Positions 1 to 64,000 of a DNA stretch of 64,000 nucleotides are shown one piece after another (position 1 is the first letter of the stretch; the number at the start of each line of letters is the position of its first letter). Location of the stretch: the NCBI GenBank assembly GCA_029959085.1, contig JARWIR010000018.1:496001-560000 (forward strand), given 5' to 3'. The stretch comes from Nemophila menziesii (taxonomy: Eukaryota; Streptophyta; Magnoliopsida; Boraginales; Hydrophyllaceae). The notes beneath the pieces are model-generated. The model did not search any database. It worked only from the letters and a program-made list of their open reading frames with translations, and was not told where the DNA came from. A program made the position numbers and the translations under genes.

Positions 1-969
1 ATAGGTTTCTAAATCTTGCAACTATATAATTCATTTACAACGTACGACTAAGAAAAATGGTTTGTTGTTGTGGGTTTATCTTAGTGTTAGTTCATCATAA
101 TGTCAAGGAAGTACATCACATAAATACATTGACGTGCAGGTAACGATTGATTTTAGTCACATGGACAATTTATGGTCATCTACAAAAAATTAATTAAATC
201 TTTTTGTAATAACTAGGAGATAATATAGACGGATAAAAAATTAACCTTAATATATCCTTTTATTAAGTTTACTTTTTAAATTGTAACAATAAGATTATAA
301 ATACAGTTATTACATTGAAAAGTTTATAAAAATATATTTAAAGGAAAGATAGACACATATATGTACATACAAAGTTTATTATACAACATTTATTTACTCA
401 TATTTTGAAAAATAATTAGTCGATGTGTGGAAAAATATAAAAATAATTTCATAACAATAAATTACCCAAATTTGGTAACACTAGTTAAATACTATAATGT
501 TACATAAGTGAAATATTGTGCTTGATATATAACAATTGAAACGAACTTTAGATTCACATATTGCCTATTTTTAAAACCCATAAATCTTAACCAACAATTC
601 TTTATTGAACCATTAAACCACTAAACCCTATAATATATAACCATTGAAAACACCTTTAGATTCACATATTAACCATTATCATTTAATATATATAAATAAT
701 ATAAATAATATATAACAACTACTAATTTCTAAAATAATAAACTATTTGATTCATTTTTATAGCTCAAAAAGACTAAATCTTTTTAGTGTTCGTATATGTT
801 TACTTTTTGCGTTACATATTTCTCGCAACATTATATTAAATCTATAAAAGTATAATTTATATGTATATCTAGATTTGTATTAATGAATTTAGAAGTAGGA
901 ATATCAATTTACAGTTAATTAATATTTATAAATGGACTCAAGACCATTATGAGATTACTTCTTGTAACT

Positions 970-988
970 AATATATATATATATATAT
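970..988. repeat. (AT)n microsatellite
   Basis: Short AT dinucleotide tract at the fixed position about 0.97 kb into each unit; its length is the most variable character between copies. Confidence 0.95.
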
Positions 989-3900
989 GGTTGATTTTAT
1001 TTTAACAACTCATACACATAATATATAATACATACAATAAGTAAAAATAAATTAACATGTGATACTATATGAAAACAAATTCAACACACTTTTATATATT
1101 ATTTTTATATAACTTATGGTTTACAACTCTAAAAGTTAAAAATAAAACTGTTTTCTCTTATTAAGCTCCTCCAAAATTTAATATAGTTTTTCTCTTTATT
1201 TATTTCCAAAAGAAAATCGAATTGTACTAATAGTATATAAGTCATAATATTTTATGTTATTTTTTCTCCACCCTTATTTTGAATAAAAAATATTAGTAAG
1301 TAATGACTACAAAAGTTGAAAAAAACCCACACAATACTCCCATCATATCGTCTGGGTCATTAAAAAATCATATAGTTCATAATATTCATCCATGTTTAAA
1401 ATGGATAATTACTAACACATTACATGAAGTATTTCCAAAAATGTTATTCCTCCCTAATTCTAAACAATACCAATTGACCTCCCCCATTTAGTATACCTCG
1501 TCACGTAATGAAAATCTAACACTACTACATGGCTCCTACAGTTGTACACGAAATACAAATTCACAATAAGGCAAAAAAACATGGACAAGCGCAAAACCAT
1601 ATGAAAATAAATACAATATCGGATCCAACAATACATTCAATTTGGATCCTCCTTCTCCAATTTAATTTATGTTTGACAACAATAAAAATCGAAACCTAAC
1701 ATAATATATTGAAACATAAGGCTGATTTTGAATTATCTAACTTTACATTTACGGGGTATATGAAATATATTGAATGAGTGAGAATTTTTGGAAAGAACAA
1801 AAATGTTTATTTGTGTTTAGTTGTCGAAGATCTATTGAATCCACAAAAGCTCTAATACCAAAATCACCAACCTTTAAATGTCAGATTTTATAAACAGAGT
1901 AGATTTGGAATCTTGAGGTCTCGATGCACTATAACAGGGTTGCACGTGTGCAGGTACTTCATACCCTTTGCCAAATCGAGAGCCATTTTTATTTTTCTTT
2001 TTTATATGGTTATTTTGATCAGGCTTGCACATCGATTATATCATTAATACTATTTTTTTGTCAAAATATATCATCAATACTATAAAATGGAACCAAAAAT
2101 AAAACCAAAAAATAGTAATAAGTTCAAAAGAAAAGGACCAAAGCATAGTAATTTAAGCAGTATAGATTTACACTTAAGTATCTTCCCACTTTTACAAACT
2201 ATATCTATCAAATAAACAAAAGGTATTGTATAATCTAGATTGGTCAATAAAAAATAAAAAATTAAGTAAAGAAGTTCAATTACTGGACCAACAAAGAAAG
2301 ATAAATCACGATAAAAATCTCTGAATACCATTGTCAAACACCGTCAAATGGACAAGATCCTGTGAAAGATTGTTTCTTCTTTTTAAACTTCTATGGTTGT
2401 TTAAATAGTAATCCACTTTGCAATAAATTGAACAAAAACGAAATGTTTCATCGATATGTTGTATCAGTGGCTGCTGTAGCAGATATTTGATCCAACTGCA
2501 AAAGGAATAAGTGACGGTTCATTGTTAGACAAGTATTTCTGAAGGTAATTTCGACCATTATACATTTAATTACTATTATTGAACAAAAAACTTTTCTGTA
2601 TAATTTTTATTCTCCTCTTTCTACTACACCAAGTAGAAAAGACATGGATGCATATGTATGTTTTATAATATTTTAAATTAATAAGTATTTTCTTTTACCA
2701 CTACTCGTACATCTAATTGAGTTGTATTCTCTATTTCTTTCAAAAGAAAATTAAATTTTACTAAAAGTACACATATTATAGTTTTTTATATTACTCTTTC
2801 TATGTATGAAAGTTTAGAATAAATGAAAATAGTAGATAAAAAGTTACAAATTTAAAAAATTGATATGATAAACTAAACCTCCAATTGAGTCGGAAATCAA
2901 TAAATCATATTTTTTACATTATTCTTATATATTTTAAACTCTAAATATAATTTATATTTATGTCAAATTATAAATAAAATTAATTAATAAAAGTATAAAA
3001 ATATATTTTTAGTCTAAAACTTACCTTCTAGATGAAATGTCATGACCAACGACCACTTGTGAAATCATTTTCCTGTACGAATACTAATAAATTAAGATCA
3101 CAATATCATCAAAATATTATGTTTTAAGATCTAAATTTTTTCAAATAATGTGATTTCTAAGAATTAATATGTAAGACAAATAAATAAGATTGCATTCTAA
3201 TTATTAAAAGGTGTGCAGATTATACACAAAACTATTAGGTAATACAAAAAAAATACATTCAAAAGAAATCACGTACCTGAAAGTGATATTATAGATCGTA
3301 AATCTTAGATTTGGGCGTAGAAAAAAACATAAATAATATAATTATCTAAAAGAAAATATAAATCTAGATGTACAAATGAGATGAAAAAATCAATTTCTTC
3401 TTTAATTTCACCTCTAGTAATCTAAATATCTCTTCAAACTTTTTGTAGGTTTAATCATAAAATTGTTGAATGAAAAAAAATTATTCGATTTTTGAAGACT
3501 GTAAGAAATGAATAGACTAGGTGTATGATTATATTACTATGCTTGAGATAAATGGAGGCGTGATAAAATGAAAAACTAGGTCCAGCCTATTAGTTGAAAT
3601 ACATAAGAAAAATTAGACCATTTTCATTGGGCCATATACGTATGTCTAAATTGTGGTTTTTTATCTATTCAAATATAATATTTAATATAAAATACTCTCG
3701 TGTTTTAATTTATTTATGTGTAAAATTTATAAGATCCCTAATATTTTGGAAGTTGAAAAATAAATATATAATTTAACGATATAATTATTTTAGTATTTGT
3801 TAACGGATTACGTTGATATAAATGTCTTAGTAGAACTAGGAAAAAATTAGTTCCATTAGAATTTAGCTATCCAGATATAAGTTATTTTCCTTGTGACTGG

Positions 3901-4694
3901 GTCCTCAAACACATACTATATTATCTTGATATAATTTTATAAACCAGATGATAGAACAATGAACAATATCACGTATATATGTATGATGAAAAACTAATCT
4001 TACTGAAGTTTAATATACTATTATTTTAAAAATATTTATGATAATATGAGTATGGAGACAATTCTTACATAACTAATTTTAAATAATATTTATTAATCTA
4101 ATCTTAAATTAAATATCCTTATTATGATTTGCCTAAAAAATATAATATATATCTTTTGATATTTTATTCATTGATTATATTGAAAAACAATAAGAAAAAC
4201 TCTTTATTTGTTGAGATATCGGTTTTTATGAGAAATAATAAAGTCTTTGGGAAATGTATGACATGTATGCATATATTCATTGGAAAGAAGTTTATGAAAA
4301 ATAAATAAATTTAACTTATTTAAAAAATATAAAGATGTATATGAAGATAAGGTTATATTTATAGGATGAGAACAAATCGTTATAATGTTGACTCGAACGT
4401 TGAATTTATTGAGCATGAAAAGAAAAAAAGAAAATGACACTTTTTCTGTTTATGTTACCCTAGTTTACATAATGTTAGGGTGATTAAGAATGAATAGAAC
4501 GAGCGCGAGAAGGTTATTAAAATGATTGTACCAAAATAAAGATCTCTTAGTTTATTATTGATATGAAGAAATGACCAAATTTTTTAGAATAGTTTCCAAA
4601 ATTGAAAGAAAAAATATCGTACAAGTATAGAATATATAATTATTTAGATAAAATTTACATCCAATAATAGCCACATAACCAATATTGAAACTAA

Positions 4695-5143
4695 GGAGAA
4701 GAGAATGATGGTGAGTCTAATGATAACTTCTTACATTTATGTTGTATGGAGGCAGAGGAATGAAATTAATCACGGTGGGGTGACTTTGAATGAAGAAAAA
4801 ATATTGGGGCGAATTTGCGAAATGGTAAAGATGAAGACTAGTACTAAGTGCTTAAAGAATGTGAAAGTTATAAAGATGGCTGAGAATTTAGTTAGTTAAC
4901 TTCAATTTGTAAGGTGTCTATTGGGCTTATTTCTTGTAATAGTTAAAATTTTTTGGGCCGAGTAGATTAAGTCATGTTTTGTAATGAAGGGCTTATTTTC
5001 CTTCTTTAAGTTGTAATGTTTAATGGGCTTACAAGGTATAATACCCATGCTTGGGCAAATGCTTGTAACTCATAGGTTTGTAAGGATTCTGAAGTTGATT
5101 TTTAAATGAAAAAGTTTGATTTGATGATCAAAAAAAAAAAAAA
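4695..5143 (+). mobile_element. 5'-truncated LINE (non-LTR retrotransposon) insertion in U1
   Basis: About 450 bp inserted in the unit, ending in a pure A tract at 5130-5143 and flanked by an 11-bp direct repeat ATTGAAACTAA (4684-4694 and 5144-5154). Units U2-U7 have the uninterrupted site (for example near 9836 in U2 and 14731 in U3). It holds the last codons of a reverse-transcriptase ORF followed by a 3' UTR with several TGGGCTTA/GGGCC motifs. The poly(A), target-site duplication and 5' truncation are seen directly and are the hallmarks of target-primed reverse transcription. Family assignment (plant L1-type) is from the protein end. Confidence 0.88.
4705..4899 (+). pseudogene. C-terminal tail of a plant LINE reverse-transcriptase protein
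   Basis: A 64-codon frame ending at a normal stop. It reads like the extreme C-terminus of plant LINE ORF2 proteins, with the typical WRQRNEINHGG stretch, a following RICEMVKMKTS helix and a final MAENLVS. The apparent methionine start is incidental, since the upstream reverse transcriptase and endonuclease were never copied in (5' truncation). It has no enzymatic parts and is not expected to function. Confidence 0.75.
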
Positions 5144-5331
5144 ATTGAAACTAATATCTCTTCTTGGCCATCTATTACATTGCACGTAACTAGTAGCCAA
5201 ATATAATTTACATTTGATAAATTTGTTAAAATTAATAAAAAGACAACTTGATTAAATGTTATCTCGGTTGGAGAACAACAAAGATAGTATACATGTATAG
5301 TTAGGGAAATAACAATAATATATGTGATACA

Positions 5332-6101
5332 ATAGGTTTCTAAATCTTCCAACTATATAATTCATTTACAACGTACGACTATGAAAAATGGTTTGTCGTT
5401 GTGGGTTTATCTTAGTGTTAGTTCATCGTAATGTCAAGGAAGTACATCACATATATAAATTGGCGTGCAGGTAACGATTGATTTTAGTCACATGTACAAA
5501 CTATGGTCATCTACAAAAAATTAATTGAGATCTTTTTGCAATAAATAGGAGATAATATAGACAGATAAAAAAATAACATTAATATATCGTTTTGTGGAGT
5601 TTACTTTTTAAATTGTAACATTAAGATTATAAATACAGTTGTTACATTGAAAAGTATATAAAAAGACATCTAAAGGAAAGATAGACACATATATGTACAT
5701 ACAAAGTTTATTATACCACATTCATTTACTCAAATTTTAAAAAATAATTAGTTGATGTGTGGAAAAAAATAATCATTGAAAACAACTTTAGATTCACATA
5801 TAAACAATTATCATTTAATATATATATATAAAATATAGATAATATATAACTATTACTAATTTCTAATATAATCAACCATTTAATTCATTTTTATAGCTCA
5901 AAAAGACTAAATCTTGTTAGTGTTAGTATATGTTTACTTTTTGTGTTACATAGTTCTCGCAACATTATATTAAATCTATCAAGGTATAATTTATATGTAT
6001 ATCTAGATTTGTATTAATAAATTTTGATGTAGGAAGAACAATTTACAGTTAATTAATATTTATAAATGGACTCAAGGCCATCATGATTTTACTTCTTGTA
6101 G

Positions 6102-6151
<50 letters not shown>

Positions 6152-9100
6152 TGATTTTATTTTAACAACTCATACACATAATATAATACATACAATAAGT
6201 AAGAATAAATTAACATGTGATACTATATGAAAAACTAATCCAACACACTTTAATATATTATTTTTATATAAATTATGTTTTTTAAACGCTAAAAGTTAAA
6301 AATAAATTTGTTCTTTCTTATTAAGCTCATCCAACATTTAATATAGTTTTTCGCTTTATTTATTTCTAAATGAAAATCGAATTGTACTAATACTGCATAA
6401 CTTATAATATGTTATGTTATTTTTTCTCCACCCATAATTTGAATAAATTTTTTTATTAAGTAATGATTATCAAAATTGAAAAAAACCTACATGATATACT
6501 CCCATCATATCGTTTGGGTCATCAACAAATCATATACTTTAAATATTCGTCAATAGTTAAGATGGATAATTACTTACACATTACATGAAGTATTTCCAAA
6601 AATGTTATACCTTCGAAATTTTAAACAATACCAATTGACCTCCCACGTTTCGTATACCCCGTCACGTAATGAAAATCCAACAATACTACATGGCTCCTAC
6701 AGTTGTACGCGTAATACAAATTCACAATAAGCCAAAAAAATGGACAAGCACAAAACCACGATCGATGAAAATAAATACAATATTGGATCCAACAATACAT
6801 TCAATTTGGATCCTCCTTCTTCAATGTCATTTATTGCTGACAACAATGAGAATCGAAACCTAACATTATATTGAAACATAAGGCTGGTTTTGAATTATCT
6901 ACCATTTAGTTTATGGGGTATATGAAATATATTGAATGAGTAAAATTTTTTGAGAAGAACAAAAACTTTTATTTGTGTTTAGTTGTCATAGATCTATTGT
7001 ATCCACAAAATCTTTAATACCAAAATCACCAACCTTAACATGTCAGATTTTATAAACAGAGTAGATTTGGAGTCTTGAGGTCTGGATGCACTATAACAGG
7101 GTTGCATGTGTGCAGGTACTTCATACCCTCTGCCAACTCGAGAGCCATTTCTATTCTTCTTTTTTATATGGTTATTTTGATCAGGCTAGCACATCGAGCG
7201 TACGTATATCATCAATACTACTTTTTGTTAAAATATATCATCAATACTATAAAATCGAACCAAAAATAAAACCAAAAAATAGAAATAAGTTAAAAAGAAA
7301 AGGACCAAAGCATAGTAATTTAAGGAGTGTAGGTTTACTTAAGTAACTTCCCACTTTTACAAACTATATCTGTCAGATAAACAAAAGATATAGTAAAATC
7401 TAGATTGGTCCATAAAAAAATAAAAATTTAGTAAATAAGTTCAATTAGTAGACCAACAAAGAAAGATAAATCAAGATAAAAATCTCTGAATACCATTGTC
7501 AAACACCGTCAAAGGGACAAGATCCTGTGAAAGATTGTTTCTTCTTTTTAAACTTATATGGTTGTTTAAATAGTAATCCACTTTGCAGCAAATTGAACAA
7601 AAACGAAATGTTCCATCGATATGTTGTATCAGTGGCTGCTGTAGATGATATTTGATCCAACTGTAAAAGGAATAAGTGATGGTTCATTGTTAGACAAGTA
7701 TTTCTGCAAGTAATTTCGAAAATTATACATTTAATTACTATTATTTAACAACACACTTTTCTGTAAAATTTTTATTCTCCTCTATCTACTACACCAAGTA
7801 GAAAAGACATGGATGCATTTGTATTTTTTATCATATTTTAAATTAATAAGTATTTTCTTTTACCACTACTTGTATATCTAATTGAGTTGTATTCTCTATT
7901 TCTTTCAAAAGAAAATTAAATTTAACTAATAGTATACATATTATATTTTTTTTATGTTACTCTTTCTTAGTATGAATGTTTAGAATAAATGAAAATAGTA
8001 GATTAAAAATTACAAATTTAAAAAATTGATATGATAAACTAAACCTCCAATGGAGTCGGAAATCAATAAATCATATTTTTTACATTATTCTTACATATTT
8101 TAAACTCTAAATAAAATTAATTAATAAAATAAAAAAATATATTTTTAGTCTGAAACTTACCTTGTAGAAGAAATGTCATGACCAACGACCACTTATGAAA
8201 TAATTTTCCTGTACGAATACTAATAAATTAAGACACAATATCATCTAAATATTATGTTTTAAGATCTAAATTTTTTCAAATAATTTAATTTCTAAAAATT
8301 AATATGTAAGACAAATAAATTAGAATGCATTCTAGTTAGTAAAATGTGTGCAGAATATACACACAACTATTAGGTAATAAAAAAAATACAGTCAAAAGAA
8401 ATCACGTACCTGAAAGTGATATTATAGGCTGTAAATCTTAGATTTGGGCGTAGAAAAAAACATAAATAATATAATTATCTAAAAGAAAATATAAATCTAG
8501 ATGTACAAATGAGACGAAAAAAACAATTTCTTCAAACTTTTTGTATGTTTAATCATAAAATTGTTGAATGAAAAAAATAATTCAATTTTTGAATATTGTA
8601 AGAAATGAATAGACTAGGTGTATGATTATATTACGGCTTGACATAAATGAGGGCGTGATAAAATGAAAAACTAGGTCATAGAATTTTCCCAAAATATTAT
8701 AATCTTTTGTTGTTTTATGGGCCGAGCCTATTAGTTAAAATACATAAGAAAAATTAGACCATTTTCATTGGGCCATATATGTATGTCTAAATTGTGGTTT
8801 TTTATCTATTCAAATATAATTTTTAATATAAAATACTCTCGCGTTTTAATTTATTTATGTGTAAATTTAATAAGATCTCTAATATTTTGCAAGTTGATTA
8901 AAAAATATAAAATTTAACGATATAATTATTTTAGTATTTGTTAACGGATTAAGTTGATATAAATGTCTTAGTAGAACTAGGAAAAAATTAGTTCCTTTAG
9001 AATTTAGCTATCCATATATATGTAATTTTCCTGGTGATTGGGTCCTCAAACACATACTATAATATCTTGATATAATTTTATAAACCAGATGAAAGAACAA

Positions 9101-10021
9101 TGACCAATATCACGTATATATGTATGATCAAAAACTAATCTTATAAAAGTTTAATATACTATTATTTTAAAAATGTTATGATAATATGAGTATGGAGACA
9201 ATTCTTACATAATTAATTTTAATTAATATTTATTAATCTAATCTTAATATTGGTAAAATTAACTATCCTTACTATGATTTGCCTACAAAATATAATAAAT
9301 ATATCTTTTGATATTTCATTCAATGATTATATTGAAAAACAAAAAGAAAAACTCTTTATTTGTTGAGATATCAGTTTTATGAGAAATAATAAAGTCTTTG
9401 GGAAATGTATAACATGTATGCATAGATTCATTGGAAAGAAGTATACGAAAAATAAATAAATTTAACTTATTTAAAAATATAAAGATGTATATGAAGATAA
9501 GGTTATATTGATTGGATGAGAACAAATCGTTATAATGTTGACTCAAACAATGAAATTATTAGGCATGAAAAGAAAAAAAGAAAATGACACTTTTTCTGTT
9601 TATGTTACCCTAGTTTTACATAATGTTAGGGTGATTAAGAATGAATAGAATGAGCGAGAGAAGGTTATTATAATGATTGTACCAAAATAAAGATCTCTTA
9701 GTTTATTATTGATATGGAGAAATGACCAAACTTTTCGAATAGTTTCCAAAATGGAAAGAAAAAATATCGTACAAGTATAGAATATATAATTATTTAGATA
9801 AAATTTACATCCAATAATATCCCCTTAACCAATGTGGAAACTAATATCTCTTCTTGGCCATCTATTACATTGCACGTAACTAATAGCCAAATATAATTTA
9901 CATTTGATAAATTTATTAAAATTTATAAAAAGACAACTTGGTTAAATGTTATGTATGTTGGAGAACAACAAAGATAGTATACGTGTATATTTAGGGAAAT
10001 AACAATAATATATGTGATAAA
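5332..10021 (+). repeat. Tandem array unit U2 (class B)
   Basis: Second copy, 4690 bp. Compared with U1 it lacks about 250 bp after position 5770 (U1 equivalent about 430-650), has a much longer (AT)n tract at 6104-6147, and has an empty LINE site near 9836-9848. It keeps the ATAGAATTTTCCC...GGGCCGA segment near 8678-8726 that class A has lost. It is closest to U9 and to the first 2 kb of U11. No gene is seen; the short open frames are not conserved as proteins between classes. Confidence 0.93.
6104..6147. repeat. (AT)n microsatellite, expanded
   Basis: 44 bp of pure AT at the U2 equivalent of the short tract in U1. The expansion is shared by U11 (61473-61515). Confidence 0.95.
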
Positions 10022-10989
10022 ATAGTTTTCTAAATCTTGCAACTATATAATTCATTTACAACGTACGACTAAGAAAAATGGTTTGTTGTTGTGGGTTTAT
10101 CTTAGTGTTAGTTCATCATAATGTCAAGGAAGTACATCACATAAATACATTGACGTGCATGTAACGATTGATTTTAGTCACATGGACAAACTATGGTCAT
10201 CTACAAAAAATTAATTAAATCTTTTTGTAATAACTAGGAGATCATATAGACGGATAAAAATTAACCTTAATATATCCTTTTATTGAGTTTACTTTTTAAA
10301 TTGTAACAATAAGATTATAAATACAGTTATTACATTGAAAAGTTTATAAAAATATATTTAAAGGAAAGATAGACACATATATGTACATACAAAGTTTATT
10401 ATACAACATTTATTTACTCATATTTTGAAAAATAATTAGTCGATGTGTGGAAAAATATAAAAATAATTTCATAACAATAAATTACCCAAATTCGGTAACA
10501 CTAGTTAAATACTATAATGTTACATAAGTGAAATATTGTGCTTGATATATAACAATTGAAACGAACTTTAGATTCACATATTGCCTATTTTTGAAACCCA
10601 TAAATCTTAACCAACAATACTTTATTGAACCATTAAACCACTAAACCCTATAATATATAACCATTGAAAACACCTTTAGATTCACATATTAACCATTATC
10701 ATTTAATATATATATATAATATAAATAATATATAACAACTACTAATTTCTAAAATAATAAACTATTTGATTCATTTTTATAGCTCAAAAAGACTAAATCT
10801 TTTTAGTGTTCGTATATGTTTACTTTTTGCGTTACATATTTCTCGCAACATTATATTAAATCTATAAAAGTATAATTTATATGTATATCTAGATTTGTAT
10901 TAATGAATTTAGAAGTAGGAATATCAATTTACAGTTAATTAATATTTATAAATGGACTCAAGGCCATTATGAGTTTACTTCTTCTAACT

Positions 10990-11007
10990 AATATATATAT
11001 ATATATG
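10990..11007. repeat. (AT)n microsatellite
   Basis: Short tract in U3, equivalent to 970-988 in U1. Confidence 0.9.
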
Positions 11008-14000
11008 GCTGATTTTATTTTAACAACTCATACACATAATATATAATACATACAATAAGTAAAAATAAATTAACATGTGATGCTATATGAAAACCAATTC
11101 AACACACTTTTATATATTATTTTTATATAACTTATGGTTTACAACGCTAAAAGTTAAAAATAAAACTGTTTTCTCTTATTAAGCTCCTCCAAAATTTAAT
11201 ATAGTTTTTCTCTTTATTTATTTCCAAAAGAAAATCGAATTATACTAATAGTATATAACTCATAATATTTTATGTTATTTTTTCTCCACCCTTATTTTGA
11301 ATAAAAAATATTAGTAAGTAATGACTACAAAAGTTGAAAAAAACCCACACAATACTCCCATCATATCGTCTGGGTCATTAAAAAATCATATAGTTCATAA
11401 TATTCATCCATGTTTAAAATGGATAATTACTAACACATTACATGAAGTATTTCCAAAAATGTTATTCCTCCCTAATTCTAAACAATACCAATTGACCTCC
11501 CCCATTTAGTATACCTCGTCACGTAATGAAAATCTAACACTACTACATGGCTCCTACAGTTGTACACGAAATACAAATTCACAATAAGGCAAAAAAACAT
11601 GGACAAGCGCAAAACCATATGAAAATAAATACAATATTGGATCCAACAATACATTCAATTTGGATCCTCCTTCTCCAATTTAATTTATGTTTGACAACAA
11701 TAAAAATCGAAACCTAACATAATATATTGAAACATAAGGCTGATTTTGAATTATCTAACTTTACATTTACGGGTATATGAAATATATTGAATGAGTGAGA
11801 ATTTTTGGAAAGAACAAAAATGTTTATTTGTGTTTAGTTGTCGAAGATCTATTGAATCCACAAAAGCTCTAATACCAAAATCACCAACCTTTACATGTCA
11901 GATTTTATAAACAGAGTAGATTTGGAATCTTGAGGTCTCGATGCACTATAACAGGGTTGCACGTGTGCAGGTACTTCATACCCTTTGCCAAATCGAGAGC
12001 CATTTTTATTTTTCTTTTTTATATGATTATTTTGATTAGGCTTGCACATCGATTATATCATTAATACTATTTTTTTGTCAAAATATATCATCAATACTAT
12101 AAAATGGAACCAAAAATAAAACCAAAAAATAGTAATAAGTTCAAAAGAAAAGGACCAAAGCATAGTAATTTAAGCAGTATAGATTTACACTTAAGTATCT
12201 TCCCACTTTTACAAACTATATCTATCAAATAAACAAAAGGTATTGTATAATCTAGATTGGTCAATAAAAAATAAAAAATTAAGTAAAGAAGTTCAATTAC
12301 TGGACCAACAAAGAAAGATAAAATTCTCTGAATACCATTGTCAAACACCGTCAAATGGACAAGATCCTGTGAAAGATTGTTTCTTCTTTTTAAACTTCTA
12401 TGGTTGTTTAAATAGTAATCCACTTTGCAATAAATTGAACAAAAACGAAATTTTTCATCGATATGTTGTATCAGTGGCTGCTGTAGCAGATATTTGATCC
12501 AACTGCAAAAGGAATAAGTGACGGTTCATTGTTAGACAAGTATTTCTGAAGGTAATTTCGACCATTATACATTTAATTAATATTATTGAACAAAAAACTT
12601 TTCTGTATAATTTTTATTCTCCTCTTTCTACTACACCAAGTAGAAAAGACATGGATGCATATGTATGTTTTATAATATTTTAAATTAATAAGTATTTTCT
12701 TTTACCACTACTCGTACATCTAATTGAGTTGTATTCTCTATTTCTTTCAAAAGAAAATTAAATTTTACTAAAAGTACACATATTATAGTTTTTTATATTA
12801 CTCTTTCTATGTATGAAAGTTTAGAATAAATGAAAATAGTAGATAAAAAGTTACAAATTTAAAAAATTGATATGATAAACTAAACCTCCAATTGAGTCGG
12901 AAATCAATAAATCATATTTTTTACATTATTCTTACATATTTTAAACTCTAAATATAATTTATATTTATGTCAAATTATAAATAAAATTAATTAATAAAAG
13001 TATAAAAATATATTTTTAGTCTAAAACTTACCTTCTAGATGAAATGTCATGACCAACGACCACTTGTGAAATCATTTTCCTGTATGAATACTAATAAATT
13101 AAGATCACAATATCATCAAAATATTATGTTTTAAGATCTAAATTTTTTCAAATAATGTGATTTCAAATAATTAATATGTAAGACAAATAAATAAGATTGC
13201 ATTCTAATTATTAAAAGGTGTGCAGATTATACACAAAACTATTAGGTAATACAAAAAAAATACATTCAAAAGAAATCACGTACCTGAAAGTGATATTATA
13301 GATCGTAAATCTTAGATTTGGGCGTAGAAAAAAACATAAATAATATAATTATCTAAAAGAAAATATAAATCTAGATGTACAAATGAGATTAAAAAATCAA
13401 TTTCTTCTTTAATTTCACCTCTAGTAATCTAAATATCTCTTCAAACTTTTTGTAGGTTAATCATAAAATTGTTGAATGAAAAAAAATTATTCGATTTTTG
13501 AAGATTGTAAGAAATGAATAGACTAGGTGTATGATTATATTACTATGCTTGAGATAAATGGAGGCGTGATAAAATGAAAAACTAGTCCCAGCCTATTAGT
13601 TGAAATACATAAGAAAAATTAGACCATTTTCATTGGGCCATATACTTATGTCTAAATTGTGGTTTTTTATCTATTCAAATATAATTTTTAATATAAAATA
13701 CTCTCGTGTTTAAATTTATTTATGTGTAAATTTTATAAGATCTCTAATATTTTGCAAGTTGATTAAAAAATATAAAATTTAACGATATAATTATTTTATT
13801 ATTTGTTAACAGATTACGTTGATATAAATGTCTTAGTAGAACTAGGAAAAAATTAGTTCCTTTAGAATTTAACTATCCATATATATGTTATTTTCCTTGT
13901 GATTGGGTCCTCAAACACATACTATAGTATCTTGATATAATTTTATAAACCAGATGAAAGAACAATGACAAATATCACGTATATATATGTATGATAAAAA

Positions 14001-14156
14001 ACTAATCTTGTAGAAGTTTAATATACTATTATTTTAAAAATGTTATGATAATATGAGTATGGAGACAATTCTTACATAATTAATTTTAATTAATATTTAT
14101 TAATCTAATATTAATATTGATAAAATTAACTATCCTTACTATGATTTGCCTACAAA

Positions 14157-14161
<5 letters not shown>

Positions 14162-14199
<38 letters not shown>
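14162..14199. repeat. (AT)n microsatellite, U3/U4-specific expansion
   Basis: 38 bp AT tract in the 3' part of U3. The same site in U1, U2 and U10 has only a few AT repeats; U4 shares the expansion (19063-19102), another sign that U3 and U4 are recent duplicates. Confidence 0.93.
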
Positions 14200-14201
<2 letters not shown>

Positions 14202-15888
14202 TTTGATATTTCATTCATTGATTATATTGAAAAATAAAAACAAAAACTCTTTATTTGTTGAGATATCAGTTTTTATGAGAAATAATAAAGTCTCTGGGAA
14301 ATGTATGACATGTATGCATAGATTCATTGGAAAGAAGTATACGAAAAATAAATAAATTTAACTTATTTAAAATTATAAAGATGTATATGAAGATAAGGTT
14401 ATATTGATAGGATGAGAACAAATGGTTATAATGTTGACTCAAACAATGAATTTATTAAGCATGAAAAGAAAAAAAGAAAATGACACTTTTTCGGTTTATG
14501 TTACCCTAGTTTTACATAATGTTAGGGTGATTAAGAATGAATAGAATGAGCGAGAGAAGGTTATTATAATGATTTTACCAAAATAAAGATCTCTTAGTTT
14601 ATTACTGATATGGAGAAATGACCAAACTTTTTAGAATAGTTTCCGAAATTGAAAGAAAATATATCGTACAAGTATAGAATATATAATAATTTAGATAAAA
14701 TTTACATCCAAGAATAGCCCCATAACCAATGTTGAAACTAATATCTCTTCTTGGCCATATATTACATTGCACGTAACTAATAGCCAAATATAATTTACAT
14801 TTGATAACTTTATTAAAATTTATAAAAAGACGACTTGGTTAAATGTTATCTATGTTGGAGAACAACAAAGATAGTAAACGTGTATATTTAGGGAAATAAC
14901 AATAATATATGTGATAAAATAGGTTTCTCAATCTTGGAACTATATAATTCATTTACAACGTACGACTAAGAAAAATGGTTTGTTGTTGTGGGTTTATCTT
15001 AGTGTTAGTTCATCATAATGTCAAGGAAGTACATCACATAAATACATTGACGTGCATGTAACGATTGATTTTAGTCACATGGACAAACTATGGTCATCTA
15101 CAAAAAATTAATTAAATCTTTTTGTAATAACTAGGAGATCATATAGACGGATAAAAAATTAACCTTAATATATCCTTTTATTGAGTTTACTTTTTAAATT
15201 GTAACAATAAGATTATAAATACAGTTATTACATTGAAAAGTTTATAAAAATATATTTAAAGGAAAGATAGACACATATATGTACATACAAAGTTTATTAT
15301 ACAACATTTATTTACTCATATTTTGAAAAATAATTAGTCGATGTGTGGAAAAATATAAAAATAATTTCATAACAATAAATTACCCAAATTCGGTAACACT
15401 AGTTAAATACTATAATGTTACATAAGTGAAATATTGTGCTTGATATATAACAATTGAAACGAACTTTAGATTCACATATTGCCTATTTTTGAAACCCATA
15501 AATCTTAACCAACAATACTTTATTGAACCATTAAACCACTAAACCCTATAATATATAACCATTGAAAACACCTTTAGATTCACATATTAACCATTATCAT
15601 TTAATATATATATATAATATAAATAATATATAACAACTACTAATTTCTAAAATAATAAACTATTTGATTCATTTTTATAGCTCAAAAAGACTAAATCTTT
15701 TTAGTGTTCGTATATGTTTACTTTTTGCGTTACATATTTCTCGCAACATTATATTAAATCTATAAAAGTATAATTTATATGTATATCTAGATTTGTATTA
15801 ATGAATTTAGAAGTAGGAATATCAATTTACAGTTAATTAATATTTATAAATGGACTCAAGGCCATTATGAGTTTACTTCTTGTAACTA

Positions 15889-15907
15889 ATATATATATAT
15901 ATATATG
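15889..15907. repeat. (AT)n microsatellite
   Basis: Short tract in U4, equivalent to 970-988 in U1. Confidence 0.9.
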
Positions 15908-18900
15908 GCTGATTTTATTTTAACAACTCATACACATAATATATAATACATACAATAAGTAAAAATAAATTAACATGTGATGCTATATGAAAACCAATTC
16001 AACACACTTTTATATATTATTTTTATATAACTTATGGTTTACAACGCTAAAAGTTAAAAATAAAACTGTTTTCTCTTATTAAGCTCCTCCAAAATTTAAT
16101 ATAGTTTTTCTCTTTATTTATTTCCAAAAGAAAATCGAATTATACTAATAGTATATAACTCATAATATTTTATGTTATTTTTTCTCCACCCTTATTTTAA
16201 ATAAAAAATATTAGTAAGTAATGACTACAAAAGTTGAAAAAAACCCACACAATACTCCCATCATATCGTCTGGGTCATTAAAAAATCATATAGTTCATAA
16301 TATTCATCCATGTTTAAAATGGATAATTACTAACACATTACATGAAGTATTTCCAAAAATGTTATTCCTCCCTAATTCTAAACAATACCAATTGACCTCC
16401 CCCATTTAGTATACCTCGTCACGTAATGAAAATCTAACACTACTACATGGCTCCTACAGTTGTACACGAAATACAAATTCACAATAAGGCAAAAAAACAT
16501 GGACAAGCGCAAAACCATATGAAAATAAATACAATATTGGATCCAACAATACCTTCAATTTGGATCCTCCTTCTCCAATTTAATTTATGTTTGACAACAA
16601 TAAAAATCGAAACCTAACATAATATATTGAAACATAAGGCTGATTTTGAATTATCTAACTTTACATTTACGGGTATATGAAATATATTGAATGAGTGAGA
16701 ATTTTTGGAAAGAACAAAAATGTTTATTTGTGTTTAGTTGTCGAAGATCTATTGAATCCACAAAAGCTCTAATACCAAAATCACCAACCTTTACATGTCA
16801 GATTTTATAAACAGAGTAGATTTGGAATCTTGAGGTCTCGATGCACTATAACAGGGTTGCACGTGTGCAGGTACTTCATACCCTTTGCCAAATCGAGAGC
16901 CATTTTTATTTTTCTTTTTTATATGATTATTTTGATTAGGCTTGCACATCGATTATATCATTAATACTATTTTTTTGTCAAAATATATCATCAATACTAT
17001 AAAATGGAACCAAAAATAAAACCAAAAAATAGTAATAAGTTCAAAAGAAAAGGACCAAAGCATAGTAATTTAAGCAGTATAGATTTACACTTAAGTATCT
17101 TCCCACTTTTACAAACTATATCTATCAAATAAACAAAAGGTATTGTATAATCTAGATTGGTCAATAAAAAATAAAAAATTAAGTAAAGAAGTTCAATTAC
17201 TGGACCAACAAAGAAAGATAAAATTCTCTGAATACCATTGTCAAACACCGTCAAATGGACAAGATCCTGTGAAAGATTGTTTCTTCTTTTTAAACTTCTA
17301 TGGTTGTTTAAATAGTAATCCACTTTGCAATAAATTGAACAAAAACGAAATTTTTCATCGATATGTTGTATCAGTGGCTGCTGTAGCAGATATTTGATCC
17401 AACTGCAAAAGGAATAAGTGACGGTTCATTGTTAGACAAGTATTTCTGAAGGTAATTTCGACCATTATACATTTAATTAATATTATTGAACAAAAAACTT
17501 TTCTGTATAATTTTTATTCTCCTCTTTCTACTACACCAAGTAGAAAAGACATGGATGCATATGTATGTTTTATAATATTTTAAATTAATAAGTATTTTCT
17601 TTTACCACTACTCGTACATCTAATTGAGTTGTATTCTCTATTTCTTTCAAAAGAAAATTAAATTTTACTAAAAGTACACATATTATAGTTTTTTATATTA
17701 CTCTTTCTATGTATGAAAGTTTAGAATAAATGAAAATAGTAGATAAAAAGTTACAAATTTAAAAAATTGATATGATAAACTAAACCTCCAATTGAGTCGG
17801 AAATCAATAAATCATATTTTTTACATTATTCTTACATATTTTAAACTCTAAATATAATTTATATTTATGTCAAATTATAAATAAAATTAATTAATAAAAG
17901 TATAAAAATATATTTTTAGTCTAAAACTTACCTTCTAGATGAAATGTCATGACCAACGACCACTTGTGAAATCATTTTCCTGTATGAATACTAATAAATT
18001 AAGATCACAATATCATCAAAATATTATGTTTTAAGATCTAAATTTTTTCAAATAATGTGATTTCAAATAATTAATATGTAAGACAAATAAATAAGATTGC
18101 ATTCTAATTATTAAAAGGTGTGCAGATTATACACAAAACTATTAGGTAATACAAAAAAAATACATTCAAAAGAAATCACGTACCTGAAAGTGATATTATA
18201 GATCGTAAATCTTAGATTTGGGCGTAGAAAAAAACATAAATAATATAATTATCTAAAAGAAAATATAAATCTAGATGTACAAATGAGATTAAAAAATCAA
18301 TTTCTTCTTTAATTTCACCTCTAGTAATCTAAATATCTCTTCAAACTTTTTGTAGGTTTAATCATAAAATTGTTGAATGAAAAAAAATTATTCGATTTTT
18401 GAAGATTGTAAGAAATGAATAGACTAGGTGTATGATTATATTACTATGCTTGAGATAAATGGAGGCGTGATAAAATGAAAAACTAGTCCCAGCCTATTAG
18501 TTGAAATACATAAGAAAAATTAGACCATTTTCATTGGGCCATATACTTATGTCTAAATTGTGGTTTTTTATCTATTCAAATATAATTTTTAATATAAAAT
18601 ACTCTCGTGTTTAAATTTATTTATGTGTAAATTTTATAAGATCTCTAATATTTTGCAAGTTGATTAAAAAATATAAAATTTAACGATATAATTATTTTAT
18701 TATTTGTTAACAGATTACGTTGATATAAATGTCTTAGTAGAACTAGGAAAAAATTAGTTCCTTTAGAATTTAACTATTCATATATATGTTATTTTCCTTG
18801 TGATTGGGTCCTCAAACACATACTATAGTATCTTGATATAATTTTATAAACCAGATGAAAGAACAATGACAAATATCACGTATATATATGTATGATAAAA

Positions 18901-19057
18901 AACTAATCTTGTAGAAGTTTAATATACTATTATTTTAAAAATGTTATGATAATATGAGTATGGAGACAATTCTTACATAATTAATTTTAATTAATATTTA
19001 TTAATCTAATATTAATATTGATAAAATTAACTATCCTTACTATGATTTGCCTACAAA

Positions 19058-19062
<5 letters not shown>

Positions 19063-19102
<40 letters not shown>
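19063..19102. repeat. (AT)n microsatellite, U3/U4-specific expansion
   Basis: 40 bp AT tract in U4, at the same unit position as 14162-14199 in U3. Confidence 0.93.
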
Positions 19103-19104
<2 letters not shown>

Positions 19105-19821
19105 TTTGATATTTCATTCATTGATTATATTGAAAAATAAAAACAAAAACTCTTTATTTGTTGAGATATCAGTTTTTATGAGAAATAATAAAGTCTCTGG
19201 GAAATGTATGACATGTATGCATAGATTCATTGGAAAGAAGTATACGAAAAATAAATAAATTTAACTTATTTAAAATTATAAAGATGTATATGAAGATAAG
19301 GTTATATTGATAGGATGAGAACAAATGGTTATAATGTTGACTCAAACAATGAATTTATTAAGCATGAAAAGAAAAAAAGAAAATGACACTTTTTCGGTTT
19401 ATGTTACCCTAGTTTTACATAATGTTAGGGTGATTAAGAATGAATAGAATGAGCGAGAGAAGGTTATTATAATGATTTTACCAAAATAAAGATCTCTTAG
19501 TTTATTACTGATATGGAGAAATGACCAAACTTTTTAGAATAGTTTCCGAAATTGAAAGAAAATATATCGTACAAGTATAGAATATATAATAATTTAGATA
19601 AAATTTACATCCAAGAATAGCCCCATAACCAATGTTTAAACTAATATCTCTTCTTGGCCATATATTACATTGCACGTAACTAATAGCCAAATATAATTTA
19701 CATTTGATAACTTTATTAAAATTTATAAAAAGACGACTTGGTTAAATGTTATCTATGTTGGAGAACAACAAAGATAGTAAACGTGTATATTTAGGGAAAT
19801 AACAATAATATATGTGATAAA

Positions 19822-22800
19822 ATAGGTTTCTCAATCTTGGAACTATATAATTCATTTACAACGTACGACTAAGAAAAATGGTTTGTTGTTGTGGGTTTAT
19901 CTTCGTGTTAGTTCATCATAATGTCAAGGAAGTACATCACATAAATACATTGACGTGCAGGTAACGATTGATTTTAGTCACATGGACAAACTATGGTCAT
20001 CTACAAAAAATTAATTAAATCTTTTTGTAATAACTAGGAGATAATATAGACGGATAAAAAATTAACCTTAATATATCCTTTTGTTGAGTTTACTTTTTAA
20101 ATTGTAACATTAAGATTATAAATAAAGTTATTACATTGAACAGTATATAAAAATATATTTAAAGTAAAGATAAACACATATATGTACAGACAAAGTTTAT
20201 TATACCACATTTATTTACTCAAATTTTGAAAAATAACTAGTCGATGTGTGGAAAAATATAAAAATGATTTCATAATAATAAATTACTCAAATTCGGTAAC
20301 ACTGGCTAATTACTATAATGTTACATAAGTGAAATATTGTGCTTGATATATAACAATTGAAAAGAACTTTAGATTCACATATTGCCTATTTTTAAAACCC
20401 ATAAATCTTAACCAACAATTCTTTATTGAACAATTAAACCACTAAACCCTATAATATATAACCATTGAAAATACCTTTAGATTCACATATGAACCATTAT
20501 CATTTAATATATATATATAATAAATAATATATAACAACTACTAATTTCTATCATAATCAACCATTTGATTCATTTTTATAGCTCAAAAAGACTAAATCTT
20601 TTTAGTGTTCGTATATGTTTACTTTTTGTGTTACATATTTCTCGCAACATTATATTAAATCTATAAAGGTATAAATTATATGTATATCTAGATTTGTATT
20701 AATGAATTTAGAAGTAGGAATATCAATTTACAGTTAATTAATATTTATAAATGGACTCAAGGCCATTATGAGTTTACTTCTTGTAACTAATATATATATA
20801 TATATATGGTTGATTTTATTTTAACAACTCATACACATAATATATAATACATACAATCAGTAAGAATAAATTAACATGTGATACTATATGAAAAACTAAT
20901 CCAACACACTTTTATATATTATTTTTATATAACTTATGTTTTTTCAACGCTAAAAGTTAAAAATAAAACTGTTCTCTCTTATTAAGCTCCTCCAAAATTT
21001 AATATAGTTTTTCTCTTTATTTATTTCCAAAAGAAAATCGAACTGTACTAATAGTACATAACTTATAATATGTTATGTTATTTTTTCTCCACTCATATTT
21101 TGAATAAGTAAGTAATGATTAAAAAAGTAGAAAAAAACCTACATGATATAACCCCATCATATTGTTTGGGTCATCAACAAATCATATACTTTATAATATT
21201 CGTCCATAGTTAAGATGGATAATTACTAACACATTACATGAAGTATTTCCAAAAATGTTATACCTCCCAAATTCTAAACAATACCAATTGACCTCCCTCG
21301 TTTAGTATACCCCGTCACGTAATGAAAATCCAGCAATACTACATGGATACTACAGTTGTACATGCAATACAAATGCACAATAAGCCAAAAAGAAATGGAC
21401 AAGCACAAAACCACGGTCGATGAAAATAAATACAATATTGGATCCACCAATACATTCAATTTGGATCCTCCTTCTTCAATTTCATTTATGGTTGACAACA
21501 ACAAAAATCGAAACCTAACCTAATATATTGAAACATAAGGTTGATTTCTAATTATCTATCATTTAATTTATGGGGTATATGAAATATATTGAATGAGTGA
21601 AATTATTTGGAAAGAACAAAAACGTTTATTTGTGTTTAGTTGTCGAAAATCTATTGTATCCACAAAATCTCTAATACCAAAATCACCAACCTTAACATGT
21701 CAGATTTTATAAACAGAGTATATTTGGAGTTTTGAGGTCTGGATGCACTATAACAGGGTTGCATGTGTGCAGGTACTTCATACCCTTTGCCACATCGAGA
21801 GCCATTTTTATTCTTCTTTTTTATATGGTTATTTTGATCAGACTAGCACATCGAGCGTACGTATATCATCAATACTATTTTTTTGTCAAAATATTTCATC
21901 AATACTATAAAATCGAACCAAAAATAAAACCAAAAAATAGGAATAAGTTAAAAAGAAAAGGAACAAAGCATAGTAATTTAAGCAGTGTAGGTTTACTTAA
22001 GTATCTTCCCACTTTTACAAACTATATCAATCAAATAAACAATAGATATAGTAAAATCTAGATTGGTCAATTGAAAAATAAAAATTAAGCATGTAAGTTC
22101 AATTACTAGACCAACAAAGAAAGATAAATCACGATAAAAATTTCTGAATATCCAACTGTAAAAGGAATAAGTGACGGTTCATTGTTAGACAAGTATTTCT
22201 GAAGGTAATTTCGACCATTATACATTTAATTACTATTAGTGAACAACACACTTTTATGTATAATTTTTATTTTCCTCTTTCTACTACATCAAGTAGAAAA
22301 GTCATGGATACATATGTATGTTTTATCATATTTTAAATTAATAAGTGTTTTCTTTTATCACTACTCGTACATCTTATTGAGTTGTATTCTCTATCTCTTT
22401 TCAAAAGAAAATTAAATTTTTATAATAGTACACATATTATAGTTTTTCTATGTTACTCTTTCTCTATATGAAAGTTTAGAATAAATTAAAATAGTAGATA
22501 AAATTTTACAAATTTAAAAAGTTGATATGATAAACTAAACCTCCAATGGAGCCAAAAATCAATAAATCATATTTTTTACATTATTTTAAACTCTAAATAT
22601 AATTTATATTTATGTCAAATAATAAATTAAATTAATTAATAAAAATATATTTTTAGTCTAAAACGTACCTTGTAGAAGAAATGTCATGACCTACGACCAC
22701 TTGTGAAATCATTTTCCTATACAAAATACTAATAAATTAAGATCACCATATCACAAAGATATTATATTTTAAGATCTAAATTTTTTCAAATAATGTTATT

Positions 22801-24531
22801 TCTAAAAATTAAAATGTAAGACAAATAAATAAGATTGCATTCTAGTTATTAAAAGGTGTGCAGATTATACACAAAACTATTTAGTAATAAAAAAAAATAT
22901 ACAATTAAAACAAATCATGTACCTCAAAGTAATATTATAGGTTGTAAATCTTAGATTTGGGCGTAGAAAAAACATAAGTAATATAACTATCTAAAAGAAA
23001 ATATAAATCTAGATGTACAAATGAGATGAAAAAATCAATTTCTTCTTTAATTTCACCTCTAGTAATCTAAATATCTCTTCAAACTTTTTCGTAGGTTTAA
23101 TCATAAAATTTTTGTATGAAAAAAATTATTCAATTTTTGAATATTGTAAAAAATAAATAGACTAGGTCTATGATTATATTATGGCTTGAGATAAAATAAA
23201 AAACTGGGTCATAGAATTTTCCCTAAATATTATAATCTTTAGTTGTTTTATGGGCCGAGTCTATTAGTTTAAATACGTAAGAAAAATAAGACCATTATCA
23301 TTGGGCCATATACGTATGTCTAAATTGTGGTTTTTTAACTATTCAAATATAGCTTTAAATTTAAAATACTCTCGTGTTTTAAATTATTTATGTGTATATT
23401 CTATAAGATCTCTAATATTTTGCAAGTTGATAAAAAATATATAATTTAACGATTAACGAATTAAGTTGATATAAATGTCTTAGTAGAACAAGGAAAAAAT
23501 TAGTTCCTTTAGAATTTAGCTATCCATATATAAATTATTTTTCGTGTGGTTAGGTCCACAAACACATACTATAGTATCTTGATATTATTTTATAATCCAG
23601 GCGATAGAACAATGATCAATTTCACGTATATATGTATGATGAAAAACTAATCTTTTGAAGGTTTAATATACTATTATTATAAAAATGTTATGATAATATG
23701 AGTACATGGAGACAATTCCTACATAATTAATTATAATTAATATTTATTAATCTAATCTTTATATTGGTAAAATTAACTATCCTCATTATGATTTGCCTAA
23801 AAAATATAATAATTATCTTTGATACTTTAATCATTGACTATATTGAAAAATTAAAAGAAAAACTCCTTATTTGTTGAGATATCGGTTTTATGAGAAATAA
23901 TAAAGTCTTTGGGAAATGTATGACATGTTACGCATAGATTCATTGGAAAGAAGTGTACGAAAATAAATAAATTTAACTTATTTAAAAATATAAGGATGTA
24001 TATGAAGATAAGGAGATATTGACAGGATGAGAACAAATGTTATACTGTTGACTCGGACGATGAATTTATTAAGCAAGAAAAGAAAAAAAGAAAATGACAC
24101 TTTTTCAGTTTATGTTATCCTAGTTTTACATAAGGTTAGGGTTATTAAGAATGAATGGAATGAGACAGAGAAGGTTATTAAAATGATTATAACAAAATAA
24201 AGATCTCTTAGTTTATAACAGATATGGAGAAATGACCAAATTGTTTAGAATAGTTTCCAAAATTGAAAGAGAAAATATCATACACGTATAGAATATATAA
24301 TTATTTAAATAAAATTTACATCCAACAATAGCCCCATAATCAATGTTGAAACTAATATCTCTTCTTGACCATCTATTACATTACACGTAACTAGTAGCCA
24401 AATATAATTTATATTTGATAAATTCATTAAAATTTGTTAAAAGACAACTTGATTAAATGTTATCTATGTTGGAGAATAACAAATATAGTATATGTGTATA
24501 GTTGGGGAAATAACAATAATATTGTGATACA
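19822..24531 (+). repeat. Tandem array unit U5 (A-to-C mosaic)
   Basis: Fifth copy, 4710 bp. Its 5' part resembles class A, while its 3' part has class-C markers (ACATGTTACGCATAGATTC near 23922, GAGACAGAGAAGG near 24162). A block of roughly 350 bp present in U1 at about 2320-2490 is missing here: the sequence jumps near 22148 directly to TCCAACTGTAAAAGG. No gene recognised. Confidence 0.9.
20791..20808. repeat. (AT)n microsatellite
   Basis: Short tract in U5 at the position equivalent to 970-988 in U1. Confidence 0.9.
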
Positions 24532-26417
24532 ATAGGTTTCTAAATCGTGCAACTAGATAATTCATTTACAACGTACGACTAAGAAAAATGTTATGTCCTT
24601 GTGGGTTTATCTTAGTGTTAGTTCATCATAATGTCAAGGAAGTACATCACATATATACATTGGTGTACATGTAAGGATTGATTATAGTCACATGGACAAA
24701 CTATGGTAATCTACCAAAAATTAATTAAGATCTTTCTGTAATAACTAGGAGATAATATAGACGGATAAAAAAATAACCTTAATATATCTTTTTGTTGAGT
24801 TTACTTTTTAAATTGTAACATTAAGATTATAAATACAGTTAATACATTGAAAAGTATATAAAAGGACATTTAAAGGAAAGATAGACACATATATGTACAT
24901 ATTAAGTTTATTATACAACATTTATTTACTCAAATATTAAAAATATTTAGTTGATGTGTGGAAAAATATAAAAATGACTTCATAACAATAAATTACCCAA
25001 ATTCGGCAAAACTGGCTAATCACAATAATGTTAAATAAGTGAAATATTGTGCTTGATATATAACCATTGAAAACAACTTTAGATTCATATATTGCCTATT
25101 TTTAAAACCCATAAATCTTAACCAACAATTCTTTATTAAACCATTAAACCACAAAACCCTATAATATATAACCATTTAAAACACATTTAGATTCACATAT
25201 TAACCATTATCGTTTAATATATATAAAAATAACATAAATAATATATAACTACTACTAATTTCTAACATAATCAACCATTTAATTCATTTTTTAGGCTAAA
25301 AAAGACTAACTCTTGTTAGTGTTAGTATATGTATACTTTTTGTGTTACATAGTTTTTGCATCATTATATTAAATTTATCAAGGTATAATTTTAATGTATA
25401 TCTAGATTTGTATTAATAAATTTAGAAGTAGAAATATTAATTTACAGTTATTTAATATTTATAAATGGACCAAAGGCCATTACGATTTTACTTCTTGTAG
25501 CTTACAAATATTATATATATATACAAGGATGATTTTTTTTTAACAACTCATACACATAATATATAATACATACAATAAAATAACATTTGATACTATATCA
25601 AAACCGATCCAACACACTTTTATATATTATTTTTATATAATTTATGTTTTTTAAACGCTAAAAGTTAAAAATAAAAATGTTCTCTCTGATTAAGCTCCTC
25701 CTACATTTAATATAGTTTTTCTCTCTATTTATTTTCAAAATAAAATCGAATTGTACTAATAGTATATAACTTATAATATTTTATGTTATTTTTTCTTCAC
25801 CCATATTTTGAATAAATAATATTAGTAAGTAATGACTACAAAAGTAGAAAAAAACCCACATCCTATACTCCCGTCATATCGTTTGGGTCATCAACAAATC
25901 ATATACTTTAGTATATTCATTTCATAGTTAAGATGGATAATTACTAACACATTACATGAATTATTTCCAAAAATGTTATACCTCCCAAATTCTAAACAAT
26001 ACCAATTGACCTCCCACGTTTAGTATACCCCGTCAGGTAATGAAAATCCAACAATACTACATGGATCCTACAGTTGTACACGCAATACAAATGCAAAATA
26101 AGCCAAAAAGAAATGGACAAGCACAAAACCACGGTCCATGAAAATAAATACAATATTGGATCCAACAATACATTCAATTTGGATCCTCCTTCTTCAATTT
26201 CATTTATGTCTGACAGCAATAAAAATTGAAACCTAACATAATATATTTAAACATAAGGCTGATTTTGAATTATCTACCATTACATTTATGGGGTATATGA
26301 AATTGATTGAATGAGTGAGAATTATTGAAAAAGAACAAAAATATTTATTTAGCGTAGTTGTTGAAGAACTATTGTATCTAACCAAAATTAGTAACCTTAA
26401 CATGTCAGTGTTTATAA

Positions 26418-27565
26418 ACAAGTAAATTTGGAGTCTTGAGGTCTCGATGCACTATAACAGGGTTGCATGTGCGCTAGTACTTCATACCCTCTTGCAAATC
26501 GAGCGAAAATATATCATCAATACTATTTTTTTGTCAAAATATATAATCAATACTATAAAATCAAACAAAACATAGGAATAAGTTAAAAAGAAAAGGACCA
26601 AAGCATAGTAATTTAAACAGTGTAGGTTTAATTAAGTATCTTCCCACTTTTACAAACTGTATCAATCAAATAAACAAAAGGTATATTAAAATCTAGATTG
26701 GTCAATAATAAAAAAAATCAAGTAAATAAGTTCAATTACTAGAATAACTAAGAAAGATAAATCATGATAAAATTTTCTGAATATCATTATCAAACACCAT
26801 CAAATGGACAGGATCCCGTGAAGGATTGTTTCTTCCTTTTAAACATCTATGGTTGTTAAAATAGTAATCCACTATGCAACAAATTAAACAAAAATGAAAT
26901 AATCCATACAATATGTTGTATCAGTGGCTTCTGTAGCAGATTTTTGAGGCATAAGTGATGGCTCATTGTTAGACAAGTATTTCTAAATGTAATTTAGACC
27001 TTTATACATTTAATTCTTATTAGTGACCAACACACTGTTCTGTATAATTTTTATTCTCCTCTTTCTACTACACCAAGTTGAAAAGACATGGATACATATG
27101 TATGTTTTATCATATTTTAAATTAAAAAGTATTCACTTTTACCACTACTCGTACATCTAATTGAGTTGTATTCTATATTTCTTTTCAAAAAAATTAAATT
27201 CTACTAATAGTATACATATTACAGTTTTTCTATGTTACTCTTTCTCTGTATGAAAGTTTAGAATAAATAAAATATTAGATAATGGTTACAAATTTTTAAA
27301 ATTCATATGATAATCTAAACCTCCTATGGAGTCCGAAATCAATAAATGATATTTTTAACATTATTCTTAAATATTTTAAATTCTAAATATAATTTATATT
27401 TATGTCAGATTATAAATTAAATAAATTACTAAAAGTATAAAAATATATTTTTAGTCTAAAACTAACCTTGTAGAAAAATGTCATGACCAACGACCCACTT
27501 GTAAAATCATATTCCTCTACAAAATACTAATAAATTAAGAGCACAATTTCATCAAAATATTATGT
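26418..27565 (+). repeat. Partial internal duplication in U6, first pass
   Basis: The stretch beginning at TTGGAGTCTTGAGGTCTCGA and ending at AAAATATTATGTTTTA is followed immediately, from about 27566, by a second pass that starts again at GAGTAGATTTGAAGTCTTGAGG. The second pass has lost roughly 270-300 bp (between about 27978 and the CATTATACATTAAATT join) and carries the chromomethylase insert. The same arrangement is present in U7 and U8. Confidence 0.85.
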
Positions 27566-28058
27566 TTTATAAATGAGTAGATTTGAAGTCTTGAGGTCTC
27601 GATGCACTATAACAGGGTTGCATGTGTGTAGGTACTTCATACCCTTTGCCGCATCGAGAGCAGTTATTGTTCTTCTTTTTTATATGGTTATTTTCACCGG
27701 TCTTGCACATCGAGCATACGTATATCATCAATACTATTTTTTGTCAAAATATATCATCAATACTATAAAATCAAACAAAACATAAAACCAAAAAATAGGA
27801 ATAAGTTAAAAAGAAAAGGATCAAAGCGTAGTAATTTAAGTAGAGTAGGTTTACTTGAGTATCATCCCACTTTTATAATTTGTATTAATCAAATAAACAA
27901 AAGATATAGTAAAATATAGATTGGTCAATAATAAAAAAAATAATCAAGTAAATAAGTTCAATTACTAGACCATTATACATTAAATTCCTATTAGTGACCA
28001 ACACACTCTTCTGTATAATTTTTATTCTCCTCTTTCTACTACACCAAGTCGAAAAGAC

Positions 28059-28406
28059 ATGGATACATATGTATGTTTTTGTGAAGCCATAAATAATAAA
28101 ACAGTAATTACTGAAGGTAAAAATGAAGATAAAGAAAAGAGGTTAATGGATATTTACTCAGGATGTGGAGGTATGAGTACTGGTCTAGTACTTGGAGCTA
28201 ACCGTGGTGGAGTTAAATTAATCAGGAAATGGGCTATATATTTAAACCCACCCGCATTCAAGAGTTTGAAACTAAACCATCCAGAAACACATGTTAGAAA
28301 TAAATCAGCTGATGATTTACTTGCGTTACTGAAAGAATTGGAGAAGCTTTCGGAGTTGTTTAATCTAATTAGTGAAAAGGTGACTGAGGAGGAGGAAGAA
28401 AAATAA
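28059..28406 (+). pseudogene. Chromomethylase fragment, motif I segment (U6 left arm)
   Basis: 115 codons. The first seven (from ATGGATACATATGTATG) belong to the host repeat; CMT-like sequence starts at [25 protein letters not shown] is the SAM-binding motif I of plant CMT-type cytosine-5 methyltransferases, followed by the motif II area and [10 protein letters not shown]. An acidic run and a stop (TAA at 28404) come just before the place where CMT proteins begin the chromodomain. Positions conserved in the family are altered here (AIYLNPPAF where the U7 copy has AIDLNPHAC). Motifs IV (PC), VI, VIII, IX and X are absent, so it cannot methylate DNA. Confidence 0.82.
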
Positions 28407-28447
28407 GAGGCAGGAGATAGTGAAGTATTTTTTTTGGGTGTTTTACA

Positions 28448-28945
28448 GATGAAGAAGCTCGAAAGAGATGGCCTCAACGGTACGAAAAGAAAAAGGGAAA
28501 TAGTGACATCATTCAAGCAAAGAAGCACTACTCTCAAGGCTTAGTGGACACAGAGACTTTCAATCTCCATTATAATGCTTTCGTGAAGGTAGGAAAAGGA
28601 AAAGACAAAGATTACTACATTTGTAATGTAGTGGAAATGTTCGAATCAGTAGATGACTATCTTTTCTGCACGGCTTAGTGGTACTACCGAGCAAAAGATA
28701 CAGTCATTGATAAATGTGAAGATCACATACATGAGAAATGTGTGTTTCTCTCTGAGGTAAAAGATGATAATCCATTGGATTGTCTCATCAAGAAGCTAAA
28801 CATCGTTCATATACCTAATAACGTTGATTCAGAAAAGAAAGCTCAATTAATATCAGAATGTGACTTTTACTATGACAAGCTTTATTTACTACCCTACATT
28901 ACATTTATGAATGTTCTACCCAATAACTTATCCGAAAGTAATTAA
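28448..28945 (+). pseudogene. Chromomethylase BAH-domain fragment (U6 left arm)
   Basis: Begins just after an intron-like 3' end (GGGTGTTTTACAG), so it is a genomic rather than cDNA-derived copy. Translation gives EEARKRWPQRY, then AKKHYSQ, then the BAH core with VVEMFESVDDY, a YYRAKDTVI stretch, EKCVFLSEVKDDNPLDCL and CDFYYDKLYLLPY. These resemble the BAH domain that lies N-terminal to the catalytic domain in plant CMTs (a domain that in the family binds H3K9-methylated histone tails). A TAG at 28676-28678 replaces the glutamine codon of the other copies, and a TAA closes the frame at 28943. In a native CMT this domain precedes motif I; here it follows it. Confidence 0.82.
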
Positions 28946-28986
28946 ACAAAATCAATTGTTTCATCAGATGAAACAGTTGATTTTGT

Positions 28987-29442
28987 TTAATTACTCTCGG
29001 ATAAGTTATTGGGTAGAACATTCATAAATGTAATGTACGGTAGTAAATAAAGCTTGTCATAGTAAAAGTCACATTCCGATATTAATTGAGCTTTCTTTTC
29101 TGAATCAACGTTATTAGGTATATTAACGATGTTTAGCTTCTTGATGAGACAATCCAATGGATTGCCATCTTTTACCTCTAAGAGAAACACACATTTCTCA
29201 TGTATGTGATCTTCACATTTATCAATGACTGTATCTTTTGCTCGGTAGTACCACTGAGCCGTGCAGAAAAGATAGTCATCATAGTCATCTAGTGATTCGA
29301 ACATTTCTACTACATTACAATTGTAGTAATCTTCGTCTTTTCCTGCCTTCACAAAAGCATTATTAACTCCACCATGGTTAGCTCCAAGTACTAGACCAGT
29401 TTTAATACCTCCACATCCTGAGTAAATATTCATTAACGTCAT
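28987..29442 (-). pseudogene. Chromomethylase motif I-BAH fusion (U6 right arm)
   Basis: 151-codon open frame on the minus strand. It starts with NIYSGCGG and GLVLGANHGGV (motif I), then joins in frame to NNAFVKAGKDEDYYNC and the rest of the BAH domain, ending at the same position as the left arm. Relative to the left arm about 355 bp between these parts are deleted, with only 2-3 bases of microhomology (TAA) at the join. A 9-bp tandem duplication gives DDYDDY. U6-specific differences include an isoleucine after SGCGG and LLEVKDGNPLD. The frame is open in all three copies. It has no catalytic core, so any product could at most be a BAH-only protein. Whether it is translated is unknown. Confidence 0.78.
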
Positions 29443-32400
29443 CTATTTATTTGATTTATAATATTTTAAATTAAAAAGTATTCTCTTTTACCACTATTTG
29501 CATATCTAATTGAGTTGTATTCTCTATTTCTTTTCAAAAGAAAATTAAATTCTACTAATACTACACATATGATAGTTTTTCTATGTTAAGCTTTCTCTGT
29601 ATGAAAGTTTAGAATAAATGAAAATAGTAGATAATGGTTACAAATTTAAAAAATTCATATGATAAACTAAACTTCCTATAGAGTCGAAAATTAATAAATC
29701 ATATTTTTTACATTATTCTTACATATTTTAAACTCTAAATTTTATTTATATTTATGTCAAATTGTAAATTTAATAAATTAATAAATGTATAAAAACATAT
29801 TTTTAGTCTAAAACTTACCTTGTAGAAGAAATGTCAAAACCAATGACCACTTGTGAAATCACTTTTCTGTACAAAATGCTAATAAATTAAGATCACAATT
29901 TCATTAAAATATTATGTTTTAAGATCTAAATTGTTTCAAATAATGTATTTTCTGAAAATTAATATATAACAAATAAATAAGACTGCATTGTAGTTAATAA
30001 AAGGTGTGCAAATTATACACAAAAATATTAGGTAATACCAAACAAATACAATTAATACAAATCAATTGCCTGAAATTGATATTATAGGCTTTAAATCTTA
30101 GAGTTGGGCTTAGAAAAAAACATAAATAATATAATTTTCTAAAAGAAATATAAATCTAGATCTACAAATGAGATGAAAAAATCAATTTCTTCTTTAATTT
30201 CACCTCTAGTAATCTAAATATCTCTTCAAACTTTTTGTAGGTTTAATCATAAAATTGTTGAATGAAAAAATATTATTCGATTTTTGAAGATTGTAAGAAA
30301 TGAATAGACTAGGTGTATTATTATATTACTATGCTTGAGATAAATGAAAGCGGGATGAAATGAAAAACTAGGTCATAGAATTTTCTCTAAATATTATAAT
30401 ATTCTGTTATTTTATGGGCTGGGCCTATTAGTTTAAATATATATATATATAAATTAGACCATTTTCATTGGGCCATATACGTATGTATAAATTGTGGTTT
30501 TTTATTTATTCAAATATAATTCAAAATTTTAAAATAGTCTCGTGTTTTAATTATTTATGTGTATTCAAGGTGCAGGCATGTGTGTATATTATATAAAATC
30601 CATAATATTTTGCAAGTTGAATAAAAATATTTAATTTAACGATATAATTATTTTAGTATTTTTTAGCGAAGTAAGTTGATATAAATGTCTTAGTAAAACT
30701 AGGAAAAAATTAGTTCCTTTAGAATTTAGCTATCCATATATAAGTTATTTTCCGTGTGGTTGGGTCCTCAAACACATACTATAGTACCTTGATATAATTT
30801 TATAATCCAATAGAACAATGACCAATATCATGTATATATGTATGATGAAAAACTAATCTTTTGAAGGTTTAATATACTATTATTATAAAAATGTTATGAT
30901 AATATGAGTACATGGAGACAATTCCTACATAATTAATTTTAATTAATATTTATTAATCTAATCTTTATATTGGTAAAATTATCTATCCTTATTATGATTT
31001 GCCTAAAAAATATAATATTTATCTTTTGATACTTTAATCATTGATTATATTGAAAAATAAATAAATAAACTCCTTATTTGTTGAGATATCGGTTTTTATG
31101 AGAAATAATAAAGTCTTTGGGAAATGTATGACATGTTACGCATAGATTCATTGGAAAGAAGTGTACGAAAAATAAATAAATTTAACTTATTTAAAAATAT
31201 AAGTATGTATATGAAGATAAGGAGATATTGACAGGATGAGAACAAATGGTTATACTGTTGACTCGGACGATGAATTTATTAAGCAAGAAAAGAAAAAAAG
31301 AAAATGACACTTTTTCAGTTTATATTATCCTAGTTTTACATAAGGTTAGGGTTATGAAGAATGAATGGAATGAGACAGAGAAGGTTATTAAAATGATTAT
31401 AACAAAATAAAGATCTCTTAGTTTATAACAGATATGGAGAAATGACCAAATTGTTTAGAATAGTTTCCAAAATTGAAAGAGAAAATATCATACACGTATA
31501 GAATATATAATTATTTAAATAAAATTTACATCCAACAATAGCCCCATAATCAATGTTGAAACTAATATCTCTTCTTGGCCATCTATTACATTACACGTAA
31601 CTAGTAGCCAAATATAATTTATATGTGATAAATTCATTAAAATTTGTTAAAAGACAACTTGATTAAATGTTATCTATGTTGGAGAACAACAAATATAGTA
31701 TATGTGTATATTTGGGGAAATAACAATAATATTGTGATACAATAGGTTTCTAAATCGTGCAACTAGATAATTCATTTACAACGTACGACTAAGAAAAATG
31801 TTATGTCCTTGTGGGTTTATCTTAGTGTTAGTTCATCATAATGTCAAGGAAGTACATCACATATATACATTGGTGTACATGTAAGGATTGATTATAGTCA
31901 CATGGACAAACTATGGTAATCTACCAAAAATTAATTAAGATCTTTCTATAAGAACTAGGAGATAATATAGACGGATAAAAAAATAACCTTAATATATCCT
32001 ATTGTTGAGTTTACTTTTTAAATTGTAACATTAAGATTATAAATACAGTTAATACATTGAAAAGTATATAAAAGGACATTTAAAGGAAAGATAGACACAT
32101 ATATGTACATACAAAGTTTATTATACAACATTTATTTACTCAAATATTGAAAAATATTTAGTTGATGTGTGGAAAAATATAAAAATGACTTCATAACAAT
32201 AAATTACCCAAATTCGACAAAACTGGCTAATCACAATAATGTTAAATAAGTGAAATATTGTGCTTGATATATAACCATTGAAAACAACTTTAGATTCACA
32301 TATTGCCTATTTTTAAAACCCATAAATCTTAACCAACAATTCTTTATTAAACCATTAAACCACAAAACCCTATAATATATAACCATTTAAAACACATTTA

Positions 32401-33627
32401 GATTCACATATTAACCATTCTCGTTTAATATATATAAAAATAACATAAATAATATATAACTACTACTAATTTCTAACACAATCAACCATTTAATTCATTT
32501 TTTAGGCTAAAAAAGACTAACTCTTGTTAGTGTTAGTATATGTATACTTTTTGTGTTACATAGTTTTTGCATCATTATATTAAATTTATCAAGGTATACT
32601 TTTAATGTATATCTAGATTTGTATTAATAAATTTAGAAGTAGGAATATTAATTTACAGTTAATAAATATTTATAAATGGACCAAAGGCCATTACGATTTT
32701 ACTTCTTGTAGCTTACAAATATTATATATATATACAAGGATGATTTTTTTTAACAACTCATACACATAATATATAATACATACAATAAAATAACATTTGA
32801 TACTATATCAAAACCGATCCAACACACTTTTATATATTATTTTTATATAATTTATGTTTTTTAAACGCTAAAAGTTAAAAATAAAAATGTTCTCTCTGAT
32901 TAAGCTCCTCCTACATTTAATATAGTTTTTCTCTCTATTTATTTTCAAAATAAAATCGAATTGTACTAATAGTATATAACTTATAATATTTTATGTTATT
33001 TTTTCTTCACCCATATTTTGAATAAATAATATTAGTAAGTAATGACTACAAAAGTAGAAAAAAACCCACATCATATACTCCCGTCATATCGTTTGGGTCA
33101 TCAACAAATCATATACTTTAGTATATTCATTTCATAGTTAAGATGGATAATTACTAACACATTACATGAATTATTTCCAAAAATGTTATACCTCCCAAAT
33201 TCTAAACAATACCAATTGACCTCCCACGTTTAGTATACCCCGTCAGGTAATGAAAATCCAACAATACTACATGGATCCTACAGTTGTACACGCAATACAA
33301 ATGCACAATAAGCCAAAAAGAAATGGACAAGCACAAAACCACGGTCCATGAAAATAAATACAATATTGGATCCAACAATACATTCAATTTGGATCCTCCT
33401 TCTTCAATTTCATTTATGTCTGACAACAATAAAAATTGAAACCTAACATAATATATTTAAACATAAGGCTGATTTTGAATTATCTACCATTACATTTATG
33501 GGGTATATGAAATTGATTGAATGAGTGAGAATTATTGAAAAAGAACAAAAATATTTATTTAGCGTAGTTGTTGAAGAACTATTGTATCTAACCAAAATTA
33601 GTAACCTTAACATGTCAGTGTTTATAA

Positions 33628-34775
33628 ACAAGTAAATTTGGAGTCTTGAGGTCTCGATGCACTATAACAGGGTTGCAAGTGCGCTAGTACTTCATACCCT
33701 CTTGCAAATCGAGCGAAAATATATCATCAATACTATTTTTTTGTCAAAATATATAATCAATACTATAAAATCAAACAAAACATAGGAATAAGTTAAAAAG
33801 AAAAGGACCAAAGCATAGTAATTTAAACAGTGTAGGTTTAATTAAGTATCTTCCCACTTTTACAAACTGTATCAATCAAATAAACAAAAGGTATATTAAA
33901 ATCTAGATTGGTCAATAATAAAAAAAATCAAGTAAATAAGTTCAATTACTAGAATAACTAAGAAAGATAAATCATGATAAAATTTTCTGAATATCATTAT
34001 CAAACACCATCAAATGGACAGGATCCCGTGAAAGATTGTTTCTTCCTTTTAAACATCTATGGTTGTTAAAATAGTAATCCACTATGCAACAAATTAAACA
34101 AAAATGAAATATTCCATACAATATGTTGTATCAGTGGCTTCTGTAGCAGATTTTTGAGGCATAAGTGATGGCTCATTGTTAGACAAGTATTTCTAAATGT
34201 AATTTAGACCTTTATACATTTAATTCTTATTAGTGACCAACACACTGTTCTGTATAATTTTTATTCTCCTCTTTCTACTACACCAAGTTGAAAAGACATG
34301 GATACATATGTATGTTTTATCATATTTTAAATTAAAAAGTATTCACTTTTACCACTACTCGTACATCTAATTGAGTTGTATTCTCTATTTCTTTTCAAAA
34401 AAATTAAATTCTACTAATAGTATAAATATTACAGTTTTTCTATGTTACTCTTTCTCTGTATGAAAGTTTAGAATAAATAAAATATTAGATAATGGTTACA
34501 AATTTTTAAAATTCATATGACAATCTAAACCTCCTATGGAGTCCGAAATCAATAAATGATATTTTTAACATTATTCTTACATATTTTAAATTCTAAATAT
34601 AATTTATATTTATGTCAGATTATAAATTTAATAAATTACTAAAAGTATAAAAATATATTTTTAGTCTAAAACTAACCTTGTAGAAAAATGTCATGACCAA
34701 CGACCCACTTGTAAAATCATATTCCTCTACAAAATACTAATAAATTAAGAGCACAATTTCATCAAAATATTATGT
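33628..34775 (+). repeat. Partial internal duplication in U7, first pass
   Basis: Same partial duplication as in U6: the first pass ends near AAAATATTATGTTTTA and is followed by a second pass from GAGTAGATTTGAAGTC, which leads into the chromomethylase insert. Confidence 0.85.
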
Positions 34776-35268
34776 TTTATAAATGAGTAGATTTGAAGTC
34801 TTGAGGTCTCGATGCACTATAACAGGGTTGCATGTGTGTAGGTACTTCATACCCTTTGCCGCATCGAGAGCAGTTATTGTTCTTCTTTTTTATATGGTTA
34901 TTTTCACCGGGCTTGCACATCGAGCATACGTATATCATCAATACTATTTTTTGTCAAAATATATCATCAATACTATAAAATCAAACAAAACATAAAACCA
35001 AAAAATAGGAATAAGTTAAAAAGAAAAGGATCAAAGCGTAGTAATTTAAGCAGAGTAGGTTTACTTGAGTATCATCCCACTTTTATAATTTGTATCAATC
35101 AAATAAACAAAAGATATAGTAAAATATAGATTGGTCAATAATAAAAAAAATAATCAAGTAAATAAGTTCAATTACTAGACAATTATACATTTAATTCCTA
35201 TTAGTGACCAACACACTCTTCTGTATAATTTTTATTCTCCTCTTTCTACTACACCAAGTCGAAAAGAC

Positions 35269-35616
35269 ATGGATACATATGTATGTTTTTGTGAAGCCAT
35301 AAATAATAAAACAGTAATTACTGAAGGTAAAAATGAAGATAAAGAAAAGAGGTTAATGGATATTTACTCAGGATGTGGAGGTATGAGTACTGGTCTAGTA
35401 CTTGGAGCTAACCGTGGTGGAGTTAAATTAATCAGGAAATGGGCTATAGATTTAAACCCACACGCATGCAAGAGTTTGAAACTAAACCATCCAGAAACAC
35501 AGGTTAGAAATAAATCAGCTGAAGATTTACTTGCGTTACTGAAAGAATTGGAGAAGCTTTCGGAGTTGTTTAATCTAATTGGTGAAAAGGTGACTGAGGA
35601 GGAGGAAGAAAAATAA
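35269..35616 (+). pseudogene. Chromomethylase fragment, motif I segment (U7 left arm)
   Basis: 115 codons, the least altered of the three. After host-repeat codons comes the linker CEAINNKT, motif [18 protein letters not shown], then [20 protein letters not shown] and the [14 protein letters not shown] helix that match the plant CMT pattern well. An acidic run ends at TAA (35614). In the same frame after that stop the sequence reads EAGDSEVF, which fits the entry to the CMT chromodomain. It then breaks off into an intron end near 35640. The DNA therefore corresponds to one or two CMT exons, cut at the chromodomain boundary. Confidence 0.85.
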
Positions 35617-35657
35617 GAGGCAGGAGATAGTGAAGTATTTTTTTTGGGTGTTTTACA

Positions 35658-36155
35658 GATGAAGAAGCTCGAAAGAGATGGCCTCAACGGTACAAAAAGA
35701 AAAAGGGAAATAGTGACATCATTCAAGCAAAGAAGCACTACTCTCAAGGCTTAGTGGACACAGAGACTTTCAATCTCCATGATAATACTTTCGTGAAGGT
35801 AGGAAAAGGAAAAGACAAAGATTACTACATTTGTAATGTAGTGGAAATGTTCGAATCAGTAGATGACTATCTTTTCTGCACGGCTCAGTGTTACTACCGA
35901 GCAAAAGATACAGTCATTGATAAATGTGAAAATCAAATACATGAGAAATGTGTGTTTCTCTCTGAGGTAAAAGATGACAATCCATTGGATTGTCTCATCA
36001 AGAAGTTAAACATCGTTCATATACCTAATAACGTTGATTCAGAAAAGAAAGCTCAATTAATATCGGAATGTGACTTTTACTATGACAAGCTTTATTTACT
36101 ACCGTACATTACATTTATGAATGTTCTACCCAATAACTTATCCGAGAGTAATTAA
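35658..36155 (+). pseudogene. Chromomethylase BAH-domain fragment (U7 left arm)
   Basis: Open for 165 codons from the 3' splice-site-like TTTTACAG to TAA. It has no in-frame stop, unlike the U6 and U8 counterparts, so it is the best-preserved BAH copy. It contains EEARKRWPQRY, HYSQGLVDTETFNLHDN, the VVEMFESVDDY core, YYRAKDTVID, FLSEVKDDNPLDCL and CDFYYDKLYLLPYITFMN. It ends LSESN-stop; past the stop the same frame reads TKSTVSSECEAIN, the linker expected before motif I in a full CMT. No own promoter or start codon is evident. Confidence 0.84.
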
Positions 36156-36171
36156 ACAAAATCAACTGTTT

Positions 36172-36275
36172 CATCTGAATGTGAAGCCATAAATATTAAA
36201 ACAGAAATTACTCATTTTCACCTTCAGTAAATTCTGTTTTATTAATTATGGCTTCACATTTAGACGAAACAGTTG
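36172..36275. repeat. Central stem-loop of the U7 inverted repeat
   Basis: The tip of the hairpin: CATCTGAATGTGAAGCCATA on the left pairs with TATGGCTTCACATTTAGACG on the right, then an AT-rich stem containing AAAACAGAA/TTCTGTTTT, closed by a 15-nt loop rich in C and T. The linker GAAGCCATAAAT occurs three times around this locus: before motif I at 35294, and on both sides of the loop. Confidence 0.85.
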
Positions 36276-36282
36276 ATTTTGT

Positions 36283-36738
36283 TTAATTACTTTCGGATAA
36301 GTTATTGGGTAGAACATTCATAAATGTAATGTAGGGTAGTAAATAAAGCTTGTCATAGTAAAAGTCACATTCCGATATTAATTGAGCTTTCTTTTTTGAA
36401 TCAACGTTATTAGGTATATGAATGATGTTTAGCTTCTTGATGAGACAATCCAATGGATTATCATCTTTTACCTCTGAGAGAAACACACATTTCTCATGTA
36501 TGTGATCTTCACATTTATCAATGACTGTATCTTTTGCTCGGTAGTACCACTGAGCCGTGCAGAAAAGATAGTCATCATAGTCATCTACTGATTCGAACAT
36601 TTCTACTACATTACAATTGTAGTAATCTTCGTCTTTTCCTGCCTTCACAAAAGCATTATTAACTCCACCATGGTTAGCTCCAAGTACTATACCAGATTTC
36701 ATACCTCCACATCCTGAGTAAATATTCATTAACGTCAT
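36283..36738 (-). pseudogene. Chromomethylase motif I-BAH fusion (U7 right arm)
   Basis: 151-codon open frame on the minus strand, same fusion point (GGV to NNAFVK) and same DDYDDY duplication as in U6 and U8, showing that the deletion arose once before the unit was amplified. U7-specific changes include GGMKSGIVLG and SKKKAQL. The C-terminal codons carry the GAAAG variant shared with the left arm of U6. It lacks all catalytic motifs beyond motif I. Confidence 0.78.
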
Positions 36739-39700
36739 CTATTTATTTGATTTATAATATTTTAAATTAAAGAGTATTCTCTTTTACCACTATTTGCATA
36801 TCTAATTGAGTTGTATTCTCTATTTCTTTTCAAAAGAAAATTAAATTCTACTAATACTACACATATGATAGTTTTTCTATGTTAAGCTTTCTCTGTATGA
36901 AAGTTTAGAATAAATGAAAACAGTAGATAATGGTTACGAATTTAAAAAATTCATATGATAAACTAAACTTCCTATAGAGTCGAAAATTAATAAATCATAT
37001 TTTTTACATTATTCTTACATATTTTAAACTCTAAATTTTATTTATATTTTTGTCAAATTGTAAAATTAATAAATGTATAAAAACATATTTTTAGTCTAAA
37101 ACTTACCTTGTAGAAGAAATGTCAAAACCAATGACCACTTGTGAAATCACTTTCCTGTACAAAATGCTAATAAATTAAGATCACGATTTCATTAAAATAT
37201 TATATTTTAAGATCTAAATTGTTCCAAATAATGTATTTTCTGAAAATTAATATATAACAAATAAAAAAGATTGCATTGTAGTTAATAAAAGGTGTGCAAA
37301 TTATACACAAAAATATTAGGTAATACCAAACAAATACAATTAATACAAATCAATTACCTGAAAATGATATTATAGGCTTTAAATCATAGATTTGGGCTTA
37401 GAAAAAAACATAAATAATATAATTTTCTAAAAGAAATATAAATCTAGATCTACAAATGAGATGAAAAAATCAATTTTTTTTTAATTTCACCTCTAGTAAT
37501 CTAAATATTTCTTCAAACTTTTTGTAGGTTTAATCACAAAATTGTTGAATGAAAAAAAATTATTCAATTTTTGGAGATTGTAAGAAATGAATAGACGAGG
37601 TGTATGATTATATTACGGCTTGAGATAAATGAAAGCGTGATGAAATGAAAAACTAGGTCATAGAATTTTCTCTAAATATTATAATATTCTGTTATTTTAT
37701 GGGCTGGGCCTATTAGTTTAAATATATATATAAAAATTAAACCATTTTCATTGGGCCATATACGTATGTATAAATTGTGGTTTTTTATTTATTCAAATAT
37801 AATTTAAAATTTAAAGTAGTCTCGTGTTTTAATTATTTATGTGTATCCAAGGTGCAGGCATTTGTGTATATTATATAAAATCCATAATATTTTGCAAATT
37901 GAATAAAAATATTTAATTTAACGATATAATTATTTTAGTATTTGTTAGCGAAGTAAGTTGATATAAATGTCTTAGTAAAACTAGGAAAAATTAGTTCCTT
38001 TAGAATTTAGCTATCCATATATAAGTTATTTTCTATGTGGTTGGAGCCTCAAACACATACTATAGTACCTTGATATAATTTTATAATCCAATAGAACAAT
38101 GACCAATATCACGTATATATGTATGATGAAAAACTAATCTTTTGAAGGTTTAATATACTATTATTATAAAAATGTTATGATAATATGAGTACATGGAGAC
38201 AATTCCTAAATAATTAATTTTAATTAATATTTATTAATCTAATCTTTATATTGGTAAAATTATCTATCCTTATTATGATTAGCCTAAAAAATATAATATT
38301 TATCTTTTGGTACTTTAATCATTAATTATATTGAAAAATAAATAAATAAACTCCTTATTTGTTGAGATATCGGTTTTTATGCGAAATAATAAAGTCTTTG
38401 GGAAATGTATGACATGTTACGCATAGATTCATTGGAAAGAAGTGTACGAAAAATAAATAAATTTAACTTATTTAAAAATATAAGTATGTATATGAAGATA
38501 AGGAGATATTGACAGGATGAGAACAAATGGTTACACTGTTGACTCGGACGATGAATTTATTAAGCAAGAAAAGAAAAAAAGAAAATGACACTTTTTCAGT
38601 TTATATTATCCTAGTTTTACATAAGGTTAGGGTTATTAAGAATGAATAGAATGAGCTAGATAAGGTTATTAAAATGATTATAACAAAATAAAGATCTCTT
38701 AGTTTATAACTGATATGGAGAAATGACCAAATTGTTTAGAATAGTTTCCAAAATTGAAAGAGAAAATATCATACAAGTATTAAATATATAATTATTTAAA
38801 TAAAATTTACATTCAACAATAGCCCCATAATCAATGTTGAAACTAATATCTCTTCTTGGCCATCTATTACATTACACGTAACTAGTAACCAAATATAATT
38901 TATATTTGATAAATTCATTAAAATTTGTTAAAAGACAACTTGATTAAATGTTATCTATGTTGGAGAACAACAAATATAGTATATGTGTATAGTTGGGGAA
39001 ATAACAATAATATTGTGATACAATAGGTTTCTAAATCGTGCAACTAGATAATTCATTTACAACGTACGACTAAGAAAAATGTTATGTCCTTGTAGGTTTA
39101 TCTTAGTGTTAGTTCATCATAATGTCAAGGAAGTACATCACATATATACATTGGTGTACATGTAAGGATTGATTATAGTCACATGGACAAACTATGGTAA
39201 TCTACCAAAAATTAATTAAGATCTTTCTGTAATAACTAGGAGATAATATAGACGGATAAAAAATAACCTTAATATATCCTTTTGTTGAGTTTACTTTTTA
39301 AATTGTAACATTAAGATTATAAATACAGTTAATACATTGAAAAGTATATAAAAGGACATTTAAAGGAAATATAGACACATATATGTACATACAAAGTTTA
39401 TTATACAACATTTATTTACTCAAATATTGAAAAATATTTAGTTGATGTGTGGAAAAATATAAAAATGACTTCATAACAATAAATTACCCAAATTCGGCAA
39501 AACTGGCTAATCACAATAATGTTAAATAAGTGAAATATTGTGCTTGATATATAACCATTGAAAACAACTTTAGATTCACATATTGCCTATTTTTAAAACC
39601 CATAAATCTTAACCAACAATTCTTTATTAAACCATTAAACCACAAAACCCTATATTTATAACCATTTAAAACACATTTAGATTCACATATTAACCATTGT

Positions 39701-40907
39701 CGTTTAATATATATAAAAATAACATAAATAATATATAACTACTACTAATTTCTAACATAATCAACCATTTAATTCATTTTTAGCCTCAAAAAGACTAACT
39801 CTTGTTAGTGTTAGTATATGTATACTTTTTGTGTTACATAGTTTTTGCATCATTATATTAAATTTATACGGTATAATTTTAATGTATATCTATATTTGTA
39901 TTAATAAATTTAGAAGTAGGAATATTAATTTACAGTTAATTAATATTTATAAATGGACCAAAGGTCATTATGAATTTACTTCTTGTAGCTTACAAATATT
40001 ATATATATATATATATAAAACGATGATTTTTTTTAACAACTCATACACATAATATATAATACATACAATAAAATAACATTTGATACTATATCAAAACCAA
40101 TCCAACACACTTTTATATATTATTTTTATATAATTTATGTTTTTAAAACGCTAAAAGTTAAAAATAAAACTGTTCTCTCTGATAAAGCTCCTCCTACATT
40201 TAATAGAGTTTTTCTCTCTATTTATTTTCAAAATAAAATCGAATTGTACTAATAGTATATAACTTATAATATTTTATGTTATTTTTTCTTTACCCATATT
40301 TTGAAAAAATAATATTAGTAAGTAATGACTACAAAAGTAGAAAAAACCCACATCATATACTCCCGTCATATCGTTAGGGTCATCAACAAATCATAAACTT
40401 TAGTATATTCAGTTCATAGTTAAGATGGATAACTACTAACACATTCCATGAAGTATTTCCAAAAATGTTATACCTCTCAAATTCTAAACAATACCAATTG
40501 ACCTCCCACGTTTAGTATACCCCGTCAGGTAATGAAAATCCAACAATACTACATAGATCCTACAGTTGTACACGCAATACAAATGCACAATAAGCCAAAA
40601 AAAATGGACAACCACAAAACCACGGTCGATGAAAATAAATACAATATTGGATCCAACAATACATTCAATTTGGATCCTCCTTCTTCAATTTCATTTATGG
40701 CTGACAACAATAAAAATTGAAACCTAACATAATATATTTAAACATAAGGCCGATTTTGAATTATCTACCATTACATTTATGGGGTATATGAAATTGATGG
40801 AATGAGTGAGAATTATTGAAAAAGAACAAAAATATTTATTTAGCGTAGTTGTTGAAGAACTATTGTATCTAACCAAAATTAGTAACCTTGACATGTCAGT
40901 GTTTATA

Positions 40908-42067
40908 AACAAGTAAATTTGGAGTCTTGAGGTCTCGATGCACTATAACAGGGTTGCATGTGCGCTGGTACTTCATACCCTCTTGCAAATCGAGCGCAAA
41001 TATATCATCGACACTATTTTTTTGTCAAAATATATAATCAATACTATAAAATCAAACAAATAATAAACCAAAAAAAAGAATAAGTTAAAAAGAAAAGGAC
41101 CAAAGCATAGTAATTTAAACAGTGTAGGTTTAATTATGTATCTTCCTACTTTTACAAACTGTATCAATCAAATAAACAAAAGGTATATTAAAATCTAGAT
41201 TGGTCAATAATAAAAAAAATCAAGTAAATAAGTTCAATTACTAGACTAACTAAGAAAGATAAATCATGATAAAATTTTCTAAATATCATTATCAAACACC
41301 ATCAAATGGACATGATCCCGTGAAGGATTGTTTCTTCCTTTTAAACATCTATGGTTGTTAAAATAGTAATCCACTATGCAACAAATTAAACAAAAATGAA
41401 ATGTTCCATACAATATGTTGTATCAGTGGATTCTGTAGCAGATTTTTGAGGCATAAGCGATGGCTCATTGTTAGACAAGTATTTCTAAAGGTAATTTAGA
41501 CCTTTATACATTTAATTCTTATTAGTGACCAACACACTGTTCTGTATAATTTTTATTCTCCTCTTTCTACTACACCAAGTTGAAAAGACATGGATACATA
41601 TGTATTTTTTATCATATTTTAAATTAAAAAGTATTCACTTTTACCACTACTCTACATCTAATTGAGTTGTATTCTCTATTTCTTTTCAAAAAAATTAAAT
41701 TCTACTAATAGTATACATATTACAGTTTTTCTATGTTACTCTTTCTCTGTATGAAAGTTTAGAATAAATAAGATATTAGATAATGGTTACAAATTTTTAA
41801 AATTCATATGATAATCTAAACCTCCTATGGAGTCCGAAATCAATAAATGATATTTTTAACATTATTCTTACATATTTTAAACTCTAAATATAATTTATAT
41901 TTATGTCAAATTATAAATTTAATAAATTAATAAAAGTATAAAAATATATTTTTAGTCTAAAACTAACCTTGTAGAAAAATGTCATGACCAACAACCCACT
42001 TGTAAAATCATATTCCTCTACAAAATACTAATGAATTAAGATCACAATTTCATCAAAATATTATGTT
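40908..42067 (+). repeat. Partial internal duplication in U8, first pass
   Basis: Same arrangement as U6 and U7. The join to the second pass lies near ATTATGTTTTATAAATGAG at about 42060-42078. Confidence 0.82.
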
Positions 42068-42558
42068 TTATAAATGAGTAGATTTGAAGTCTTGAGGTCT
42101 CGATGCACTATAACAGGGTTCCATGTGTGTAGGTACTTCATACCCTTTGCCGCATCGAGAGCAGTTATTGTTCTTCTTTTTTATATTATTATTTTTACCG
42201 GGCTTGCACATTGAGCATACGTATATCATCAATACTATTTTTTGTCAAAATATATCATCAAAACTATAAAATCAAACAAAACATAAAACCAAAAAATAGG
42301 AATAAGTTAAAAAGAAAAGGATCAAAGCGTAGTAATTTAAGCAGAGTAGGTTTACTTGAGTATCATCCCACTTTTATAATTTGTATCAATCAAATAAACA
42401 AAAGATATAGTAAAATATAGATTGGTCAATAATAAAAAAATAATCAAGTAAATAAGTTCAATTACTAGTCCATTATACATTTAATTCCTATTAGTGACCA
42501 ACACACTTTTCTGTATAATTTTTATTCTCCTCTTTCTACTACACCAAGTCGAAAAGAC

Positions 42559-42899
42559 ATGGATACATATGTATGTTTTTGTGAAGCCATAAATAATAAA
42601 ACAGTAATTACTGAAGGTAAAAATGAAGATAAAGAAAAGAGGTTAATGGATATTTACTTGGAGGTATGAGTACTGGTCTAGTACTTGGAGCTAACCGTGG
42701 TGGAGTTAAATTAATCACGAAATGGGCTATAGATTTAAACCCATACGCATGCAATAGTTTGAAACTAAACCATCCAGAAACACATGTTAGAAATAAATCA
42801 GCTAAAGATTTACTTGCGTTACTGAAAGAATTGGAGAAGCTTTCGGAGTTGTTTAATCTAATTGGTGAAAAGGTGACTGAGGAGGAGGAAGAAAAATAA
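42559..42899 (+). pseudogene. Chromomethylase motif I segment, frameshifted (U8 left arm)
   Basis: Same segment as in U6/U7 but with a 7-bp deletion (CAGGATG) near 42658, which removes the Ser-Gly-Cys of motif I and shifts the frame. Downstream of it the open frame (from 42666) still reads [22 protein letters not shown] and [10 protein letters not shown]. The lesion destroys the signature of the SAM-binding loop and shows there is no protein-level constraint on this arm. Confidence 0.82.
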
Positions 42900-42940
42900 G
42901 AGGCAGGAGATAGTGAAGTATTTTGTTTGGGTGTTTTACA

Positions 42941-43438
42941 GATGAATAAGCTCGAAAGAGATGGCCTCAACGGTACGAAAAGAATAAGGGAAATAGTGAC
43001 ATCATTCAAGCAAAGAAGCACTACTCTCAAGGCTTAGTGGACACAGAGACATTAAATCTCCATGATAATGCTTTCGTGAAGGTAGGAAAAGGAAAAGACA
43101 AAGATTACTACATTTGTAATGTAATGTAAATGTTCGAATCAGTAGATGACTATCTTTTCTGCACGGCTCAGTGGTACTACCGAGCAAAAGATACAGTCAT
43201 TGATAAATGTGAAAATCACATACATGAGAAATGTGTGTTTCTCTCAGAGGTAAAAGATGACAATCCATTGGATTGTCTCATCAAGAAGTTAAACATCGTT
43301 CATATACCCAATAACGTTGATTCAGAAAAGAAAGCTCAATTAATATCGGAATGTGACTTTTACTATGACAAGCTTTATTTACTACCCTACATTACATTTA
43401 TGAATGTTCTACCCAATAACTTATCCGAGAGTAATTAA
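42941..43438 (+). pseudogene. Chromomethylase BAH-domain fragment with stops (U8 left arm)
   Basis: Collinear with the U7 fragment over 498 bp, but a TAA at 42947-42949 replaces the third codon after the splice-like CAG, and a second TAA at 43127-43129 interrupts the core just before the MFESVDDY stretch. The remaining frame from 43130 covers the C-terminal two thirds of the BAH (MFESVDDYLFCTAQWYYRAK onward). It is a pseudogene by two independent nonsense changes. Confidence 0.83.
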
Positions 43439-43526
43439 ACAAAATCAACTGTTTCATCTGAATGTGAAGCGTAGTTTCTGTTTTAATATTTATGGCTTCA
43501 CATTCAGATGAAACAGTTGATTTCGT

Positions 43527-43982
43527 TTAATTACTCTCGGATAAGTTATTGGGTAGAACATTCATAAATGTAATGTAGGGTAGTAAATAAAGCTTGTCAT
43601 AGTAAAAGTCACATTCCGATATTAATTGAGCTTTCTTTTCTGAATCAACGTTATTAGGTATATGAATGATGTTTAGCTTCTTGATGAGACAATCCAATTG
43701 ATTATCATCTTTTACCTCTGAGAGAAACACACATTTCTCATGTATGTGATCTTCACATTTATCAATGACTGTATCTTTTGCTCGGTAGTACCACTGAGCC
43801 GTGCTTAAAAGATAGTCATCATAGTCATCTACTGATTCGAACATTTCTACTACATTACAATTGTAGTAATCTTCGTCTTTTCCTGCCTTCACAAAAGCAT
43901 TATTAACTCCACCATGGTTAGCTCCAAGTACTAGACCAGTTTTCATACCTCCACATCCTGAGTAAATATTCATTAACGTCAT
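43527..43982 (-). pseudogene. Chromomethylase motif I-BAH fusion (U8 right arm)
   Basis: 151-codon minus-strand frame with the same in-frame fusion and 9-bp duplication as in U6 and U7. U8-specific changes include LLSTAQWYY (others LFCTAQWYY) and DNQLDC (others NPLDC). All three right arms stay open although left arms in two units are broken; with so few copies this may be chance. Confidence 0.78.
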
Positions 43983-45080
43983 CTATTTAGTTGATTTATA
44001 ATATTTTAAATTAAAAAGTATTCTCTTTTACCACTATTTGCATATCTAATTGAGTTGTATTCTCTATTTCTTTTCAAAAGAAAATTAAATTCTACTAATA
44101 CTACACATATGATAGTTTTTCTATGTTAAGCTTTCTCTGTATGAAAGTTTAGAATAAATGAAAATAGTAGATAATGGTTACAAATTTAAAAAATTCATAT
44201 GATAAACTAAACTTCCTATAGAGTCGAAAATTAATAAATCATATTTTTTACATTATTCTTACATATTTTAAACTCTAAATTTTATTTATATTTATGTCAA
44301 ATTGTAAATTTAATAAATTAATAAATGTATAAAAACATATTTTTAGTCTAAAACTTACCTTGTAGAAGAAATGTCAAAACCAACGACCACTTGTGAAATC
44401 ATTTTCCTGTACAAAATGCTAATAAATTAAGATCACAATTTCATTAAAATATTATGTTTTAAGATCTAAATTGTTTCAAATAATGTATTTTCTGAAAATT
44501 AATATATAACAAATAAAAAAGATTGCATTATAGTTAATAAAAGGTGTGCAAATTATACACAAAAATATTAGGTAATACCAAACAAATACAATTAATACAA
44601 ATCAATTACCTGAAATTGATATTATAGGCTTTAAATCGTAGATTTGGACTTAGAAAAAAACATAAATAATATAATTTTCTAAAAGAAATATAAATCTAGA
44701 TCTACAAATGAGATGAAAAAATAATTTTTTTTTTAATTTCACCTCTAGTAATCTAAATACTTCTTCAAACTTTTTGTAGGTTTAATCACAAAATTGTTGA
44801 ATGAAAAAAAATTATTCAATTTTTGGAGATTGTAAGAAATGAATAGACGAGGTGTATGAATATATTACGGCTTGAGATAAATGAAAGCGTGATGAAATGA
44901 AAAACTAGGTAATAGAATTTTCTCTAAATATTATAATATTCTGTTGTTTTATGGGCTGGGCCTATTAGTTTAAATATATATATATAAAAATTAGACCATT
45001 TTTATTGGACGTATGTATAAATTGTGGTTTTTTATCTATTCAAATATAATTTAAAATTTTAAAATTTTATTGGACCATTT

Positions 45081-45697
45081 GTGTTTAATCAGCGAGGTTT
45101 TAATCTGATACTTCAATCAAAAAACAAAGGTTTGTATTGTATTTGATGTTTCTTTTTTTCATTTACTTTGTATTTATGCACAAATATATGTATAAATTTG
45201 TTTTTAAATTTGTTTTACAATTAATGTCTCCCACTTTTTACTTTTATTTAATATATGTTGGAATGATATTAAATGACAATCTTGATACATCTTTTTGAAT
45301 TCTTTTGTGTATATTGCTGGTAATAATTATTACATATATAAATACTTAAATATATGTAAAAACCTCAATATTTTGTTGTTGAATTAATGTGAAATATTAA
45401 CCTTTATTGTATGATTTTCGTTGTAAACTTTAATTTGGTTGAGTTTTGAATTTGAATAGCTATGTGATGTAAGTATTTGTTATCTTACACTATTGATAAT
45501 TCATATTATTTTACACGTCAAAAATACTCCATTTTCTTTAACTTATTTCCAATTCTATTACCTTTGGTTGTTTGGGTGTTTCTGTATATATTTGTTATTC
45601 ATACAATACTGCTAATTTAATTGTATGTGAATAGTTACCCTTATCATTTGGTATAGATTGATAATATAATTATGTATGTCATGTCAGTAAATGACAT
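45081..45697 (+). repeat. Direct repeat, left copy (5' part of EMF1-like locus)
   Basis: 617 bp starting GTGTTTAATCAGCGAGG and ending ATGTCAGTAAATGACATT, closely matched by 51711-52275. It is AT-rich without an open frame. It contains about 53 bp (near 45414-45466) missing from the right copy, between short GAT/TGAT homologies. It lacks the TG...CA ends of an LTR. Confidence 0.88.
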
Positions 45698-46424
45698 TTT
45701 ATTTAATTTATTTTATTTGAACAAATTATTTAAATTTGCTTGAGGCAGTTTTGGTTCTAGTTTGTGAAACACCTTACTCTTTCATTGGATTTCAGAAGCC
45801 TGTGTAATGGTAATATTATTAGTTTTATTGTATATTTTTGTCCCAGATTTTGCAAAGGTTGACCATGTAATGATTACATGTGTGCTTCATATTTACGTCA
45901 TTTAATTTGAAGCTTAAAAATAAGATCAACGTTCTATTTTCATTTCTTTATTTCAAATTTATCATACACTTACAAATTTACTCCATGTGTTTCTAAATAA
46001 ATGTCCATTTAAATATTTAAATAGTTTTAATATAAAGATAAAAATTTTGTTACAATTATGTTATATAAGTATCTTGATATTGTAAATACGTGTTGTAACA
46101 TAAATTTTAATATTTTAATATAGATAGTAGCATAAATGTTTTTAATAATAATTTATTTAAAGGACATTTATTTACTAACAAAGTGAGCATATTTGTCTTG
46201 TTAGGCTAAAGTGTACCTTTCAATGCATGCCTTTTGAAATATTAAAATCAATCTAAATAAATGAATAAAATTTATTTATTATTATTTATCTATTGATTTT
46301 CCATTACTTAATCTCAAGCTTGATAAAAAGACCAACAAGCTATTATATGTTTGGTTTTCATACTCAATTTTTTCTATAAAACTATAAATTTATATTTAAC
46401 ATTAAATTCTTCTGACCTTTAGAT

Positions 46425-47483
46425 ATGGACAACAAGATTGAAACCGGAAGATGTCAACATTTCACTATTCGGTAAGATTAATTTTATTTATCCATTTTAT
46501 CATTTTTTATCACGAATATAGTTAAATTTTTTTCTCATATATGTTTTGTGGTTGTTATTCATTAGTTAATGTTTTTTTCTTGTAATGTATAATTAATTTG
46601 TCGCCATATATGTACGGTTCATATTTATTTTCTCTAATACTTCATAGTATGCTGAAGTTGATGCAATTGTATAATGTAATGAGCATAATTGAATAAGTCT
46701 ACAAGTAGTATAATCAATATATAAAAATATTAGCAGTGTCAGATTAAATTAGATTGGACTTTTTATGAATTTTTAAGGATTTGAACGTTTTAGTTGAGTA
46801 TCCAGTATATAAGTGGGCTACTTAGATATTTAACATTAAATTTGGCAGGCTTAAAAATATTAAATTGTTTCATAATAGTATATATCTTGGACTACCATAT
46901 GAAATAAAAATCAATTATTTTATGTGATACACTACTTAAAATTTTATAGAAATATTCTTCATTTTAATGTAGTGGATATGTAGCCGAGATGAGACACAAT
47001 AATCCAAAGTTTGATGAATTGTTTGGGCAACTTCCTCCGCTCAGTGCTCCTAGGCATAGATATTGGCGCTGTAAAATGGAGGGTGGGGCAAGATGTAGGC
47101 TCAATGAAGCATCCGAAAGTTCATTTGGTGAAGCTACAATAACCCAACATGAGACGCAGCCGAATGGTAAATTGATAGTTGGTGATAAGGAAGATGTGGT
47201 GTCAAGGGGTTCAGAAAAAAATTCATCTTCATTCAGGCAAGCTGTCAAATCCCGTCAGATAAAAAATCCCCTGAAAAAAAGGAAGATGTCAAATCCTCTA
47301 AGCTTAAAAATGAGGGATGCCAATGCCACCAAAAAGGAAAGTCTGGATAGATTGTGCTTAGAGAGACAAAATATATTAAGTGGTTCTCCTAATTTAGAGG
47401 AGGAATCCTCTGATGGATCTAATGATAACAATAAAGAAGATGTTACAACTGTTGGTAGTTATTTAAGTGATGCTTCAACCTAA
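46425..47483 (+). CDS. EMF1-like protein, short two-exon gene or gene fragment
   Basis: Exon 1 46425-46471 (ATG to a CG|GTAAG donor) and exon 2 46973-47483 (after TTTAATGTAG|T, ending in TAA). The splice restores an arginine codon across a GT-AG phase-2 intron, giving 185 aa. The joined N-terminus reads GRCQHFTIRGYVAEMR. This and the later LPPLSAPRHRYWRC stretch resemble the N-terminal region of plant EMBRYONIC FLOWER 1 proteins (Polycomb-associated repressors of flower genes). A basic KNPLKKRKMS cluster (possible nuclear signal) and an acidic, serine-rich tail follow. Family members are many hundreds of residues longer, so this is a truncated copy or short paralogue. The promoter expected further upstream is replaced by unit U8. 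The similarity is from memory of the family, not a search. Confidence 0.5.
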
Positions 47484-49555
47484 AGTATTAGTGTTTGAAT
47501 ATGTTTGTTGTCATTTTACGTATTAATTACTCTTTCTTTTAAATTGTTAGGTTAATATTCGCGAAGCTCAACGTTTGTATTATCATTTTTAGGTTCATCA
47601 AAATTTAAAAATTTGTATCAACAATTATATTATCGTCAATTTATGAAATCCCATAACTACTTATAATACATTCCTAGTCACTATGTAAGCAATACAGATG
47701 CATTGAACCCATATATTATTATGGCTAAATTAAAGACATAAAATACGTTCATGTTAATGTCAATAATATTAATCATTATATAATACTATAACACTTTCAA
47801 TAAGAGGTGTGAGATATGAATTCTTGGTGTAGATTGTTTAATTATATGATAATTACTGTTTTTGATTAAAGAATATGTAAATTTGAAGACATAATCAGAT
47901 TCATCGGATGCTAAAAACCAAGTTATATTGCGGTAAATCAATTTAGTTGGCAGATGTGTGAGGCTACAAATGTTGTAGTTATATGTAGTAGTTAATAAAG
48001 AGTATTAGTCGAGGAAACTTTAGGTTTTATTCATTTCTATATTGTGGTACGATTGTTGATTAACCACAACACGATAAGGTTTTTCGCCACCAACCAAAGA
48101 AATATACATATATACACCGTTAAACTAATATAAAATTGAGAAGATCAAGTGTTGATCAATACAAATTTGTTATCATCTGAAGCGATTCGATATATGCAGA
48201 GTACAACTTTAATAATTTGTTATGGATAAATATGGATTATACAAAAAAGAGAGATGTAAAAAAGGAAAATATAGGATCAAACAAAATCAAAGTACAATAC
48301 TAAAAGCGAATAAAGGGTTTCGATCTCCTTTATTAGGGGCTACTTAGGTGATAGATCACCAAATGAAAATCATATTCTTTAACTTCTTGATGAAGGAGAA
48401 TTTGGGTATAACACAGTGATCCAAATATCAACAAATATTATTCAAATGCTTCAAATACGCATGAAATATAGTAGTAGACTCTAAATCCTCCCAAATGTTA
48501 TCATACACCTATGTTTAGTTGGAACAATGGGAATATCGAGCCTTAGGATAAGCTTAAGCCCATATGGTCATCATTTATGGAGAGGAAAATTATTAACTTA
48601 GAACATAAATAGTGTGCCGCACATGGCAATAAATAATCAAGTTAAATTACAAATTCACTTAAGCCCTACTAACTCTTTAGCTATGATCCCCTACGGCACT
48701 TAGCCATGACATATAGAAACCAGAGAGAGTGTAAATCTAAACCAGAAAGAACAAAAATAAATCAAACTAAACTATATATTTTAGAAAAATGAATAATTTT
48801 TTTATTAATAATAGAAAATTGTTATTTCTTATGAAATTCCAATATCTCCTTTGCTAACATAATGTTGTATTAAGGGCTAGAAACCTAAATTTTACCAATA
48901 TATCAAGTAATATAAAAAAATAACACGGTAAAAAAAATCAAAAGGGTCACAAAAATTAGTAAGAACACTATATTATTCAGACACATCAATGTAGGTCAAA
49001 TTTCATAAATCTTGCTGATAAAATTTTGGATATCATATAGAAAAGGTTTTAGTAATTTTATGAATTTTTATATTTTATAGGTAAGAATACAAGAGAGTTC
49101 AAGATTACGTATAAATTCCTCCATATGCGCATCCATATAATTTATTGAGTAATATTTAGTTGGTAATATAGTCGTAGTAGTGCGAAAAAGCTATAGAAAG
49201 TCACATGTTTAATATCAATATTCCAAACCTCGGGCAAAGAAAATTATCTCAATTATGTTGTTTTTAATGATCATAATTATATCCTTAAACTCATGCGCTC
49301 TATTTACAAAACTTTGTAAATTGGAATAAGACACATGATTGAAAGGTAGTCCATCTGTACAATTGCTACAAAATTTAATGTCTATTGAGATGTTCACGGT
49401 ATGAGGTGTTTTTCAGTTTATTTGGGGATAATAATCATCTGTTCCTAAGTTTTATTAAGGAGTGATGCATCTATTCCTTGCTGCTTCCAAAATGAAAGTG
49501 ATGAAGTGAGGGACTCTCATTCAGATACAATCAAAGAATGATCAATTGATTTCTG
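47484..49555. other. AT-rich stretch with no recognised gene
   Basis: About 2 kb downstream of the EMF1-like exons. Open frames are short and broken on both strands; I see no terminal repeats, LTR ends or splice-supported coding pattern. The composition is somewhat less extreme around 48280-48760, which could be decayed transposon or gene sequence, but nothing identifiable remains. Confidence 0.5.
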
Positions 49556-50048
49556 AGGGAGAAGTAGGTTTTGCGATGAGGAGCTTTCGTGAGAGATGGC
49601 TAAGAAATGAATGTTCACTTAAAATTATAAACATAAGATAAGGGTAGTTTATGAAAATATTATGTCCAAAGCCAGTATTATTTCTTGTTATGTGTTCTCG
49701 AGGAAGTTCTAAGAAGAAGAGTGTCAGCAAGCGTTACTAGCCCATGATTGTAAAAAGGAGGGTTGGATATATTTTGCGTATTCTCCAAATGAAAGATCGA
49801 CATCATTACTTTCGACTCCCAAGAACAATTATCCTAATAAAGAACAAACAATTATGTGATCCAGCCGTGTTTATTCAAACTACTAATGATAAATGCCTGT
49901 AATACTTCTTTGATATCTTGACTAATTAACTCTCTCTTCCTCATCTATCCTATTCTTACAAGATGAAGATTTTTGTTCTTTAAACCTTTCTCTATCTTAG
50001 GCTTACAATATTTTTGTAACTTATGGAAAGAGCCTCTTTGCAGTCAAA

Positions 50049-50085
<37 letters not shown>

Positions 50086-50308
50086 TTACTCCGATCGTCT
50101 TCACTTTTTCTGTTTTACGATTAGACCAATTGATCTTGACAAAGTATACATTTGTTTGATAGGATTTTATATGGTTTCTCTTAATAAAACTTTTTGAAGT
50201 CCCTCGTTGGTCGAGGATACCTCTCCTTAAAAATCCCTTTGACCCAACCTTCTCAACAATCCATTTCTTGTACACCTTTTTGGCTAATACCTTCATACTC
50301 TTTAACAA
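49556..50308 (-). pseudogene. Possible decayed coding sequence, minus strand, unidentified
   Basis: On the minus strand, pieces with ordinary protein composition appear in shifting frames: a 95-codon frame 50308-50021 with KKWIVEKVGSKGFLRRGILD and TNVYFVKINWSNRKTEKV, which runs into an (AT)n tract, and around 49860-49740 a stretch reading VESNDVDLSFGEYAKYIQPS. I do not recognise a family. The interruptions by stops and by a microsatellite suggest a dead gene or transposon remnant rather than a working gene; it could also be chance. Confidence 0.25.
50052..50082. repeat. (AT)n microsatellite
   Basis: 31 bp of AT in the foreign segment, unrelated in position to the tracts of the tandem units. 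Confidence 0.93.
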
Positions 50309-50497
50309 ACGTAATAACTCTCGAGTTACTATACTGCGTTTCTTTGACCTGTTGAAGGCTTCATTTTCTTAAGATAGTAACAAGTGATCCCGACAACTGT
50401 ATTTATAATTTGTCAAAACTTTCTTGTTCTTTACATATGGTGCATTACAGTTATATTATGTTTTACATATATACAGAGTGTTGTGATTGGTGTCTTG

Positions 50498-50925
50498 CAC
50501 TACTGCAGAACGGGCATTTACGTACGACAAGATTACCGACGATATGTAGTTCGTCGGTGATGATACAAATTTACCATTGACACATGTTTACCACGAAACA
50601 CGTCGTCGTTAAATTACCGATGACAAACATTCGTAGGTAATAAAGGAAAACGTCGTCTCCATTTGTTTTTTTATTTTTGATTTTTTTGTTGTTCGACAAT
50701 AGTATTTTGTCGGTAAAATGAAATATACTGATGGATGAGTTTATTTACCGACAACACGTTACTCATCGGTAAAAAAGAAACGTATTTATTGAGGACAGAC
50801 ATGTTTTCATCACAAAAAACCCCCAAAACCCCATTTTTCCCCAATTTCTCCCAAAAACCTTAATCAAATTCATTCAAATTTTTTCCAATTCATCTTGCAC
50901 TATTTCCAAGTTCATAATCAAGGTG
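50498..50925 (+). mobile_element. Truncated CACTA-type (CMC/En-Spm) transposon terminus
   Basis: Starts with CACTACTGCAGAACGGGCAT, which has the CACTA terminal pentamer. It is followed by subterminal copies of ACCGACGA/CGTCGGT in both orientations (near 50535, 50552, 50717, 50753 and 50767), the usual transposase-binding layout of plant CACTA elements. After this comes a C-rich leader (CCCCAAAACCCC) and a donor-like AAGGTGGGTAA. No matching right terminus (TTCTGCAGTAGTG) occurs before the foreign segment ends, and no transposase is evident, so the element is cut on its right side. The right limit given here is approximate. Confidence 0.65.
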
Positions 50926-51519
50926 GGTAATACTCAGTACACAATTCCTTTAAGAAATCCAAAGAATTTCCTAGAGAATATAAAATGGAAATTTCTTTTT
51001 TATGTATCTTACTCACTTTCATACGAAAATATATTTGGAATACGTTGGAAGGTTTCCTCAACATCCAAAGTTTTAGCTTCAAGTATGTCCTTCTTCTTTT
51101 CCCTTTTCCCATGTATCTTCTTTTGTTATATATTTATATTAACTATACCCTATTTGTCTCTGCAATAGTTATCCTCTTGAATTCCTACTTGCGAGGGTCT
51201 AGTATGCAAAATATCTAAACTATCTTCAGAAGAAAGTCACGTAGTGTTCGCTTATAGGTTTAAGATGGTCGAGAAATCCTTAGGGCTTATCACCAATAAA
51301 GTATAAAAAAATCAACCCCCACATACACTATATTGTTGGCTAGTATTAATCTACACAATGCCTAATGAATAATGTTTATTAAGAAATGAGGTAATTCTTT
51401 ACCGTTAGAGGGTCGTATATTTTGGCTCATATTTTTGTGCTCTAGATAAATCTGGACCTACTTTCTACTTGTAGCTTATAATATACATATATAAATATAG
51501 TACACGCCTAAAAAGTAAT

Positions 51520-51700
51520 TACTTTCTCACTCTATTGTTTCCTCCCTCTTTTATATTTTACACCTAAATTAGGGTTTCTTATATACTAATCACACAAATT
51601 CTTCCAGCCCCGAATTTATATTATCATAAAGAAATTGTGGATCTTGCTTCATTTATAATTCATATATTATAAAATATCTTTAGTTGTACCCAACAACAAA
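51520..51700 (+). promoter_or_regulatory. Promoter/5'-leader-like sequence before the right direct repeat
   Basis: A CT-rich stretch with TTATATTTTACACC, then AAATTAGGGTTTCTTATA (telobox-like TTAGGGTTT, common in plant 5' regions) and a C-containing leader, immediately upstream of the right direct repeat. Since that repeat lies 5' of the EMF1-like exons in the left copy, this could be the natural promoter of the EMF1-like gene, here separated from its coding part. No transcription start can be proven. Confidence 0.3.
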
Positions 51701-51710
51701 CAATTAGTTT

Positions 51711-52275
51711 GTATTTAATATGCGAGGTTTTAATCTGATACTTCGATAAAAAAAAAAAGGTTTGTATTGTATTTGATGTTTCTTTTTTTTCATTTACTTT
51801 GTATTTATGCACAAATATATGTATAAATTTATTTTTAAATTTTTTTTACAATTAAAGTCTCCCACTTTTTACTTTTATTTAATATATGTTGGAATGATAT
51901 TAAATGACAATCTTGATACATCTTTTTGAATTCTTATGTGTATATTGCTAGTAATAACTATTACATATATAAATACTTACATATATTTAAAAACCTCTAT
52001 ATTTTGTTGTTAAATTAATGTGAAATATTAACCTTTATTGTATGATGTAAGTATTTGTTATCTTACACTATTGATAATTCATATTATTTTACACGTCAAA
52101 AATCCTCTTTTTTCTTTAACTTATTTCCAATTCTATTACCTTTAGTTGTTTGGGTGTTTCTGTATATATTTGTTATTCATACAATACTGCTAATTTAATT
52201 GTATGTGAATAGTTACCCTTATCATTTGGTATAGATTGTAACATAATTATGTATGTCATGTCAGTAAATGATATT
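51711..52275 (+). repeat. Direct repeat, right copy (truncated at U9 junction)
   Basis: 565 bp matching 45081-45697 with scattered substitutions and one deletion of about 53 bp. It ends inside ATGTCAGTAAATGATATT, where unit U9 begins with ACAACAATGAG. The sequence that follows the left copy (intron and EMF1-like exons) is absent. Confidence 0.88.
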
Positions 52276-55200
52276 ACAACAATGAGAATCGAAACCTAAC
52301 ATAATATATTCAAACATAAGGCTGATTTTGAATTATCTACCATTTAGTTTATGGGGTATATGAAATATATTGAATGAGTGAATTTTTTTGAGAAGAACAA
52401 AAACTTTTATTTGTGTTTAGTTGTCATAGATCTATTGTATCCAAAAAATCTTTAATACCAAAATCACCAACCTTAACATGTCAAGATTTTATAAACAGAG
52501 TAGATTTGGAGTCTTGAGGTCTGGATGCACTATAACAAGGGTTGCATGTGTGCAGGTACTTCATACCCTCTGCAACATCGAGAGCCATTTCTATTCTTCT
52601 TTTTTATATGGTTATTTTGATCAGGCTAGCACATCGAGCGTACGTATATCATCAATACTACTTTTTGTTAAAATATATCATCAATACTATAAAATCGAAC
52701 CAAAAATAAAACCAAAGCATAGTAATTTAAGGAGTGTAGGTTTACTTAAGTAACTTCCCACTTTTACAAACTATATCTATCAAATAAACAAAAGATATAG
52801 TAAAATCTAGATTGGTCAATAAAAAAATAAAAATTAAGTAAATAAGTTCAATTAGTAGACCAACAAAGAAAGATAAATCAAGATAAAAATCTCTGAATAC
52901 CATTGTCAAACACCGTCAAAGGGACAAGATCCTGTGAAAGATTGTTTCTTCTTTTTAAACTTCTATGGTTGTTTAAATAGTAATCCACTTTGCAGCAAAT
53001 TGAACAAAAACGAAATGTTCCATCGATATGTTGTATCAGTGGCTGCTGTAGCAGATATTTGATCCAACTGTAAAAGGAATAAGTGATGGTTCATTGTTAG
53101 ACAAGTATTTCTGCAAGTAATTTTGACAATTATACATTTAATTACTATTATTTAACAACACACTTTTCGGTATAATTTTTATTCTCCTCTATCTACTACA
53201 CCAAGTAGAAAAGACATGGATGCATTTGTATTTTTTATCATATTTTAAATTAATAAGTATTTTCTTTTACCACTACTTGTATATCTAATTGAGTTGTATT
53301 CTCTATTTCTTTCAAAAGAAAATTAAATTTAACTAATAGTATACATATTATAGTTTTTTATGTTACTCTTTCTTAGTATGAATGTTTAGAATAAATGAAA
53401 ATAGTAGATTAAAAATTACAAATTTAAAAAATTGATATGATAAACTAAACCTCCAATGGAGTCGGAAATCAATAAATCATATTTTTTACATTATTCTTAC
53501 ATATTTTAAACTCTAAATAAAATTAATTAATAAAATAAAAAAAATATAATTTTAGTCTGAAACTTACCTTGTAGAAGAAATGTCATGACCAACGACCACT
53601 TATGAAATAATTTTCCTGTACGAATACTAATAAATTAAGACACAATATCATCTAAATATTATGTTTTAAGATCTAAATTTTTTCAAATAATTTAATTTCT
53701 AAAAATTAATATGTAAGACAAATAAATTAGAATGCATTCTAGTTAGTAAAATGTGTGCAGAATATACACACAACTATTAGGTAATAAAAAAAATACAGTC
53801 AAAAGAAATCACGTACCTGAAAGTGATATTATAGGCTGTAAATCTTAGATTTGGGTGTAGAAAAAAATATAAATAATATAATTATCTAAAAGAAAATATA
53901 AATCTAGATGTACAAATGAGACGAAAAAAACAATTTCTTCAAACTTTTTGTATGTTTAATCATAAAATTGTTGAATGAAAAAAATAATTCAATTTTTGAA
54001 GATTGTAAGAAATGAATAGACTAGGTGTATGATTATATTACGGCTTGACATAAATGAAGGCGTGATAAAATGAAAAACTAGGTCATAGAATTTTCCCAAA
54101 ATATTATAATCTTTCGTTGTTTTATGGGCCGAGCCTATTAGTTGAAATACATAAGAAAAATTAGACCATTTTCATTGGGCCATATATGTATGTCTAAATT
54201 GTGGTTTTTTATCTATTCAAATATAATTTTTAATATAAAATACTCTCCGCGTTTTAATTTATTTATGTGTAAATTTAATAAGATCTCTAATATTTTGCAA
54301 GTTGATTAAAAAATATAAAATTTAACGATATAATTTAGCTATCCATATATATGTTATTTTCCTTGTGATTGGGTCCTCAAACACATACTATAATATCTTG
54401 ATATAATTTTATAAACCAGATGAAAGAACAATGACCAATATCACGTATATATGTATGATAAAAAACTAATCTTATAAAAGTTTAATATACTATTATTTTA
54501 AAAATGTTATGATAATATGAGTATGGAGACAATTCTTACATAATTAATTTTAATTAATATTTATTAATCTAATCTTAATATTGGTAAAATTAACTATCCT
54601 TACTATGATTTGCCTACAAAATATAATAAATATATCTTTTGATATTTCATTCATTGATTATATTGAAAAACAAAAAGAAAAACTCTTTATTTGTTGAGAT
54701 ATCAGTTTTTATGAGAAATAATAAAGTCTTTGGGAAATGTATGACATGTATGCATAGATTTATTGAAAAGAAGTATACGAAAAATAAATAAATTTAACTT
54801 ATTTAAAAATATAAAGATGTATATGAAGATAAGGTTATATTGATTGGATGAGAACAAATCGTTATAATGTTGACTCAAACAATGAAATTATTAAGCATGA
54901 AAAGAAAAAAAGAAAATGACACTTTTTCTGTTTATGTTACCCTAGTTTTACATAATGTTAGGGTGATTAAGAATGAATAGAATGAGCGAGAGAAGGTTAT
55001 TATAATGATTGTACCAAAATAAAGATCTCTTAGTTTATTATTGATATGGAGAAATGACCAAACTTTTTCGAATAGTTTCCAAAATGGAAAGAAAAAATAT
55101 CGTACAAGTATAGAATATATAATTATTTAGATAAAATTTACATCCAATAATATCCCCATAACCAATGTTGAAACTAATATCTCTTCTTGGCCATCTATTA

Positions 55201-55354
55201 CATTGCACGTAACTAGTAGCCAAATATAATTTACATTTGATAAATTTATTAAAATTTATAAAAAGACAACTTGGTTAAATGTTATCTATGTTGGAGAACA
55301 ACAAATATAGTATACGTGTATATTTAGGGAAATAACAATAATATATGTGATAAA
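52276..55354 (+). repeat. Tandem array unit U9 (class B, 5' end cut)
   Basis: Ninth copy, 3079 bp. It resumes at the sequence equivalent to about 6838 in U2 (ACAACAATGAGAATCG), so the first ~1.5 kb of the unit is absent. Near 54330 about 80 bp are also missing relative to U2 (U2 about 8923-9003). It is otherwise closest to U2, and the LINE site is empty (near 55164). No gene recognised. Confidence 0.9.
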
Positions 55355-56324
55355 ATAGGTTTCTAAATCTTGCAACTATATAATTCATTTACAACGTACG
55401 ACTAAGAAAAATGGTTTGTTGTTGTGGGTTTATCTTAGTGTTAGTTCATCATAATGTCAAGGAAGTACATCACATAAATACATTGACGTGCAGGTAACAA
55501 TTGATTTTAGTCACATGGACAATTTATGGTCATCTACAAAAAATTAATTAAATCTTTTTGTAATAACTAGGAGATAATATAGACGGATAAAAAATTAACC
55601 TTAATATATCCTTTTATTAAGTTTACTTTTTAAATTGTAACAATAAGATTATAAATACAGTTATTACATTGAAAAGTTTATAAAAATATATTTAAAGGAA
55701 AGATAGACACATATATGTACATACAAAGTTTATTATACAACATTTATTTACTCATATTTTGAAAAATAATTAGTCGATGTGTGGAAAAATATAAAAATAA
55801 TTTCATAACAATAAATTACCCAAATTTGGTAACACTAGTTAAATACTATAATGTTACATAAGTGAAATATTGTGCTTGATATATAACAATTGAAACGAAC
55901 TTTAGATTCACATATTGCCTATTTTTAAAACCCATAAATCTTAACCAACAATTCTTTATTGAACCATTAAACCACTAAACCCTATAATACATAACCATTG
56001 AAAACACCTTTAGATTCACATATTAACCATTATCATTTAATATATATAAATAATATAAATAATATATAACAACTACTAATTTCTAAAATAATAAACTATT
56101 TGATTCATTTTTATAGCTCAAAAAGACTAAATCTTTTTAGTGTTCGTATATGTTTACTTTTTGCGTTACATATTTCTCGCAACATTATATTAAATCTATA
56201 AAAGTATAATTTATATGTATATCTAGATTTGTATTAATGAATTTAGAAGTAGGAATATCAATTTACAGTTAATTAATATTTATAAATGGACTCAAGACCA
56301 TTATGAGATTACTTCTTGTAACTA

Positions 56325-56351
56325 ATATATATATATATATATATATATATG
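56325..56351. repeat. (AT)n microsatellite
   Basis: U10 counterpart of 970-988, slightly longer than in U1. Confidence 0.93.
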
Positions 56352-59300
56352 GCTGATTTTATTTTAACAACTCATACACATAATATATAATACATACAAT
56401 AAGTAAAAATAAATTAACATGTGATACTATATGAAAACCAATTCAACACACTTTTATATATTATTTTTATATAACTTATGGTTTACAACTCTAAAAGTTA
56501 AAAATAAAACTGTTTTCTCTTATTAAGCTCCTCCAAAATTTAATATAGTTTTTCTCTTTATTTATTTCCAAAAGAAAATCGAATTGTACTAATAGTATAT
56601 AAGTCATAATATTTTATGTTATTTTTTCTCCACCCTTATTTTGAATAAAAAATATTACTAAGTAATGACTACAAAAGTTGAAAAAAACCCACACAATACT
56701 CCCATCATATCGTCTGGGTCATTAAAAAATCATATAGTTCATAATATTCATCCATGTTTAAAATGGATAATTACTAACACATTACATGAAGTATTTCCAA
56801 AAATGTTATTCCTCCCTAATTCTAAACAATACCAATTGACCTCACCCATTTAGTATACCTCGTCACGTAATGAAAATCTAACACTACTACATGGCTCCTA
56901 CAGTTGTACACGAAATACAAATTCACAATAAGGCAAAAAAACATGGACAAGCGCAAAACCATATGAAAATAAATACAATATCGGATCCAACAATACATTC
57001 AATTTGGATCCTCCTTCTCCAATTTAATTTATGTTTGACAACAATAAAAATCGAAACCTAACATAATATATTGAAACATAAGGCTGATTTTGAATTATCT
57101 AACTTTACATTTACGGGGTATATGAAATATATTGAATGAGTGAGAATTTTTGGAAAGAACAAAAATGTTTATTTGTGTTTAGTTGTCGAAGATCTATTGA
57201 ATCCACAAAAGCTCTAATACCAAAATCACCAACCTTTACATGTCAGATTTTATAAACAGAGTAGATTTGGAATCTTGAGGTCTCGATGCACTATAACAGG
57301 GTTGCACGTGTGCAGGTACTTCATACCCTTTGCCAAATCGAGAGCCATTTTTATTTTTCTTTTTTATATGGTTATTTTGATCAGGCTTGCACATCGATTA
57401 TATCATTAATACTATTTTTTTGTCAAAATATATCATCAATACTATAAAATGGAACCAAAAATAAAACCAAAAAATAGTAATAAGTTCAAAAGAAAAGGAC
57501 CAAAGCATAGTAATTTAAGCAGTATAGATTTACACTTAAGTATCTTCCCACTTTTACAAACTATATCTATCAAATAAACAAAAGGTATTGTATAATCTAG
57601 ATTGGTCAATAAAAAATAAAAAATTAAGTAAAGAAGTTCAATTACTGGACCAACAAAGAAAGATAAATCACGATAAAAATCTCTGAATACCATTGTCAAA
57701 CACCGTCAAATGGACAAGATCCTGTGAAAGATTGTTTCTTCTTTTTAAACTTCTATGGTTGTTTAAATAGTAATCCACTTTGCAATAAATTGAACAAAAA
57801 CGAAATGTTTCATCGATATGTTGTATCAGTGGCTGCTGTAGCAGATATTTGATCCAACTGCAAAAGGAATAAGTGACGGTTCATTGTTAGACAAGTATTT
57901 CTGAAGGTAATTTCGACCATTATACATTTAATTACTATTATTGAACAAAAAACTTTTCTGTATAATTTTTATTCTCCTCTTTCTACTACACCAAGTAGAA
58001 AAGACATGGATGCATATGTATGTTTTATAATATTTTAAATTAATAAGTATTTTCTTTTACCACTACTCGTACATCTAATTGAGTTTTATTCTCTATTTCT
58101 TTCAAAAGAAAATTAAATTTTACTAAAAGTACACATATTATAGTTTTTTATATTACTCTTTCTATGTATGAAAGTTTAGAATAAATGAAAATAGTAGATA
58201 AAAAGTTACAAATTTAAAAAATTGATATGATAAACTAAACCTCCAATTGAGTCGGAAATCAATAAATCATATTTTTTACATTATTCTTATATATTTTAAA
58301 CTCTAAATATAATTTATATTTATGTCAAATTATAAATAAAATTAATTAATAAAAGTATAAAAATATATTTTTAGTCTAAAACTTACCTTCTAGATGAAAT
58401 GTCATGACCAACGACCACTTGTGAAATCATTTTCATGTACGAATACTAATAAATTAAGATCACAATATCATCAAAATATTATGTTTTAAGATCTAAATTT
58501 TTTCAAATAATGTGATTTCTAAGAATTAATATGTAAGACAAATAAATAAGATTGCATTCTAATTATTAAAAGGTGTGCAGATTATACACAAAACTATTAG
58601 GTAATACAAAAAAAATACATTCAAAAGAAATCACGTACCTGAAAGTGATATTATAGATCGTAAATCTTAGATTTGGGCGTAGAAAAAAACATAAATAATA
58701 TAATTATCTAAAAGAAAATATAAATCTAGATGTACAAATGAGATGAAAAAATCAATTTCTTCTTTAATTTCACCTCTAGTAATCTAAATATCTCTTCAAA
58801 CTTTTTGTAGGTTTAATCATAAAATTGTTGAATGAAAAAAAATTATTCGATTTTTGAAGACTGTAAGAAATGAATAGACTAGGTGTATGATTATATTACT
58901 ATGCTTGAGATAAATGGAGGCGTGATAAAAATGAAAAACTAGGTCCAGCCTATTAGTTGAAATACATAAGAAAAATTAGACCATTTTCATTGGGCCATAT
59001 ACGTATGTCTAAATTGTGGTTTTTTATCTATTCGAATATAATATTTAATATAAAATACTCTCGTATTTTAATTTATTTATGTGTAAAATTTATAAGATCC
59101 CTAATATTTTGCAAGTTGAAAAATAAATATATAATTTAACGATATAATTATTTTAGTATTTGTTAACGGATTACGTTGATATAAATGTCTTAGTAGAACT
59201 AGGAAAAAATTAGTTCCATTAGAATTTAGCTATCCAGATATAAGTTATTTTCCTTGTGACTGGGTCCTCAAACACATACTATATTATCTTGATATAATTT

Positions 59301-60058
59301 TATAAACCAGATGATAGAACAATGAACAATATCACGTATATATGTATGATGAAAAACTAATCTTACAGAAGTTTAATATACTATTATTTTAAAAATATTT
59401 ATGATAATATGAGTATGGAGACAATTCTTACATAACTAATTTTAAATAATATTTATTAATCTAATCTTAAATTAAATATCCTTATTATGATTTGCCTAAA
59501 AAATATAATATATATCTTTTGATATTTTATTCATTGATTATATTGAAAAACAATAAGAAAAACTCTTTATTTGTTGAGATATCGGTTTTTATGAGAAATA
59601 ATAAAGTCTTTGGGAAATGTATGACATGTATGCATATATTCATTGGAAAGAAGTTTATGAAAAATAAATAAATTTAACTTATTTAAAAAATATAAAGATG
59701 TATATGAAGATAAGGTTATATTTATAGGATGAGAACAAATCGTTATAATGTTGACTCGAACGTTGAATTTATTGAGCATGAAAAGAAAAAAAGAAAATGA
59801 CACTTTTTCCGTTTATGTTACCCTAGTTTTACATAATGTTAGGGTGATTAAGAATGAATAGAACGAGCGTGAGAAGGTTATTAAAATGATTGTACCAAAA
59901 TAAAGATCTCTTAGTTTATTATTGATATGAAGAAATGACCAAATTTTTTAGAATAGTTTCCAAAATTGAAAGAAAAAATATCGTACAAGTATAGAATATA
60001 TAATTATTTAGATAAAATTTACATCCAATAATAGCCACATAACCAATATTGAAACTAA

Positions 60059-60505
60059 GGAGAAGAGAATGATGGTGAGTCTAATGATAACTTCTTACAT
60101 TTATGTTGTATGGAGGCAGAGGAATGAAATTGATCACGGTGGGGTGACTTTGAATGAAGAACAAATATTGGGGCGAATTTGCGAAATGGTAAAGATGAAG
60201 ACTAGTACTAAGTGCTTAAAGAATGTGAAAGTTATAAAGATGGCTGAGAATTTAGTTAGTTAACTTCAATTTGTAAGGTGTCTATTGGGCTTATTTCTTG
60301 TAATAGTTAATATTTTTTGGGCCGAGTAGATTAAGTCATGTTTTGTAATGAAGGGCTTATTTTCCTTCTTTAAGTTGTAATGTTTAATGGGCTTACAAGG
60401 TATAATACCCATGCTTGGGCAAATGCTTGTAACTCATAGGTTTGTAAGGATTCTGAAGTTGATTTTTAAATGAAAAAGTTTATTTTGATGATCAAAAAAA
60501 AAAAA
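60059..60505 (+). mobile_element. 5'-truncated LINE insertion in U10 (same event as in U1)
   Basis: Same element at the same site as 4695-5143, with the same 11-bp flanking duplication ATTGAAACTAA (60048-60058 and 60506-60516). The A tract is slightly shorter. Identity of site, truncation point and flanks shows that one insertion was copied by duplication of the surrounding array, not two independent insertions. Confidence 0.88.
60069..60263 (+). pseudogene. C-terminal tail of a LINE reverse-transcriptase protein (copy)
   Basis: 64 codons, differing from the U1 copy by two residues (IDHGG for INHGG, and EEQILG for EEKILG). Same ending MAENLVS-stop. Only the extreme C-terminus is present, so it is inert. 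Confidence 0.75.
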
Positions 60506-60693
60506 ATTGAAACTAATATCTCTTCTTGGCCATCTATTACATTGCACGTAACTAGTAGCCAAACATAATTTACATTTGATAAATTTGTTAAAATTAATAA
60601 AAAGACAACTTGATTAAATGTTATCTCGGTTGGAGAACAACAAAGATAGTATACATGTATAGTTAGGGAAATAACAATAATATATGTGATACA

Positions 60694-61469
60694 ATAGGTT
60701 TCTAAATCTTCCAACTATATAATTCATTTACAACGTACGACTATGAAAAATGGTTTGTCGTTGTGGGTTTATCTTAGTGTTAGTTCATCGTAATGTCAAG
60801 GAAGTACATCACATATATAAATTGGCGTGCAGGTAACGATTGATTTTAGTCACATGTACAAACTATGGTCATCTACAAAAAATTAATTGAGATCTTTTTG
60901 CAATAAATAGGAGATAATATAGACAGATAAAAAAATAACATTAATATATCGTTTTGTGGAGTTTACTTTTTAAATTGTAACATTAAGATTATAAATACAG
61001 TTGTTACATTGAAAAGTATATAAAAAGACATCTAAAGGAAAGATAGACACATATATGTACATACAAAGTTTATTATACCACATTCATTTACTCAAATTTT
61101 AAAAAATAATTAGTTGATGTGTGGGAAAAAATAATCATTGAAAACAACTTTAGATTCACATATAAACAATTATCATTTAATATATATATATATATATAAA
61201 ATATAGATAATATATAACTATTACTAATTTCTAATATAATCAACCATTTAATTCATTTTTATAGCTCAAAAAGACTAAATCTTGTTAGTGTTAGTATATG
61301 TTTACTTTTTGTGTTACATAGTTCTCGCAACATTATATTAAATCTATCAAGGTATAATTTATATGTATATCTAGATTTGTATTAATAAATTTTGATGTAG
61401 GAAGAACAATTTACAGTTAATTAATATTTATAAATGGACTCAAGGCCATCATGATTTTACTTCTTGTAG

Positions 61470-61519
<50 letters not shown>

Positions 61520-64000
61520 TGATTTTATTTTAACAACTCATACACATAATATAATACATACAATAAGTAAGAATAAATTAACATGTGATACTATATGAAA
61601 AACTAATCCAACACACTTTAATATATTATTTTTATATAACTTATGTTTTTTAAACGCTAAAAGTTAAAAATAAATTTGTTCTTTCTTATTAAGCTCCTCC
61701 AACATTTAATATAGTTTTTCGCTTTATTTATTTCTAAATGAAAATCGAATTGTACTAATACTGCATAACTTATAATATGTTATGTTATTTTTTCTCCACC
61801 CATAATTTGAATAAATTTTTTTATTAAGTAATGATTATCAAAATTGAAAAAAACCTACATGATATACTCCCATCATATCGTTTGGGTCATCAACAAATCA
61901 TATACTTTAAATATTCGTCAATAGTTAAGATGGATAATTACTAACACATTACATGAAGTATTTCCAAAAATGTTATACCTTCGAAATTCTAAACAATACC
62001 AATTGACCTCCCACGTTTCGTATAACCCGTCACGTAATGAAAATCCAACAATACTACATGGCTCCTACAGTTGTACGCGTAATACAAATTCACAATAAGC
62101 CAAAAAAATGGACAAGCACAAAACCACGATCGATGAAAATAAATACAATATTGGATCCAACAATACATTCAATTTGGATCCTCCTTCTTCAATTTCATTT
62201 ATGGCTGACAACAATGAGAATCGAAACCTAACATTATATTGAAACATAAGGCTGGTTTTGAATTATCTACCATTTAGTTTATGGGGTATATGAAATATAT
62301 TGAATGAGTAAATTTTTTTGAGAAGAACAAAAACTTTTATTTGTGTTTAGTTGTCATAGATCTATTGTATCCACAAAATCTTTAATACCAAAATCACCAA
62401 CCTTAACATGTCAGATTTTATAAACAGAGTAGATTTGGAGTCTTGAGGTCTGGATGCACTATAACAGGGTTGCATGTGTGCAGGTACTTCATACCCTCTG
62501 CCAACTCGAGGGCCATTTCTATTCTTCTTTTTTATATGGTTATTTTGATCAGGCTAGCACATCGAGCGTACGTATATCATCAATACTATTTTTTGTTAAA
62601 ATATATCATCAATACTATAAAATCGAACCAAAAATAAAACAAAAAATAGAAATAAGTTAAAAAGAAAAGGACCAAAGCATAGTAATTTAAGGAGAGAGGT
62701 TTACTTAAGTAACTTCCCACTTTTACAAACTATATCTATCAAATAAACAAAAGGTATTGTATAATCTAGATTGTTCAATAAAAAATAAAAAATTAAGTAA
62801 AGAAGTTCAATTACTGGACCAACAAAGAAAGATAAATCACGATAAAAATCTCTGAATACCATTGTCAAACACCGTCAAATGGACAAGATCCTGTGAAAGA
62901 TTGTTTCTTCTTTTTAAACTTCTATGGTTGTTTAAATAGTAATCCACTTTGCAATAAATTGAACAAAAACGAAATGTTTCATCGATATGTTGTATCAGTG
63001 GCTGCTGTAGCAGATATTTGATCCAACTGCAAAAGGAATAAGTGACGGTTCATTGTTAGACAAGTATTTCTGAGGTAATTTCGACCATTATACATTTAAT
63101 TACTATTATTGAACAAAAAACTTTTCTGTATAATTTTTATTCTCCTCTTTCTACTACACCAAGTAGAAAAGACATGGATGCATATGTATGTTTTATAATA
63201 TTTTAAATTAATAAGTATTTTCTTTTACCACTACTCGTACATCTAATTGAGTTGTATTCTCTATTTCTTTCAAAAGAAAATTAAATTTTACTAAAAGTAC
63301 ACATATTATAGTTTTTTATATTACTCTTTCTATGTATGAAAGTTTAGAATAAATGAAAATAGTAGATAAAAAGTTACAAATTTAAAAAATTGATATGATA
63401 AACTAAACCTCCAATTGAGTCGGAAATCAATAAATCATATTTTTTACATTATTCTTATATATTTTAAACTCTAAATATAATTTATATTTATGTCAAATTA
63501 TAAATAAAATTAATTAATAAAAGTATAAAAATATATTTTTAGTCTAAAACTTACCTTCTAGATGAAATGTCATGACCAACGACCACTTGTGAAATCATTT
63601 TCATGTACGAATACTAATAAATTAAGATCACAATATCATCAAAATATTATGTTTTAAGATCTAAATTTTTTCAAATAATGTGATTTCTAAGAATTAATAT
63701 GTAAGACAAATAAATAAGATTGCATTCTAATTATTAAAAGGTGTGCAGATTATACACAAAACTATTAGGTAATACAAAAAAAATACATTCAAAAGAAATC
63801 ACGTACCTGAAAGTGATATTATAGATCGTAAATCTTAGATTTGGGCGTAGAAAAAAACATAAATAATATAATTATCTAAAAGAAAATATAAATCTAGATG
63901 TACAAATGAGATGAAAAAATCAATTTCTTCTTTAATTTCACCTCTAGTAATCTAAATATCTCTTCAAACTTTTTGTAGGTTTAATCATAAAATTGTTGAA
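60694..64000 (+). repeat. Tandem array unit U11 (B-to-A chimera, runs off window)
   Basis: Eleventh copy, incomplete at the window edge. The first ~2 kb match U2 (long AT tract at 61473-61515, missing ~250 bp block, TTTACTTAAGTAACTTCCC near 62700). From about 62755 onward it matches U1/U10. It shares the TTTTCATGTACG variant with U10 (63599), so the 3' part probably came from U10 or a close relative. Confidence 0.92.
61473..61515. repeat. (AT)n microsatellite, expanded
   Basis: 43 bp of AT in U11, matching the expanded state in U2 (6104-6147) and supporting common descent of these two unit starts. Confidence 0.94.

Follow-up and report, generated by a model that had tools for sequence, protein, structure and literature searches.

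Why should a plant genome carry long inverted repeats of DNA-methylation gene sequence, and could they silence the genes that they resemble? This question is raised by a 64,000-nucleotide stretch from Nemophila menziesii (C89:496001-560000 in a source genome of 1.517 Gb; hereafter the window), in which an earlier note had described hairpins of chromomethylase (CMT) sequence in the repeat units U6, U7 and U8, and had proposed that they may silence homologous genes in trans. Our analyses make it probable that they belong to a pseudogene hairpin satellite derived from a CMT3b-type cDNA, the siRNAs of which, if any, would act mainly in cis.

Mapping of the arms, together with Pfam, PDB and protein matches, confirmed that each of the three units bears an inverted-repeat insert of chromomethylase motif I and BAH sequence, 1.38-1.46 kb in size, composed as follows:

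about 28080-29456, no strand: U6 CMT-cDNA hairpin insert (bounds from empty-site comparison and CMT homology)
about 35290-36752, no strand: U7 CMT-cDNA hairpin insert (bounds from empty-site comparison)
about 42581-43996, no strand: U8 CMT-cDNA hairpin insert (bounds from empty-site comparison)
28572-28965, plus strand: U6 left stem arm, BAH
28967-29363, minus strand: U6 right stem arm, BAH, inverted; loop almost nil
35782-36178, plus strand: U7 left stem arm
36263-36659, minus strand: U7 right stem arm; inter-arm linker of about 84 nt, partly palindromic
43065-43461, plus strand: U8 left stem arm
43495-43903, minus strand: U8 right stem arm
28129-28216, plus strand: U6 left motif-I outer arm, 88 nt; partner 29363-29450 (90%)
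29363-29450, minus strand: U6 right motif-I outer arm, 88 nt; partner 28129-28216
28217-28571, plus strand: U6 left-only part, the remainder of the motif-I block as far as the beginning of the chromodomain, fused to the BAH start

The U6 left-only part has no counterpart in the right arm. U7 has equivalents of the U6 outer arms, and the U8 version is shorter (51 nt at 94%). The identity of the palindrome within each of the three units is 92.2, 90.9 and 90.8%, and the U6 arms are 92.6-93.3% identical to the opposite U7 arms. All four minus-strand matches among the 157 listed self-matches of more than 150 nt in the window fall in the inserts, a strand distribution that excludes a chance origin of the inverted repeats. 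The hairpin geometry described before, with long BAH arms and motif-I outer arms, also held: the RNAs of the three inserts, on both strands, are predicted to fold with an MFE of -797.5 to -852.4, far below the shuffled-control means of -298.0, -313.0 and -304.6 (8 copies per insert; base shuffles of the plus strand only, in which dinucleotide composition is not kept), and the longest unbroken predicted helix measures 92 bp in U6, 125 bp in U7 and 172 bp in U8.

The arms correspond to CMT3-type chromomethylases. Pfam BAH matches the insert at 1.2e-10; the PDB matches, named 'DNA (cytosine-5)-methyltransferase 1', are 4fsx (which we take to be maize ZMET2) and its kin, with BAH scoring 9e-32 to 9.7e-32 and motif I 7.8e-24; and each of the 120 CMT3-type proteins tested matches the BAH part in U6, U7 and U8 alike. 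Three intron-containing CMT genes, all without in-frame stops, were found in the genome: CMT3b (L019, contig C324 at about 2,216,929-2,221,669), the closest to the insert, with 19 modelled introns and one frameshift called near its weakly aligned N-terminus; CMT3a (L017, contig C264 at about 26,264,146-26,267,993), a conserved CMT3 with 18 introns; and L018, also with 18. The SH-aLRT support is 100 for the inserts with CMT3b, 97 on adding CMT3a and 99 on adding Lithospermum. A Cuscuta source, considered after a first tree, found no support, since the genes of the genome itself fall with Lithospermum, making Boraginales the likely order. The insert is collinear with spliced CMT3b and, since six CMT3b introns are absent from the stretches covered unbroken, it derives from a cDNA. 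An intron remnant ahead of the BAH exon was considered and dropped once the CMT3b gene model was read. At the insert junctions we found neither a poly(A) tail nor a clear target-site duplication, only a short shared T run, and the insert lacks the build of a DNA transposon or MITE, its first 50 nt or so being unpaired at the other end. The genome yielded no founder gene (dS of about 0.35-0.7 relative to CMT3b): this gene could have disappeared, be absent from the assembly or have gone unscored, or else a working retrogene may once have existed in the intron-less copy itself. Both the absent founder and the absent insertion hallmarks count against the explanation that we favour.

Within the AT-rich tandem unit, which is 4.9 kb long, the insert occupies a single site, and 11 empty insertion sites are present in the window. 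In U6-U8 a segment of the array is duplicated and the insert adjoins its second copy, as seen in U6:

27081-27135, plus strand: empty insertion site in U6, first copy of the duplicated segment (likewise at 34291 and 41584)
27565-28079, plus strand: left flank of the U6 insert, second copy of the array segment duplicated in U6-U8

Unit 1 is matched twice here, by 24532-27569 and by 27565-27972, and the two matches overlap in unit 1. The unit steps in the window are 4.7-7.3 kb, except one interrupted by a foreign element (45064-52275), which gave two weak Pfam matches below the cut-off. As in macrosatellites, a kilobase unit is repeated head to tail: unit matches on C89 extend from 79,882 to 1,215,575 (about 1.1 Mb, continuity of the span not being implied), and others lie on C111 and C143. 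Thus the count of three hairpin loci given earlier stands for the window and fails genome-wide, where the left junction occurs at 151 places (104 + 47) at no more than two mismatches, with 0 for the control; right-junction and empty-site patterns cross-match each other, so that these counts rest on the left junction. Its exact form occurs at 47 or more places on C89, with 24 of the 46 steps between those listed at 7.1-7.4 kb, and the left junction recurs 25 times in the 12 regions examined, the window included. When the U7 left arm was compared with the genome, the best 40 of 198 candidates, on C89, C111 and C143, all had 97-100% identity and aligned over the whole query or nearly so; the inverted right arm (91-93%) adjoins 38 of these 40 scored copies. 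Nothing was found by scanning the window for Rfam families and tRNAs, by searching plasmids with 28000-29500 or by looking in viral contigs for one exact junction pattern, and the ORF at 46968-47483 has no homologue at E <= 0.001. A transposon identity of the unit was likewise tried and rejected, as six scanned ORFs, three of them from the unit, gave no Pfam match above the cut-off.

The inserts of the window contain only BAH and motif I, with stops in the left arms, and lack the open catalytic frame of a functional chromomethylase. Intron-less catalytic parts (residues about 286-856) exist on C340, C287 and C26, and the dN/dS of the arms against CMT3b is low (0.09-0.18). Both observations would suit a mobile or satellite element with its own working chromomethylase, of which the window copies were dead, internally deleted derivatives. 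We regard such an element as quite unlikely: all eight array catalytic copies examined are broken, with 1-5 stops and 2-7 frameshifts each, the three unit ORFs scanned hold no Pfam domain, and recent capture of a functional gene accounts for the same numbers. Among six array catalytic copies (15 pairs) dN/dS rises to 0.63-0.86; low against CMT3b and high among the copies, these values show that a functional chromomethylase was captured and afterwards decayed, the catalytic copies having changed in a near-neutral manner after a constrained past.

We propose for the pseudogene satellite that a single insertion would have placed a CMT3b-type chromomethylase cDNA in one site of the AT-rich tandem repeat, where it presumably became permuted and palindromic and may then have been amplified along with the repeat on several contigs. 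If transcribed, the insert RNA would fold to a hairpin whose unbroken helices measure 92-172 bp, and Dicer-like enzymes would cut it to siRNAs of 21-24 nt. These would act chiefly in cis, on the arrays themselves and on sister CMT-cDNA arrays; the mRNA of the paralogue CMT3b would be a secondary target, and the conserved CMT3a would escape.

Whether the arms are too diverged from every intact chromomethylase gene to guide silencing, a point raised by the earlier note, is answered differently by the three genes tested. The inserts show, as expected of an inverted-repeat silencing locus, an inverted repeat of a host gene, and the homologue in range is CMT3b, neither CMT3a nor L018. Long matches to CMT3b have 83-86% identity, and the three inserts share with it 55, 62 and 55 perfect 21-mers and 293, 363 and 329 of 2548 sites at no more than two mismatches. 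CMT3a shares 0 perfect 21-mers with the window inserts, and 48, 61 and 27 of 2461 sites at the looser threshold; the controls, L018 and reversed CMT3b, gave 0 against the window inserts in the 21-mer test. Because soybean CHS7/8 are silenced by genes 82% alike, CMT3b appears a credible target of insert siRNAs and CMT3a a poor one. With only CMT3b in range, the suppression of CHG methylation suggested earlier is doubtful in its general form, and a damping of CMT3b is possible; overall, the trans-silencing interpretation is partly supported by these sequence comparisons.

An active trans-silencer would go further: the transcribed arrays would yield 21-22 nt siRNAs that cut the mRNA of CMT3b (earlier, of the founder) and lower CHG methylation, perhaps the array's own. 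The CMT3b matches with their blank controls, the soybean precedent and the palindrome present in 38 of 40 scored copies speak for it, as do the case of Arabidopsis Cvi, where the VIM4-VIM2 inverted repeat lowers a methylation-pathway gene, and the repression of Arabidopsis CMT3 by miR823. We nevertheless judge it unlikely, given the lack of perfect CMT3a 21-mers and the pattern of arm divergence described below. No miR823-like site was found in the inserts: in each of the six strand tests the best candidate had 9 mismatches over 21 positions. Very improbable, in our estimate, is an anti-silencing satellite, in which the captured hairpin would have spread by weakening CHG methylation through siRNAs against CMT3b-type genes, perhaps driving founder loss and CMT3b divergence, CMT3a having escaped by sequence divergence.

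Several known systems resemble the Nemophila array in part. The soybean I locus (GmIRCHS) is also an inverted repeat of a gene-derived pseudogene (pseudoCHS), and the targets that it silences in trans share only some 82% identity with its trigger genes, but siRNAs and phenotype were demonstrated there, whereas any siRNAs of the Nemophila hairpins are putative and the hairpins form a multi-copy satellite of a DNA-methylation gene. In Arabidopsis Cvi-0, VIM4-VIM2 is an inverted repeat of DNA-methylation pathway genes whose siRNAs lower a related gene; it consists of two real genes at one locus, in contrast to the Nemophila hairpin, which is decayed and intron-less and exists in 40 or more nearly identical copies. 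The Arabidopsis PAI inverted repeat and maize Mu killer likewise silence homologues; each is reportedly a single locus, with its RNA proven and its targets almost identical to it. MIRNA genes born of inverted duplication are gene-derived foldbacks, CMT3 being already a small-RNA target via miR823; the arms of the Nemophila insert, devoid of such a site, greatly exceed a miRNA foldback in length. Long arrays of a kilobase-scale unit are shared with plant macrosatellites and tandem arrays derived from genes, but the fixed-site palindromic insert of a host methyltransferase cDNA is not. The titles and abstract openings examined, with subscription journals mostly outside the search, mentioned no satellite or hairpin array derived from a chromomethylase. 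Should the hairpins be expressed, satellite DNA would carry an RNAi trigger against part of the satellite-silencing machinery, with an internal control built in, one paralogue lying inside siRNA range and one outside. Even a silent array offers a clear example of a cDNA for a DNA methyltransferase that has been multiplied as palindromes in long arrays, from which one could study the turning of gene fragments into satellites and the persistence of long palindromes. Its more than 100 decoy copies can also distort the counting of chromomethylases and the mapping of small RNAs in genomes of this kind.

Is the pairing maintained? Mean arm divergence is 4.2% inside one unit and 3.9% between units, and the between-unit divergence of the insert resembles that of its flanks; thus there is no sign that pairing is kept by selection. 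The same figures would suit inert heterochromatic junk, the palindromes being a by-product of repeat expansion with no RNA activity, as would palindromes made of other CMT parts, 10 of the 17 outside the window being of the linker/motif-I part and 3 of the C-terminal part. This reading is possible, if somewhat unlikely: small RNAs are known to arise from local inverted duplications in plants, and a hint of coding constraint fits poorly with it. The BAH arms have a dN/dS of 0.31-0.35 within the window and of 0.29-0.78 against other arrays (U7R, 0.29-0.56), except two C287b pairs at 1.39-1.40, which rest on two synonymous changes. Uncorrected p-values for constraint are 0.007 (U7R-C134m), 0.019 (U7L-U7R) and 0.06-0.38 (four other tested pairs), and of the 24 changes that distinguish the six arms, 8 are synonymous against 4.4 expected (two-sided p 0.07). 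There is thus a hint that the BAH arms are more constrained than expected under pure decay, which counts against the pseudogene satellite that we favour, and a hint that coding constraint persists in the right arms, where a frame is open in all three units (also at 36283-36738 and 43527-43982):

28987-29442, minus strand: U6 right-arm ORF, 151 aa, a short motif-I piece fused to BAH

The BAH domain of CMT3 reads H3K9me2, and a BAH-only protein of 151 aa could compete with CMT3-type enzymes for H3K9me2 nucleosomes, the active product being a peptide and not siRNA. The open frames and the low right-arm dN/dS (0.09-0.12 against CMT3b, besides the U7R values) would agree with such a protein. We hold it to be extremely improbable: three recent copies could stay open by chance, the changes are few and the p-values uncorrected, and the frame is without the start of the BAH region, the CMT3b match beginning near residue 138.

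Of 60 positions that do not vary in 120 CMT3-type proteins, 9-10 are altered in the left arms, compared with no more than 5 of 62 in any single reference; an estimate of about 7% decay from these residues was withdrawn because CMT3b shares four of the differences (read by eye). The centre of the palindrome may have flipped between U6 and U7: three inner sites have opposite left/right phase in the two units, while five outer SNPs and two indels agree, a pattern that is suggestive (Fisher 0.008, for sites picked after viewing the data).

Our results show that the chromomethylase-derived palindromes lying in units U6, U7 and U8 of the AT-rich array are real, as the earlier note had described them, and also numerous. 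The inserts measure about 1377 (U6), 1463 (U7) and 1416 nt (U8); in the left arm linker and motif I come before BAH, while the right arm consists of BAH in inverted orientation plus a short piece of motif I. Within each unit the two sides of the palindrome are 92.2, 90.9 and 90.8% identical, respectively. The predicted folds of all three lie far below base-shuffled controls (eight plus-strand shuffles per insert), and of 157 self-matches longer than 150 nt the 4 on the minus strand all fall within these inserts. The insertion site occurs in the window in 11 empty and 3 filled copies, with one of each in U6, U7 and U8. By Pfam match the arms are BAH; their sequence matches chromomethylase-type structures and CMT3 of many eudicots (of 2295 candidate proteins 679 pass E <= 0.001, the best 120 being listed). 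In a first tree of 123 rows the arms sit on a long branch, grouping with Lithospermum (97/94) near Solanales (89/88).

In a genome search with the left arm, the best 40 of 198 first-look candidates, on contigs C89 (which holds the window), C111 and C143, were all 97-100% identical, and 38 of these 40 best copies adjoin an inverted arm (91-93%); the array unit gave 452 candidates, of which 40 were scored. Local palindromes with arms of at least 200 nt number 20 in 240 kb of array and window sequence, 3 of them in the window; the 17 outside comprise 4 of BAH size (C134, C287a, C26a, C330), 10 of linker and motif I (351-354 nt) and 3 of the C-terminal part, and C287b and the 10-kb window flanks yielded none.

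The assembly (1,516,695,462 bases in 361 contigs; the window is C89:496001-560000) has 97 places matching PF00145 (123 of 154 candidates scored), many of them on C340 at 11.30-11.62 Mb, C287, C134 and C26. Three intron-containing genes lack in-frame stops; the names CMT3a and CMT3b are ours, and since the family search gives a lower bound a further gene is possible.

Intron-containing chromomethylase genes, from spliced alignments
CMT3a: L017, C264; conserved gene
CMT3b: L019, C324, ~2,216,929-2,221,669; diverged second CMT3 gene; model without start
L018: C318; more distant chromomethylase gene; model without start

In the CMT3b model one frameshift is called, close to the N-terminal end, where the alignment is weak. 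CMT3b and CMT3a share 65% amino-acid identity (dN/dS ~0.11, dS saturated). More distant, repeated chromomethylase-like sequence lies at C1 124.293-124.312 Mb and C329 44.418-44.449 Mb (L004, L020-L023), with ~30-55% amino-acid identity to P0104 and a spacing of ~6.2 kb on C1. In a quick tree with the genome's own genes added, the inserts join CMT3b (SH-aLRT 100), then CMT3a (97) and then Lithospermum (99).

Introns break the match between genomic CMT3b and the insert into blocks of 49-143 nt, whereas spliced CMT3b gives runs of up to 521 nt; six introns, placed from the genomic matches and the gene model, fall within insert-covered stretches. Across 12 examined regions the left junction of the insert occurs 25 times in all; C287a, C287b and both 10-kb window flanks, which are among these regions, have 0.

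Left-junction occurrences by region
window: 3
C340: 9
C134: 5
C287c: 2
C26a-c: 5
C330: 1

Genome-wide it occurs at 151 places, part of them individually listed, at up to 2 mismatches (reversed control, 0). From this we infer a single founding insertion that would have spread together with the array unit. Some inserts on C340, C287 and C26 retain most of the catalytic half (residues ~286-856), which precedes the BAH part in permuted order, and the window insert appears to derive from this form by internal deletion. Long but broken intron-less catalytic halves adjoin the same AT-rich unit at L009-L013, L025, L027, L029, L030 and L033 (C340 11.30-11.62 Mb; C287, C26). The origin of the structure is largely explained, and we think it rather probable that a CMT3b-type cDNA became palindromic within the AT-rich unit and was amplified, with any siRNAs acting mainly in cis.

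With stop-containing codons omitted, which lowers the ratios slightly, dN/dS against CMT3b is 0.09-0.18 for the arms (dS 0.54-0.73) and 0.12-0.22 for the array catalytic copies; six of the latter compared among themselves (15 pairs) give 0.63-0.86 (dS 0.04-0.11), and three pairs tested show no departure from neutrality (p 0.09-0.22). The ancestor was therefore a normally constrained chromomethylase until shortly before the arrays radiated. All 8 catalytic copies tested are broken. Judged by these distances the founder is neither present-day CMT3b nor present-day CMT3a, and the lower-bound family search did not find it.

That the inserts are inert heterochromatic junk seems to us unlikely, although part of the evidence agrees with it. 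Arms differ within units at 16, 17 and 16 of 386 positions (U6-U8) and between units at 12-18 of 386, so pairing is not preferentially kept; between U6 and U7 the insert parts differ by 1.6-3.2%, the upstream flank by 0.65-1.0% and the downstream flank by 2.5%, so the insert diverges no slower than its surroundings. This contrast between flanks, around 28080 and 35290, suggests that recombination had its breakpoint in the palindrome or close to it. Against pure decay, the 24 arm changes include 8 synonymous ones (4.4 expected), with 14 non-synonymous and 2 stops (two-sided p 0.07); dN/dS is 0.31-0.35 among window arms and 0.29-0.78 against other arrays, except for two C287b pairs (1.39-1.40); and of the 6 arm pairs tested, 2 give p < 0.05 (0.007 and 0.019, uncorrected and not independent). 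These signs, together with a 151-aa right-arm frame open in 3/3 units, would also suit a short BAH-only peptide, a product that we regard as very improbable; in our assessment they make both the palindromic-cDNA reading and the junk reading slightly less likely. The one direct comparison of BAH with catalytic differences showed no contrast (Fisher p 1.0).

The earlier note proposed that small RNAs from the hairpins could tune or suppress CHG methylation, unless the arms were too diverged from every CMT gene. They are not so for CMT3b: matches of at least 300 nt to its spliced sequence are 83.5-86.2% identical, with 55 (U6), 62 (U7) and 55 (U8) perfect 21-mers; allowing 2 mismatches, 293, 363 and 329 of the 2548 sites match. 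They are so for CMT3a (69-81% identity, in pieces; 0 perfect 21-mers; 48, 61 and 27 of 2461 sites at up to 2 mismatches) and for L018, which like reversed CMT3b gave 0 sites. Pooling all palindromes with arms of at least 200 nt gives 116/2548 perfect sites in CMT3b and 9/2461 in CMT3a, these 9 all from C340. Sister array copies are far better matched, with 246-270 of 2846 21-mers perfect in one copy on C340. According to the account in PMC3804491, CHS7/8 are silenced by siRNAs of CHS genes only 82% alike, mainly via mismatched siRNAs, and by this precedent CMT3b is in silencing range; CMT3a is probably outside it. A regulatory role is possible, though unproven, for one paralogue, CMT3b.

CMT3 dosage matters, as described for miR823 in Arabidopsis embryos (PMC8352596). 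The closest systems known to work are GmIRCHS (PMC13051633), the VIM4-VIM2 inverted repeat (PMC13213937) and foldback MIRNA genes (PMC1790633). The Nemophila array differs from these in scale and form, its own feature being a methyltransferase cDNA made palindromic and multiplied as a satellite.

Segments 1-8533 and 55355-63930 are duplicated (98.1% identical). Both contain a 450-nt insert (~4694-5144 and 60059-60506) that ends in poly(A) and has TTGAAACTAA flanking both sides, so a higher-order duplication is present in the array; the insert resembles a 5'-truncated LINE. A 7.2 kb foreign stretch at 45064-52275, with no Pfam match above cut-off in three scanned ORFs, has LTR-like direct repeats of ~620 bp at its ends (87.6% identical), and the array is shifted out of register by ~2 kb between its two sides.
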